Source: Polytrichum commune
Taxonomy: Eukaryota > Streptophyta > Polytrichopsida > Polytrichales > Polytrichaceae
Direction of reading: 5' to 3'
Length of the DNA: 64,000 nucleotides
Assembly (NCBI GenBank): GCA_950295325.1
Contig: OX485807.1
Location: 45,556,796 to 45,620,795 of the forward strand
A model generated the notes under the pieces. That model had not been told where the DNA came from. It saw only the letters and a program-made list of their open reading frames with translations, and ran no database searches. Both the position numbers and the translations under genes were made by a program. The number at the start of each line of letters is the position of its first letter. The stretch's first letter is position 1. This document shows positions 1-64,000 of the stretch, in pieces.

Positions 1-218
1 ATCTTCCCTTCCATTCATAACGAGTTGTCATTTCATACGCAACTATTTTCATGTATGCCTCACATTTTTGTTCACTTCCATGCCTTTATGTATAATAATA
101 GTAGCATACCATTATACATATGGGATTTTTAGTCGTCATTACTGGTCCATTTTTGAAATGTGCATCCTTATATAGTCTCATAATCAACAAAAAGTCTCCA
201 AATACCGAATATAGTGTT
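1..218. mobile_element. Diverged terminal fragment of the same transposon family
   Basis: AAAGTCTCCAAATACCGAAT followed by ATAGTGTT (192-218) is a diverged inverted copy of the left terminal repeat. The GAGAC-spaced subterminal pattern is also kept (TAGTCTCATAATC at 174-187). It is followed by ATGT. The other end lies outside the window. Confidence 0.55.
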
Positions 219-2599
219 ATGTGCTACACAAATTGTAACTCGTACTTATGAACATGTATGAAGGACCTCTACAAAACATACAACATTTGTACTTGTATGG
301 TAGTGTCACTAAACTTTATGGGATGAGTATTTAATATGGGATGAAACTAGGATGAATGAATTCTCATTTCCTTATCTCATCCATGCATGTATGGAAGAGG
401 CTGCAATATTAGGGTTTTGGAAGGGGTTATTGAGTTGAAAATGAGATCACTTCTTCCTTAGAGTTGCAGGAGGAATGGGCCACGCTGCTTTGTGGAGTTT
501 GATCAAAGGGGAGATTATAACGTAGATTGGCTTTGATTAGTGTGGAAATTAGGTGTAAAATAACAACAAAAAAAATTACAATATGGTTGCCTTGCCCCCG
601 TGAGAAAAAACTTTTGCAAGAGAAATTAGGAGCACATTAGTGAGGTGGGCCATGTCTTGCCCCCCAATTAGCCACTGAAAAAACATACATAGAAAAGGAA
701 ATATCTGATGGAACAATCTAACGACTAGTATGTTTTAAAATTGACAAACAAAATATAGTAATATGCGGTAATATGACGAAACTCGTATTTAGATAAATTT
801 GCACATATTTTCAAACCCCAGACTTTTTGGGCAAATCCATTGATACACGTCTTGTATACTATAATTTTATGAAAGATATGTGAATCCTTAGTGATTACTT
901 GAATGTTATACTATCCAAATATGCTAGAATATATTTTTTGGTGCTATAAAATCAAATGTTGAATGATGAAATGTAATCAATACAACCGTTTTAGTACCAT
1001 ATCCTTCCATACAATGCTATCATAGGATCTTACAATGGAATTCAACATGTCATAATTATGGACTTGGACTTAGTCCAATTTTACTTAAGTATCCGCTATT
1101 CTTTTGCACACATTCTATTCTACTTTGTTGTGCATTGCTTATGTTTCGCCAAAAAAATTTAAGATCTTAGATCTTAACCACATGCAATCCACACCATGTG
1201 AGAAAGAATTTGTGTTTCATTTGGCACATTTTCAAAATTCCAGCCCTTTCCATTTTCTACTTGATTTATGCTAAACCATATATTGACATAAAGGTATACA
1301 TGTGAACTTTGTCATCGTGTGTGTCACATGCAATGGTTTTGTGACAATACGTGTTTCGCTTCACAACCTTTCACATCCATGGTAACTATCTATATGTTCT
1401 AAAGAAAATTGATTGGTGATAATTTAATATTCTACATTGATGACCCTTCAACACCTTCCTCTCCTCAAAACCGAGCCTAGATAGTACCGACATGACATCA
1501 TTGATAATGTTTAATATTGGTCTCTAAAAGATTTGGTAAGATAAGCTCAAGAAGCGAGGTTGATGGGAAATTTAGGTGACCAAGGTCTTGGAGTATCACA
1601 AGAAACAACATAACTCCAAACGACACCGTCCTGAAGAATATGTGTGTTATAATTTGTTGTTCTGACATATGCCATTGGACACACATGTTATTGAGATTGA
1701 GTCGTTTGGAAACATATTTGTTACTATTATATGCACCATGAGTGGATCTATAGACCTCGTCGGCCCACATTCTTGTGATAGGTATGTAAGTCGAAGATGA
1801 AAATTTTGGGAATCCCTTGCATGCCATTGGTTTTTGTTTCTTAGTTGAAATGGCACCATTGACCATGAATTTATCTAATTGCATCAAGTCAGGATAATTT
1901 AAACATAAAGCTATTAGGAGCGGGCATTGTTGTGCCAAATGTGACCAAATTGATAGACATTACCTAAATTCTTGTCTCTTATGTCAAGTTGGGATAATGT
2001 TCCATGATACATGTTTTCGAGGTTATAGTACAAAAATTGGATAGAGACCATTTGCCTCACAATATCTCGAAGCAAGAGGGAGACAACAACCTTGCCTCAA
2101 GGGATTTGTTTGCACCAATTGCACAAAGTATGCATGGTATCCTAGGGTTTGAGGGTAATATGGCTTAGTTTAGAATAGGTCTTTGGACACCTTGGTTGTT
2201 AGACAATATTCCTAGATAGGGTATGTCATATAGCATAGTTATTGGGGTGGGCACTTATAAACATTGGGAAAATTGGTGGACTAAAACATAGGGTCTAGTT
2301 AATTCTTAGGAGAAAACATGTAGAGGTAAGATAGCATCCTTATTGATAAAAGTTGGCCATCTAGAAAACATAGGCATACACTTTATACCTGCCATTATGC
2401 ATCAGCATACCAAGAAAGGGATATAACAACTTTACTTTGTGTAAGATCATATTCATGGTCTACTTGAACTTGGACGAAGTTTCTTAAATAATCCTCATCA
2501 TTGAAAAATAATGGAACTCAATGTCTAATCCAATTAGGGTTTCAAGGTCTAGACTCCAGTTTTATGCCCATTTCTATGGAGTGTACAATTAGCTTGGCA
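219..2599. other. AT-rich sequence without a supportable gene
   Basis: Contains a 140-bp match (362-500) to 25022-25145. A minus-strand frame (1498-1938) faintly resembles a Copia pre-integrase stretch (DLGHLNFPSTSLLELILPNL) but is not secure. Confidence 0.5.
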
Positions 2600-4797
2600 A
2601 TATGGCATGAGTGTGGATGAAGCTTTATTTTCTAAAATGCAAGTCGGTTCCGTTGGAATTCATTTGGTGTGTGGAAGTACAAATAGGAGGCCTTCATTCT
2701 AATTTGTGTTAGGAAAATGAGCAAATGGGTGTCGTTGATTGGCCCTTTCAAATTTGATATGTCAAAGACAATTGTAGGATTGAAACCAAGTTGGAACAAT
2801 TAAATACTATGATCGATTGTAGGATAGTTCGTGCCATTCATGGTCCTACCATTTGCAATGTATCATTTAAAATCACTAATGAATTTTCAAGTGAGACACA
2901 ATATTACTAACCACGTGATTGCTTAGGGGTTCCTAGGCCTCTTCCAACACCACTTTCGACCATCAAACCCCATAATGTTGAATTTACTTTCATACGAGGA
3001 TACAACTTCCCTCCATTGCTCCTCCGTCCAATCCTTATGCTCTTTCGCCCATTCATGCCTTAACTATTTGTGACGATTTGAAAGGAGAGGCTTCTTCTTC
3101 TTAATTGTAATCCTTGGCGTTTTAGTGTTCTTCTTAATGTGTTAAGGGAAGTTGTGATATAAACATTTGAGACCTCTTGAAGAACCCTCTAACATTTTAT
3201 TGCGGTTCTTTGCTCTCTTGTTTGCACTATTTGTGCCAAATAATGATAATGCCTCTCACTAAGGGCGAGGTTCCATGTACCGGTCCCGGTCCATTTTTTG
3301 AAAAATAAATGGGTGGGCAGGTGGGAAAAGGGTGGTGTCATGTGTCCAAGCCCCCCTCACCCAAGGACCGGTATCCCCCATGGATGGGTGTCCCGCATTG
3401 TACGTTATACAAGGACCGGTGCCAAAGGACGGCTGGTCCTAATGGTCAAGAGAAGGACTTGTACTAGTTAGAGAGCTCCGGTGACCGGATCAGCCAGTCA
3501 CCTTGGGTACTAACAACCACTTTGTTGGCTCTGTCTGTAGGACAGAGACTATGCATCAACTTCTTCGTTTCCAGAGCAAATTTCCTAACCACTTTGTGTT
3601 CACACTTGGACGTTACTTGTTCTTGTTATTTTTGGTCCACTTTATGTAATGTGGATGTTAACTATAGTTTATATATAAGTGCTCCCTAAAATGCATTGAA
3701 AGAAATCTAGTTAACTATAGTTATTTCGGCAGCTATTGATTATTTATTTTAAAAATCTTGGGTGATAAATGAGTAGCTTTAATCCTTGACCCGTATTTGA
3801 GAAGAAGATGCACAAAATCCAAGAAAGGTTTGGTATAGTGAATAGCCATGGATTGGCATGAGCAAAGTAATCAAGTACAATTGTAGTCTTTTGTAGCAAA
3901 GGACAGAGCCTCATGGTTCTACGGTTTTCTTGTTCTTCAAGTCCTTTCTTTTGAGGGGTACTCCTAGGGCTCCTTGCTCTTGCACCATGCACTCTTTGTA
4001 CACTCAGAGCATAGTTGTGAGAAGAGATGAAAAGGAAAGAAGAGGTAGAAAATGATTGTATATTATGTCGTTAGAGTTCTCATCGTGAACTAAAGTGAAC
4101 TCATGGGAACGTGTATCTCATGATGTTTTCAAGAATTTGGATCTTAATAACAAAAAATACATATATAAAATGCAATGTGATAGTAATTGTTGGGTTTAAT
4201 AAATTTAAAAAAAAATCCAAGAACTACGCAAATGTATCAAGAATCACTTATATACAGCGTACAATCACGATTTCAACTGAAAGTAAAATATATAAATTTT
4301 TATATATTTCCATAGATGACATTCGTACCACCTATGGAAACCAAGGACACATAATTTGAAATTCATTCAATAAATGTACAAAAATTATTGTGCAAGTCAA
4401 ATCACGATGACCTTCATTGCCGGTCACCTTCATGAAATGTGACATCTTATTACTCACCAAATTTGGTGAGAAAGTAGGAAATCGGAATAAACTTGCACTC
4501 CACATAGAAGTACCCCTTCATTGAATGAGTGACATCACTCATTTTTTGGATAATGTCACCCATTTCTCACCCACTTAAAAAATGGACCGGTACCGGCACA
4601 TGGAACTTGGCCCTAAGAATGTGTGAATGCCCTAACCTTCCCTTATCCTCTAGCTTCCCTGTAGCTCCGTCACACTTAATGATGTGATTAACTGTTGATG
4701 GCGGTGTCCCTAGTTTCTTGGTTATTGTACGACAACTTTGTTATTTAGTACGGAGGGCAATAACAAATGCATAAATTTCTGAGGAAGTTTTGGGCAT
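2600..4797 (-). pseudogene. Tc1/mariner transposase relic, split by a MITE
   Basis: On the minus strand from ATG 4797 the frame gives MPKTSSEIYAFVIALRT, an HTH-like TITKKLGTPPSTVNHIIK and GKLEDKGRLGHSHILSERH. It continues across the MITE at 3263-4613 with HYHYLAQIVQTREQRTA, LNTLRRTLKRQGLQ, KPLLSNRHK, RHEWAKEHKDWTEEQWREVV and ESKFNIMGFDGRKWCWKRP. This is the order of a Tc1-type transposase: N-terminal paired helix-turn-helix, then WAxxHxxWT and the first catalytic block (S-D-ES, with the Asp lost). Stops and frameshifts interrupt it. The DD34E C-terminal half below about 2900 is barely recognisable (GRTMNGTNYPTI). The element is dead. Its outer ends were not located. Confidence 0.8.
3263..4613. 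mobile_element. 1.35-kb Harbinger-like TIR element inserted in the Tc1 relic
   Basis: Left end GGGCGAGGTTCCATGTACCG. Right end is the inverted complement of GGGCCAAGTTCCATGTGCCG, and homology continues through CGGTCCATTTTTT. TAA flanks at 3260-3262 and 4614-4616. Removing it joins the two parts of the Tc1 reading frame. No transposase frame is visible inside, so it is non-autonomous. Confidence 0.8.
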
Positions 4798-5842
4798 GAT
4801 GGAAGGGGGGATTGAAGCAAGGACTTCGTAACTGCAAAGCAAAAAGTGTTAACTAATGACTTATCGCATACTATATCATGGATTGCTCTTGTAATTCAAC
4901 AAATTTGAAGAGTTCCAAAGTGATGCAACGCATCACATTCACGTTTTTTTATCATTTACTACTGGCTTGTGAGAATAATCATCACGGAAATTGATGTAAA
5001 ACTAGCTACATACTTTATTTAAACCGTGTTGGCACCACATCATGTAAGATTTTCCCATTTCCAAAAAAATGTCAACTTTGTATGTTTGTAAAGAGTATTG
5101 CATTACGTTTGGAAGTTACTATAGGTTCTCAATCTTCGCTACTACAGTAGGACCTACTTGTTCCTCAAACTTCCACCCATATGTTGTCACTTTTGGGATA
5201 AAAAATAGTATGAATATGTTATATTTATGGATTGAAGCAATGTGACATTGAGATGATGCATTACCAATCCTTCATATCTTTGCAAACCTTTGTTGTCCAA
5301 GAACCATTAGGCATAACATCGGGGCTCCATCAGATCTACGAAGATGCCCATGAAAGCAAGAAAAGATATTGTCTTTTATGTTCATTAGTCAACTTGCAGT
5401 TTAACTTTGCAAGCCAAACAAAATTAGATGTGAATATACAAAGCCACAAATGACTACGTAAAAACACTCATATACAATGGAGTCGGTGGTGGTGCAGGAA
5501 AAAAAACACATGACAAAAGTCCCCCAAAAAGAGATTATGCTCCATTCTTAATTTAAGAAAGTAAAAATAATTTCACAAAAGTGGGGCCTACCCAAGGTAA
5601 TTTGCATGGAAAAAATACAACCTATTCACAAAGGCAATATGATTACTGGTGTAGAAAGCATCAAAACAATTGCTACATCACTTCCTTACTTCTTAAGCGC
5701 GTCATCATCGACCAGAATAAAAGAGCTGGGATGACGAACGCAAAACAATGCACACCAATGGTCGTGGACCTTTAGATGCGCGTTTACATATTGGTGTAGC
5801 CTCTCCGCCAAACTGATCAAATTGTGCGTGGATACGGGCTAC
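4798..5842. other. AT-rich sequence, nothing recognised
   Basis: Short frames only, without splice signals, repeats or protein motifs I can support. Confidence 0.5.
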
Positions 5843-7019
5843 CTCCTTTTGGGTGCTCATCACATTAGCGGTATTGTGTATTTGATTGTGGAAGCAATTG
5901 TAGGTGTTTATAAATAAACTCTCCTGTCTATTGAATTATTGGTTTTGAATAAAGAGCAGAATGCTTGTCTTGACTCTTAATGAAGTTGTGGCTATCCTTA
6001 AAGCATGCATGGTAGAGGCTAATTAACAAGTGGAATAAAATGGGTCAAGTAGCTTCATTGTGTTCAAGATACTTTGAGTTTTGATTGATGTCAGAACTAC
6101 AAGATCCAAGGAAGGAAAATCAAGACAAGAATACACCTAAAGCTAGAATTGTAAAAAAAGTGGTAAACCCAAAATATCACCTTCAAATTAAGATTTGGTG
6201 TGCTAGGAAGGTTTATGAGATGCGTAGAAAATTTGGTTATGGTTGCGTAAAAAATGGCCAACAACAAGTAGACTTACGATCTTACTCATCATTTAATGAA
6301 AATCATCTTATGATCTTACCAATCTTTTCAAACAATAATTGCATTAGCTTCTAAGATACAAGTATATTGTAGACTTAGATGCTTATGGGTTACATATGGG
6401 GAATGAAAAACTCTTCGACGATTTTATGATGAATGCTAGGGTTGTGCATTTTACATATGATAGGGATTGATTGTTATTCAAAACTATATTCGTGTACTTA
6501 TATTAATGACTATACATTAATGTGATTTCTTTATTGTTAACATATTGTCACTTATATGTTTGTCATTGAAATTGTACATGTATTGCTTGATTTTAAGGGG
6601 AAAAAAAAAACTTGTATATAGGGGTTTTGTTTAGAATATATAACTGCAAAAGCACGTGATTCTTGGATTTTTATGAAAGGTGCATCCCTAGGGGGGGGGT
6701 CTTGACCCGTGATGTACAAACAATGTGATTGGTTGAGAAGTTGGAGATAGTCCAAGTTCACTTTATAATAGACCTTGAAGGCATGAAAGACCAAAGAAGT
6801 TGAATAAACGAAAGCTCTACATGATGCCTACATGACAACAAGTGGATTCTACCTCAAATTATTCAAGAAAACCAAAATTCACAACATGTAACCAATTGGA
6901 CTTGGAAACACTAGGATTTTGACCAATTATGCCCAAAATCCTCCCCAGACATTGTCAAGAGATTTTGCTTTTTGTCAAAGCCTTTTTACTATACGATAGA
7001 CCAAGAATTGTGACTATGA

Positions 7020-7700
7020 ACATCCGGATGACACGCAGGAGGATCTCAGTGCTCCCAATTGCAAAAGAGTTTAATAACAGATAACTTGTCCTGCAAAGTA
7101 CTTACTTATATTGTATAGGACACATTGTGTCTGCACAGAAGACCCAGTAACAACGGCCAGGGTGCCTACCACTTCCAGTGTCGCCCCATTCAGCCAGGTG
7201 GAGGGTGGCCGGTGGGTGATCGAGCAGCTGCCAGATCTTGGTAGAGCTACAGTTCCTACGGTACTTCGCAGTCTTCGCTACTGCGGATACTAGGGCCTGG
7301 CGCACAGCCAGGTGGCCCCCCGTGGTTGGTCGGTAGGGGCCATGTTCAAACCTTTGCTGGAGGCTGATACCTCAGGTGGGCACAAAGTGCACTGCTGCGT
7401 CCGCTTCATCTCCCCCCGCCTTTCATTCAGCCTATTTGGGGTGTCGTGAGAGAGAAAGGAGAAAGAGGAAATTGGAGTTCCACAGTAAGAAACTTGCAAA
7501 GAATTACCTGGTAGAGGACAACGAATCTGTGGCTTCCGGGCTGGGGCGGAGGGTTCGATTCGCCACCCTCGTCGGTGGAGCGGGATGAGATTCATCGCCT
7601 CTGCCATGCACAACGGCTAATGGTTGCTCATGTGCGCGGCACTCTTAAGGATGGTATGGCCATGGCCACACCAATTCTTGCCATAGTTTATACTGGAAAA
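7020..7700. repeat. GC-rich block duplicated at 28140-28790
   Basis: Stands out from AT-rich surroundings. A plus-strand frame RERRKRKLEFHSKKLAKNYL, EDNESVAS, GRRVRFATL is kept open in both copies, but substitutions are largely amino-acid-changing and the upstream part differs, so coding is doubtful. A possible old captured gene piece or TE body. Confidence 0.3.
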
Positions 7701-9149
7701 AACCTAATGTGACTACCTTCAATATTCAATATTGAATGTCCATGCAATGCGGTAAATGGTTATGACACCTCCAATCAAAAAGCTTTTGTTTGGATCACGT
7801 CGTATTGACCATGGTCAATTTTACAATTTCTACTTGATAAATAAATTACATTTCAAATAGTTTGATACCTTGTGACCTTGAGATCACCCATGAATACAAA
7901 TTGAGGTCACCCTTGGAATTGATTTTATTCACATGGTTACTTTGAGCCATCTAGTAAAAGGCGAGGAAGTGCAGGTATGAAAGCCTTGATGGGAACTTTT
8001 AAGGAAGAAGCATTAGTCGGCGTCACATGTTGGGAACTCAAATCTCACCTATTCCTACATTCACCTATTCCTACGTTCACGTATAGCAGTGAAATTTGGG
8101 AGGTGACTTGAAAAACTCTCATCGGAAAGTCTTTGAGAAGGGCATAAAGATGCAAATTTGGAGAACTTCCCATAGAATTATAGGCTCTCAAGCTTACTAT
8201 GCGCTTTCAACAACGGCTCACCCACATATCCTTTTGGTTAGTCAGTAAAGCAACCTCACTATCCCAACACCTAGCCGGACAAGGATTTAACACTTCATAC
8301 AAATCAACAACCATGTGGAAGCCACCGCAGGGTTTATCTCATTGGGAAACCCATGAAAACCCAACCACATCAAAAGCAACATATGTTGATATGAAGGAGG
8401 CTTTTCTTGCTAAATAGTGGAACTTTTTCCATCTCTCTAGGAAGAAACTAAATTACCTCCACCTCAAGGATTTTGTTAAATACGAGTGTGAATTGTACTT
8501 GAAGCAAGGTGACACAAGCACGGTCAAGTACACAACTCCATTACCTTGTATAGGTTTAAGTGAAGTGATCCAAAACTATATATTAACGTTAAATTTTGTG
8601 AAAGGACAAAAATCATAAGATTTGAAAAAGATATTGATCTACAAAGCCAAACAATTTATGTTGAAAAAACGAATTTCAAGAGAGTCTACATATTTTAGAA
8701 GATGGTGCAAGTTGTGTGCAAGTAGACATATTGAACATGTAATTGTCTTAAATATGCTTTAAACATGATAAAATCATTAAATCAAATTTCTCTACAATTT
8801 TTTTTGTAATAGTGTCTTCAAATTTATTATGAATTAAATGAATATGAAAAAAAAATCCAACTTCAAAATATTTAAGGTCCTACATCCAAAACCATATTTA
8901 GCCATTACCTTTTGAGTAATAATTTTATTGATTAGATTTAAAGATCTCATCTTGATGGTGTACATTTAGGTACCTCACACAACAATAAAAGGCATCATGA
9001 ACAAAAGTCCAATTTAAACAACACATTGGTTCTATATTTAGGCATTTTACCTAAATATTTATAGTTTTAGTACATCGGAGCATTTTTTTTTGCATACTTG
9101 ACAATGCTTGCTCCCGACCATTGACTCCACCACCATGCAAGATCATTGT

Positions 9150-9480
9150 TGCCTACCGCACCTCAAAGCATAACTTGCCATTGAAACTAGACGATGGATG
9201 ATTACCCCTATCTCTAGAGATACTAGACTATGCCACTTTTGTTCCTATAATGCAATTAAAATTGAGGCACATTTCGTATTGGAATGTCCCTTATACAACC
9301 CCAATAGAGATTAGTTTCCATCATTGTTTGAGAATGTAGTTCCAAGGAGCCTCAAGTTGTCCTTTTAATTGGACTACCGAGTTTATATTAGCCTCTATCC
9401 CACGGAGGCTGCCGCACTTTGTCATATCTACATAATTAACTAGTTTGAAACCTTCCTAATGTACTTTCAATCCCATTAGC
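9150..9480 (+). pseudogene. LINE reverse-transcriptase C-terminal relic
   Basis: The frame from 9180 reads IETRRWMITPISRDTRLCHF then CSYNAIKIEAHFVLECPLYN and stops at 9312-9314. This is the typical tail of non-LTR retrotransposon RT proteins: IExGRW, IPRxxRLCxxC, ExHFVLxCPLY. After the stop the same frame continues FPSLFENVVPRSL before another stop, so it is a decayed copy. An upstream frameshift separates KHNL from IET. Confidence 0.7.
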
Positions 9481-9566
9481 CTTTTCGGCTTCTCATAGTT
9501 TTAAATCAATTTCATTTCATTTCATTTCATATTTAATTTTTTTGAATAATTCCAAGTTATCTGACA

Positions 9567-12500
9567 TGCCTCAAAGTCTATCTTGGGTTGTTAGTTTTCA
9601 ATACTATCTTAGGCTTTGCAGATTTGCCATGATCACTGGGCCAAACGACAAGTAGCTTACAAAGTGACCATATATGTGCATGAGTGGGCAAATATTTCGA
9701 TAACTAGGATGGTGATTTGAAACACACACTTGCAATTGACTCAATAGTCCTTTGGTGTAGAAGTGACCATGTGGCAAATGGCTACTTCAACACAAAAGAC
9801 CATTGTGTCAGATGCAAGTGTGTGGTGGTACCCATAATCCTAGTAGTGCAAGGATGGCGTAATAGAGTTATTTGTAAAGAAAAGCGGCAAATCAATGGAC
9901 ATGGAAATTTGAGCCAATTCAGTCACTAACCATACTATTTAATTTATAAAACGGTTATTCATTGAAATACTGTGGTTGTTCCATGCTTTTTCATAGTACG
10001 GTTTAGTTCATTTCCAAGAATTTCAATTTTGAATCAATAATTTGGGAAGACAAACTACTTTATCTATAACTAGTAGCCGGTTTTCCCATTTATTGAAGCA
10101 GATGAAACCTTGGGTTGAGTCCCAACATTTGAGTTTATGAGAATCAACACAAAGTTACAAAAGTTTTCTCAATGCTTAAATTATCATACACAACGAGTGG
10201 TGTCGGGCTATTGAAAACCAACTTTCTAGTTTGTCCTACTTGGAGAATGGGTGGGCCAAGCTAGCCTTGCATTGGCCGATCCAAGATTTAGGATAGCAAG
10301 TCCCATGCACATACCCTATTTTAGATCCCGAAATTCTCTCAAAGTTTGAGGGATGAAAAGAGGAGGTCTCAAAAGTTTCACCCACCTTTCACAATAGGTT
10401 TTCGTACACGACAAGCTAACAAGCTCTTAGGAGGGTTTTTTCAATGCATAAACATGGTTTCATCCCTTTTTGAGGCATTTTACAGATAACTCTAATGTGT
10501 TTTTCTACCTTTCTTTCCATAATTTTGAAGCACAAGAAATTCTAGATATCTTTCCATTGTTTGTTTATTCTCATTATAAAGCTTAATGTTGTAGGCAAAG
10601 AAAGGTTGAGGTGGGTAGTGCATTGTAGCATGTCATATAACATTGTGTCTATTATGGCACGTATAATACACATTTATCTGGAAGATATCCAAAAACATTT
10701 ATGCAAGAGAATGTCTACCATACCATGCAATGTGAAATTTTCAAGCATGGCCCTCAGGCTCCCACCCTTGGACAAATACCCTTAAATTCCAACATTGAAC
10801 TCCACTCTGGACATTCTCCTCATACAAAAAATTTCAGCATTTCTATTGGTTTTCCAAAAAGCATTTGGGTTTATGATTCCGTCTAAACAGTTTAGTAGAC
10901 TCTAACTAATATGCAATAAAATAGATATATTATATATGTTATAAACTGCCTATATTTTGGTATTTTAGGTCATCCATCCCCCTTTGCCACTTGATAAATA
11001 ATAATGAAATGTTGTGCTACAATTTAATTTTCAAATGGTAGTCGTACTCATGTGACATCATTTGTCCATTAAAGTTCACATCGTTTTAACAGCCTAGGTT
11101 AACTAGTCAATATGTGTTCCCAATATTAATTTTGATATATGTCCACACTTGCCCATTTTGGGAAGCCAGCTTGGAGATTGAACAACACCATAATTCACGC
11201 CGGTGTTATAAATAAAATAAAAATAGCATCGGTGTGCTTTTATATTGATGTGAATGGGAACATGTTCTTCCTTGACATGATCATGTGATACCAAGCTTCA
11301 CAGTAAGGGTAAAATAACTTGGCCTACTAAAGAGGACTACATCTTGAGCATTTTTTGTTATTTTATGTACATTGGCATTTGGCATGAAAAAATGGTAAAA
11401 GAGTTAACATTATTCAAGTGACTAAGGAGGTTGGGTGGAGCCAGGAATATGTGGGGTTGAGTCCGAGAACTATGCCTTGCCGATTCCTTGCCCATAATAT
11501 TCAACCTAGAAATCTAAGACCTTGTTGGGTTAAAATAACCAACATGTGTTAATTGTTGAGCTACGGGCCCGTGTGTGAACGGGCAGAGGTTGGTGGATTC
11601 AATGTGCATTGGGTTTAATTTTGGACATCAACAACATGAACGGCAAAGCACGCCGAGATTGAGCAATCAAGGACTACATGGGGAGGTCACTTAGGGCATT
11701 TTAAAAACGATGTGCGGCATAATATAGGGAGGATTAAAATCATTTGACATAAAAATTATAAAAAAATTCCAAATAATGAAGGGTCCATTAAAAGTACATA
11801 AGCCCATTACAAGTAAAATAGATAGGTATAAAATATGGGCCATTCCCTTTTAGTAAAAATAATATAGGGGCTGAAAATAAGGATCTTAGGATGTATGTTT
11901 AGTAGAATCAATTTCGTACGCATGCCTCACGAGGGATGGATGAAAAATTACTCATCATTCACCCAAAAATGGATGAAATTGGAAGCGTAACTCTATGCCC
12001 GACTTCTCTTGGTGGTTTTTCTCCCCGTCTCTTTTGAAACTCTTCAACCCGATTGTAGGGCGCCCGTTTGTGCACAACATTTGAGCCTCACTGTTGTGTT
12101 TAGGGTTTAGGATTGTTTAGGATAACCATGAGCTACAATTCTACAAATGAGGTGTACACTCTTGATAGGAATGATTCAGAGCAACTGTCCAAGTTTGTGA
12201 CAGAACGAACTATATAAGATTCATGACCAAGCTTAAAGTGTTTCACACTATATGGTTTTGGTCTTCAATAGCATGTAAAGTGATTTTGAATAAAGGATTT
12301 TTATGGAGCGGGTGTTGTGTTTGTGAACACACACACAATCTTCTTGTGTTTGTAAATACACACTCAATCATGTTGTGTTCCATCCTAAGTCTTCTTTTTG
12401 TATTTTCACTTTAAGTTTTTGTACTTGGTTTTTGCAATGGTACGTAATTTTTATATTTTTTTGTTGCCATGCTTTTCCCATCACTTTTGCATTGCATACA

Positions 12501-12767
12501 TTCTTAAATTCAATTTTTTTAATTAAAAGGAATATAGACTACAAAAAATTTCAATGACATGGGCATTATAAGTAATGGTAGGGTACCAAAAAGTAGGCCA
12601 TTTTAGAATATTCTGTAATTATAGGGAGCTTTTAATTCGTGCCTTGGAGGTAAATAGCCCCTAAACAAATACCCCTCCGCCGCACGTGGTACACAAAAAT
12701 CCTACTGAGTGACCTCCCCGTGAAGGACTATAACCCCAACACAAGCTTTCTTGGGATTATTGGGCTA
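9567..12767. other. Unit 1-specific sequence, mostly featureless
   Basis: Absent from unit 2. 11690-12260 is a diverged repeat of 15046-15990 and 34797-35750 (shared GCGGCATAATATAGGGAGG and the MSYN...NEV fragment). The rest shows no gene. Confidence 0.5.
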
Positions 12768-13263
12768 CAATTTCACCTCCTAGTTGATTATGTTGGTAAA
12801 TGGATTTATTGTTAGCATGGAACCGGCTCATAGAGTTGAATAATGTTATGGAAGTGAACAAATTTCCTCCATAATGTTTTATAATTTATTTTATAATTTA
12901 TTGTTTAGGTATGAAATTTTTAAGTATTATGCCAAAGTTTGCTAGAATAGATTTCAAAAGGTTTCATTTTAGAATTGAACAACTCTTATCATAGAATCAA
13001 ATATTGTTTACTTGTTAGCTCAAAATTTATCTTTACATATTCATCATGTCTCTTGGAACCCAATACCTAATGAGCTAATTACACACTAACTTGTATCTGA
13101 ATACCCTCACTAAGTGTCCTATATCCGATACCCTAGCCAACCAATCATAGCAAAGGAATGGGAAGGAATTTTCTTGTCCTTGAAACCATGCTTACCTTGT
13201 CATATTTAAAGAAATTGTTTTCTTGATTTTCGGTACTTGCCACTCTCATGACATAAGTGCTCC

Positions 13264-13832
13264 CCCTTGGTAAGCAAATCCCATGTTATACGCAAGGGTC
13301 ATCAGCGTTAGAACGGCTTAAAGGACAGCTTTTGTAAAACTTATATCAAATTATACAAAAATAAAAGGACCAAAAAGTTGGGAGAAGACCAAATTAAAGA
13401 AAATGAGATGTAGAAAAAGTTGAGTTGCATTTTTTTAAAATTAAAATTAAAAACCCCATAATATATATAAAGAATTGCCTATGAAATTTTTTAAAAGATC
13501 CATACAAGTAATTACCTCCAATTAAAATTAAAAGGCATTAGCAATGTTTTATTTATAATTTAAAAAATATTTATAATTTAAAAATCCCAAAAAGTTGGGT
13601 AGTTTGGCCTACGCTACATGTATTAGAAAACCTTATATAATTAGGTTTTTAATGCAATTATGTGTTTCAAGGAATATTAATTTCTTATATATAATTACAT
13701 TTTTGGATTCCTTGTTAGAAGGGCTATAAGAGTTTCCTACATTAAAACAAATCATATCACTTGAGATGGGACTAAAATGCATTAAAAGTGATTACAATCA
13801 TGGCCATATAATATGGGAGTTACATACCCGAG
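13264..13832. mobile_element. MITE of the CCCGGGTACGC family, diverged copy in unit 1
   Basis: Flanked by the 8-bp TSD AGTGCTCC (13256-13263 and 13833-13840). Ends are diverged (CCTTGGTAAGC; TACATACCCGAG). The internal AACGGCTTAAAGGACAGCTT and AAAAGTTGGG segments match the other copies. 8-bp TSDs suggest hAT-type mobilisation. Confidence 0.75.
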
Positions 13833-15459
13833 AGTGCTCCTTAATTTCCTTCATGGAGATGGGCTACACCTATCTCCGACACCTCCCCTCCCTCATTAGT
13901 TCTCTACATTGGGAACTTTTGGAACCCTAGGACCCTAGTTTTGAATTTTTTTCCCTAGATCTCGATGAAAGGACATCCCCTCAAAAATAGGACATGCTAC
14001 CTTGTTTTTTGTTTTTTTGTTTCCGTTTTTGTTTTGTTGATACTAGATAAGTGAGGCATTTGATGGTGATTTGATGTATGCATTTCAAGAGTTTTAAAAC
14101 CTCGTTTGTGGGTATTTTGAGCGTTGTAATCTTGGATTGAGTGTTCATGGATGGCTCCCCTAACACATGTGGTGATGGTGATGAGAGGGATGACTTGCCA
14201 TGCTAGGATTCCATTAAGCGTTTGTATGAGTAAGTTGCACTTAGCAAATATTTTTCTATACGCGGTGGTGGGGAATGTATTGTGACAATATGTGAATTCC
14301 ATGAATTATATAATATTTGGGGGAGTTGGTGTCAGGGGAGGTTGGTTATTTATGGGGGCACCTAGTACACATAGAATGTCTAGCCTAAGTCTAGCCAAGC
14401 ATGTACATGAGGAGGTGGTGCATGTACATTGGAATAAAGTTTGGAGTAAGCGGTAGCAATATCACAATCATTTGTTTCTCTCAAGCCTTAAAGGCCAATG
14501 GATTTATCTTGAAAGTGAGACGAGTTCAAATGAACAACTTTCGATGCTCAAATGTTGTTCACACACAAAATTATTAATTTTGACTCATGAACACATGTTA
14601 GATCACGTCCACATTTAGACACATAAATTCAAGTATAAGACTTTGATTGTAAATGTTCATAATTTTTTTTAAATGAAGATATTAGAAAAATCAAATTTTG
14701 CCTCAACGCTCAAAAATAACATATTTATAACATGATTTGAAGGATTGGAGAAATATAATTATGTGTAGAACTATTGGCCAAAAAGATGAGATATCAAATA
14801 GAATTAACTTTGTTGTATTTCACATATTTTATTGTACTTGAACCATATATTTAAATCATTTATCTAATCAGAGAATCACACAATAAAAATGATTTTCTTT
14901 CTAATGGGTTTACTTTCTTAATAAATGACTTAAAATGAAGACACAGGTGACAACACTTCATTTTCTTCACTTAAAAGCCCCTTTGAGTGTTTCAAGTTAA
15001 TGTACACAATAGTTCATTGTGTCTCAAACACACGGGGGTCATTTAGTCCATTTAAAAAACGATATGCGGCATAATATAGGGAGGATTAAATCCGTTTGAC
15101 ATAATATTTATAAAAGAATTCTAAATCATAAAGGGTCCATTAAAAGTAGACAATCTCATTATAAGTTAGATAGATAGGTGTAAAATATGGGCCATTCATT
15201 TTTTGTAAACTCTTTATAGGTATAGGGGTTGAAACTAAGGATCTTAGGATGTGTGTTTAGTAGAATCAATTTTGTATGTATGCCTCACCAGGGATGGATG
15301 AAAAATGACTCATTGTTTACCCAAAAATGATTAAAATTGTAACCCTAACCCTAACTCTTTTCCCGACACCTCTCGGTGGCTCCTCTCCCTTCTTTTGGTG
15401 GCCTCTCATTTTTCATTTTTCTTCGGTGACTTCTCTACTCCGACATCTTCATCTCCAAC

Positions 15460-15942
15460 ATGTATGTTAATTTCCACCACCCATTCTTCATGGCACACAT
15501 TTTATACAATGCTGGAGTCTTTGTGATTTGCATGTTGCCCTTGCCATATTTGCCAAACTGTTCAGTTTTCTTTATTTTACATTTTATTTGCAATATCATT
15601 GTGACATTGCCTTCAATTCAACTTCCATCTTTGATCGCTCCAAGCTCTCTCTTATCGTGCAATGGGAATTAATTTGGGGTACCAAGGCAGGCGGTTGACC
15701 TCCTTGCCCAAACGAAGGAATCAGGGAGGAGATATCCTAACAATTCCCACATTGAAGTAATGTTGCAATATTATAGAAAACATCTATGCTGTAACAAATT
15801 TGAATATGATCACACGGATAGGAAATGGATTTATGTAGATTGCAATATATCCACTATAATCATGAGCTACAATGCCATAAATGAAGTGCACACTCTAGAT
15901 AGGAATGATTTAGAGCAACTGCCCAAGTTTGTGACAAAATGA
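15460..15942 (+). pseudogene. Unit 1 copy of the 160-aa hypothetical gene, nonsense-mutated
   Basis: Identical layout to 35220-35702, but AAACAA in the intact copy is AATTAA here, giving a stop at 15670-15672. The frame then reopens (AVDLLAQTKESGRRYPNN to EQLPKFVTK). A third fragment of the end (MSYNSTNEVYTLDRND) is at 12128-12215. Confidence 0.4.
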
Positions 15943-16079
15943 ACTATGTAGGGTTCATGACCAAGCTTGGTGTGTTTCACACTATATTGGTAATAGTAAA
16001 TATGGTGGGTGGATATATTGTGCGAAGTTCTCATGTGTTTGTTGAAAGACTCCATGTCATTTACACCTACACTATCTAT

Positions 16080-16466
16080 TTAGAGCATCTCCGCCACCAT
16101 CTCCAAAATGAGAGCATATGGGGTATTTGTGAGAACATACACCCCTGAGTTGTGTACATGGAAACCTCTGCTCTGCACAATCTTCAATTCTTTGATCAAT
16201 GCCTCCACATAAGAATTCCAGTTGGATATGATGTCTTCATCATCATTCTTCATAATTGATTTGTTTCTTGGAGGAAGTACTTGTATTTCCTTTCCTATCT
16301 TACGTAGCATTTTTTTTGTCCAAATTTTGTTTTGACATGGAGACTCCCGTGCATGTTGTTCAAGAAAATTTGTCAAAAACTCAACACAATCACCAACATT
16401 GATGGAGTGTGGGAGGGTGATAGCTTCTCCCTCGAGCCTTGGCACATTCCTTTGTGAACCTGCCAC
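16080..16466 (-). CDS. Unit 1 copy of the 128-aa hypothetical frame
   Basis: Same as 35840-36226 with scattered substitutions (for example VLPPRNKS for VLTPRNKS). An overlapping upstream frame (16390-16572, VRLGYKLLSLLNQNFDD) could be the preceding exon of the same gene in another phase. Confidence 0.33.
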   Translation of the reverse strand: MAGSQRNVPRLEGEAITLPHSINVGDCVEFLTNFLEQHARESPCQNKIWTKKMLRKIGKEIQVLPPRNKSIMKNDDEDIISNWNSYVEALIKELKIVQSRGFHVHNSGVYVLTNTPYALILEMVAEML

Positions 16467-16771
16467 TCATCACGCCATGTGGGATGTCATCAAAATTTTG
16501 ATTCAACAAGGATAATAATTTGTAACCTAGTCTAACTTGTACAATTAAAGGTAGATGGTGAACAACGCTCACATTTTAAGTAGGATGAAGATGCCTAACT
16601 AAAATGCCACACTGTTTAAAAGACCAATTTGGAAGCAAAATTTTGCATCCAATACACTTTACACGATGTGCCCATGCCCAACCCACTGATCATGAAACAT
16701 GTACAGTGATATGTAGTGAATCTTCTTTGCTTTGTGCATTAGTCAAATACACCAAACACATGGGGAAAGCC

Positions 16772-17038
16772 TCACTTACGGGAAGAACTTGCTACACACG
16801 TTTGGTGTCCCTCCTCCACCATGAGAGGCACAATTTCACGGCGTCCACCGACTTGTTCAACCACTTCCACTTCCTCTTCCATGATTGCTTGGAACACCTC
16901 CATTTGTTCAATATCCCATGCATAGCCAAGTTCCATGACTTCATCAAAGCTCAAGAAGTTCTCCATGGTTGGTCTTGATCGAGTAATAAACTGAACAAGC
17001 ATGACAATATCATGAGGAGATAACTTTGGGTGAAACAA
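16772..17038 (-). pseudogene. Gene fragment with acidic ENFLSFDEVMELGY segment
   Basis: Minus-strand frame MFHPKLSPHDIVMLVQFITR then ENFLSFDEVMELGYAWDIEQ and an acidic Glu/Val-rich stretch. The copy at 53203-53448 is frameshifted after FLSF. It lies upstream (on the minus strand) of the 128-aa frame and may be an exon of the same decayed gene. Unrecognised. Confidence 0.25.
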
Positions 17039-17273
17039 ATGGAAGCTGAGTACCTTTCAATTCATGCACTTTGCTCGGCCGAATCCAATCTATTTCCATG
17101 CCACCTCCACTTTATCACGGCTTTTGATCAACCATTGTGTGACAAGTGTGAAATGTGGCTTTGGAAAATTTATCTTGCACCAAAATTGATATGGTTTTGG
17201 CACCAAATCAATATTCAAGGACTTGACAGCTTGCATGCCTTGAATACCCTCTCTTATTTACGAACGCAGGAAG

Positions 17274-17456
17274 TTATGAAGAATACAGAACAAACTCACA
17301 CTCAGCATGCACACATGTGAGTGGAAGATTTAGGCACTGATAAATGTTACACTGGAATTTTGAGGTAAGAATACATGAATTTTCAACCCAATCACCAAGC
17401 TCAACAAGTCTTTTCAACTGGCACATCCCTGCAATCATTTTACATCCCTCAAACAC
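17274..17456 (-). pseudogene. Conserved FEGCKMIAGMCQLKR gene fragment (three copies)
   Basis: The frame FEGCKMIAGMCQLKRLVELG, DWVENSCILTSKFQ, CNIYQCLNLPLTCVHAECEF is kept at 53694-53890 (minus) and, inverted, at 62925-63104 (plus), where substitutions are mostly conservative. It is probably one exon of the gene family spread by the segmental duplication. Unrecognised. Confidence 0.3.
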
Positions 17457-18449
17457 TGTACTAATTATCCCAATTAGTGAGGGTGGGCTAATTAATGTGT
17501 GTGGGAAATTAGTGACTGGTACTAAACTTTTTAAGTTTTGAAATTAGTGCCACCAGAAGATTTAGGTGGCATTGTTCGTAACCATATTATTCACAATATT
17601 CATACTATTCATACCGGCGTGAGTTTCTTCTTGTAAAGGTAAGATGGTGGACGCATGTGTCAAATGCTAAATATAGAAATAGAACTCAACCACAAGGTTG
17701 AGTAATGTCATGCTCACAAGCATGTGTAAATTGCATGCATTTATTTTTGGTCACTCTACAAACACCATAGAGGACAGACTATTTTTTTTCTGAATTGTAC
17801 GGTAAAGGAGCGTGTATTCATGTATTTAGTATCACTCAATAAAGAAATTGGGCCTCACTAATTTTCAGAGTTGACAAATTAGTGCATGTTTCGAGAATTG
17901 GTGATAGCTAAACTAGTTGGGATAATCTCTGGAGTAGGAAACATGGTTCTTGAATGCACATCCATTTTGAAGGGGGGGGGGGTCATTAGAACATAATATG
18001 AATACGTTACAATGTTGAGCAGAAGCTGGGGGATGATAGAGATTATAATTAGTGAAGCTGTAGTCCGTCTGAATATTTTATTATATTAAACACTATTCCA
18101 ACTTCCAAGCCAACAAAACAGAGGATCCTGAATCTTGAGTGTCCCCTCTGTTCTTGGACACTGTTTGTAAGTTCATTACCTGAAGAGAAGGCAAACGACG
18201 ACAAGAAATCGCTCGCTCTCTTGATTGATGATTCTACAACCAAATGGCGTGCGACCTACTTTTGACCACGCAGCTGGGACAACACCACACAACAACAAAA
18301 AGAAATGAACAATGAAGATAGGTCGAGAGGAGTGCACCTAGATCCGGTATTCTGCAGATCCTGCTACACACAAGGCCGACGAATTTGTTCGGTGGTAGCT
18401 GCTGGACTCAAACTAACCAGTTAACTTACAACCACCTAATCCAGAGCAA

Positions 18450-18929
18450 ATGTTCAATGCGCAAAAGAATGTTAGAATTGGTACAGTGAATAAGAATATA
18501 GTTTTACGATGCGCGAGGCACCGGAATGGGAAGGAAATATGTGGGAGGTCAGGTGAACCCCTGCTAGCACCGCTCCTTCTAAACCATGAACCCATTCACC
18601 ACCTTTCAAGAATCCTAGTAAGTTACACTTACCGACCGATTCATCCTGGGTATATTCTGTTCAATTATGGAAGTGACTATGACGGACACAGGAAAGCATC
18701 GATCATTTTCTATCTCTACGACGACACTCCTCAGATGAATTGTGTGCATCTAGTGAGGGGATCCGCTTCGTTGGCGGGGAGCCAGCTCTTGAGAGCTCCC
18801 GGAAGAAATAAAAATTTGACGAACCTCTGTTTTCGAGTTCCTTCCAGTCAAGCACACGGCCTTGATTGGGAAGCATCGTCATTATGTAGCACCAAAATAA
18901 TCCGCAAACAATCGCCTGCATCCTCGTGA
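18450..18929 (+). pseudogene. Hypothetical domain (TPExN...RG...DWE..SLC), copy 1
   Basis: Frame of 159 codons containing LFNYGSDYDGHRKASIIFYL, DDTPQMNCVHLVRGSASL, GRNKNLTNLCFRVPSSQ and DWEASSLCST. Four other copies (21800-22072, 55080-55349, 60222-60445, 61646-61939) keep the same pattern. The family is unknown to me. It has no start context or splice evidence; probably an exon of a decayed multi-exon gene. Confidence 0.35.
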
Positions 18930-21799
18930 TATTCTATCAATGCACAACTTTGTGCTGGAAAAACATGAATGTTCGAAGCCAAGAGAACAGAGGATCCTCG
19001 AATTTGAGAGTTGGATCAAACACTCCTTGCCAGACACTAGCTAGTTGTAAGTTCATTCCCTGAAGACGACACTGAAATTGGTGACAGGAAACCGCTCGCT
19101 CTCTCGTTTGATTATTCTTCACCCTGGTCAACGTAAGTCCTAACACACAGCTGAAAGAAAACACCAGAAAGAAAATACCGAAACAAATGAAGACAACAGC
19201 GGAAGCAAAAGGCGTGCAACACCACAAACAACACACCATTGAGCAAGGAAGATAGTTTGAAAGGATCGCACCTGGAATCGGAGGGGTACTAAATGCGGCT
19301 ACGGAACGACTAACGAAATGGTTGGCTGTTGATTTTGTCCCAGCTCACCGTCTGCTTGATCCCTCAATCTTGCGTGCGTGTGTGCTTCCTTCAAAGTGTG
19401 CACTGACTCCTCCAACTTGCTCAGCGTAGCAGGCAATGAGACTTGCGAGAGTAGAGGATGCAACCTTCGCTTCAATCTAATGATGCATCACACATGAATT
19501 CGCTACTTCAGCCAAGTTATTCATCATCATAATTAAATACCTGCATCTTCCTCTTTCAGTGCTGTGCATAAACTGTGTGTTGTGTCAAGTGACCCCCCAA
19601 ATAACAGCAACTGCATCGTCCGAGAGTCCGCAACATACGCAACGGCTCAGATATAGTGCACTGTCGTGTTCATCCCAACCTCCTCCCTGAGTACCTGGCT
19701 CATGGTTGCGTCAGTTGGTAGCCCCGTCCGCACCTGAGTTCCCGGAGGTGATTGGCTAGGAAGCTTCGGTGGAGTCCCGTGTGGGAATTTAATAGCACCT
19801 CATAACCTGACCCAGGGACCTAATGGCACAATCAATTATATTGCCATTGGTGTTTACAAATATTCCATTGTCATAGTGGGAACCTTAGATTCAACATGTG
19901 TTGTGGTCCATCGACATGATCCACTTTCACTTTACACTAGGCTTGAGGGACAATCAATTACAAAATTACATTTTTATTCCCGTTGATATGGCCTTTGGAT
20001 AATTTTAGCGGGCCTTAAGGTAGACAATTTGAAACCCATTTCCGATAATTTAAGTAATTTCGCATAAGTTGGGTACATGTGTGATAATGGAGTGATTTTT
20101 TATATGCTTGGAAATTGACATCACTACATTGAACAAAGAAAATCACTATTTGTTTCTAGGTTTTGACGTTCTAATAAATTTCTAAAGGCAAGATTCTCTC
20201 CGAACCCATATCATAGCACAGGTTGACCTATTTTGGTAATTCGTGAACGAAAACTTGAGTGCCCTTTTCAAGGAACCCAAATCTGTGCCCTTTGAACTTA
20301 CTAGTCTTCTTTCATCACTCCAAAGTCCTCAACGGCAATAACTCCTCTCTCACATGGTCACTACCTCTTTCCAACATTCCATATTAGAAAATGACTACTA
20401 CATATCTGGAATTGCTGCATGTGTGGAACTGCTAAATGACTAGTTCACAACTTTAGGGGACTCTATATATTAAGATTGACATGGTTATTGGAAATGGGTT
20501 TATCTACCATACAATTAACTTCTTGGTCATGCCTCTTGCTCTATGTCAAGAGCGCCTCTTTGATCAAGTCTTGCCATGATCACAAGATTGAGTCTCTGCA
20601 ATCCGACTGTAGTACTTGTGGTTGTTTGTGATACTGTGGCGAGCTCCCAGTAGATTTCCGCTCCCAAGAATGTTGTGTGGGCCTAAGAGACAATGAATGA
20701 ACAAGGAGAAGTGACCGCTAGTCACAGATAAACCGGTTGAAGTTCAAGATTTCAGGTAAATAACTGTTGATTTTAGAAGAGTTTGTGGACTATGCCACAA
20801 ATTATTCAAGAAAAACCGAAACATTACAGCATGTAACCAGCTGGACTTGGGAACACTAGGTTTTTGACGAATTATGCCCAAAAATCTCCCCAAACATTGC
20901 TAAGAGATTTTTCATTTGTCAAGGCTGCTTCACTACATGATAGACCAAGAGTTGTGACCATGAAGATCCAAATGCCCTTGAAAATCATCCAAAGGTTGTC
21001 ATGTGGGAAATAGAAATCCGATTTTGCATATTGATGGGCCCTCAAGCTTAGTGTAAAGTAGAAGTGGACCATGTTGAGGAACCAAAACATGTTTATGGAC
21101 AATCCAAAATAATAGGTAGTCCGGGACCCCACCATGCCAATATAATAATTCTTGGCAATCAATTGTTTGCCACGTCCTCTAGTTTTGTGTTGGACCCAAC
21201 ACTTTGACGGGCCTAAGATAACATCCAATAGACCATGTACGACGCCATGCATATTTTGCATCCATTCAAATTTCATGGCCATTTAGGGCTAGTGCAATGT
21301 GAACTTGGACCATCTTTGACTTCTCGACCAATCACATAACTTGTATATCACATGTCAAGGGCTCTCGAGTTCTAGTGTAAAGTGACCCCCAACCTATTTA
21401 TTGAAAAGGAAGAATTGTATTATAATAGATGCAAGCATGGTAAACTGGACTAAAACAGAGGATCCTGAATCTTGAGAGCCCCCTCTCTTCTTGAACACTG
21501 TTTGTAAGTTCATCACCTGAAGAGAAGGCAAACGAGAACAAGAAACCGGTCGCTCTCTTGTTTGATGATTCTACAACCAAATGGCGTGAGACCTACTTTT
21601 GACCACGCAGCTGGGACAACACCAAACCACAAAAACACGAAATGAACAGTGAAGATAGGTCGAGAGGCTTGCATCTAGATTTGATATTCTGCAATTCCTG
21701 CTAAATACAAGGCCGACGAATTCCTTCGGTGGTAGCTGCTGGACTCAAACTATTTACTTAACTTACAACCACCGAATCTAGATCAAATGTCCAGATCAA

Positions 21800-22072
21800 A
21801 TGTTCAATTACAGAAAAGACTTTGACGGACACAGGGAAGCAGCGATCACTTTCTATCTCTACCTCGACACTCCTGAGATGAATGATGTGCGTCTAGTGAG
21901 GGGATGTGCCTCGTTGGCGGAGAGCAAGCACTTGGGAGTGTCCGGAAGATATAAAAATTTGAAGAACCTCTGTTTTCGATTTCCTTCCAGTCAAGGACAT
22001 CGCCTTGATTGGGAAGCATCGTCATTATGTAGCACCAAAATTATCCGCAAACAACCGCCTGCATCCTCGTGA
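21800..22072 (+). pseudogene. Hypothetical TPExN domain, copy 2
   Basis: FNYRKDFDGHREAAITFYLY, DTPEMNDVRLVRGCASLA, GRYKNLKNLCFRFPSSQ, DWEASSLCST. It belongs to a second internal repeat (about 21.4-22.6 kb) of the 18.1-19.5 kb segment. Confidence 0.33.
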
Positions 22073-22807
22073 TATTCTATTAATGCATAACTTTGCGCTG
22101 GACAAACTCTCAAAGCACAAAGTTGTGCCAGACACTAGTTCTAAGTTCATTCCCTGAAAACGACACTGGAATTGGATACAAGAAACCGCTCGCTCTTTCG
22201 TTTGGTTATTCTTCACCCTGCTCAATGTAATTCCTAACACACAGCTGAAAGAAAACACCAGAAAAAAAATACCAAAACAAATTAAGACAACACTGGAAGG
22301 AAAAGGGGTGCAACACCACAAACAACACACCAATGGGCAAGGAAGATAGTTTGAAAGGTTCGCACCTGGAATCGGAGTGGTACTAATGCGGCTACGGAAC
22401 GACTAACGAAATGGTTGGCTGGAGATGCTATCCCAGCTCACCGTCTACTTGATCCCTCAAGCGTTCGTCTGTGATTCCTTCAAAGTGTGCACTGACTCCT
22501 CCAACTTGCTCAGCGTAGCAGGCAATGAGACTTGCGAGTGTAGAGGATGCAACCTTCGCTTCAATCTAATGATGCATCACACTTGAATTCGCTAGTTCAC
22601 CGTCAATGCAGTTTTTGGCAACGGCTCAGATTCGAGGTTCCGCAACATACTAACGGCTCAGATTACTGGCCGAGGTTGACCATACCGCAGGTTTTCAGGC
22701 TCAAAATACTTGCTTCCTGCCTATCAAGATGTTTGTATGACATCACTACTGCTATGGCGGAGGAAACTGTTACGCATTAAATTTATTTTATAATAGACAA
22801 ACCCATT

Positions 22808-24348
22808 TTCATAGCCTAAACCCCCCTCCCTTATGCGTCCTAGTCCGAGGGAGGGCCTAGAGCTCACATGCCTTTGGCAACTTCTATAACTCCTCAAAGT
22901 GAGACCAAGGGCTCACACAACTCCAATACAACTCACACCTTTTACTTCCAGAATATCAGGCTACAAGCATTCAGAAATGCTTTTCTACTCGTGGGCTTGA
23001 CCCATACACACCCCCAACCCTACCAAATCCTAATTTAACCTAAATGATTAATCACTAAGCAACCCCAAATGAGCATCAGAAGTGAATGCTCGACGCTCAA
23101 CTAGGCCTGATGACCATATTAGTTGCTGGTGCTTGAGCTCAAGAGGCCTGACCCTCTCCAGTGGCCTAGCCGGTGACTTATCAGCCGAAACCCACAGTGC
23201 TCTGCCCATGCCGGTCCCATGTTTCTCCCAGAGGCCGAGTGACGTGCCTCAGAGCGCCCTTCCTCCTGGGACCAGCATATTGCCTCACCCATCCACCTTG
23301 CCCTTGGCTTAACTGTACCCAGCGCCGGACTAAGCCCAGTCTCATGCCGTTGCCTGCTAGTCCTCCTTTCTTAGATCTGGCCACTGGGCTCCTGTCCCAG
23401 CACAATGCAGCTGCTGCCTCCGCTCCTTCCAACGATTCACCGACTCGCCCTACGCTTACAAATTGTCGTAATGAAGCTGAGTTCGGCTTCAGGCTTTGCC
23501 CAAATGCCGCTCCTCATCAATCCCATCTAATTCTTCCCATTGTTGAATGCTCTCTGCAGCTCCCCCTGGGAGGAATCCACCCAGCTGCCTCCACCTCTTT
23601 GCTGTCCCTTGGGTGCTGAATTCTTCAAGCTACTCTTCCCAAAAGGGGAGATTTACACCTGCATTTCTTGCCATCCTCGGACCACTGGAAGACGCCGCAT
23701 CCACCTCCCAAGTCCTCCCACTGCCGCAAGCTACAGCTCACTCGGCTGCAGTCAACCTACTGTAATGCTATCCCTTCACTCCCTGCCCTTGATTTTTTTC
23801 GGTACAACAGCCACCTCCTTTCCTCTAGAAGCCATGCGCATTCCTGCCAACTGAGGGTTGCCTCCCTCTGGGACCAGGCCGCCTCTTACCAGCCTCCCAG
23901 CAAGCGAGAGAAGAAGGAAGAAAAAAGGAAGCGACCTCGCCTCAACGGCAGAACCCTTGTTCCTGCCCTCCGGAATTCCAGCAACCCCATCCATCCTAAC
24001 CAACTTCCCCTTTACAAACTGACACCAAGCCTAAAACGAACACCCCCACCCATACTAGCAAGCCTAAGTGATCACTAAATTCATGGCCCAAGGCATTAAT
24101 CTCCACCAATGCCCTTTAAATCATATCTTAACACAATCCTTAATCCCCCCTACCTCTATTAAACTTCAAAAATCCACACTTGTTCCTAGAATTCTTTGAT
24201 GCTTCCACTAAAGCAATTAATTCACTGGCAACGCTAATACCATGGTTTTCACTCTTTTTATATTTCCGCCTGATTGAACAATATCAAGGTTAGGTTATAA
24301 CAATCTTTTGAGAGTAAGGACACATGTGGGCACCCTTTTGGGCTCACA
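22808..24348. mobile_element. Diverged LTR related to the solo LTR at 31726
   Basis: The start AGCCTAAACC then TTATGCGTCCTAGTCCGAGG and the end GGGCACCCTTTTGGGCTCACA match the ends of 31726-33246, and the length is similar. The middle is GC-rich with several overlapping spurious frames. The TSD is no longer clear. Confidence 0.55.
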
Positions 24349-25312
24349 CATAGCTTAGGAAAACCTATTTCTATGTAACACAATATTAATGTTTGATCAA
24401 TGATGACATGTCATGATTGAAATCCAACTTAGCTAAACATTGGTGGCTAAGTTGACAGCCATGTTTACATTACAAGCATATTTAGGTGCCACAATCAACA
24501 ATCAAAATAATCGACATCTTCAATTTTGTAATTGATTGATGCTTAGCAAGAGGGTAGCTTATATCATGTGTATAAGTCAAATCCACCTAGGAACTTCAAA
24601 GAAATTTGGTTATTGCAGAAAGATTATGAAAAGACTATGAATTTCTTCTTATTTCTATTTCCCTACATGGAGATGTTATTCTTTGATCATACCTGAACTA
24701 TAGATATGGTAGGAATACCATAGGATTGAATGAAAAAGAACTCTCAAGTCTCTTGAGATTGCCCTTGATGTTGCCTATGATGATGATTTGAAAAAGTTTG
24801 ATAAGATTTGGTGTGGGAAAGGCCTTATTGCCATTGGGAGTAATTTAGTGGTTACTTGGAAAGTTGGACCCAAAATAGGTATTATTACTTGATGCCCCAT
24901 GGGGCCCTAGGAGGGTATTCCGTGGCGGTTGTTATGGTCACCTCATGCATTTAAATTGGTTTTAAATTTGTACCAAATATTTTCTTTTTTAAAAAGAAAG
25001 AAAAACACCCACAAACACCCACTCATTTCCTTATCTCATCTATGCATGTATGGAAGAGACCACAATATTAGGGTTTTGGAAGGGGTTATTGAGTTGCAAG
25101 AGGAATGGGCCATGCTTCTTTGTGGAGTTTGATCAAAGGGGAGGTGGATGGTTCACATAGGTAGTTAGGTGACAACCTGCACCAATTGCAGGCATAAGGT
25201 GACTTAAAATTTAAGTCTTGTCACAAAGGCGAATAGAAAAGCCCGTTGAAATTGCAAAGGTGCTCAAAACTCCTAAGCTCATTCATTTCGTGTGTTTCAC
25301 ATTGCCCCTACC
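24349..25312. other. Spacer between units, no gene
   Basis: Holds the 25022-25145 match to 362-500. No protein motif or element end recognised. Confidence 0.45.
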
Positions 25313-25826
25313 TCCTTTTGGGTGCTCATCACATTAGCGGTTTTGTGTATTTGCTTATGGAAGCAATTGTAGGTGTTTATAGATAAACTCTCCCATCTAT
25401 TGAATTATTGGTTCTAAATAGAGAGCAAAATGCTTGTCTTGAGTCTTAATGAAGTTGTGGCTATCCTTAAAGCATGTATGGTAGAGGCTAATTAACAAGT
25501 GGAATAAAATGGGTCAAGTAGCTTCATTGTGTTCAAGATAGTTTGAGTTTTGATTGATGTCAGAACTACAAGATCCAAGCAAGGAAAATCAAGATCACAC
25601 CTAAAGCTAGAATTGTCAAAAAAGTGGTAGACCCAAAATATCACCTTCAAATTAAGATTTGGTTTGTTAGGAGGGTTTATAAGATGCATAGAAAATTTGG
25701 TTATCATTGGGTGGAGTATAGGGATCTAATTGACTAGATGGACCATCCATCAAACATGGAGATTGGTTGATGTTGGCATCAAAAAAGGCCAACAACAAGT
25801 AGACTTATGATCTTACTAATCATTTA

Positions 25827-26083
25827 ATCACTATATTCGTTAATTTGGGACTTTTTCGGCATTTTGAGACAGTTACAAATATAAGAACATGGATAAAATC
25901 ACACAGATATTGGAGAATATTGTAAGATGCAAATACTTTGAAGCGGGTGTTCATATCAAGAACCCAATTAAGAACTCATATCAAGATGGTTTAGGTAGGA
26001 CAACCCAAACATGAGACCATGTTGTTGTGGTCCATATATTAATTTAAGACAAGAGAAAGTCTCAAATTAACGAATATAGTGAT
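25827..26083. mobile_element. 257-bp deletion derivative (MITE) of the giant transposon
   Basis: It starts ATCACTATATTCGTTAAT and ends with the inverted complement. The left about 170 bp (ACTTTTTCGGCATTTTGAGAC, then GAAGCGGGTGTT and GGTTTAGGTAGG) match the left end of the giant element. The last about 50 bp (TCCATATATTAATTT, AAGAGAAAGTCTC) match its right end. Flanks are TTTA and TTTT. The paralog near 6290 is uninterrupted, showing an empty site. Confidence 0.85.
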
Positions 26084-26577
26084 TTTTATGAAAAACTTCT
26101 TATGATCTTACCAATCTTTTCAAATAATAATTGCATTAGCTTTTATGATACAAGTATATTGTAGACTTAGATTCTTATGAGTTACATATGGGGAATGAAA
26201 AACTCTTCGACGATTTTATGATGAATGCTAGGGTTGTGCATTTTACATATGATAGGGATTTATTGTTATCCAAAACTATATTCGTGTACTTATGTTAATG
26301 ACTATATATTAATGTGATTTTTTTATTGTTAACATCTTGTCACTTATATGTTTGTCATTGAAATTGTACGTGTATTGCTTGATTTTACAAAAACAAAAAC
26401 CAAAAACTTGTATATAGGGGTTTTGTTTAGAGTATATTACAAACGCACATGATTCTTGGATTTTTATGAAAGGTACATCCCCCCGGGGGGGCTCTTGACC
26501 CATGATATACAAATTATGTGATTGGTTGAGAAGCCGGAGATAGTCCAAGTTCACTTTATACTAGACCTTGAAGGCCC

Positions 26578-27174
26578 CCCGGGTACGCAACTCCCATATT
26601 ATACACAAGGGGCATCGTACTTAAAACGGCTTAGAGGACGGCTTTTGTAAAAATTATATCAAATTACATCAAATTAAAATGATCAAAAAGTTGGGTGAAG
26701 ACCAAATTAAATAAAATGAGATGAAAAAAAAGTTGGGTAAAGACCAAATTAAATAAAATGAGATGAAAAAAAAGTTGGGTGAAGACCAAATTAAATAAAT
26801 GAGATGAAAAAAAATTTGAGTTGCATATTTATTAAGCCTCCCATTAAAATTATAAGCCACAAATAGTTGCCTCCCATTAAAATTATAATTCATTCACAAT
26901 GTTAAAATTTTATTAAAAAGTCCAAAAAGTTGGGTAGTTTGACCTATGGTACATGTATTAAAAAAATCATATAATTAGGTTTTTAATGCAATTATATGCT
27001 TCAAAATATATTCATTTCCTATATATAATTACATTTTTGGATTCCTTGTTAGAAGGGCTAGTAGGCTACAAGGGTTTCCTACATTAAAACAAATTGTATC
27101 ACTCAATATTGGACTAAAATGCATTATAAGTGATTATAATCAAGACCATATAATACGGGAGTTGCGTACCCGGG
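26578..27174. mobile_element. 597-bp MITE with CCCGGGTACGCAACTCCC inverted ends
   Basis: 8-bp TSD GAAGGCCC on both sides (26570-26577 and 27175-27182). Internal tandem units of about 40 bp (AAAAAGTTGGGTRAAGACCA) lie at 26690-26820. The paralogous unit 1 site near 6780 lacks it. No coding capacity. Confidence 0.88.
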
Positions 27175-27390
27175 GAAGGCCCGAGGGACCAAAGAAGTTG
27201 AATCGATGTAAGCTCTACATGGTGCCTACATGACAACAAGTGGATTCTACCTCAAATTATTCAAGAAAACCAAAAATTCACAACATATAACCAGTTGAAC
27301 TTGGAAACACTAGGATTTTGACCAATTATGCCCAAAAATCTCCCCAGACATTGTCAAGAGATTTTGCTTTTTGTCAAAGCCTCTTTACTA

Positions 27391-28130
27391 AGGTAGAGGG
27401 TGCTTAAACTAACACTTTAAGCTATTGCACATACATATGACTACATGGTTGATATGAAATTTATATATTCATATTAGCCTTTGTTTTAAACATAAGTAAA
27501 AAGAAAGAAATTTTATTTTTAGCCTCGATTAGATATTTGATGAATATTGAAAGTCAAAACCACTAGCTTCCTTAAACCAATATACAGGCCCCGTGTATGA
27601 CGACCTTGGATATAATGTGGACCCCCACCTTCATTGCCTATAATCAACACAACATAGTTGGGTACTAGACCCAACCTAGATCAAAGACCAACTAATAACG
27701 GTGCGCAAAGCCACATGGACACCTCCATGATCCCACCTACTTCGCTTGCAAAACCATCACCTTGCATCTTGGGTACCAACCCCCTATGTGCTCTGTGGGC
27801 CTACCTCCGTGCCTTTGTGAATAGAATGGCTATAACCCCCCCCCCCCTTCCCCCCTACAATGTATAGAATTACTAGAATAGGCATTGACAAGCCACCCTA
27901 AACCCACCTTGAACCAACCCGAGATAGACTGAAGCCCGTTACTTACCCTTACATTGAGGTAGTGGAGGTCGTATGAGGTGGCACCACTAATGGCACCTAA
28001 AAGCATCATTCCATGGGCCCATACACTCCTACACCATGGAGATCGCTTCAAGGTAGCAGAGTGTTGATGATTGGGAGGCGTTTATAGATGTTGGTTTTGG
28101 GTGGGGTGTTGGTTTCACCTACCTCTACCT
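27391..28130. mobile_element. 740-bp TIR element with TA target duplication
   Basis: Left end AGGTAGAGGGTG, right end CACCTACCTCTACCT, TA on both sides. The unit 1 counterpart (ACTATACGATAG near 6995) is uninterrupted. The inside holds a C run (27836-27847) and no coding frame I can support. Confidence 0.7.
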
Positions 28131-29897
28131 TATGCGATAGACCAAGAGTTGTGACCATGAACATCCGGATGACAAGGCAAGAGGATCTCAGTGCTCCCAA
28201 TTGCAAAAGAGTTTAATAACAGACTTGTCCTGCAAAGTACTGTACTTACTTATTGTGGTGGAGCACACAACACAGTTTGTGTCTGCACAGAAGACCACAG
28301 TAACAACGGCCAGGGGGCCTGCCACTTCCAGTGTCTCCGCATTCAGCCAGGTGGAGGGTGGCCAGTGGGTGATCAAGCAGCTCTTAGGCTACTTCGCCAC
28401 TGTGGATACTAGGGCTGGCGCACAGTGGCCCAGCCAGGTGGCCCCCCGTGGTTGGTCAGCGGGGGCCATGTTCAAACCTCTGTTGGAGGTTGATACCCCA
28501 GGTGGGCACAAAGCGCACTGCAGCGGCCGTCTCCGTTTTCCTCCGCCTTCCATTGAGAGAGAAAGGAGAAAGAGGAAATTTGAGTTCCACAGTAAGAAAC
28601 TTGCAAAGAATTACCTCGCGGAGGACGGCGAATCGGTGGCTTCCAGGATGGGGCGGAGGGTCCACTTCACCACCCTCGCCAGCGGAGCGGCTCATGATTG
28701 CTCATGTGTATGGCACTAAGGATGGTATGGCCAAGGCCACACCAATTCTTGCCGTAATTTTATATTGAAAATAGCTAATCCGACTATCTTCAATATTCAA
28801 TATTGAATGTCCATGCAATACGGTAAATAGTTATGACACCTCCAATCGAGAAGCTTTTGTTTGGGTCATGTCGTAATGACCATAGTCATTTTTACAATTT
28901 CTAGGTGATAAATAATTAATATTTCAAAGATTTTGATACCTTGTGACCTGGAGATCGCCCATGAATACAAATTGAGATCACCCTTGGAATTGATTTTATT
29001 CACATGGTTATTTTGAGCCATCTAGTAAAAGGCGAGGAAGTGCAGGTATGAAAGCCTTGATGGGAACTTTTAAGGAAGAAGCATTAGTCGGCGTCACATG
29101 TTGGGAACTCAAATCTCACCTATTTAAGGTTTTTAATGATTTCTACGTTCACATATAGCAGTGAATTTTGGGAGGTGACTTGAAAAACTCTCATTGGAAA
29201 GTCTTTGAGAAGGGCATGAAGATGCAAATTTGGAGAACTTCCCATAGAATTATAGGCTCTCAAGCTTACTATGCGCTTTCAACAACGGCTCACCCACATA
29301 TCCTTTTGGTTAGTTAGTAAAGCAACCTCACTATCCCAACACCTAGCCGGACAAGGCTTTAACAATTTGTACAAATCAACAACCATGTGGAAGCCACCGT
29401 AGGGTTTATCTCATTGGGAAACCCTAAACCCTTGAAACCATCCTAATGTACTTTCGATCCCATTAGCCTTTTCAGCTTCTCATAGTGTTAAATCAATTTC
29501 ATTTCATTTCATATTTAATTGTTTGAACTATTCCAAGCTATCTCACATGCCTCAAATTTCACCTCCTAGTAGATTACGTTGGTAAATGGATTTATTGTTA
29601 GCATGGAACCGGCTCATAGAGTTGAATAATGTTATGGAAGTGAACAAATTTCCTCCATAATGTTTTATAATTTAATTTATCATTTTTTGTTTAGGTATGA
29701 AATTCTTAAGTATTATGCCAAAGTTTGCTATAATAGATTTCAAAAGGTTTCATTTTAGAATTGAACAATTCTTATCATAGAATCAAATATTGTTTACTGG
29801 TTACCTCAAAATTTATCTTTACACATTCATCATGTCTCTTGGAACCCAACACCTCATGAGCTAATTACACACTAATTTGCATCTGAATACCCTCACC

Positions 29898-30243
29898 CTC
29901 GGGGGGGGGGGGTAGTCATTGGTTGGAGTAGCAATATACGTGCGAACAATTGATAGGGTATTTTAAAAACATGGGAGCAAAATTTATAATTGGGCTTAAG
30001 AGTAATATAGGGTATCAAAAATGGCACTGGACATCTTTAAAGTACTATAGGGTATGGAATAATAGGTAATTTGAAATTATAAGTAATGCAAGTCATTTTT
30101 CTATTGACCCAAAGTAGAAATTTACATAATGATAGCATGTGAAAAAAAGAAGATAATTGAAAGTAATACCCCCCTATAAAATAGTGGTTGTTCGCACCTA
30201 TATCCTTAACTTTTTAACACACTGCCCCCCCCCCCCCCCCGAG
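29898..30243. mobile_element. 346-bp MITE with CTCGGGGGG inverted ends ending in G/C homopolymers
   Basis: 8-bp TSD CCCTCACC (29890-29897 and 30244-30251). Left end CTC followed by 13 G; right end a run of about 18 C followed by GAG. The unit 1 counterpart near 13105 is uninterrupted. Confidence 0.85.
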
Positions 30244-30403
30244 CCCTCACCAGGTGTCGTATATTTGACATCCTAGCCAACCAATCATAGCAAAGGAATG
30301 GGAAGGAATTTTCTTGTCCTTGAAACCATGCTTACCTTGTTATATTTAGAGAAATTGTTTTCTTGATTTTCGGTACTTGCCACTCTCATGACATAAGTCC
30401 TCC

Positions 30404-30958
30404 CCCTTGGTAAGCAAATCCCATGTTATACGCAAGGGGCATCAGCGTTAGAACGGCTTTTGTAAAACTTATATCAAATTATACAAAAATAAAAGGACTA
30501 AAAAGTTGGGAGAAGACCAAATTAAAGAAAATGAGATGTAGAAAAGGTTGGGTTGCATTCTTAAAAAATAAAATAAAAAACCCCATATCATATATAAAGA
30601 ATTGCCTATGCAAAATTTTAAAAGATCCATACAAGTAGTTACCTCCAATTATAATCAAAAGGCATTAGCAAATTTTTATTTATAATTAGAAATTTATTTT
30701 ATAATTAAAAATCCCAAAAGTTGGGTAGTTTGGCCTACGCTACATGTATTAGAAAACCTTATATAATTAGGTTTTTAATGCAATTATATGTTTCAAGGAA
30801 TTCTCATATCTTATATATAATTACATTTTTGGATTCCTTGTTAGAAGGGCGATAAGAGTTTCCTATATTAAAACAAATCATATCACTTGAGATGGGACTA
30901 AAATGCATTATAAGTGATTATAATCATGGCCATATAATACAGGAGTTGCATACCCGAG
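30404..30958. mobile_element. MITE of the CCCGGGTACGC family, unit 2 counterpart of 13264-13832
   Basis: Same insertion as 13264-13832, so it predates the segmental duplication. TSDs AGTCCTCC and AGTGCTCC at 30396-30403 and 30959-30966. Ends diverged as in its counterpart. Confidence 0.75.
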
Positions 30959-31725
30959 AGTGCTCCTTAATTTCCTTCATGAAGATGGGCTCCACCTATC
31001 TCCGACACCTCCCCTCCCTCATTAGTTCTCTACATTGGAGGGCTCATGGCCCCCAATGAGGAGGTTGTGGGTTCTATTCCCCATGCCGGCGTGGTGCTCA
31101 CCACCTTAGTCCACCCAACTATGGTGGGGGGTCCTTGGACCTTGTTGTATGGGTACCTCAAAGCCCTTTGGGGAGATACCATGTCCGGTATCTTCAAGGC
31201 ACTAGTGGCTAGCTAGGAACTAGTATAGTGTGTCACTATAGTGTCCATCCTCGAAAGGGGAGAGTAGTATTGTCCCAATGGCCCCTTGTCTAGTGGGCAT
31301 CGGGTCATTGGCATTACGAACAGACACTTTATTCACGCCGGCCCCTTGCTAAAAAGGGACTGGAGTTTCTATCTACAGTCTAACCTTGATAATGTCACCC
31401 TTCTTAATAGAACACCTTGATATTGTCACCTAAAAGTTTGGAACCGATTTTCTTGGTGTAAAACTCCCTCGTTATTGTCCCTATCACCCTTGATAATGTC
31501 ACTATTTTTTTCAAAAATGCGTAGTGTAAATGTGATAATATCAAATATGGATGGATTGTGCGTGATGGTTGCATGGACAGATTGTATGAGCCAAAAGGGT
31601 CATGAGTTGTTAGGAATGGGAAAAATCCATGTCAAACTCATTGGAATTGGTGTTGGACATTTAACATCACTAAAACAATGTGACATTAGAAGCTTCTTTG
31701 TCTCTAGTGAGAGTTCTTTACCTGA

Positions 31726-33246
31726 TGTGAGGCCAAAACCACCCCCCTTAAGCGTCCTAGTCCGGGTGATGGCTTTGAGAATCACATGCATCTCCTACAA
31801 CCTTGAACCATGTGCAAGGTAATATTCACAGGTCGTTTCAACTCATTGTGCTTTACTAATGTTAGCCTCTTGGCTTGTGGTAGAGTTGGCTTTCTCAAGA
31901 GTCCAACCCGCGGCTTTAGCCACACATGCCCTTAGGGACAGTCCCCTTGCTCGTTTAATCTTCACTTCCTTTTTCTTGTCATTGCAAGAATCTTCCACAT
32001 TCTCCATTAATAATGCAAGTGAGTTATTTTGACCAAGAGGTGCAAGTGTTGAAAAACACTTTTCTCAATGGTTAACACACTCATACAAACCCACATGTGG
32101 CACCAACTAGCCTAAATGAATCTAACTACTTAGCCACCACTAAAATGGCCTAAGGTGATTAAGTTCTTAATGTGCTAACACCCACTAATTGGGCTCAGCC
32201 TTACTAACCCCTAAACTTCCTAATGGCGGTTTGCCACTAAGCAGCTTAGCTGCAGTATGTATCAGTTCGACCAACTGAGCCTGGTAACAACACTTAGCTG
32301 CAATCTGTAGCCTTTGACTAGCTGAGCCGGTACCAGCACCGAGCTGCAATCTGTAGCAGTTCGACCAGCTGAGCCTGGTAATAGCACTTAGCTGCAATCT
32401 GTAGCAGTTCGACCAGCCGAGCCGGTAACAGCACCGAGCTGCAATCTGTAGCCTTCGACCAACTAAGCCTGGTAACAACACTTAGCTGCAATCTGTAGCC
32501 TTCGACCAGCTGAGCCTGGTAACAACACTTAGACTGCCTTTAAGCACAGCCACCTTATCCCCTAATCAAATGTTCTCTAATCTCTTCTACTTCTTTTTTC
32601 TTTTTTCCTTAACTAATGAACTAATCTACCACACTAACTTCACTAACAACTACCTAATCCTCCTAGGCAATCTCAAGCTCTAAGAGCTCACTCATTTGGG
32701 AGGCATTGAGAGAGAGACTAACTTATTAACTTCACTAAAAACTAATCAACCCACACACGTGGCTCAAGCTCTTAAGAGCTCGCTCTCTTGAGAGCACTTG
32801 AGAGATAGAGAGGAAAATGAGAGAGAAAACACCTTAAGTAGCAAAGAGGGGAAGAGGGAGAGAGGGAGAGAGGGAGAGAGAGGTGAGGATAGGGTGAGAG
32901 GATTAGCACCCCCAATCACAATCCTTTAACCTTCTCCTCCAAAGTAGGGACTAATCCCCATCCACCAAGCTTCCTTCTTCCTAAACTACCAAGGTGGATC
33001 CAAAAGTGGGCATTTAACCCGTGGAGCTCACCTTGCTTCACCTTACCCCCTACTCACATTATCAAGGCATACTCTTATTGAATTCAACCTTGAAATAATC
33101 ACACAACACATTCTAAAGCCTAAACTTAAATCCAAACCACACTTCACTCTTTTTATGTTTTGTGAATAATCATAACACATCAAAGTCAAACTAAAATTGG
33201 TTTCGAAGAGTTAATCACCACATATGGGCACCATTTTGGGCTCACA
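31726..33246. mobile_element. Solo LTR (1521 bp), 5-bp TSD
   Basis: Begins TGTGAGGCCAAAACC and ends TTTTGGGCTCACA (TG...CA with short inverted ends). CCTGA is duplicated at 31721-31725 and 33247-33251. There is no internal gag-pol, so it is a recombination remnant of an LTR retrotransposon. It holds a 57-60 bp minisatellite (32241-32531) and a GAGAGGGA microsatellite (about 32845-32883). Superfamily unknown. Confidence 0.85.
32241..32531. repeat. 57-60 bp minisatellite inside the solo LTR
   Basis: About five units of AGCTGCAATCTGTAGC, then TTCGACCAGCTGAGC and TGGTAACAACACTT with alternating variants. The chance reading frame through it is not a gene. Confidence 0.85.
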
Positions 33247-35219
33247 CCTGATCTCAATGACACATGATGACGTGCTCTTGTTTTCATTCACAATTTTGGA
33301 TTGGATTTTACTATAAAAACCAATCAAGTCTTGTAGTTATTATTTTCTTTTTTACATTGGAGTTTTATTTCGATTTTCTACCTATTTTTTTGATAATATC
33401 ACATTATGCACAAATCTTCAAAATGTGACATTATCAAATATGTCACACCTTGTTTATATTACACTTTATGGTGAAACGGATGGTGTGATATTATCGAGGT
33501 TAGACTGTATCTTCTCTACATTGGGAACTTTTGGAACCCTAGGACCCTACTTTTTGAATTTTTTTCCCTAGATCTCGATGAAAGGACAACCCCTCAAAAA
33601 TAGGACATGTTACCTTCCTTCCCTTTGGAAAATGGGCTTCTTCAGGTGACATGTACAACACGAAGAGTTAACCTCCTGAGGTGGGTCCATGAGTGCTCGT
33701 TTATTGTCTAGTAGTTTTTTTTTGTTTTTTGTTTTTTTGTTTCCGTTTTTGTTTTGTTGATACTAGATAAGGGAGGCATTTGATAGTGATTTGATGTATG
33801 CATTTCAAGAGTTTTAAAACCTCGTTTGTGGGTATTTTGAGCGTTGTAATCTTGGATTGAGTGTTCATGGATGGCTCCCACAACACATGCGGTGATGGTG
33901 ATGAGAGAGATGACTTGCCATCCTAGGATTTCATTAAGTGTTTGTATGAGTAAGTTGTACTTAGCAAATATTTTTCTATACGCGGTGGTGGGGAATCTAT
34001 TGTGACAATATGTGATTTTAATGAATTATATAATATTTGGGGGAGTTGGTGTCAGGGGAGGTTGATTATTTATGGGGGCACCTAGTACACATAGAATGTC
34101 TAGCCTAAGTCTAGCCAAGCATGTACATGAGGAGGTGGTGCATGTACATTGGAATAAATTTTGGAGTAAGCGGTAGCAATATCACAATCATTTGTTTCTC
34201 TCAAGCCTTAAAGGCCAATGGATTTATCTTGAAAGTGAGACGAGTTCAAATGAACAACTTTCGATGCTCAAATGTTGTTCACACACAAAATTATTAATTC
34301 TGACTCATGAGCACATGTTAGATCACGTCCACATTTAGACAACATATTAAATTGTTGAAATCTAAAACTAGCATCGTGACACATAAATTCAAGTATAAGA
34401 TTTTGATTGTAAATGTTCATAAACATTTAAAAATAAAGATATTAGGAAAATAAAATTTTGCCTCAACGCTCAATACCAGCATATTTATAACATGATTTGA
34501 AGGATTGGAAAAATATAATTATATGTAGATCTGGTGGCCAAAAAGATGAGATATCGAATAGAATTAACTTTGTTGTATTTCACATATTTTATTGTACTTG
34601 AACCATATATTTAAATCATTTATCTAATCAGAGAATCACACAATAAAGATGATTTTCTTTCTAATGGGTTTACTTTCTGAATAAATGACTTAAAATGAAG
34701 ACACAGGTGACAACACTTCATTTTCTTCACTTAAAAGCCCCTTTGAGTGTTTCAAGTTAATGTACACAATAGTTCATTGTGTCTCAAACACATGGGGATC
34801 ATTTAGTCCATTTAAAAAACGACGTGCGGCATAATATAGGGAGGATTAAATCCGTTTGACATAATATTTATAAAAGAATTTCAAATAATGAAGGGTCCAT
34901 TAAAAGTTGACAATCTCATTATAAGTAAGATAGATAGGTATAAAATATGGGCCATTCATTTTTTGTAATCTCTTTATAGCTATAGGGGTTGAAAATAAGG
35001 ATCTTAGGATGTGTGTTTAGTAGAATCAATTTTGTATGTATGTCTCACAAGGGATGGATGAAAAATGACTCATCATTTACCCAAAAATGAATAAAATTGT
35101 AACCCTAACCCTAACTCTTTTCCCGACACCTCTCGGTGGCTCCTCTCCCTTCTTTTGGTGGCCTCTTATTTTTCATTTTTCTTCGGTGACTTCTCTACTC
35201 CGACATCTTCATCTCCAAC

Positions 35220-35702
35220 ATGTATGTTAATTTCCACCACCCATTCTTCATGGCACACATTTTATTCAATGCTGGAGTCTTTGTGATTTGCATGTTGCCC
35301 TTACCATATTTGCCAAACTGTTCAGTTTTCTTTATTTTACGTTTTATTTGCGAGATCATTGTGACGGTGCCTTCAATTCAACTTCCATCTTTGATCGCTC
35401 CAAGCTCTCTCTTATTGTGCAATGGGAAACAATTTGGGGTACTAAGGCAGGCGGTTGACCTCCTTGCCCAAACGAAGGAATCAGGGAGGAGATATCCTAA
35501 CAATCCCCACATTGAAGTAATATTGCAATATTTTAGAAAACTTGTAGGCCGTAACAAATTTAAATATGATCACACATATAGGAAATGGATTTATATAGAT
35601 TACAATATATTCACTGTAATCATGAGCTACAATTCCACAAATGAAGTGCACACTCTACATAGGAATGATTCAAAGCAACTGTCCAAGTTTGTGACAAAAT
35701 GA
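35220..35702 (+). CDS. Hypothetical 160-aa protein, conserved in unit 1 copies
   Basis: ATG follows a pyrimidine-rich leader (TCTCTACTCCGACATCTTCA). The first about 65 residues are hydrophobic (FVICMLPLPYLPNCSVFFIL), then comes a polar part (AVDLLAQTKESGRRYPNN, YRKWIYIDYN, MSYNSTNEVHTL, KQLSKFVTK). No family recognised. The same frame is seen at 15460-15942 with a nonsense codon and, for its last about 30 codons, at 12128-12215. Conserved frame supports past coding. It may be part of a captured gene, and introns are possible in the hydrophobic part. Confidence 0.35.
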   Translation: MYVNFHHPFFMAHILFNAGVFVICMLPLPYLPNCSVFFILRFICEIIVTVPSIQLPSLIAPSSLLLCNGKQFGVLRQAVDLLAQTKESGRRYPNNPHIEVILQYFRKLVGRNKFKYDHTYRKWIYIDYNIFTVIMSYNSTNEVHTLHRNDSKQLSKFVTK

Positions 35703-35839
35703 ACTATACAGGGTTCATGACCAAGCTTGGTGTGTTTCACACTATATTGGTAATGGTAAATATGGAGGGTAGATATACAATGCGAAGTTCTCATGTGTTT
35801 GTTGAAAGACTCCATGTCATTTACACCTACACTATCTAT

Positions 35840-36226
35840 TTAGAGCATCTCCGCCACCATCTCCAAAATGAGAGCATATGGGGTATTTGTGAGAACATAC
35901 ACCCCTGAGTTGTGTACAAGGAAGCCTATGCTTTGCACAATCCTCAATTCCTTGATCAATTCCTTCACGTAGGATTTCCAGTTGGATATGATGTCTTCAT
36001 CATCATTCTTCATAATTGATTTGTTTCTTGGAGTAAGGACTTGTATTTCCTTTCCTATTTTACGTAGAATTTTCTTTGTCCAAATTTTGCTTTGACATGG
36101 AGACTCACGTGCACGTTGTTCAAGAAAATTTGTCAAAAACTCAACACAATCACCAACATTGATGGAGCATGGGAGGGTGATAGCTTCTTCCTTGAGCCTT
36201 GGCACATTCCTTTGTGAACCTCCCAC
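35840..36226 (-). CDS. Hypothetical 128-aa frame, conserved between duplicates
   Basis: Minus-strand frame with INVGDCVEFLTNFLEQRA, KIGKEIQVLTPRNKS, NDDEDIISNWKSYV and a C-terminal TNTPYALILEMVAEML. The 16080-16466 copy is closely similar at the protein level with no frame break. GTTCACAAAGG at the start follows a CAG-like acceptor, so it may be a 3' exon. No family recognised. Confidence 0.35.
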   Translation of the reverse strand: MGGSQRNVPRLKEEAITLPCSINVGDCVEFLTNFLEQRARESPCQSKIWTKKILRKIGKEIQVLTPRNKSIMKNDDEDIISNWKSYVKELIKELRIVQSIGFLVHNSGVYVLTNTPYALILEMVAEML

Positions 36227-36587
36227 TCATCAAGCCATGCGGGATGTCATCAAAATTTTGATTCAACAAGGATAATAAATTGTAACCTAGTCTAACTTGT
36301 ACAATTAAAGGTAGATGGTGATCAACGCTCACATTTTAAGTAGGATGAAGATGCCTAACTAAAATGCCACACTATTTAGGAAACCAATTTGGAAGCAAAA
36401 TTTTGCATCCAGTACACTTTACACGATGTAACACTATATTCGTTAAATTGAGACTTTTTGGGCATTTTGAGACATTCACATAAATAAGAACAAGGATAAA
36501 TGGAACACATATTGGAGAAAGTTGTAAGATGCGAACACTTTGAAGCAGGTGTTTAGACCAAGAACCCCATAAATAACTCATATTTGT

Positions 36588-36830
36588 GATGGTTTAGGGT
36601 GGGCAATCCAAATCTTAGACCACATTTAAGGGGAAACCTTAAAACATTCATATTATTGCACACAAAATATTAGAGCTTGTATGAATATGGTTTAGGTAGG
36701 GCAATCCAAACCATAGATCTTATTGAAGGGTTAATATGTTAACCAATATAATATTGCATACAAAATATTCCAAACTCATATTTGTGATGGTTTAGGTAGG
36801 GCAATCCAAACCTTAGACCATATGGAAGGG
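36588..36830. repeat. Subterminal direct repeats of the giant transposon (about 100-bp spacing)
   Basis: Three copies of GGTTTAGGtaGGGCAATCCAAA, each followed by a variant of CTTAGACCATATGGAAGGGG, start near 36588, 36688 and 36788. The copy at 63298 carries two. The deletion derivative keeps one diverged copy. CACTA elements often carry subterminal transposase-binding repeats; that role here is inference. Confidence 0.65.
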
Positions 36831-36977
36831 GAAATCATGTCTAACTTGTATTATTGCAAAAAAAAACATACAAAGTGTGGCATGTAAAATGCATATCATG
36901 CTAACACCACACATGCATTGGATAGTGCGACCCAAAATGTTCTTGCCTATGGCCCAAAACCCTACGCCTACTATGGC

Positions 36978-37889
36978 CTATCTAGCCTCGGATACTACCT
37001 CTTTTTCTTTTGCTTCATTTTCTTTTGCTTTTTTTTCTTTTGCCTCTTTTTCTTTTGCCTCTTTTTCTTTTGCTGCAGCTTCTTTTGCTCGCATTGCTTC
37101 AACATTCCTGAAAATCTCCGCCCCGCGACTATAGCCATTCTTGGGGTGAACGCCATCAATAACACATTTTGTATTCCGTCGGCCGCCCGAATTATACGAC
37201 GAAGAATTCGAATACGATGAAGTGGACTGTCTTGCATTTCTGGTCATGGAGTAGAAACGCTCCAACTCGACGGACGGATCATCCCGCATAGGTTTACGGG
37301 CGGGAGCAACCTGCAACGCGTGAATGCAAGAACACACGTGTTAGTTAAGGGAGGAAGACCCAAACGTGTCACACGTTCATTTTTTAAGTGCGGGATGATT
37401 GTAATGCGTGGTTAACCATGTTTTTTTGGAGGGGGGGGGGGGGGGGTTCACCTTGTCACCGGGGGCGTTCCCGTCGGAGTTGGCGAGGAGGGGCAAGGCG
37501 TCCCGCAAAGGGATAGGAAGGGTGCCACTCTTCGTGGGCCGAGCGTCCATCCGCAGCCGCCGTTGAGGTGTAATACTGCCGCCGGGCCGAGAGGGGGACG
37601 TCCGGACGCATTTGCGATTTATGCCCTTGAGCGGCGACGGGGACGGAGATGGCCGGAAGATTTGCTTGGGTGGGGGGCTATCGACGACGCCGGCGTCGAT
37701 AGGCTCCTTGGGGTAGTCGATGGTGGACGCGGCATCGTAGACGGTCTCGTAGAAGAAGCTCCCCAAGTTTGATTCGTTGACGATCTCAATCGAGGGCTCC
37801 AAATGCTGGCGCAAAAAAGGAAACAAAACAAAACCCAAGGGGAGGGGGGGAGGGGGGAGCATGTGAAAATCGATATACAATTGAGGCAT
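36978..37889 (-). CDS. Transposon gene with Pro/Ser-rich N-part and C-terminal Lys/Glu coiled coil
   Basis: A first coding segment runs from about 37889 or, more likely, from an acceptor (TTTTTTGCGCCAG) near 37811 down to 37452. A 141-bp intron (37311-37451; donor GTGAAC, acceptor GCGTTGCAG) joins it in phase 0 (DK to VAPARKP) to the last exon, 37310-36978. The N-part is acidic then Pro/Ser-rich (PSPSPSPLKG). The last exon has SMTRNARQSTSSYS, a short motif GVHPKNGYSRG, and then a tail of repeated AKEKE units predicted to form a charged coiled coil. I do not recognise a family. The same last exon recurs at 63746-64000 with the frame preserved, which argues that it is truly coding. It is the gene nearest the left end of the element. 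The repeat number of AKEKE units differs between the copies. Confidence 0.6.
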
Positions 37890-37924
37890 AATATATCACA
37901 CACAATGGCACACCATGTAGTATC

Positions 37925-38689
37925 TCAAATGAGTTTATTATATTTCGCGTGAGCGTACAACTCTCTGTACATATAGTCCTTCGGATCCATGTATCTTTCG
38001 CCTATCGGATTACAACTAAGGAACCGGGGCACGGGTAGTCCGCTCCCCACGAGCGTTTGAATGTACTTAAGTAGGTCTAACAAAAAGCGGTCTCGGACCT
38101 TCTCGACCGTCCACGTGGGGCAAACTATGAAGTTCGAGGTCGGGTTCAAAATGTTTTTGGAAGCGCTGTCGTCCACCATCAACGTGTTGTCACGGGTGGG
38201 GCGAACGTCGTAGGGACAGCCGACCATGGTCGGACGCTGGTCCCATACGACTGGCTTCAAGACCTTAAGAAATTGGTTTACGGCGGGGTTGTTGGGCTTT
38301 TTCACAACCCTGCCCTCGGGGGTGTATAACGTTCTACAAGAGTCCTGTCCTAGGACCAAGCACGGGGGTTGGAGTCCCTTGAAGATGAACTCCACGACGG
38401 CCTGGGTGTTCTCGGACTTCATGGAGCTCCACACGATCACCCACCATTTGGATAGGGCGACCTGCAGGAAGCGCCGAAGCCACGGGCGGAGGTACACTAG
38501 CTTGCTTTTGATGTACGCGGGGGGACCATCGTAGTTGGCGTCCTCGGGCTTGCAGAAAGGCACCGTGGGGACCCTCGGACAATGCACGCACTGGACAAGG
38601 ACCCCGTTGAGGTCTAGCACCAGGAACCGGGTCTTGGGAGGCGAAGGTGGCGAGGGCAAAATCGGGGGGACCACCGCGTTGTCCTCCAC
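37925..38689 (-). CDS. FCP1/SCP-like HAD-family phosphatase domain protein
   Basis: The open frame from the GTG at 38689 gives 254 residues. It stays open upstream to about 38770 (Ser-rich, no ATG), so the true start lies in an unresolved upstream exon. FLVLDLNGVLVQ at residues 22-33 is HAD motif I, with D26 as the nucleophile position. VIVWSSMKSENTQAV matches motif II, KVLKPVVWDQRP the central region, and LMVDDSASKNILNP motif IV with a DD pair, in the order of the FCP1/SCP (NIF) family. The second motif I acid is Asn (DLN rather than DLD). Plant FCP1-like HAD proteins with DLNG are known to me, so this may be a lineage trait, but it leaves catalysis uncertain. It ends in YAHAKYNKLI and TGA. 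It lies between the ParB/methyltransferase gene and the Lys/Glu-rich gene on the same strand inside the transposon, and may be a captured host gene. Confidence 0.75.
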   Translation of the reverse strand: MEDNAVVPPILPSPPSPPKTRFLVLDLNGVLVQCVHCPRVPTVPFCKPEDANYDGPPAYIKSKLVYLRPWLRRFLQVALSKWWVIVWSSMKSENTQAVVEFIFKGLQPPCLVLGQDSCRTLYTPEGRVVKKPNNPAVNQFLKVLKPVVWDQRPTMVGCPYDVRPTRDNTLMVDDSASKNILNPTSNFIVCPTWTVEKVRDRFLLDLLKYIQTLVGSGLPVPRFLSCNPIGERYMDPKDYMYRELYAHAKYNKLI

Positions 38690-38917
38690 ACTCCTCGGAG
38701 AGGATCGGTGGGGAGCTGCGACGCTATGCTCCGAACCCTGCGGCGACGAGCGAGAGAAGGCGGACGAGGACTATGTTATGCTATGTCCATCTCAAGCAGA
38801 ACGGAAATTTTGTGCAAACACAAGAAGAATTGGACCATTGGTGGCAACAAAAACATACAAGGGGAACAACATACATTGGGACACGGATGCAAACATATGG
38901 GCGCCAAAAATAATAAT

Positions 38918-38923
38918 TTTATT
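38918..38923 (-). terminator. Candidate AATAAA polyadenylation signal for the ParB/methyltransferase gene
   Basis: On the minus strand AATAAA lies about 300 nt past the last in-frame stop of the ParB/methyltransferase frame and before the HAD phosphatase gene. Position fits a 3' end, but plant poly(A) signals are loose. Confidence 0.25.
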
Positions 38924-39186
38924 TTTACAAATCTCTATGTACAATTTGATTGGGGGGGGGGGGGACCGCGGTGAACGAGGGCATTCACACTATCCTAATT
39001 CTACATCTACAAAATTGGTTGCGCGCCGCCAAGGTCGAGCATAGTCGAGTGCAGGTGAGACGAAGGGGATCGCGGGGGGGCACGTTGGGGGGAGGGGGAG
39101 CAAGTGTAGAGCATGGGGGGCAGGGGGTGTGCATTTCCTCCTAGCAAGGGGGACACGACCACGCCAACAAGACAATGACCCAGGAA

Positions 39187-39600
39187 GTTTGGGTCGGTCG
39201 ACCCAAACTGGGGAGGGCTCAGTGTATTATCTCGCCCTGGTCATGTCTCGACGATGTGGAAGCCTCCACCGTCCCCGCTGTCCCGCCTCTCTCGCCACCG
39301 CCTTCTCCGACGACGTCAGGAACCTTCTCCTGCAAACGATCGGCATCAGGCCCTTGTCCTAAACCAATCTCCGCATTTGCATCATGCATGGGTTCATCGA
39401 TTTGGTTAGGAGTAGAGGTATCACCAGGCCCTTGCAAGCCTTCAACATCTAGCATGGCCGTGTCTAGTTGACACCCATGTTGGTCAAGGGAGGACTGCGC
39501 TGCAACGGGGTTTGGGTCGGGCGACCCAAACTGTCCTGCATCTGGAGAGGGCCCTTCGGACACTCCAGTGGATGGTGGGTTTGGGTCGGTCGACCCAAAC
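39187..39600. repeat. Three 22-bp palindromes in the 3' part of the ParB/methyltransferase frame
   Basis: Copies at 39187-39208, 39510-39531 and 39579-39600. Half-site GTTTGGGTCG faces its inverted complement across two variable bases. The last two are read as FGSPDPNP and FGSTDPNP in the extension frame. Confidence 0.9.
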
Positions 39601-39758
39601 ATCCTGGGGTCGTCCGATTGGTGAGGGGGCGCCATGACTATCGGGGGCCGAAGTGGTGGAGGGCCCAAAGGGGAGGAGGCTCCAGAGACGCGCCAGATGT
39701 TGGGGTCATCCACTTGCTGGACCGGCGCGTACGGAACTTGGTGGGGCCGCATCAAGTG
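39219..39758 (-). CDS. In-frame open extension after TAG of the ParB/methyltransferase gene (Pro-rich)
   Basis: After the TAG at 39761-39759 the same frame stays open for 179 codons to a stop at 39219. The product is rich in Pro, Gly, Asp and Gln. It includes two copies of the 22-bp palindrome read as FGSTDPNP and FGSPDPNP, and it ends in an acidic and Gly-rich tail (VVGEGGGERGG). It may be a read-through or formerly coding C-terminus, or GC-rich 3' UTR that is open by chance. The palindrome contributes no stops in any frame, which makes chance openness easier. Confidence 0.35.
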   Translation of the reverse strand, partial: HLMRPHQVPYAPVQQVDDPNIWRVSGASSPLGPPPLRPPIVMAPPHQSDDPRMFGSTDPNPPSTGVSEGPSPDAGQFGSPDPNPVAAQSSLDQHGCQLDTAMLDVEGLQGPGDTSTPNQIDEPMHDANAEIGLGQGPDADRLQEKVPDVVGEGGGERGGTAGTVEASTSSRHDQGEIIH

Positions 39759-42700
39759 CTAGAAGCTGAAAGACGATTGCGGCACAGGCTGCTGAGGGAT
39801 GCTCTGCGGAGGGAAGCCGGGGGGCAAGTGCGGGAAGGAGCTGGAGGGAGCCACCACCAAACCTTGCGCCCACATTCCTTGTATCACTTGTGATATCAAT
39901 TCGGCGTGGGACGGAGGTTGGGCCATCGCCCTCTGTCGTTCCTGCTCCAACAGGAGAGCCCTTAGCTCTGCTACCTCGTTCCGCATTGAGGGTTCTTCCG
40001 CGGCAGCCTTCTGCAGGCGGACTCGCTGCTCCTCGTCCCTCCTCATCTTCTCGTTCGCCTCCTCCACAGTCAGGACCTCGGGCTTCACCCTAACCATGCC
40101 AGCGAACGCTGTCGGGGACGGGGGATCTGATCTTAGCCGTTTGGCGAGCTCAATGTCATCGTCGTCCTCGCTGCTTATGGCAATGGTCTCCTCCACGGAG
40201 TAGTCGCCATACAGCTTCTTCCCCTTCATCTTCCTCCTCTCCCTGAACGTGGCAGTCGCGTCCCTGGAGTACATGTCCCGTGCATCGTCCACCGTTAGGA
40301 CGGGCACGAGCTTACTCTGCGGGGTTGCCGCCCGCATCGCCTTCTTCCGTTGAGGGGCTTCGGATTCTTGCGTGAAGCCCGTTGCCCCTTCCTCCACGTC
40401 GCCTTCCTTCTCCGCCTCCTCGTGCTCCTCTTCTTCCTCCTCCTCCTCGACATCGCCACCTTCTGTGCGGGACGGATTGCCCGGATGCAACCCGACAAGA
40501 GGTTCGGGTTCTTGGGTTGTGGCCCTCATGGCCATTTCTTCCGGGTTGATCCGCCTCACCCTATCAAGAGGGTTTTCGCCCCCCTGAACAACCTCGTCGA
40601 CGTAGCTACCCGGGATCCAATCGAGGATGTCCATCTTCTTCGCCAACGATCTCTGCGTCCTGTAAAATGGCAGATCGCCATCCTCTATGTAGGAGTATAT
40701 ACTCAGCCCCGACATCTACACAATCCAAGTTATATAGACATTAGAATTAGGCGAGGGACATAAACAAGACCAAGTACAATGTGTAGTTTGGGTCGATCGA
40801 CCCAAACCAACAAAGAGCCTAGTTTGGGTCGATCGACCAAACCAACAAAGAGACTAGTTTGGGTCGATCGACCCAAACCAACAAAGAGCCTAGTTTGGGT
40901 CGATCGACCCAAACCAACACAGAGCCTAGTTTGGGTCGATCGACCCAAACTGCGCACGAGTTATAGAAAGTCGCTTACCATGGCAGCATAGATAGGTTTA
41001 GAGCCTCCGAAGACGTTGAAGATGCAATCCCCTCTCCTCGTCAGCGTCCTCATCATTCTCACGTAAAATTCCATCCGCAGCTCATCTAAAGGATAGTTCG
41101 CGTATTTAGCCTCGTCGTAGAGGCACTTGTTGACACCCAACCCTTCTGGAACTTGGAAGAGTTTGTCCATCCGGGATATAGGGTGGTTCGGCACCTTCAG
41201 CAACTCCGCTTTGTACACGAAGTACAAACACAAGACGTTGACGAACTTGGTCTTCTTGTCCCTCAACGTCGTGTAAGCTCCCTCCGCCGGTGCGGCGATG
41301 TAGTGAGACTTGGAGACTGCATACTCCGGCTGCAGTTTCCGGACAAGCTCGTACACCTGCTCCGCCCTCCTATCCTCGACTATCCAAAGCCAGATATCTA
41401 CCTCCCTGAACTTAGGGCTTGCATAATCGACGAACTTAGATAGGAAGGGGTCATAGAAGAGGGTGCTCATCGTGCCCTCAAATGAGCTTCCAGGAATATT
41501 CCTGAAATCAATCATCCCAAAAGGAAAGCGGTCCCTTGCTTTCGTCCTTATCGCCATTCTGGCGTCTTGACCTGGCCAGCCCTGAATTTTCAACGGGTCG
41601 GCGGTGACAAGGTTGAAGTACGCTTCCCCTTCAAACTGGACAATCTTCTTCTCCTTGATGAAGTTCGAGAACGCACGCGTTGTGTGATCCGGAAGCGCCC
41701 GGTTCTTCCCACCCTTCACCATCTTGGCCCGCAAGAAGTCGTCCCCCGCTTCCCTTATTAGAGCCGCCATGGAGGCACTGGTGAACTTATATTCAGCTTT
41801 GAATGCTCTCCAGTTAGCCTCATGGACCTCGCCGTCCACGACAATATTCCTCTCTGGCACTAGTTTATGCAGCTCCTGCACGATAGTCGTCTTCTTTTTC
41901 CTGTTCTCCGTCCATTCCTTCATGGTGTAGCATGAAGGAACGAAGGATTTGGGCTTTTGGAAGACAATCTTCGGGTGCACCCAACACCTCTTCGCCGTGG
42001 GTGCCACGTGCAGGATGTGAGATGCCGCCTTCTCCACCTCCGTCTCTGACAGCCCTTGAAGAGTTCTAAAGAACTCTCTCACGAGAGGCTTCATCTGCTT
42101 GAAGCGCGAGGTTTGGCTGAAGAAAATGCCAGTGTCGGGGTCGATCAAATCCCCCGTCTCGTGCTTTTCAAACACGGTTTTCCACTTCCTCCAAACTGAG
42201 TCAGATGCTGTAATCAAGTAAATCTCCCCCTTGAGGTCGCTGTATTTCTTTTGCTTGTGGCTCGAATTATCAATGGAGGAGAATTTGTTGATCATTTGGT
42301 ATTTGAAATCCTGCACGTCCACAAAACAGAACATTTGAATGCGTGTTAGATATGTACATGTGATTTCCAACCCATATCATGACCAACATCTACAACAAGA
42401 GTTTGGGTCGATCGACCCAAACTAAATAAACTAGCTGCATCAGGAGTTTGGGTCGGTCGACCCAAACTAAATAAACAAGGCTGCATCAGGAGTTTGGGTC
42501 GGTCGACCTAAACAATACTCACCTCCCATTTGGGATTCTTGTCCTTCGCATTCTCCCTCTCCTTGGGAGGCCTACCATAGAACTCCCACACCTCCCGCGA
42601 GGCCATGATATTCCTTATCCAGGAAGCTTGGTAGGCCCTCTTCTTATTTCCCATATTGAAGTACCGGGAGATGTCGCTGAGCTTGGTCTCGTCGTCAGAC

Positions 42701-43350
42701 CACACCACCAGTGCCTTCCAAACCTTCAGCTTTTCCTTCTGATTGTTCGGATCATCCCACTCATTCATGAGTTGGATTTTCTTGGATGCCTCCACGCTGT
42801 GTTGGCCGTCTATGAGCCAAAAATCGCCCTTTTGAATTGTGGGCCACATTTCAGGTGTAGGCATTTTCTTGAGACCCTGTGGCATCACTACTATCGTTTG
42901 CCTGTCGTCTTTAAACTGCTCGCAAACGATCTGCGCGATTATCCAGTCAACGTAGGCGTCCTCCTTTGCCCGGACACACTTCTCCGGTGGCGCTAGATGG
43001 CACTGGCTGATGTTCACGTCGAACTTAAAATCCCTGCCCATGAAAAAACAGTGGGAGCATTTCGTCGTGAAATTGTTCACGATTTTCTGCAGCTCCCCTG
43101 CATCCACCTCTTCGCCGGGCTTCGGCATGCGCAACTCCGGTGAGACTGGCTCGTCAGTCATCACAGATGACTCTCTCCCCCTCTTGGATGGAGTTGTTTG
43201 ACGGCTCCCAGAAGGTGTAGGCGTCTCGCTATCCGCAGGTGTTTGGGAGGGAGTGGTCCTCCGCGAGTCAGCCGGTACTGGTCGCGGCTTCCTCACCGAT
43301 TGAGGTCTTGACGACCCTGCTCCTTCCTCTGTGGTTGCTTTCCGCCTCAC
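39759..43350 (-). CDS. ParB-like domain fused to a degenerate N4/N6-type DNA methyltransferase (spliced)
   Basis: Exons on the minus strand are 43350-42523, 42310-40979 and 40715-39759. The introns are 42311-42522 (GTGAGT donor, GTGCAG acceptor) and 40716-40978 (GTAAGC donor, TTGTGTAG acceptor), both phase 0. A basic Ser/Thr/Pro-rich leader of about 70 residues precedes a ParB/sulfiredoxin-type domain: YVDWIIAQIV, QTIVVMPQG and LIDGQHSVEASK (DGQHS at residues 181-185 counted from 43350; the usual motif is DGxHR). The second half ends in RRGDCIFNVFGGSKPIYAAM followed by MSGLSIYSYIEDGDLPFYR. This matches the C-terminal AdoMet-binding motif I of beta-class N4/N6 DNA methyltransferases (GD-VLDPFxGSGTT-AA--GR-YIGIE). 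The catalytic DPPY motif is not obvious (MIDFRNIP lies at about the right place), so it may be a binding-only derivative. The C-terminal about 200 residues are acidic, with KR-rich and Gln/Pro-rich tracts. ParB-methyltransferase fusions are known from phages and bacterial mobile DNA. Codon 43350 is GTG, so the true start is further upstream. Confidence 0.7.
40786..40950. repeat. Five tandem palindromes inside an intron (36-bp period)
   Basis: Copies start at 40786, 40822, 40857, 40893 and 40929, separated by CCAACAAAGAGCCTA-type linkers. All have the fully symmetric AT centre (GGGTCGATCGACCC). One lacks a single C. All lie within the intron 40716-40978. Confidence 0.92.
42401..42513. repeat. 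Three palindromes inside an intron (about 45-bp period)
   Basis: Copies at 42401-42422, 42446-42467 and 42492-42513, with TAAATAAAC and GCTGCATCAGGA linkers. All lie in the 212-bp intron 42311-42522. The last copy touches the splice donor region. Confidence 0.92.
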
Positions 43351-43356
43351 GGGTTG

Positions 43357-43848
43357 CTAAGACTTGGTTTTGCTCTGCAGGGCTTTGTTGAGCACGCTGA
43401 TTGCATGCTTTAGTTTCGTGAATCTGCTCGACACCTTTGTGTTCGATGTACTGTTATCGATGAATATGGACTCCGGTTTGATGACGTCTGGTTCTACACA
43501 TGTTTCTTTTGCATAGATAGCGTCAAAGGGTTCGGAGAACTGGTGCATAAACATATGCGCGTTCTGGACAGCGTTGTTCTCGAGGATGACATCCACGTAG
43601 TCTCCAAGAGACTGAACCGATGCCACCTCCCACCCCGTAAGAGTAGCCCATGTGTGCTTCTCCACGGTCCCAACCTTCACAACAAAAATCATTTTGTATT
43701 GCGAACCCTTAACCACTTGTATAGACCACGCGAGGACAAGCCCGTCCTTAGGGGAATAGGTGTCATCCTGCGGGGTTTCGTGCTCCTGCCACAACATGTC
43801 CGGCGCAGGCATGAACCACCTTTCGCCGGGTCTTTTCTTTGGAGCCAT
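43357..43848 (-). CDS. N-terminal exon in the same frame as the ParB-like gene (163 codons, ends in TAG)
   Basis: The ATG at 43848 (MAPKKRPGERWF) directly follows a strong acceptor (TTTTCTTACAG at 43849 and above), so an upstream non-coding exon is likely. The 163-residue product has a mixed beta-rich pattern (LVLAWSIQVVKG, KMIFVVKVG) and no family I recognise. It stops at TAG (43359-43357), but the next codons (CAA CCC GTG AGG) stay in the same frame and run straight into the ParB-like reading frame. It is therefore either the first part of one long protein interrupted by a nonsense codon or leaky stop, or a separate small gene. Continuity of frame and strand favours the single-protein view. 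Confidence 0.55.
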   Translation of the reverse strand: MAPKKRPGERWFMPAPDMLWQEHETPQDDTYSPKDGLVLAWSIQVVKGSQYKMIFVVKVGTVEKHTWATLTGWEVASVQSLGDYVDVILENNAVQNAHMFMHQFSEPFDAIYAKETCVEPDVIKPESIFIDNSTSNTKVSSRFTKLKHAISVLNKALQSKTKS

Positions 43849-43874
43849 CTGTAAGAAAATAATGTGCAATGTTA

Positions 43875-44259
43875 GTTTCGGTCGTTCGACCCAAACATCT
43901 ACGACATGAATAGGTTTAGGTGGATTGTATATTTATATATTTCAGCATCATTTGTATTGATAATAAGAATGTTTTGATTATTGGGTGGATTTGCATTTTA
44001 TATTGTTTGTGACATGCAGGATTACTTGATACTTTTCCTTGATACATTCCTTGATTATTATTTTTTAGTGGATGTGAATTTTATATTGATGCAAAAATCA
44101 TGGATTTCTTTATGAGTTTATAATTAGAAGACGTTGTTTGGGTCGTTCGGCCCAAACATGATGCTTTGTTTTGTGTTTGGGTCGGTCGACCCAAACAAGA
44201 GGCTGTGTTTGGGTCGACCGACCCAAACCTGTGGCCGTGTTTGGGTCGTCTCCCCAAAC
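43875..44259. repeat. Palindromes upstream of the ParB-like gene
   Basis: Copies at 43875-43896 (one arm mismatched), 44136-44157, 44175-44196, 44207-44228 and 44239-44259 (degenerate). They lie just upstream of the acceptor at 43849, hence probably in the first intron or leader of the minus-strand gene. Confidence 0.85.
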
Positions 44260-44502
44260 TTTCCTATTTTAATGTAATTTTTAAAAGTTGGCACGTAGCA
44301 TATACAATGCTTATGCGTTGTGTATGCTACAATACCTTCAATTGACAAACACTTATTGCATATAATAAAAGAAAATACCTTTGTTGTATGTAGCAGTTGT
44401 TGTAAACTGTTGCTTTAGAACAGGTGTTCTTCTTCCAATAACACAGAAACAGTTGAATGTAACCTCTCACACAAATCCACAATCTCTCATACAACTCCTA
44501 GA

Positions 44503-44930
44503 TCTCTTTTGAATCTCTCAAACAACAATTCAATACTTCAAACAACCTCTGAATCTCTAAGAACAAGTGAATCTCTCAAAACAATAACTGACTCTCTCAA
44601 ATGACTTAGATATCTCTCAAACAACAATTGAGTGTTTCAAACAACCTCTGAATCCCTAAGAACAAGTGAATCTCTCAAAACAATGACTGACTCTCTCAAA
44701 TGACTTTTGTATCTCTCAAACAACAATTGAGTGTTTCAAACAACCTCTGAATCCCTAAGAACAAGTGAATCTCTCAAAACAATGACTGACTCTCTCAAAT
44801 GACTTTTGTATCTCTCAAACAACAATTGAGTGTTTCAAACAACCTCTGAATCCCTAAGAACAAGTGAATCTCTCAAAACAATGACTGACTCTCTCAAATG
44901 ACTTTTGTATCTCTCAAACACCTCCTGATT
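44503..44930. repeat. 99-bp tandem repeat, about four copies
   Basis: The unit contains CTAAGAACAAGTGAATCTC at 44557, 44656, 44755 and 44854 and phrases such as CTCTCAAACAACAATTGAG. The last three copies are almost identical and the first is diverged. It lies between the two divergent transcription units of the transposon. Confidence 0.9.
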
Positions 44931-45299
44931 ATCTTATAGAACTCCTAAATCTCACAAACTCTCCAACTACAATACAGCCTCCAAAACCCGCAAGCTTAGA
45001 ATGTTGGAAAACCCTTCAACAATCTTCTACTTACTTCACTCTACAACAATCACTCTACTAACTCTCACGCACTCTAAAACTCTCTCCTTAGGTTTCTGTT
45101 CTATTGCAAACACTTCCTAACTTCTACAGCAAGAGAAGGGAGGGAAGGAGAAGAATCAGTAGGCGCCAAAGCAACAAGAAGGGAGGGAAGAGAAGAAAAT
45201 CGCCACCCTGAATCGCCACGGCGCTTCGCGAAAGCGGCGCTTCGCGAAAGCGGCGCTTCAGGAGAGGCGGCGCTTCCACAAGAGGCGCGGAGCGAATGC

Positions 45300-45470
45300 T
45301 TGGCGCGGAGAGAGAGAGAAAGAGCGAAAAGTTGTGACGGCTGGGGTTTTGTATGCCTCGGGAATTGGCCCCCAACCGCACGAATAGGGTGCCAACGGGA
45401 TTAGGGCACCAACGGAATTAGGATTACGGGGAACCCTAAATCCTAAAGCCAAACTGTAAACCCTTAGCGG
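45300..45470 (-). promoter_or_regulatory. Candidate promoter and CT-rich leader of the minus-strand genes
   Basis: Read on the minus strand there are AACCCTAAATCC-like boxes, then GCATACAAAACC, then a CT-rich run (45308-45325) and a CpG-rich segment with tandem TTCGCGAAGCGCCGC units (45226-45262). This resembles a plant core promoter followed by a 5' leader. No coding start is evident before 43848. Position between divergent genes supports the reading; no direct proof. Confidence 0.3.
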
Positions 45471-45506
45471 GCATTAGTATTTTCAAGACACTTTGGAGTA
45501 CCCTAA

Positions 45507-46037
45507 TGGGGCATTCCCACTTGACTTTAGTTAAGACCCTCACTATTTTATAAAGACCGGGTAAAGCTCCCTCGGTTATAGCGGAGGCATCCAACTATCC
45601 CAATGCACCTACAAGAACTTGCTCCGGAGATTTTCAAGTAGGTTTTAGTTAAGTAGCTTTCACACATGTTCATGGTTTTATCTACCAAGCAATGAATGTT
45701 GGGTAGTTTTTGTCCCATCCCCAAATGCCTTACTACTCACCTATCTTACCATCGGTTTTTGTTAATGAAGCTCCTCGTGCCCTCATAGCTAAGACTAAAA
45801 AGCAACCAATCACAAGGGTGGGAGGCGACACTTTTAAAATTCCTATATTCTTGCCTAATGTTTAGGTACCGATGGGAGCGTCGGTGGTTGAGGCTTAAAA
45901 CCTCCACTTTTAAGCCATGCCACATCATTTGCCACCTAGGCTCGGCACTAAAAAGAGCCATATGTGTGAAACCTAGATAACTAAAACCGCATTTAGACTA
46001 ATACTACTTCTAACTAATGTCAAGTGGGAATGCCCCA
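45507..46037. mobile_element. 531-bp Harbinger-like MITE nested in the giant transposon
   Basis: Ends TGGGGCATTCCCACTTGAC and its inverted complement (TTAGTTA follows with a small offset). TAA flanks both sides (45504-45506 and 46038-46040). A 3-bp TAA TSD with G-rich ends is typical of PIF/Harbinger MITEs. Confidence 0.7.
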
Positions 46038-46484
46038 TAAGGTGCACATCAAATGCGGTATTCTACAAAATGAAACCATTTATACAACTAATGCATTTTT
46101 ACAACGCAACGTTATCCTAAAACTAAGACTTAACCCCTACTCACATGACACCATAACCTAAATTTCCCAAACAAGTTGAAATCATTGGTTTCTCTTTTGT
46201 TTGAGCAAGTTAGAAAAATAATACAATTGCGTGACATTTAACGATGTAATCGTTGACATTTAGACTTTACCAATGATGCCAAGAACTCACACAATATGCA
46301 ATGAATAAAAAATATAACCCCCGTCCCCCAACATGAAATTCGGAAATTTAGGATATTTGAATGTGTTTGCTAAATGTATACCTTCCCCAAGAGCATTTTC
46401 TCAGGGTTTGGAATTGCATGATCCTTATGTCGAAATGCTAACATGCTCAAGTTTTTAGTAAATCCCTTACATACTCACTTGAAT

Positions 46485-47314
46485 GAATCACATAGTCGCC
46501 AATAAACCATGGATCGTGATATATGTACTTCGAATGTGATATAAAAGTAAATCGGAGAACCACAACATCAAATGAAGCCCTTTGACGCAATCATGTTGTT
46601 ATTGAATGTTCCCTCCACGTATATTACATAATGGCGCAAGATAAAGTTCATGTTGTTTGTATGTGGAGGTAGCAGTGAACAACTACGAATTTTTGTATTT
46701 AGGGTTTAGGGTTTAGGGTTTAGGAGTTAGGTTTATAACATATTAATCTATCCAATATTAACATATAACATTGACTTACTGGTGAGAATAGGTTTTTACT
46801 GGAAGGTAATAGAAAAGACGATCTTGATTATGTTTATTTGTTATTACGGACGTTTAAACGTGATATAGTGAATGGTCTTGTGTTTATTCAAATAACATGA
46901 AATGTTGTGGATGTTATTAGGGGTAAGGGGTTCAACTTTGGATGTTTTGCTCACTTTAAGGAATCACATAGTCGCCAATAAACCATGGTTCATGATGTAT
47001 TTAATATATGGAATGTGATGCAAAAGTAAATAAGAGAAGCACAACATCAAATGAAGCCATTCACGCAATCATGTTCTTATTCATTGTTCCCTCCACATGT
47101 ATTGGATAATGGAGAAAGATATAACAGATATTGTTTGCATAATATGAAGAAGAGTCTAATAGGAAGGTTATAGTAAATACAATCTTGATCATGTTAATAT
47201 GTTATTTGGGACGTTTAAACATGATATACTAATTGGTTTTGTATTTTGTCAATACGTATTTCATGTTGTGGATGTTATAAGGGTTTAGGGTCCAACTTTG
47301 GATGTTTTGGTCAC
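46485..47314. repeat. Diverged direct duplication inside the transposon
   Basis: 46485-46954 and 46963-47314 share GAATCACATAGTCGCCAATA, CACAACATCAAATGAAGCC, GACGTTTAAAC and CAACTTTGGATGTTTTG in order. No coding frame is conserved between them. Confidence 0.8.
46698..46724 (+). repeat. Interstitial plant telomere-type repeats
   Basis: Almost four TTTAGGG units. A second short tract is at 47472-47490. Both lie inside the giant transposon. Confidence 0.9.
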
Positions 47315-47900
47315 ACACATTAGTAAACTTGAAGTGAACTTGAGGATGGATTGAAATAACATTAAAAGATTGAACCAAAAAGCGACATTGCTAGTTAGTA
47401 TCCCCTTAACAACGTCCACATACGTTTATCATTGCCACACTTCCATGCGAGATAACAGAGCCGCAATGTTCTAGGGTTTAGGGTTTAGGGGAGACAAATA
47501 AATAATTTTATTCATCATGACAATGGCCTCAAGCCTTGGAAACTCTCTCATAATTGCAACCTCCAAATGGCCCCAACCCCACCTAAATAGGTTTGCACTT
47601 GAAAGCATTGAATGGAGTTGTGGTTGGGTATACATATTGGTTAAAATATACCGTTGTGACACTTGAAAAAATTAATGTGGCCGCCACCCTTCCTTCCAAT
47701 GTCGTATGTCATATACACACAAAACCAAAAAAAGATTAAATATCATAGACTAAGACATATGACGGCTGGGGTATGAGAGGGGCATTGAAAGATGCGCATT
47801 TTCTACAATAAACAGAAAACGGGGAATTTTGTCAGGAGGTTTGAAATAACAAGGCGGGAAAGGCATCCAATGAGGAAGTCGGGCAAGTGGAGGTGGATAG

Positions 47901-47907
47901 TATAAAG
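47901..47907 (+). promoter_or_regulatory. Candidate TATA box for the transposase-like gene
   Basis: TATAAAG lies upstream of the transposase start and is followed about 30 bp later by a pyrimidine-rich tract, the usual plant arrangement of TATA box, start site and CT-rich leader. If used, the leader would contain a 5' untranslated intron ending at the acceptor at 49472, and that intron would hold the 48.2-49.3 kb palindrome array. No donor is obvious. RNA data are needed. Confidence 0.45.
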
Positions 47908-48175
47908 GGGCGCACCCCCCAAAAGTTGGTTCTTTTTTGCTCTTCTCCCACTCCTGAATTCGTAGAGAGAACTCTTAGTCGGAGCTGTACTTCGAGGTTC
48001 GTTCACGCTGTTGTTCATGAGGACCTATTCACAGCATGCAAGTCCGCAGTGAACTTTGCAATGAGATGAAATTCCACACACCTCTCAATATCCGCTGCAT
48101 TATACGCCGCATTATACGCTGTATTATACGTCGGTCGACACTAGTGTTGGCGGGTTTCAGTCTGACCCTTGTGAG

Positions 48176-49276
48176 GTTTGGGTCGGTCGACCCAAACCCC
48201 TCCACTAGTGTGGGCGGGTTCTAGTCTGACCATTCTGAGGTTTGGGTCGATCGACCCAAACCCCTCCACTAGTGTGGGCGGGTTCTAGTCTCACCCTTGT
48301 GAAGTTTGGGTCGGTCGACCCAAACCCCTTCACTAGTGTTGGGGGGGGGGTCTAGCCTGACCCTTGTGAGGTTTGGGTCGATCGACCCAAACCCCTTCAC
48401 TAGTGTTGGGGGGGGGGTCTAGTCTGACCCTTGTGAGGTTTGGGTCGGTCGACCCAAACCCCTTCACTAGTGTTTGGGGGGGGGGGGGGTCTAGTCTGAC
48501 CCTTGTGAGGTTTGGGTCGGTCGACCCAAACCCCTTCACTAGTGTTGGGGGGGGGGGTCTAGTCTGACCCTTCTGAGATTTGGGTCGGTCGACCCAAACC
48601 CCTACCCCACTATGGGCGTTTATCGTAAAACCTTTCAGAAGGTTTGGGTCGGTCGACCCAAACTTTTTCGCACATCGTGAACGAATTGTTAATGGCCCTT
48701 ACCCAAGGTACTCAGAAGGTTTGGACGGACAAAGTAGGAACCTTATCCCATCATATGTAATGTTTGGGTCGAGCGACCCAAACCTCATCCCAGTGTGGGT
48801 GGATTTACACTGTGAAAGTTTGGGTCGACCGACCCAAACCCTTTCCCAGTGTGGGTGGACTTACCCTGTGAAAGTTTGGGTCGACCGACCCAAACCCCTT
48901 CCGAGTGTGGTGGGTTTACCCTGTGAAAGTTTGGGTCGGTCGACCCAAACCCCTTCCCAGTGTGGATGGATTTAGCCTGTGAAAGTTTGGGTCGACCGAC
49001 CCAAACCCCTATCCAGTGTGGGTGGATTAACCCCGTCAAAGATTGGGTCGGTCGACCCAACCCCTTCCCCAGTTTCGGAGGTTGTAGTTGACCATGACAA
49101 GGATTGGGTCGGTCGACCCAAAATTTTCCCCACAGCGTGATGGAATTCTAAATGGCCCTCAACCCATCATTGTACAAGGTTTGAGTCGGTCGACCGGAAC
49201 CCGACCCTATCCCACGGGCAAGGTGTGGATGGCCCTCAATCCATGGTGCCACAGGGTTTAGGTCGGCCGACCCAAA
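48176..49276. repeat. Minisatellite array of about 20 palindromes upstream of the transposase gene
   Basis: Copies start at 48176, 48240, 48304, 48371, 48438, 48510, 48578, 48642, 48762, 48818, 48874, 48929 and 48985, then decay (49040, 49100, 49178, 49255). The first block has a 64-72 bp period with TCTAGTCTGACCCTTGTGAG linkers and poly-G runs. The second has a 55-56 bp period with AGTGTGGGTGGATTTACC-type linkers. Centres are GT, AT, AC or AG. It lies between the candidate TATA box and the coding start of the transposase gene. Confidence 0.92.
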
Positions 49277-49477
49277 CTCCCACCCAAAATATTTTGTGGA
49301 ACATTTTGCGGACTGGCGCATAGTATTGGGAGCTCACATTGCATTTGTGTTGCAAATGTCTTGATCCTCAGTGTCCCCATTTATCGTGATGTTTTGCATT
49401 TTCCAATATTTGATTTTTTTGGACCCTTACGTTGTGTCCATGTTTGTTGAGGTTTCATGTGCATTTGTGTAGGCGCA

Positions 49478-52400
49478 ATGGAGGGAGTTGGTGGAAGAGG
49501 GGATTCCTTCTCTGAAGACATGGGCAGCACCCAATCTCTGTCTGGGGATGAGCTAGACATTGTCGGGGAGGATAGTTTTGATGACAGTGCAGATGAAGGT
49601 CATTTGGGGAGTCCTTCGCCATCTGACCCTTTTTGCCCCATTGTGGAATGTGCGGGGCTTTCACGAGCTTCATGGGTGAATTTGGATGTGGTACTTGTTA
49701 ATGACAGTGGAGTTGCTGTGGCGGAGGGTATTTGTCGTAACACACATCCACAAGATTGCATTGATGAACACTCCCTTGGCACCGAGGACGTTGGAGTTGT
49801 TATATTAGAATCACTTGTACATTCGGAAGTCAATCCAACTCATAGGTTCTCGTTGCGAAGGTGGCCGTTGAGGAATGTGACAATTGAGGGGGTTAGCTTG
49901 CGCGACCATGAGCGACGACACGTCCAAATCCAACAGGAGCTCCAAGCAAACATTCGGCCACGCAAAGGCCTTCGGAAGTACGAAACATTGACACGTCCTA
50001 CTCTGTCTGCAAATAAGTGTAAACGTCAAAGGTTGCTCTGTGAGGAGTCTATTAGAGAAGTTGCTACGAAGGATTGTTGTGTACATCGTTGTTGCCAATT
50101 GTTCCCAAGAGATAAATTGAAGGCCATCCGTGAAGAAATGTGGCTTGGAGATTTCCGTCTAAGATCCACCAAAAAACTTGATGTCCATAGGGCGATACAT
50201 GTGAACGGAGCGGGTCGCAAGGTCATCACCCTTGAGAGCATAGACGTGTGTTGTACGGTATGGTACACCATTCACGGTGTGTCGAAAGCGGAATTTTATA
50301 GACAAGCCGCGTATGCCAATGAAGGCCGCCGTGCCCGTCACCATGGGAACACGGGCTTAAAGAAACCAAGAGAAGCAACGAGACAAGCAACAGCCACTCT
50401 GGCAACCATCATTGTCCCCCTTGCCGATGCAATGCCGCACAAAACACGGACACTCGCAACCGGTGAAAAGGTTGTGGAGAAGGTTCTTCCTACAGGCACG
50501 AAATGGAAAGACATATTGTTGGACGTAAACGCAGTTGGCGAGAAGGCCGGGTTGGACCCTATTTCGTTGTCGAAACTGAGTGCTATAAAAAAATCTCACT
50601 TTAGCGAATACATCACAAAAAGACGAGGCGACAAATTTGCCCGTTGTTCCAAATGTGAGAAGTTGAAACGCCTTCGAGATGCACACACGATGGGGACAGA
50701 GTCCTATGCCGCACATCAAATGAACTATTTCAAGCATGTGAACATGCAAGAGGCACACCGTAATGATTACTACACAAATAGAGCTTTGTCCATCTCCAGG
50801 CCTTTGGAAGTCCTTACAATCATCCATGACAAAATGGACCATGCCAAAACAGCCTCACCATGTTTTGCAAATCGAATAAAAGCCACGGACGGCCTTTTTA
50901 AGCTTCCTGTTTCGGTTACAGGTGATTTTGATAACAATTGCATTGCATTACCTAAACACAAATTTGTGCGTTTAGGTTTGTACTTGGGGCCATACATGTA
51001 CACCATGTGAATTTTTTGGTGTTATAGTTGAATATTAAACCATTGGGTTGCCTTTGCAGGAATGATTGCACATGGGCATGGAGATGTCAAGTATGCTCAT
51101 TATGCTCTTGATTTGTATCCGGGGGATTCAAACCACACGATAGGGTCATTTGCAAAGCTTTTACGTGATTTGGAGAAACCGCCGTCCTATTCATCAAGAT
51201 TGCTATTTGAAAACTCGGGATCAACACCTCTATATGAAACGGTCTTGGATGGAAGAGATGTATGCGTGCACTCATTGCCGGAGCCACCAAGTGAAGATGT
51301 GATTGCCAAGAATTTGCCCCCAACTCTGCGTGTCCAATCGGACAATTGTGCGAAGGACAATAAAAGCAGATATGTATTTGCATATTGGTTGTTGTTGGTT
51401 GCGAAAGGCATTTTCAAGGAGGTTTTTGTGTCCTTTCTATTGGTAGGCCACACGCACGATGATATTGATGCGTCCTTTGGGCGGTGGAGCATGAAGTTGC
51501 GCGAGGAGGATTTTCCAACAATCCCATTGTTGATGAAGTCGTACATGGATTTGGAGAACATTCCCGTCATCCCACATATGATTGAGGAGGTTCCAGACTT
51601 CAAGGCATTTATAGAACCGTATATTCGAAGCGGAGCTCACCGATTGATCGGGCATACGAAGGCACAACAATTTCGGTTCTACGTGCGTGACGATGGTGTC
51701 CCCGCCATGCAATACAAGTTGTTGTGCACATCACAAGACTGGAGCCCGCCGGAGGGTCTCCTTGTATGGCGTGTTGATGGGGAAGGAAGGACGATGTTGC
51801 CTGACGGAGAGCCTAAGCCTTGCAAACCAATACCCATGAAGAATTTGGAGGACATTTGTAAAGGCATATCAGGCTTCATACAATATTGGGAGAGTTTGAG
51901 GGTAGCGGATGTTGGTGGATCGTGTTGGCTTCGTTACGGAAGTTGGATACAATATTGGACACGTGTTCGTGGCGCTTTGGCAAACCTTCATCAAGATACA
52001 CCCCTTACTTTAAGGCATGGGTTTTGGCCACAAACACGTGTCAATGTACAAGCTTCGGAGGCTAGTCTTTTGGGAAATGGAGAGGTTCGAGAGGAGTTTG
52101 ATGTGGACGACCATTACGTGGGGCCTGCTAGTAGTCGTCCGCCACCATCTTTCCGCATTGCAGTGGATTGTCATGAAGGTTATATGCTCATTTTGCGTCC
52201 TGGAGATGAGACATATGCAAAGCCAGTGTGGGTGGCAAGAGCTTTGTCCAAACCAAATTTTGTAACTTCCAGCCCTCATTTTCGACAAATACAAGTAGAG
52301 TACTACCGACCGACATCACGGAATGAAGATGTTGTTCGGCATTATACAGGCTGGGATACAAACCCTAACTTTCGGTGGAAGGTGGATTCTGAGCATGGTC

Positions 52401-52546
52401 CATCTTGGATAGATACAGATTCCATATTCATAGCATGGAAACCACGGAAAAATCATAGTGGATCGGTGTCCATCCCTCAAAAGTACATAACTTTTGCAAA
52501 AGACAACCTTGCTCGGATCGCAGAAGAAGCAACCCACGTTAAATGA
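49478..52546 (+). CDS. Two-exon RNase H-fold transposase-like protein (DUF7869-type), 976 aa
   Basis: Exon 1 is 49478-50921 and exon 2 is 51060-52546. The 138-bp intron begins GTGATT and ends TTTGCAG, and splicing restores a continuous frame (VSVTG then MIAHGHG). The start is the first ATG after a likely acceptor (TTTGTGTAG) at 49472. The N-terminal part is acidic and then basic, followed by Cys-rich stretches (VCCTVWYTIHGVS; CSKCEKLK). The putative acidic catalytic triad is D in IHDKMDHAK, D in VQSDNCAKDNK and the acidic residues of GHTHDDIDASFGRWS. From general knowledge, these motifs mark the eukaryotic family I know as DUF7869, a predicted RNase H-like domain linked to DNA transposons. 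The last about 150 residues (PVWVARALS, EYYRPTS) look like a small SH3/BAH-like barrel. I infer that this is the transposase of the surrounding element. All catalytic motifs are intact and there are no frameshifts, so it may be active. Confidence 0.85.
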
Positions 52547-55079
52547 GAAGTTGGTAGGATTGTGTTAGCATGATTATAGTGTAATATGTAATTCGACGAA
52601 TATAAATTACACATATGTGTGCTCCTCAAACTTGGGCCAAGTTTGGGTAGAACTTGCGAATGCTATATTGTTTGGGGTTGGATGAATATCCATTTACTAT
52701 ATTTCAATACAAATGTGAAGTTCATTTTTTTATTAAGTTTGGGACTAAATTGTCCATTGAAGAAAAATGCATTTATTGCATGCACTTTGTATGTTGCAAT
52801 GTCTATATTTTATTGACCATGCTAATAATATAAACCATTTTATATGTTTATTGGATGAAACTAGTTTAGAGTGCTCTACCCAAAGTGTTTTTGTTGATGA
52901 AGTTGGTGTTGAGTGCTCTACCATATGTGCTTATGTCCACACATAATAGATTTGGGATATTAGAACATATAATATATTTGAGATTGTTCGCAATATAGTT
53001 TCGGAACACGGAATGTTGTTTGATCCATATATTAATTTGAGACTAGAGAAAGTCTCAATTTAACGAATATAGTGTTATGTGAACATGCCCAACCCACTGA
53101 TCATGAAACATGTGCAGTGATATGTAGTGAATCTTCTTTGCTTTGTGCATTAGTCAAATACACTAAACGCTTGGGGAAAGCCTCACTTACGGGAAGAACT
53201 TGCTACACAAGTTTGGTGTCCCTCCTCCACCATGACAGGCACAACTTCAGGGCGTCCACCGACTTGTTCAACCACTTCCACTTCCTCTTCCATGATTGCT
53301 TGGAACACCTCCATTTGTTCAATATCCCATGCATAGCCAAGTTCCATGACTTCACAAAGCTCAAGAAGTTCTCCATGGTTGGTCTTGATCGAGTAATAAA
53401 CTGAACAAGCATGACAATATCATGAGGAGATAACTTTGGGTGAAACATATGGAAGATGAGTACGTTTCAATTCATGCACTTTGCCCGGCGGAATCGAATC
53501 TATTTCCATGCCACATCCACTTTATCACGGCTTTCGAGCAACCATTGTGTGACAAGTGTGAAATGTGGCTTTGCCACTTCAGAAAATTTATCTTGCACCG
53601 AAATTGATAAGGTTTTGGCTTACCAAATCAATATTCAAGGAATTGACAGCTTGCATGCCTTGAATACCCTCTCTAATTTACGAACGCAAGAAGTTATGAA
53701 GAATACAGAACAAACTCACACTCAGCATGCACACATGTGAGTGGAAGATTTAGGCACTGATAAATGTTACACTGGAATTTTGAGGTAAGAATACATGAAT
53801 TTTCAACCCAATCACCAAGCTCAATAAGTCTTTTCAACTGGCACATCCCTGCAATCATTTTACATCCCTCAAACACTGTACTAATTATCCCAATTAGTGA
53901 GGGTGGGCTAATTAATGTGTGTGGGATATTAGTGACGGTGGTACTAAACTTTTTAAGCTTTGAAATTATTGCCACCAGAAGATTTAGGTGGCATTGTTGG
54001 TAACGATATTATTCACAATATTCATATTATTCATACCGACGTGAGTTTCTTCTTGTAAAGGTAAGATGGTGGACGCATGTGTCAAATGCTAAATATAGAA
54101 ATAGAACTCAACCACAAGGTTGAGTAATGTCATGCTCACAAGCATGTGTAAATTGCATGCATTATTTTTTGGTCACTCTACAAACACCATAGGGCACAAA
54201 GTATTTTTTTTCTGAATTGTATGGTAAATGAGCTTGTATTCATGTATTTAGTATCACTCAATAAAGAAATTGGGCCTCACTAATTTTCAGAGTTGACAAA
54301 TTAGTGCATGTTTCGAGAATTGGTGATAGCTAAACTAGTTGGGATAATCTCTGGAGTAGGAAACATGGTTCTTGAATGCACATCCATTTTGAAAGGGGGG
54401 GGGTCATTAGAACATAATATGAATACGTTACAATGTTGAGCAGAAGCTGGGGGATGATAGAGATTATAATTAGTGAAGCCGTAGTCCGTCTGAACATTTT
54501 ATTATATTAAAGACTATTCCAACTTCTAAGCCAACAAAACAGAGGATCCTGAATCTTGAGTGTCCCCTCTGTTCTTGGACACTGTTTGTAAGTTCATTAC
54601 CTGAAGAGAAGGCAAACGACGACAAGAAATCGCTCGCTCTCTTGATTGATGATTCTACAACCAAATGGCGTGCGACCTACTTTTGACCACGCAGCTGGGA
54701 CAACACCACACAACAAAAAAAGAAATGAACAATGATGATAGGTCGAGAGGAGTGCACCTAGATCCGGTATTCTGCAAATCCTGCTACAGACAAGGCCGAC
54801 GAATTTGTTCGGTGGTAGCTGCTGGACTCAAACTAACCAGTTAACTTACAACCACCTAATCCAGAGCAAATGCTCAATGCCCACAAGAATGTTAGAATTG
54901 GTACAGTGAATAAGAATATAGTTTTACGATGCGCGAGGCACCGGAATGGGAAGGAAATATGTGGGAGCTCAGGTGAACCCCTGCTAGCACCGCTCCTTCT
55001 AAACCATGAACCCATTCGCCACCTTTCAAGAATCCTTGTAAGTTACATTTACTGACCGATTCATCATGGGTATACTCTG

Positions 55080-55349
55080 TTCAATTACGGAAGAGACTAT
55101 GACGGATACAGGAAAGCATCGATCACTTTCTATCTCTACCGCGACACTCCTGAGATGAATCATGTGCGTCTAGTGAGGGGATCCGCTTCGTTGGGGGGGA
55201 GCCAGCACTTGAGAGTGTCCGGAAGAAATAAAAATTTGAAGAACCTCTGTTTTCGATTTCCTTCCAGTCAAGCACACTGCCTTGATTGGGAAGCATCGTC
55301 ATTATGTAGCACAAAGAAAATCCGCAAACAATCGCCTGCATCCTCGTGA
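55080..55349 (+). pseudogene. Hypothetical TPExN domain, copy 3 (unit 2)
   Basis: Counterpart of 18650-18929: FNYGRDYDGYRKASITFYLY, DTPEMNHVRLVRGSASL, GRNKNLKNLCFRFPSSQ, DWEASSLCST. Upstream frame interrupted by TGA near 55052. Confidence 0.33.
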
Positions 55350-55614
55350 TATTCTATTTCTGCACAACTATGTGATGCAAAAACGTGAATGTTCGAAGCC
55401 AAGAGAAGAGAGGATCCTCGAATTTGAGAGTTCGCTCAAACACTCCTTGCCAGACACTAGTTGTAAGTTCATTGGTTGAAGACGACACTGAAATTGGATA
55501 CAAGAAACCGCTCGCTCTCTCATTTGATTATTCTTCACCCTGGTCAACGTAATTCCTAACACACTGCTGAAAGAAAACACCAAAAACGAAATACCGCACC
55601 ACATCAAGACAACA

Positions 55615-56290
55615 GTACTGGAAGGAAAAGGCGTGCAGGATCACCGTCTGCTTGATCCTTTAAGCTTCCGCTTGTGCTTCCTTCAAGGTGTAGCAGGAAA
55701 TGAGTGTAGCAGGCAAAGTGTAGGAGGCAAAGTGTGACAGGCAAAGTGTAGCAGGCAAAGCATGAATGCAAAGTGCAGCAGGCAATGAGACTTGGGAGAG
55801 TAGAGGATGCAACCTTCGTGATTGTCTTATGATGCATCACACATGAATTCGCTACTCCATTATCAGAAATACTTAGCTTCTTCGTTCAGTTCTTTGGAGA
55901 ATTCACTCGCCAAGTAAGGCGAGCCACCACAACAACTTCCCAGGTTGAAGACGACACTGAAATTGGATACAAGAAACCGCTCGCTCTGTCATTTGATTAT
56001 TCTTCACCCTGGTCAACGTAATTCCTAACACATTTCTGAAAGAATACACCAAAAACGAAATACCGAACCACATCAAGACAACAGTACTGGAAGCAAAAGG
56101 CGTGCAGGATCACCGTCTGCTTGATCCTTTAAGCTTCCGCTTGTGCTTCCTTCAAGGTGTAGCAGGCAAAGAGTGTAGTAGGCAAAGTGTAGCAGGCAAT
56201 GAGACTTGGGAGAGTAGAGGATGCGACCTTCGTTATTGTCTAATGATGCATCACACATGAATTCGCTATTTCATCATCAGAAATACTTAG
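55615..56290. repeat. Local tandem duplication with GTGTAGCAGGCAAA units
   Basis: 55615-55860 and 56085-56280 repeat GGCGTGCAGGATCACCGTCT to TTGGGAGAGTAGAGGATGC. The first copy holds about five short GTGTAGCAGGCAAA-type units. No gene. Confidence 0.7.
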
Positions 56291-57415
56291 CTTCTTATTA
56301 ATTCAGTGCTGTGGAGAATTTACTCGCCAAAATAGTCCTGTGATATAGTGCCGTGTAAGGAGGAAGAGTACTACAGTGCAGTTATAAATCCCACCACCAG
56401 ATCATCTACAGTGCAGTCACAACCCACTTCTCGACAACTGCCTCGGTGGAATCCTCACTAAGATTCAATCCGAAGCTTCGTTGAAGTCCTCACTAGGAAT
56501 TCAATAGCACCTCATAAGCTGACCCAGGGACCAAGGGACACAATCAATTAAATTGCCCTTTGGTTTTTACAAATATTGCATTGTCATAGTGGGAACCTTA
56601 GATTGAACATGTGTTGCGGTCCGTCGACATGGTTCACTTTCACTTTACACTAGGCTTGAGGGACCATCAATTACAAATTTACATTGCTATTTCCGATGAT
56701 ACGGCCTTTGAATGATTTAAGCAGGCCTTAAGGTAGACAATTTGAAACCCATTCGCAATAATTGAAGTAATTTCGCATAAGTGTGGTACATGTGTGATAA
56801 TGGAGTGATTTTTTATATTGTTGAAAATTGATATCACTACGTTTAGCAAAGAAAATCACTATATGTTTTCAGGTTTTGACGTTCTAATAAATTTCTAAAG
56901 GCAAGATTCTCTCCCAACCCATATCATAGCATACGTTGACTTATTTTTGGTAACTTTAGTGCCCTTTTCAAGGAACCCAAATCCATGGCCTTTGAACTTA
57001 CTTTTTCCATCACTCCAAAGTCCTCAACGGTAATAACTCCTCTCTCGCCTGATCACTACCTATTTCCAACATTCCATATTAGAAAATGACTACAACATTT
57101 GTGAAATTGCTACATGTGTGGAACTACTAAATGACTACTTCCCAACTTTAGGGGACTCTATGTATTAAGATTGGGGTGGTTATTAAAAATGGGTTTGTCT
57201 ACCATACAAGTAACTTCTTGGTCATGCTTCTTTATCTATGTCAAGAGCGCCTCTTTAATCACAAGTCTTGCCATATTCACAAGATTGAGTCTCTGCAATC
57301 CGATTGTAGTACTTGTGGTTGTTTGTGATATTGTGGCGAGCTCCCAGTAGATATACACTCCCAATAATGTGGGCCTAACAGACAATGAATGAGGAGAACT
57401 GACCGCTAGTCACAG

Positions 57416-57701
57416 CTCGGGGGGTTCACTCCCATTTATATTTTGCATACAGGTGCATTCGGGACCTAGTTATTGGGGGGGTTATTTACCTTGCAGAAAA
57501 GATTATAAGGTAATGGTATTTTACATGTAAAATACTTGAAAATATTATATGTGATGGTATTTTACATGTAAACATGTTTCATTATTGTAAAATCCCCTAT
57601 TTTACATGTACATTTTTTATAAAATTTATCTGTAATGAATATATTGGACCCTATTTTTTATCGCACGTTGTTCTACGATTTTCGCTAGTGAACCCCTCGA
57701 G
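57416..57701. mobile_element. 286-bp MITE with CTCGGGGGGTTCACT inverted ends
   Basis: 8-bp TSD AGTCACAG (57408-57415 and 57702-57709). The right end is the inverted complement of CTCGAGGGGTTCACT. The unit 1 counterpart near 20720 has a single AGTCACAG. It shares CTCGGGGGG ends with 29898-30243. The inside is AT-rich with TTTTACATGTAAA motifs. Confidence 0.88.
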
Positions 57702-58280
57702 AGTCACAGATGAACCAGTTGAAGTTCAAGATTTCAGGAAAATAACTGTTCATTTTAGAGGAATATGTGGACTGTACTTCGAATTATTCCAGAAGCACCG
57801 AAACATCACAACATGTGACCAGTTGGACTTGGAAACACAAGGATTTTGACGAATTATGCCCAAAAATCTCCCCAAACATTGCTAAGACATTTTTCTTTTG
57901 TCAAGGCCACTTCACTACACAATAGACCAAGAGTTGTGACCATGAACTTCCAAATGCCCTTGAAATCAATTCAAAGGTTGTCATGTGGGAAGGAGAAATC
58001 CAATTGTGCATATTGATGGGCCCTCAAGCTTAGTGCAAAGTAAAAGTGGACCATATTGAGGGACCATAACATATTTTATGGGCATCCAAAATAATATGTA
58101 GTCCGGGACCCCATGATGACAATATAATAGTTTTTGGAACCAACGGCAATCAATTGTTTGCCACGGCCTCTAGTTTTGTGTTGGACCCAACTCTTTTTAT
58201 GGGCCTAAGGTAATATCTTGTAGACCATGTAGGACGCCATGCACATTTAACATGCATTCAAATTTCTTGGCCTTCAGGGC

Positions 58281-58877
58281 CCCGGGTACGCAACTCCCGT
58301 ATTATATGGTCTTGATTATAATCACTTATAATGTGTTTTAGTCCAATATTGAGTGATACAATTTGTTTTAATGTAGGAAACCCTTGTAGCCTACTAGCCC
58401 TTCTAACAAGGAATCCAAAAATGTAATTATATATAGGAAATGAATATATTTTGAAGCATATAATTGCATTAAAAACCTAATTATATGATTTTTTTAATAC
58501 ATGTACCATAGGTCAAACTACCCAACTTTTTGGACTTTTTAATAAAATTTTAACATTGTGAATGAATTATAATTTTAATGAGAGGCAACTATTCGTGGCT
58601 TATAATTTTAATGGGAGGCTTAATAAATATGCAACCCAACTTTTTTTTCATCTCATTTATTTAATTTGGTCTTCACCCAACTTTTTTTTCATCTCATTTT
58701 ATTTAATTTGGTCTTTACCCAACTTTTTTTTCATCTCATTTTATTTAATTTGGTCTTCACCCAACTTTTTGATCATTTTAATTTGATATAATTTGATATA
58801 ATTTTTACAAAAGCCGTCCTCTAAGCCGTTTTAAGTACGATGCCCCCTGCGTATAATATGGGAGTTGCGTACCCGGG
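58281..58877. mobile_element. 597-bp MITE with CCCGGGTACGCAACTCCC inverted ends (reverse orientation)
   Basis: 8-bp TSD TTCAGGGC at 58273-58280 and 58878-58885. It is the same length as, and nearly the reverse complement of, 26578-27174, so the two are recent insertions. The unit 1 paralog near 21280 (ATTTAGGGCTAG) is empty. Confidence 0.9.
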
Positions 58878-60221
58878 TTCAGGGCTAGTGCAAAGTGCCT
58901 TGGATCATCTCTGATTGCTCGGTCAATCACATAATTTGTATATCACACGTCAAGGGCCCTCCAGTTCTAGTGTAAAGTGGCCCCCCAACCTGTCTATTGA
59001 AAAAGGAAGAATTGTATTATAATCAATGCAAGCATGGTGTACCGGATCAAAAAAGTGCTCGAGTGTAATAATTTTTTTTTTTGGGCTATTAATAAAAACT
59101 TTAATGCCCTAAGCTTTTCAAAGAACCCAAATCCATGCCCTTTGAACTTCTTCCACCACTCCAAAGTCCTCAACGACTATAACTCCTCTCTCACCTGGTC
59201 ACTACCTATTTCCAATGTTCCATATTAGAAAATGACTACTACATATCTAAAATTGCTACATGTGTGGAACTGCTAAATGACTACTTCACACCTTTAGGGG
59301 ACTCTATATATTAAGATTGGGGTGGTTATTGGAAAAGGATTTATCTACCATACAATAACTTCATGGTCATGCCTCTTGCTCTATGTCAAGAGGGCCTCCT
59401 TAATCAAGTCTTGCCATGTTCACAAGATTGAGTCTCTGCAATCCGAGTGTAGTACTTGTGGTTGTTTGTGATACTGTGGCAAGCTCCCAGTAGATATACG
59501 CTCCCAAGATATGTTGTGTGGGCCTGAGAGACAATGAACGAGGAGAAGCGACCGCTAGTCACAGATGAACCGGTTGAAGTTCAAGATTTCAGGAACACAA
59601 CTGTTCATTTTAGAGGAATTTGTGGACTAGCGGTGATAAGTGTAATACTCTCGCAAGTCTCATTGCCTGATACGCTCAGCAAATTGGAAGAGTCAGAGCA
59701 CACTTTGAAGAAAGCACAAACGGAAGCTCCAGGGATCAACCAGAAATTAAGCTGGGATATCATCTCCAGTCACCATCGAACGAGTTCGTTAGTCGTACTG
59801 TAGCCGCATTAGTACAACTCCGATTCCAGGTGCGGTCCTTTCAAACTATCTTCCTTGCTCAATGGTGTGTTGTTTCTGGTGTTGCACGCCTTTTGCTTCC
59901 AGTGTTGTCTTGATGTGTTTCGGTATTTTGTTTTTAGTGTTTTCTTTCAGCTGTGTGTTACGAATTATGTCGACCAGGGTGAAGAATAATCAATCGAGAG
60001 AGCGAGCGGTTTCTTGTATCCAATTTCAGTGTCGTCTTCAGGGAATGAACTTAGAACTAGTGTCTGGCAAGGAGTGTTTGAGCCTACTCTCAAAGTCAAC
60101 GATCCTCTGTTTTCTTGGCTTAGCACATTCACGTTTTTCCAACACAAAGTTGTGCATTAATAGAATATCACGAGGATGCAGGCGATTGTTTGCGGATTTT
60201 TTTGGTGCTACATAATGACGT

Positions 60222-60445
60222 TGCTTCCCAATCAAGGCGGTGCGCTTGACTGGAAGGAACTCCAAATAGAGGTTCTTCAAATTTTTATTTCTAACAGACA
60301 CTCTCAAGTGCTACCTCCCCGCCAACGAGGCGGATCCCCTCACTAGATGCACATGATTCATCTCAGGAGTGTCGCGGTAGAGATCGAAAGTGATCGCTGC
60401 TTTCCTGTGTCCGTCATAGTCACTTCTGTAATTGAACAGAGTATA
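60222..60445 (-). pseudogene. Hypothetical TPExN domain, copy 4 (inverted unit)
   Basis: Minus strand: FNYRSDYDGHRKAAITFDLY, DTPEMNHVHLVRGSASLAG, then TAG, then GRNKNLKNL-like sequence in a shifted frame. Broken copy. Confidence 0.33.
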
Positions 60446-61151
60446 CTCAGGATGAATGGGTCTGTAAGTGTGACTTGCAAGGATTCTTGAAAGGTGGCGA
60501 ATGGGTTTATGATTTTAGAAGGAGCGGTGCTTGCAGGGGTCACCTGAGCTCCCACCGATTTCCTTCGCATTCCGGTGCCTCATGCATCGTAAAACTATAT
60601 TCTTATTCACTGTAGCAATTCTTACATACTTGTGGGCACTGGACATTTGCTCTGGATTAGGTGGTTGTAAGTTAAGTGGTTAGTTTGAGTCCAGCAGCTA
60701 CCACCGAACCAATTCGTAGGCCTTGTATGCACCAGGATTTGCAGAATACCGGATCTAGGTGCACTCCATTCGACCTATCTTCATTGTTCATTTCCTTTTT
60801 TGTGGTTTGATGTTGTCCCAGCTGCGTGGTCAAAAGTAGGTTGCATGCCATTCGGTTGTAGAATCATCAAACAAGAGAGCGAGCGGTGTCTTGTCGTCGA
60901 TTGCCTTCTCTTCAGGTATTGAACTTACAAACAGTGTCCAAGAAGAGAGGGGACTCTCAAGATGCAGGATCCTCTGTTTTGTTGGCTTGGAAGTTGGAAT
61001 AGTGTTTGATTTAATAAAATATTCAGACGAACTACGGTTTCACTAATTATAATCTCTATCATCCCCCAGCTTCTCCTCATCATTGTAACGGATTCATATT
61101 CATTGGCATCCAACGGGTTCGTGTCAACATATTTGTGTTTGTCACTTACTC

Positions 61152-61667
61152 TTGCGCTTGTCAGTGTTGCGTTTGGAATCGAGTAGTTTAGCGCTGTCTC
61201 AAAAATCGAGTATCGAAAATTTCTTCTCCCACCCTGTCAGGGCTGCTTACGCGGCGTCTCCTCGCTTGGTTACTGATGCACCTCGAACTGAGAACCACTC
61301 GCTTTCAGAAATGTTTAGTGACTCCAGAGATTCCAGCTGCGTGTGTGGGAGCGGCTGGAGTGGACGAGGAATCATGAATCCATGCCTTGCTAGTCTTGAA
61401 ATTGTTAAGGTTGGGTGCAACATGAACTTTGTACAAACCTCGTCTCCTTTCTCTGCCTTCTCCGACGGGTGGTGCACGTGTAGAACATCACTAGAATGCA
61501 GGCCAATGTTAGGCGAATCTTTTGTGTGCATAACTCAGTTGATGAGTTGCTTTGACTTTAGAATTAATCTAAAGCACTCGGATTCAATTCTAGTATTTGG
61601 AGGCTTTATTCTCGAATGTACTCCGCAGCACATGAACACAACTCATCAATGGAGTAATGTTATGTAA
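61152..61667 (+). CDS. Unassigned 171-codon open frame
   Basis: Ser- and Cys-rich frame (SRDSSCVCGSGWSGRG, CRTSLECRPMLGES) with no copy elsewhere in the window and no family I recognise. It overlaps the start of the minus-strand frame at 61646-61939. Could be spurious. Confidence 0.15.
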   Translation: MRLSVLRLESSSLALSQKSSIENFFSHPVRAAYAASPRLVTDAPRTENHSLSEMFSDSRDSSCVCGSGWSGRGIMNPCLASLEIVKVGCNMNFVQTSSPFSAFSDGWCTCRTSLECRPMLGESFVCITQLMSCFDFRINLKHSDSILVFGGFILECTPQHMNTTHQWSNVM

Positions 61668-61939
61668 CATAGATTACCACGATTCCAAGTGAACGTGTTG
61701 GTGCTTTGAAAGAGACTTGAAAACAAAGGTTCTTCAAATTTTACTCCCTTCCACACACTCTTGCTAGATCTCAACCACCAAGGCGGGCCGCCCCGCTCTA
61801 CAACGAATTGATTTATCTCGGGAGTGTGCAGTTCGAAATAGGTAATGTGTTCATGTTTCAAAATTGGCCTCCAAAGATTATTTACTAGTTTCAACACAAT
61901 TTGAACACCATGAGAGTGTAGGGTCGGTTTTGAACACAC
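61646..61939 (-). CDS. Hypothetical TPExN domain, divergent copy 5
   Basis: 97-codon frame: HEHITYFELHTPEINQFVVE, RGGPPWW, KSVWKGVKFEEPLF, WNRGNLCYIT. It aligns with the other copies at TPE-N, RG after five residues, V, K, L and W then LC five residues later with one or two gaps, although nucleotide identity is low. An older paralog, uninterrupted. Confidence 0.33.
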   Translation of the reverse strand: MCSKPTLHSHGVQIVLKLVNNLWRPILKHEHITYFELHTPEINQFVVERGGPPWWLRSSKSVWKGVKFEEPLFSSLFQSTNTFTWNRGNLCYITLLH

Positions 61940-63297
61940 GTTTAATCAACATTCCAACATTTATGCTCTAATCATATGGTGTTAGAAACTCCATGCTCAG
62001 ATGTGTTAAATTGCTCTCTTGATTACAAACATGACTCAACAAAAAGTGATGTCATCTATTATAAGAATTATGCTCAAATGCTTTAAATACTTATTAATAT
62101 CTAGGTGTAGTTTTATAATGGAGGAAAGAAATTCAAGATTCATGTTTGATTTTGAACTGCTTCCACCAACATAGCAATGCTCCCTCTAACATGGATAAGG
62201 TCTTGTATGATCTTTAATGCCCTTGAGCATTGAGTCGGACCTTTGTTTTTGTAGCCCTACATTAGTAAGAACTACGGTGAAATCTATGAATCTCGTGGAT
62301 TGAAGTGGACTCTTGTCCATCATATTCTCTTCTAATGACCCCTCATTTCAAAATGGATGTGCACTCATGAACCATGTTTCCGACTTCATTGATTATCCCA
62401 ACTAGTGCGGTTGTCACCAATTCCCGAAACATGCACTAAATGTCAAGTCTGAAAATTAGTGAAGGCCGAATTCTTTATTGAGTGGTACTTAATTAATGAA
62501 TACATGCTCATTTACCTTATAATTCAAGAAAATTAGTGTATGCTCTAAGGTGTTTGTAGAGTGATGAAAAAATATTACATGCAATTTACACATGCTTGTC
62601 AGCATAACATTACTCAACCTTGTGGTTGAGTATTATTTCTATAGTTAGCATTTGACAAAGGTCTAAGTCCACCATCTTATCTTTATGGGAAGAAACCTAA
62701 ATTAAGAGAAGAAACTCACATCGGTATCAATAATATGAATATTGTGAATAGTGCCGCTATGAATGATATTTTCAAGGCATGATAGTGCCAAGATGCACAA
62801 TGCCTCCTAGTCTAAGATCTTCTGGTTGCGCTAATTTCATAGCGTAAAGAAGTTTAGTATCACCATCACAAATTTCCCACATGCCCTAATTAGTCCACCC
62901 TCACAATTGGGATTATTAGTAGTGTTTGAGGGATGTAAAAGGATTGCAAGAATGTGCCAGTTGAAACGACTTGTCGAGCTTGGTGATTGGGTTGAAAATT
63001 CATGTTTTCTTAGCTCAAAATTCCAGTATAACATTTACCAGTGCCTGAATATTTCACTCACATGTGTGCATGTTGAGTGTGAGTTTTGTCCGTGTTCTTC
63101 ATAACTCTGTGCATTTGAAACTCAGAGAGGGCATTCAAGGTAATCAAGGCGTCAATTCCTTGAAATTTGATTTCGTGACCCAAAACCTTATCAATATTGG
63201 TACAAAATAAATTTCATGAGTGGCAAAGCCACATTTCACACTTGTCACACAATGGTTGGTCGAAGCAATGATTAAGTGGATGTGGGATGGAAATAGA

Positions 63298-64000
63298 AAC
63301 ACTATATTCGTTAAATTGAGACTTTTTGGGCATTTTGAGACATTCACAAAAATAAGAACAAGGATAAATGGAACACATATTGGAGAAAGTTGTAAGATGC
63401 GAACTCTTTGAAGCGGGTGTTTAGACCAAGAACCCCATATATAACTCATATTTGTGATGGTTTAGGGTGGGCAACCCAAACCTTAGACCAAATTGAAGGG
63501 GAAACCTTAAAACATTCATATTATTGCACACAAAATATTAGAGCTTGTACGAATATGGTTTAGGTAGGGCAATCCAAACCTTAGACCATATGGAAGGGGA
63601 AATCATGTGACACTTATATTATTGCAAATAGAACATACAAAGTATGGCATGTAAAATGCATAGCATGCTAACACCTAAACATCCATTGGATAGTGCGACC
63701 CAAAATGTTCTTGCCTATGGCCCAAAACCCTACGCCTACTATGGCCTATCTAGCCTCGGAGAGTGCCTCTTTTTCTTTTGCCTCTTTTTCTTTTGCCTCT
63801 TTTTCTTTTGCTGCGGCTTCTTTTGCTCGCATTGCTTCAACATTCCTGAAAATCTCCGCCCCGCGACTATAGCCATTCTTGGGGTGACAGCCAACAATAA
63901 CACATTTTGGATTCCGTCGGCCGCCCGAATTATACGACGAAGAATTCGAATACGATGAAGTGGACTGTCTTGCATTTCTGGTCATGGAGTAGAAACGCTC
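63298..64000. mobile_element. Left end of a second long copy of the giant transposon
   Basis: AACACTATATTCGTTAAA at 63298 and the following DNA match 36430-37250, including subterminal repeats and the Lys/Glu-rich exon. It is inserted in the inverted third duplicate, after GGAAATAGA. The undisturbed counterpart, on the opposite strand near 17085-17100, reads GGAAATAGATTGG. The element continues past the window. Confidence 0.85.
63746..64000 (-). CDS. Last exon of a second copy of the Lys/Glu-rich transposon gene (cut by window end)
   Basis: The frame reads from the window edge (ERFYSMTRNARQ) through GCHPKNGYSRG and AKEKE repeats to the stop EALSEAR. It is near-identical to 36978-37250 but has fewer AKEKE units. 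It belongs to the transposon copy that starts at 63298. Confidence 0.65.
   Translation of the reverse strand, partial: ERFYSMTRNARQSTSSYSNSSSYNSGGRRNPKCVIVGCHPKNGYSRGAEIFRNVEAMRAKEAAAKEKEAKEKEAKEKEALSEAR

Follow-up and report, generated by a model that had tools for sequence, protein, structure and literature searches.

What kind of transposon carries a ParB-like methyltransferase gene and a phosphatase gene beside its transposase, and what might these genes do for it? The question is raised by an element of about 16.6 kb in a 64,000-nucleotide stretch of DNA (the window), which lies in contig C5 of the 407.8-Mb, 64-contig assembly that was searched.

Ends, target site and copies of the element

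The element (36430-53076; 16,647 bp) begins with AACACTATATTCGTTAAATTGAGACTTT at 36430 and closes with the inverse at 53076. Its inverted ends are perfect over 28 bp, and a short subterminal hairpin (TTGAGACT...AGTCTCAA) adjoins the right one. In a paralogous block at 14.0-19.2 kb of the window, which is 95% identical, the two flanks of the element are joined with one ATGT. The original prediction of a transposon with ATGT on both sides and an empty counterpart is therefore upheld by the following features:

36430..36457, + strand: left terminal inverted repeat, 28 bp perfect
53049..53076, - strand: right terminal inverted repeat, 28 bp perfect
36426..36429, no strand: ATGT target duplication, left copy
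53077..53080, no strand: ATGT target duplication, right copy
16666..16669, no strand: paralogous empty site, single ATGT

The element is multi-copy: the end motif CACTATATTCG occurs 2,605 times genome-wide (1,282 + 1,323), against 118 occurrences (47 + 71) of a reversed control. Flanks were tabulated for 25 end pairs, comprising two from the window and 23 neighbouring plus/minus pairs, all on contig C1, among 100 places listed. An exact 4-bp target duplication just outside AA/AT-CACTA was present in 18 of the 25; three of four bases matched in four pairs (the window's short copy, l21542, m13401 and p14111), and no duplication was seen in three (c5765, h1174 and m11611). Since left and right flanks of different elements agreed in only 7 of 600 control pairings, and 5-bp agreement occurred in none of the 25 pairs, neither the empty site nor the 4-bp duplication can be put down to chance, and the duplication length first proposed from two copies is confirmed. 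Short copies of 246-257 bp carry the exact duplication in five of the eight examined; the seven from C1 comprise five exact cases, one with three of four bases and one without a match. The window itself holds a 257-bp derivative at 25827-26083, with AT-CACTA ends and flanks TTTA/TTTT.

The compared protein parts of the window element and e10973 are 98.8-99.6% identical, so movement has been recent. Most long copies have some stop in a matched stretch, so many of them are in decay.

A conserved gene set

The genes of the element are arranged as follows:

49478..50975, + strand: transposase exon 1, 499 complete codons from ATG to an inferred GT donor, with homologs
51060..52546, + strand: transposase exon 2, DUF7869 (PF25273, E 1.2e-40)
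42523..43848, - strand: ParB-methyltransferase (ParB-MT) exon 1, N-terminal domain, linker and ParB-like domain with DGQHS
40979..42310, - strand: ParB-MT exon 2, helical (HTH-like) part and DNA-methyltransferase-like domain
39219..40715, - strand: ParB-MT exon 3, acidic C-terminal region
37925..38737, - strand: NIF-type HAD phosphatase, main exon (PF03031, E 1.6e-13)
36978..37807, - strand: third minus-strand gene, two inferred exons (about 37807-37452 and 37311-36978)

The joined transposase, with one inferred GT-AG intron, has 994 amino acids and no internal stop. DUF7869, which is not named in the literature searched, was the sole match in a Pfam scan of both exons at E<=1. Among 7,999 candidates scored, 87 passed as homologs, and the closest named relatives are from mosses (Ceratodon, Physcomitrium), which makes a bryophyte host probable. 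The predicted structure of one homolog (P0003, mean pLDDT 80.1) matches the cores of Mos1 and retroviral integrases, and an RNase H catalytic fold of the DDE/D cut-and-paste type is accordingly predicted for the transposase. The nucleophile motif of the phosphatase reads DLNGV, and the third minus-strand gene has a Lys/Glu-rich tail, with matches in other copies.

The transposase, the opposite-strand ParB-MT and the NIF-type phosphatase occur in one order in all ten examined elements of at least 16 kb (the window element, a610, b2112, c5765, d7843, e10973, f14644, o21306, p14111 and q16319), with phosphatase and ParB-MT on one strand and transposase on the other in every case. A conserved cargo, as in the original prediction, is thus present in all ten; other 16-kb copies exist, and none of the ten lacks these three genes. 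Extra DNA in o21306, p14111 and q16319 (22.7-38.3 kb), located inside the transposase in o21306 and inside the phosphatase in p14111, presumably represents nested insertions. In the listed comparisons with the window, dN/dS is below 0.5 wherever it could be computed, with medians of 0.08-0.20, indicating that the conserved gene set is under purifying selection.

The shorter long end pairs (3.6-10.8 kb) have a different composition. ParB-MT was not found in any of the seven, one of which (h1174) is probably mis-paired, a wrong right end being suggested by more palindromes (see below) beyond it. Transposase matches, some of them partial, were present in five of the seven (g15651, h1174, j14016, l21542 and n11508), and phosphatase matches, likewise some partial, in four (g15651, j14016, k16407 and l21542). 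A shorter element type of 7.6-10.8 kb (L031, L029, L021-L022) has transposase and phosphatase matches and few or no palindromes, and ParB-MT was not found in it.

Synonymous divergence between f14644 (L019-L020) and the window element is uneven, at 0.06 for transposase exon 2, 0.71 for the phosphatase and 1.5 for the methyltransferase part, as if modules had been exchanged between element lineages.

The ParB-methyltransferase

ParB-MT extends for about 1,200 codons up to the exon 3 stop and has 89 relatives in the protein database. The window copy has one in-frame stop in exon 1, at a place where a stop occurs in two of nine copies, and one in exon 3, where a stop occurs in one of nine. An alternative code, with these two TAGs read as an amino acid, was considered and rejected; the other copies are mostly without them, so that they look like lesions of the window copy.

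In the predicted structure of an uninterrupted relative (P0124, mean pLDDT 78.2), three parts can be distinguished: a ParB-like domain, a helical part of HTH type and a domain resembling DNA methyltransferases. A ParB N-domain with an HTH-type region, which sequence profiles alone do not detect, and a DNA N6A/N4C methyltransferase fold are thus predicted for ParB-MT. Methyltransferases of this kind have a DPPY-type catalytic motif; the corresponding part of ParB-MT is without one and has an IDFRNIPG-type stretch and FGGSK instead. Sequence searches of the PDB, with single sequences or profiles, gave nothing meaningful, and PHROGs gave only a weak ParB-like match (E 0.095). Protein and palindrome scans of viral contigs found no relative, nor did a protein scan of prokaryote genome contigs.

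Palindrome arrays and their possible functions

The original prediction regarded the gene set as the unusual feature of this element. The set is indeed conserved, but the most unusual feature, a family-specific palindrome array, had been missed. The window element contains 24 perfect sites of the form TTTGGGTCG-NN-CGACCCAAA (family 1), and there are none elsewhere in the 64-kb window. Genome-wide, 9,731 perfect 20-bp sites were counted, with none for the reversed control, and nine family-1 elements have 22-38 perfect sites each (253 in total). The following arrays are present in the window element:

48139..49300, no strand: array upstream of the transposase, tandem periods of about 64-72 and 56 bp
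43876..44230, no strand: palindromes upstream of the ParB-MT start
42402..42515, no strand: ParB-MT intron 1, three palindromes, of which one has a mismatch
40787..40952, no strand: ParB-MT intron 2, five palindromes, of which one has two mismatches
39188..39602, no strand: region from the ParB-MT core to the phosphatase, three palindromes, two of which lie inside the exon 3 tail

A motif-free search for palindromes with 8-bp arms was applied to the elements and to two host stretches of the window. It recovered a second, different palindrome, TTTACGAACG-NN-CGTTCGTAAA, which belongs to a divergent element family (family 2), in c5765, i639, j14016, k16407 and l21542, and no array in g15651 or n11508. 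Perfect 20-bp cores of this second type number 3,737 in the genome, again with none for the reversed control. Both families share an architecture of about 10-bp arms ending in CG and a 2-bp spacer, and both have palindromes at corresponding positions: between the transposase and ParB-MT starts, between the ParB and methyltransferase exons, and between the methyltransferase and the phosphatase. These arrangements bear on three alternative explanations.

The palindromes could be binding sites at which the transposase acts in transposition, like the subterminal repeats of other large DNA transposons. The transposase, too, differs between families (60-66%), and palindromes are also found in elements that have a transposase and in which ParB-MT was not found (j14016, l21542). 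However, the sites are located at gene starts and in introns, and in all nine family-1 elements the outermost 2.6 kb on each side are free of perfect sites. Moreover, the eight short copies of 246-257 bp contain no perfect site of family 1, the only motif counted in them, yet five show the exact duplication noted above. We consider this explanation unlikely.

The location of palindromes upstream of both divergent genes, with tandem arrays before the transposase, might instead mean that they are promoter elements which a host factor reads and which have multiplied because they boost expression, and that ParB-MT has another job. A host factor should read one motif per genome, whereas this genome has two families with different motifs, and the two host stretches (25 kb and 10 kb) gave 11 and 5 palindromes in the motif-free scan, with the listed motifs at most twice. 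This explanation also seems improbable.

Finally, the tandem periods of several arrays would be expected if a large transposon of the ordinary kind had captured passenger genes and its palindromes were functionless minisatellites spread by replication slippage. Slippage would not be expected to leave the cargo under purifying selection, to place different sequences at matching positions in two families, or to preserve a common architecture while the sequence changes, and we regard this possibility as very unlikely.

Correspondence between protein type and palindrome type

Because the open frames of database relatives run into unspliced introns, the palindromes are visible in them as translated tails. 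Relatives of ParB-MT were typed by nearest reference at an identity of at least 45%, which gave a match for 88 of the 89. Palindrome 1 occurs in 29 of 64 window-type relatives and palindrome 2 in 9 of 12 c5765-type relatives. Among seven relatives of P0124 type, three have an FTDxRP tail that can be back-translated to TTTACGGACG-NN-CGTCCGTAAA, representing traces of a third palindrome; none of the other five relatives has a palindrome pattern. By these patterns, no relative among the 88 carries the palindrome of another type. No pattern was seen in 47 of the 88, many of them because the frame ends at the exon, and variant tails, such as FGPxGPN in P0115, occur in some near-window relatives and are outside the counts. 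It should be noted that the tail patterns were drawn up after the tails had been viewed, and this covariation is hence a description rather than a blind test. Judged from these sequences, the palindrome differs between element families together with the ParB-MT protein.

A proposed self-recognition system

We favor the interpretation, with a probability of roughly 0.6, that this is a giant cut-and-paste DNA transposon carrying its own sequence-recognition system, in which a ParB-like protein binds parS-like palindromes and keeps its own family expressed. We infer that ParB-MT binds the palindromes: its N-domain and helix-turn-helix region, as in ParB/Noc, would recognize them as candidate parS-like sites at the element's own promoters and introns. 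ParB-MT might then methylate the palindromes (4mC or 6mA) or block host cytosine methylation there, and the fused methyltransferase-like domain, active or not, would mark or shield the element. As a result, its own family would stay expressed, while other families and the host would be left alone. The phosphatase could, as a guess from its NIF-type family, target the transcription machinery at the element's genes. That each family's ParB-MT reads its own palindrome, with family identity evolving as protein and palindrome change together while the positions stay fixed, so that families in one genome become mutually blind, is a further proposal to which we give even odds.

Two observations count against this mechanism, namely the lack of a DPPY motif and the occurrence of palindromes in end pairs where ParB-MT was not found. 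Palindromes are present in i639 and k16407, in which ParB-MT was not found, and such copies could be served in trans. For the genes of the element, the CpG observed/expected ratio is 0.81-0.98; it is 0.57 for the arrays of palindromes, 0.24 at one end of the element and 0.60 at the other, and two stretches of host DNA have 0.49-0.60. The values for the genes fit recent arrival and low cytosine methylation alike.

Relation to known systems

Elements of the CACTA/EnSpm group typically make 2-3 bp duplications, and Chapaev, of the same clade (CMC), makes a 4-bp duplication as well. The present element resembles these groups in its predicted RNase H-type transposase fold and in having CACTA within its ends. 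The description as CACTA-ended holds to that extent; the ends start with AACACTA rather than CACTA, the duplication is 4 bp, and the transposase matches only DUF7869 in Pfam.

Likewise, the predicted ParB N-domain and HTH-like region, together with palindromic multi-copy DNA sites, recall bacterial ParB-parS and Noc. The setting here is a eukaryotic transposon, a methyltransferase-like domain is fused, the site sequence is another one, and DGQHS stands at the position of the GERR box carried by bacterial ParB.

VANDAL transposons are Mutator-like elements. In Arabidopsis, according to PMC5735166 and PMC10398659, their VANC proteins are element-encoded anti-silencing factors with sequence-specific self-activation, and the VANC targets are non-coding, tandemly repeated and variable among related elements. 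VANC serves as the working parallel for the mechanism proposed here. An element-encoded candidate reader and tandem non-coding motifs that vary from one element family to another recall that system, but a ParB-methyltransferase takes the place of VANC as candidate reader, and the candidate targets are 20-22-bp palindromes.

The statement that the gene set matches no transposon class proves too strong. As described in PMC12477816, Sola1-1_Ec32 of Ectocarpus is a 21.5-kb giant Sola-1 transposon with a gene for a ParB-like and DNA-methyltransferase protein opposite the transposase (1104 amino acids there, about 1,200 codons here), and such proteins were already suggested there to bind and epigenetically modify their own transposon. 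This kind of element is already known; the likeness lies in gene content and strand arrangement. The phosphatase partner and palindrome arrays do not appear in the part of the description available, and the host is a brown alga there and plant-like here. A 4-bp target duplication, exact here in the 18 of 25 pairs, is also reported for Sola2 in the available part of PMC3627910.

In the literature searched, palindrome arrays are not described for transposons with a ParB-methyltransferase. As far as our searches show, the arrays, their family-specific code, their corresponding positions and the phosphatase partner are new. For the ParB-methyltransferase genes noted previously in algal transposons, no target is described in the source as accessible; here there are candidate targets, whose sites number in the thousands. 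The genome holds two sequence codes for them, and database relatives bear traces of a third. Transposon escape from silencing thereby becomes directly testable through DNA binding and methylome reading, and the protein/site pairs are material from which a recognition rule could be derived. If the interpretation is true, the element labels its own DNA, and a ParB-parS-like system has been turned into a heritable self-recognition code in a eukaryotic transposon lineage.

Other features of the window

Two further copies are cut by the edges of the window. One has its left end at 63298 and runs off the end (63298-64000); it sits in a third, inverted paralog, and the empty counterpart of this insertion is at about 17085-17089. 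The other runs off the start (1-218), with ATGT after its right end at 206-218. The flanking host DNA (14002-23000, 33722-36429 and 53077-63297) consists of several diverged duplicated blocks, both direct and inverted. Within the element, the middle part without long open frames contains 99-bp tandem repeats and another duplication (44495-44990 and 46474-47314).

Follow-up and report, generated by a model that had tools for sequence, protein, structure and literature searches.

A ParB/methyltransferase-like gene and family-specific palindrome arrays in a giant DNA transposon of the moss Polytrichum commune

The window (i.e. the whole stretch of 64,000 nucleotides that was analysed) houses a giant DNA transposon of 16.6 kb (36430-53076), which carries a ParB/methyltransferase-like gene and a DUF7869 transposase gene on opposite strands. 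The features read are the following (strand given where it applies):

36426-36429: left target site duplication (TSD), 4 bp, ATGT, one of two equal flanks
36430-36457, plus: left terminal inverted repeat (TIR), AACACTATATTCGTTAAATTGAGACTTT, 28 bp, perfect
37925-38770, minus: open frame with FCP1/NIF-like phosphatase domain (Pfam PF03031, 1.6e-13)
39188-39599: 3 palindromes, downstream part of the ParB/methyltransferase-like gene
39762-40715, minus: last exon read, in which YIEDGD... follows motif I and precedes a low-complexity tail (stop codon 39759-39761)
40787-40949: 5 palindromes, second intron
40979-42310, minus: exon encoding the methyltransferase-like region, with DFRNIPG (41489-41509, place of motif IV) and FNVFGGSK (motif I)
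42402-42512: 3 palindromes, first intron
42523-43356, minus: coding part with the ParB-like domain, DGQHS at 42796-42810
43357-43359, minus: premature in-frame TAG of the window copy
43360-43851, minus: N-terminal coding part, beginning MAPKKRPGERW..., in frame with the ParB part
43876-44227: 4 palindromes, upstream of the ParB/methyltransferase-like gene
48177-49276: 16 palindromes, in tandem arrays whose spacers are unrelated, upstream of the transposase gene
49478-50921, plus: transposase exon 1 (splice sites inferred from an uninterrupted family-2 homologue)
51060-52546, plus: transposase exon 2 with DUF7869 (Pfam PF25273, 1.2e-40)
53049-53076, minus: right TIR, 28 bp
53077-53080: right TSD, 4 bp, ATGT

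The window element is a recently mobile, multi-copy TIR transposon. Equal 4-bp flanks were present in 11 of the 11 elements tested (ten were chosen among the exact TIR matches listed, where two of these faced each other at a distance of approximately 16-17 kb), the 26-bp core of the TIR had 802+805 matches in the genome (up to 2 mismatches; reversed control = 0), and at least 138 relatives of the element were found at 90-100% identity (138 of 1017 candidates scored), far above chance. An En/Spm element with a 3-bp TSD, suggested by the CACTA in the TIR, was rejected after both 3-bp and 2-bp TSD tests failed (10/10); moving the start of the TIR two bases earlier yielded the 4-bp TSD in all 11 elements. 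Bacterial contamination was ruled out by the introns, the plant-type TTTAGGG repeat (at 46698) and the seven large contigs, while a search of viral contigs for relatives returned 150 pattern matches, with no relative among them. The transposase had DUF7869 as its sole Pfam match. The NIF-like frame of the window element bears DLNG at the place of the DxDx motif typical of FCP1/NIF phosphatases, and such a frame is also encoded by a family-7 element (L075, PF03031 2.4e-5).

A sequence-only reading of this DNA had placed a spliced transposon gene at 39759-43350; the transposon setting holds, and the range ends at the stop codon of the last exon read, but the start does not lie at 43350, as the in-frame part 43360-43851 belongs to the gene and the TAG intervenes. 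Both introns proposed therein were recovered as GT-AG introns of phase 0 in the sequence (first, 42311-42522, GAG/GTGAGT...GTGCAG/GATTTC; second, 40716-40978, ATG/GTAAGC...TGTGTAG/ATG), and homologues are interrupted at the same places (L079 and L080 at both, L081 at the first, its stretch ending before the second; intron borders were printed for L079 only). The second intron, thought to cut exactly through motif I, was found just after the FGGSK loop (GDCIFNVFGGSK is encoded at 40997-41032, minus strand), where it separates motif I from the acidic motif behind it. Among 11 copies encoding an identical protein, the open frame spans 474 aa in eight, 367 aa in one and 282 aa in two (window included). 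The ParB/methyltransferase-like protein is under purifying selection (in family 1, pN/pS was 0.075 across the ParB part and 0.078 across the methyltransferase-like one, and two other pairs gave 0.11-0.29). The idea of a domesticated protein was thus abandoned: the gene is the element's own, and many near-identical copies of it exist.

The DGQHS pentapeptide was confirmed, and a ParB domain, as claimed from it, is in keeping with the order of the motifs, but the standard models do not recognize it: the window exon matched no Pfam model (E up to 1), 8 proteins matched no ParB model in NCBIfam (E up to 10), and the PHROG ParB match reached only 0.095. In domain-wise profile comparisons with phage ParB, families 1/2/7 aligned in register from the R through GQH..A, with shuffles scoring as high in 1/100 and, in the other run, 2-3/100, the null being a lenient one (shuffled alignment columns). 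Under the same column-shuffle controls families 3/5 (86/100) and 4/6 (33/100) did not match phage ParB at all. These runs replaced earlier ones (full-length shallow alignments, E of 0.32 for family 1, 0.17 for family 5 and 0.013 for family 4; first ParB-only run, E 0.05-0.75), and the cited values carry some selection, since several alignments had been tried before. The phage set comprised the ParB-methyltransferases of 11 out of 12 regions (L070, with a short annotated protein, was omitted), and the family-7 loci L053, L056, L058 and L059, near-duplicates of L054, were left out of the profiles. The R of DGQHR is kept in families 4 and 6 and replaced by S, T, V or I in families 1, 2, 3, 5 and 7. 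Single-sequence AlphaFold2 models of the two window exons were of low confidence (pLDDT 37.8 for the ParB exon and 34 for the other), and PDB sequence searches gave weak, unrelated matches only. The ParB assignment of families 1/2/7, drawn from motif order and profile score, is marginal.

The beta-class methyltransferase-like domain, located C-terminally to the ParB-like one as the sequence-only reading had it, was recovered more clearly. Motif I follows the place of motif IV in the permuted order of beta-class N4/N6 DNA methyltransferases, and families 1, 2 and 7 together with L079/L080 scored 31.1 against the 11 phage ParB-methyltransferases (shuffle maximum 19.5; 0/100 as high; E 6e-4). Further matches were those of the family-4 exon to a PHROG DNA methyltransferase (5e-5) and of the L080 exon to N6_N4_Mtase (its sole Pfam match, 0.033, below the cut-off); the window exon alone had neither Pfam nor PHROG matches, and the family-5 part alone did not beat its shuffles (50/150). 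The loss of the catalytic DPPY/F/W was upheld, with DFRNIPG, DTRFLPG and DFRFIPG in its place in families 1, 2 and 7, DFRNTP in L079/L080, DCR[NW] in families 3 and 5, and LQFPDG at about that place in family 4. Judging from these alignments, DPPY has been replaced by a conserved D-F/T-R (D-x-R) motif, the first D being retained in families 1, 2, 3, 5 and 7, while the GxG of motif I reads GG[SNL]K in families 1, 2 and 7.

The palindrome, GTTTGGGTCG-NN-CGACCCAAAC (22 bp), occurs 31 times in the window between 39188 and 49276, against 0.01 copies expected, which excludes chance; none of the copies lie in exons, and the one closest to a TIR is 2758 bp away. As the array spacers are unrelated, the arrays must have formed repeatedly. 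Genome-wide, its 20-bp core had 9,731 sites and the cores of four other families 819, 340, 508 and 155 (reversed controls = 0 for each of the five). The sites were picked by palindrome similarity, so that, concerning position conservation, the informative part is limited to the steep fall at the flanks. In the ParB literature listed by our searches, we found no report of a palindrome code linked to ParB-methyltransferase genes.

The order transposase, palindrome array and divergent ParB-like gene was shared by two more DUF7869 families (L039+L029+L030; L031+L032 and L033+L037) and by family 4, in which the transposase-like frames show a weak SWIM match (0.076, below the cut-off). Palindromes of their own (upstream and/or in introns) were also present in L079-L081, and families 1 and 7, like L079-L081, hold them inside the introns of the ParB-like gene itself; the stretches read of L040, L042, L053, L054, L056, L058 and L059 contained no repeated perfect palindrome. 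Pairs with 91% and 88% protein identity had 0/10 changes in the palindrome arms, those with 78% and 76% had 1/9 and 3/9, and the other 18 pairs (identity 45% or less) had 4-8 changes of 9-10 (22 of 66 pairs were printed, and five of the 18 distant ones rely on 18 aligned columns or fewer). At the sequence level, palindrome differences between families thus parallel those of the ParB-like protein, and this joint change suggests that the protein of each family serves to locate the copies of that family, which would therefore address itself.

We tentatively hold that a self-targeting anti-silencing protein with a pseudo-methyltransferase is the most likely reading. The accessory gene of the recently mobile 16.6-kb TIR transposon would encode a protein in which a ParB/DGQHR-like domain precedes a beta-class methyltransferase-like one, and, given the altered catalytic motif IV, this protein would probably be a reader rather than a writer. 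It may bind the 22-bp palindromes as a dimer, in the arrays that occupy the introns of its gene, the region upstream of that gene and the one upstream of the transposase. Such binding could prevent host silencing from closing the promoters of the element, one copy at a time and in trans, in the way that VANC acts on VANDAL elements. The palindrome-protein tie is suggested by co-occurrence and co-divergence. Alternatively, the palindromes might be operators of a mere transcriptional autoregulator, which set the transcription of the divergent gene pair with no action on host silencing. Their position upstream of both genes and in the introns of the regulator fits well, and many copies could titrate the protein, but 16 sites upstream of one gene plus 8 intronic ones are more than an operator should need, and the unrelated spacers of repeatedly formed arrays also speak against what we consider an unlikely explanation.

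Somewhat less probable still is that the transposase, a host factor or the NIF-like protein binds the palindromes, with the ParB/methyltransferase-like gene as an unrelated passenger. Five family-4 loci, whose ParB-like protein belongs to another group, have exact family-1 palindrome arrays beside their own, and just 8 of the 50 family-3 palindromes listed have a detected family-3/5 protein match at a distance of 25 kb or less (counted by hand, low-complexity tail matches omitted), both of which would suit a passenger; the co-variation of palindrome and protein and the palindromes within the introns of the ParB-like gene (families 1, 7 and L079-L081) would not. We give rather little credence to active self-marking, in which a catalytic methyltransferase writes N4-methylcytosine or N6-methyladenine on its own transposon: the role has been suggested for the Ectocarpus relative (PMC12477816, as far as its accessible text goes), motif I is still recognisable and the first D of motif IV is retained in five families, but in families 1, 2 and 7 DPPY has become DFRN, DFRF or DTRF and GxG has been altered as well, with DCR[NW] in families 3 and 5 and LQFPDG in family 4. 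Least credible is a transposition accessory that joins the ends via repeats, like TNPA of En/Spm, or a parS-like clustering/segregation system; short-site arrays, a ParB-like protein and the CACTA in the TIR evoke it, but in the window element the sites stay more than 2.7 kb away from both ends, the TSD is of 4 bp, the transposase has DUF7869, and no ParA ATPase appeared among the Pfam matches of the element's seven frames of at least 180 aa.

A broader proposition, possible but doubtful, is that eukaryotic transposons possess a fast-retargeting self-address system, in which a ParB-like plus pseudo-methyltransferase protein would read a family-specific 20-22-bp palindrome and be passed between elements with unrelated transposases, family 4 having added the palindrome of another family to profit from its protein. 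For the algal ParB-methyltransferase genes a role was proposed, with no named target, in the accessible text of PMC12477816; each moss family seems to print the target of its protein repeatedly in non-coding DNA, so that the sequence itself offers a candidate binding site. Were the system VANC-like, sequence readers that an element encodes to counter silencing would have evolved from a second, unrelated type of protein as well, and a supply of natural, long-site, palindrome-specific binders would be at hand. Conserved loss of the catalytic motif would shift the published 'self-modification' idea (as worded in the accessible text) towards 'self-reading'.

Regarding known systems, the moss protein resembles phage/prophage ParB-methyltransferases (e.g., PSYG_00039 of Psychrobacter phage pOW20-A, L063) in its N-terminal ParB-like domain and in having motif IV before motif I, and it shares the FGGS loop with several of them; the phage proteins, remotely similar to the moss gene and each encoded in a single frame, keep DPPY in 11/11 and a G[S/T]G loop in 10/11. 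En/Spm encodes the DNA-binding protein TNPA, for which the element holds many short sites, situated subterminally; the moss sites are instead internal, palindromic and far from the ends, and the 4-bp TSD and DUF7869 contrast with the 3-bp TSD and Transposase_21 of CACTA elements.

The fusion had been regarded as otherwise a phage/bacterial arrangement, yet it is not new to eukaryotes, because transposons of brown, green and red algae have already been reported to carry ParB-methyltransferase fusion genes (PMC12477816, accessible text). Therein, the Ectocarpus relative is Sola1-1_Ec32 (with green and red algal reports cited alongside), its methyltransferase is suggested to mark its own transposon, and the portion available mentions no palindromes and gives no motif sequences (PMC12477816). 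As in the algal elements so described, a giant DNA transposon bears a ParB-like plus N4/N6 methyltransferase-like fusion, with the transposase on the other strand; unlike them, the moss element has motif IV and the motif I loop conservedly altered, and the moss genes come with family-specific palindrome arrays and with DUF7869 or other (weakly SWIM-like) transposases. Sola1 elements generate a 4-bp TSD, as the window element does; otherwise, only the name of the Ectocarpus relative points to Sola1.

The closest functional parallel may be VANC of the Arabidopsis VANDAL elements. According to the accessible text of PMC5735166, fast-changing tandem arrays of VANC21 motifs occupy introns of two genes, VANC21 and VANB21, as well as the region upstream of VANA21. 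The moss protein differs in type (ParB/methyltransferase-like, with no Pfam match to the VANC domains DUF1985 and DUF287 in the proteins searched) and in site (a 22-bp palindrome vs. a 9-bp directional motif), and, while anti-silencing is demonstrated for VANC, for the moss protein we propose it by analogy. Both systems, as far as VANC is covered by that text, are element-encoded, have dense arrays of short, family-specific motifs both in accessory-gene introns and in the region ahead of the transposase, and change motif and protein between families.

The sequence-only reading had set the gene in a transposon, and this was borne out, as the coordinates it gave (39759-43350) lie inside one DNA transposon (36430-53076) bounded by 28-bp perfect terminal inverted repeats (TIRs) and a 4-bp target duplication (ATGT). 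Equal 4-bp flanks were found in 11 of 11 elements (that of the window and ten others chosen among the exact TIR matches listed), and equal 5-bp flanks in none of the ten others tested. The six window frames of at least 200 aa all fall within the transposon; a tRNA search of the window returned none, and an Rfam search of it no match above the gathering score. Family 1 (the window element's group among seven groups of ParB-like proteins with their elements) probably moved recently, because identity to the window is 98.7-99.3% in eight retrieved copies, measured over the best-aligned 1.8-3.2 kb of each. TIR ends of the same type also occur outside the element at 26056-26084 (3 mismatches) and 63297-63325 (1 mismatch), and a TTTAGGG repeat is present in the window.

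Genes and frames of the window element and of a family-7 element
Within 36430-53076, + strand: transposase in two exons, DUF7869 (1.2e-40)
39759-43350, - strand: the reported ParB/methyltransferase-like gene
37925-38770, - strand: FCP1/NIF-like frame (match 1.6e-13)
3526-3999 of L075 (family-7 element): FCP1/NIF-like phosphatase frame, DLNG for DxDx

The phosphatase motif of the FCP1/NIF type is DxDx, and the window frame carries DLNG in its place. In families 1 and 7 alike, such a frame (DLNG, not DxDx) accompanies the ParB/methyltransferase-like gene.

The reported protein was recognised by neither Pfam nor NCBIfam, and its domains were set against a profile of 11 phage ParB-methyltransferases by profile comparison, using column-shuffle controls. 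Against the phage profile, the C-terminal portion of the proteins of families 1, 2 and 7 together with L079 and L080 (metagenome contigs) scored 31.1 (E 6e-4; mean 12.2 and maximum 19.5 in 100 column shuffles), their HNTEL...GDKVVSVYAGSK pairing with HPTQKP...KTVLDLFGGSG on the phage side. A family-4 exon matched PHROG DNA methyltransferases at 5e-5 and also scored above 150 of 150 shuffles; for the methyltransferase-like part of family 5 against the phage profile, 50 of 150 shuffles scored as high. The loss of DPPY, suspected from the sequence, was confirmed (DFRNIPG, DTRFLPG or DFRFIPG occupy its place). The ParB-like part of families 1/2/7 runs in register with phage ParB at marginal strength (1 of 100 shuffles as high, 2-3 of 100 in another run), and phage ParB was not matched by families 3/5 (86 of 100) or 4/6 (33 of 100). 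This domain is clearly common to families 1/2/7 and 3/5 (E 8.8e-10, 0 of 100 shuffles); the kinship of families 4/6 to both is doubtful (2 of 100 shuffles as high versus 1/2/7, 13 of 100 versus 3/5). Of the proposed fusion of a ParB-like domain to an N4/N6 methyltransferase fold, the methyltransferase-like part held (0 of 100 shuffles reach its score) and the ParB part stayed marginal. ParB/methyltransferase-like appears the best reading of the protein, since the order of the two parts is that of the phage proteins and of a published algal transposon protein.

Both introns have the GT-AG borders predicted earlier, and the breaks recur in three homologues from elsewhere (at both positions in L079 and L080, at the first in L081; borders read out for L079). 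These lie on contigs deposited as a Synechococcales metagenome-assembled genome and encode proteins 31-32% identical to ours; as the genes have introns, the contigs are probably misbinned eukaryotic DNA. Introns and a transposon-type gene give them a eukaryotic appearance.

A TAG (43357-43359) breaks the reading frame of the window copy; intact copies extend, in frame, into a further N-terminal part, and the 474-aa frame is kept in 8 of 11 rows with an identical ParB exon. Selection maintains both the ParB-like and the methyltransferase-like parts: pN/pS was, respectively, 0.075 and 0.078 when the window was compared with a copy sharing about 90% identity in these two parts (pS 0.77 and 0.70, near saturation), 0.14 and 0.29 in a family-7 pair, and 0.11 and 0.14 between L079 and L080. 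In a family-1 pair (window versus L052/L078), pS was 0.35 in transposase exon 1 (49478-50921) versus 0.63-0.81 in the accessory gene (40979-43851), a gap suggesting that elements may have exchanged the accessory gene.

The window holds 31 copies of a 22-bp palindrome, GTTTGGGTCG-NN-CGACCCAAAC (20-bp core, up to 2 mismatches; 0.01 expected), 24 of them exact. Three lie downstream of the reported gene, five in its second intron, three in its first and four upstream, a further 16 lie upstream of the transposase, and none of the 31 falls within exons. The closest to a TIR is 2758 bp away, and the palindrome is constant between arrays while the spacers vary. The core has 9,731 exact sites genome-wide; a hand sorting of the first 100 listed placed 81 in three stretches with family-1 TIRs (one with a single end among the TIR matches listed) and 17 in or beside family-4 elements, leaving 2 unassigned.

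The layout recurs in DUF7869 and ParB-like neighbourhoods, with the ParB-like gene divergent from the transposase and palindromes of differing sequence between them. The family 2 palindrome (CCCACGGGTG-NN) has 819 genome sites, 41 of the 50 listed having a ParB-like match no more than 25 kb away (hand count); that of family 3 (GGGTGAGGCA-NN) has 155, and only 8 of the 50 listed have a protein match nearby; and that of family 4 (CCCTGTGCGT-NN) has 508. The family-4 transposase-like frames, which we take to be MULE-like, have a weak SWIM match (0.076, below the cut-off). In families 6 (GGTGTCTCGG-GA and GGGTTCGG-GA) and 7 (TTTCACTCG-AT and TTCCACTCG-AT, 340 sites together, arms matching in 48 of 50 listed and 2 mixed) palindromes lie upstream or in introns of ParB-like genes, and the stretches read hold no transposase. 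Repeated perfect palindromes were absent from the stretches read of L040, L042 and five family-7 relatives. In the metagenome homologues the palindrome is TTCAGCTCGANTCGAGCTGAA or TATCCTCGANTCGAGGATA, with five sites apiece when up to 3 mismatches are allowed, placed upstream in L079 and L081 and in introns of all three; 20 shuffles of each sequence gave zero such sites. Among twelve proteins (22 of 66 pairs listed), closer ParB-like domains went with closer palindromes.

The reported protein is, from these sequence patterns, a candidate binder of the palindrome. Family-1 palindromes with other spacers occur at five family-4 loci (L034, L035, L043, L044, L047), which would fit either a binder common to both families or use of family 1's protein by family 4; a repeated one is absent at three more (L045, L046, L048). 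At those five loci the exact palindrome stands mostly in arrays of 32-bp period, beside the family's own. L034 also bears seven GGTGTCTCGG palindromes (456-1428), mostly about 139 bp apart, and the same palindrome occurs at L049/L050.

A ParB-methyltransferase fusion is already published in PMC12477816, which cites Iyer 2011 and Petroll 2025. Among the titles listed on ParB and transposons, none ties palindromes to such proteins, in a search that covered palindrome terms and subscription papers little and is no proof of absence. The palindromes, being internal, differ in placement from what end-binding transposition factors would use. They resemble instead, in being non-coding, internal, arrayed and family-specific, the targets of VANC, the anti-silencing protein of Arabidopsis VANDAL elements (PMC5735166; PMC10398659).
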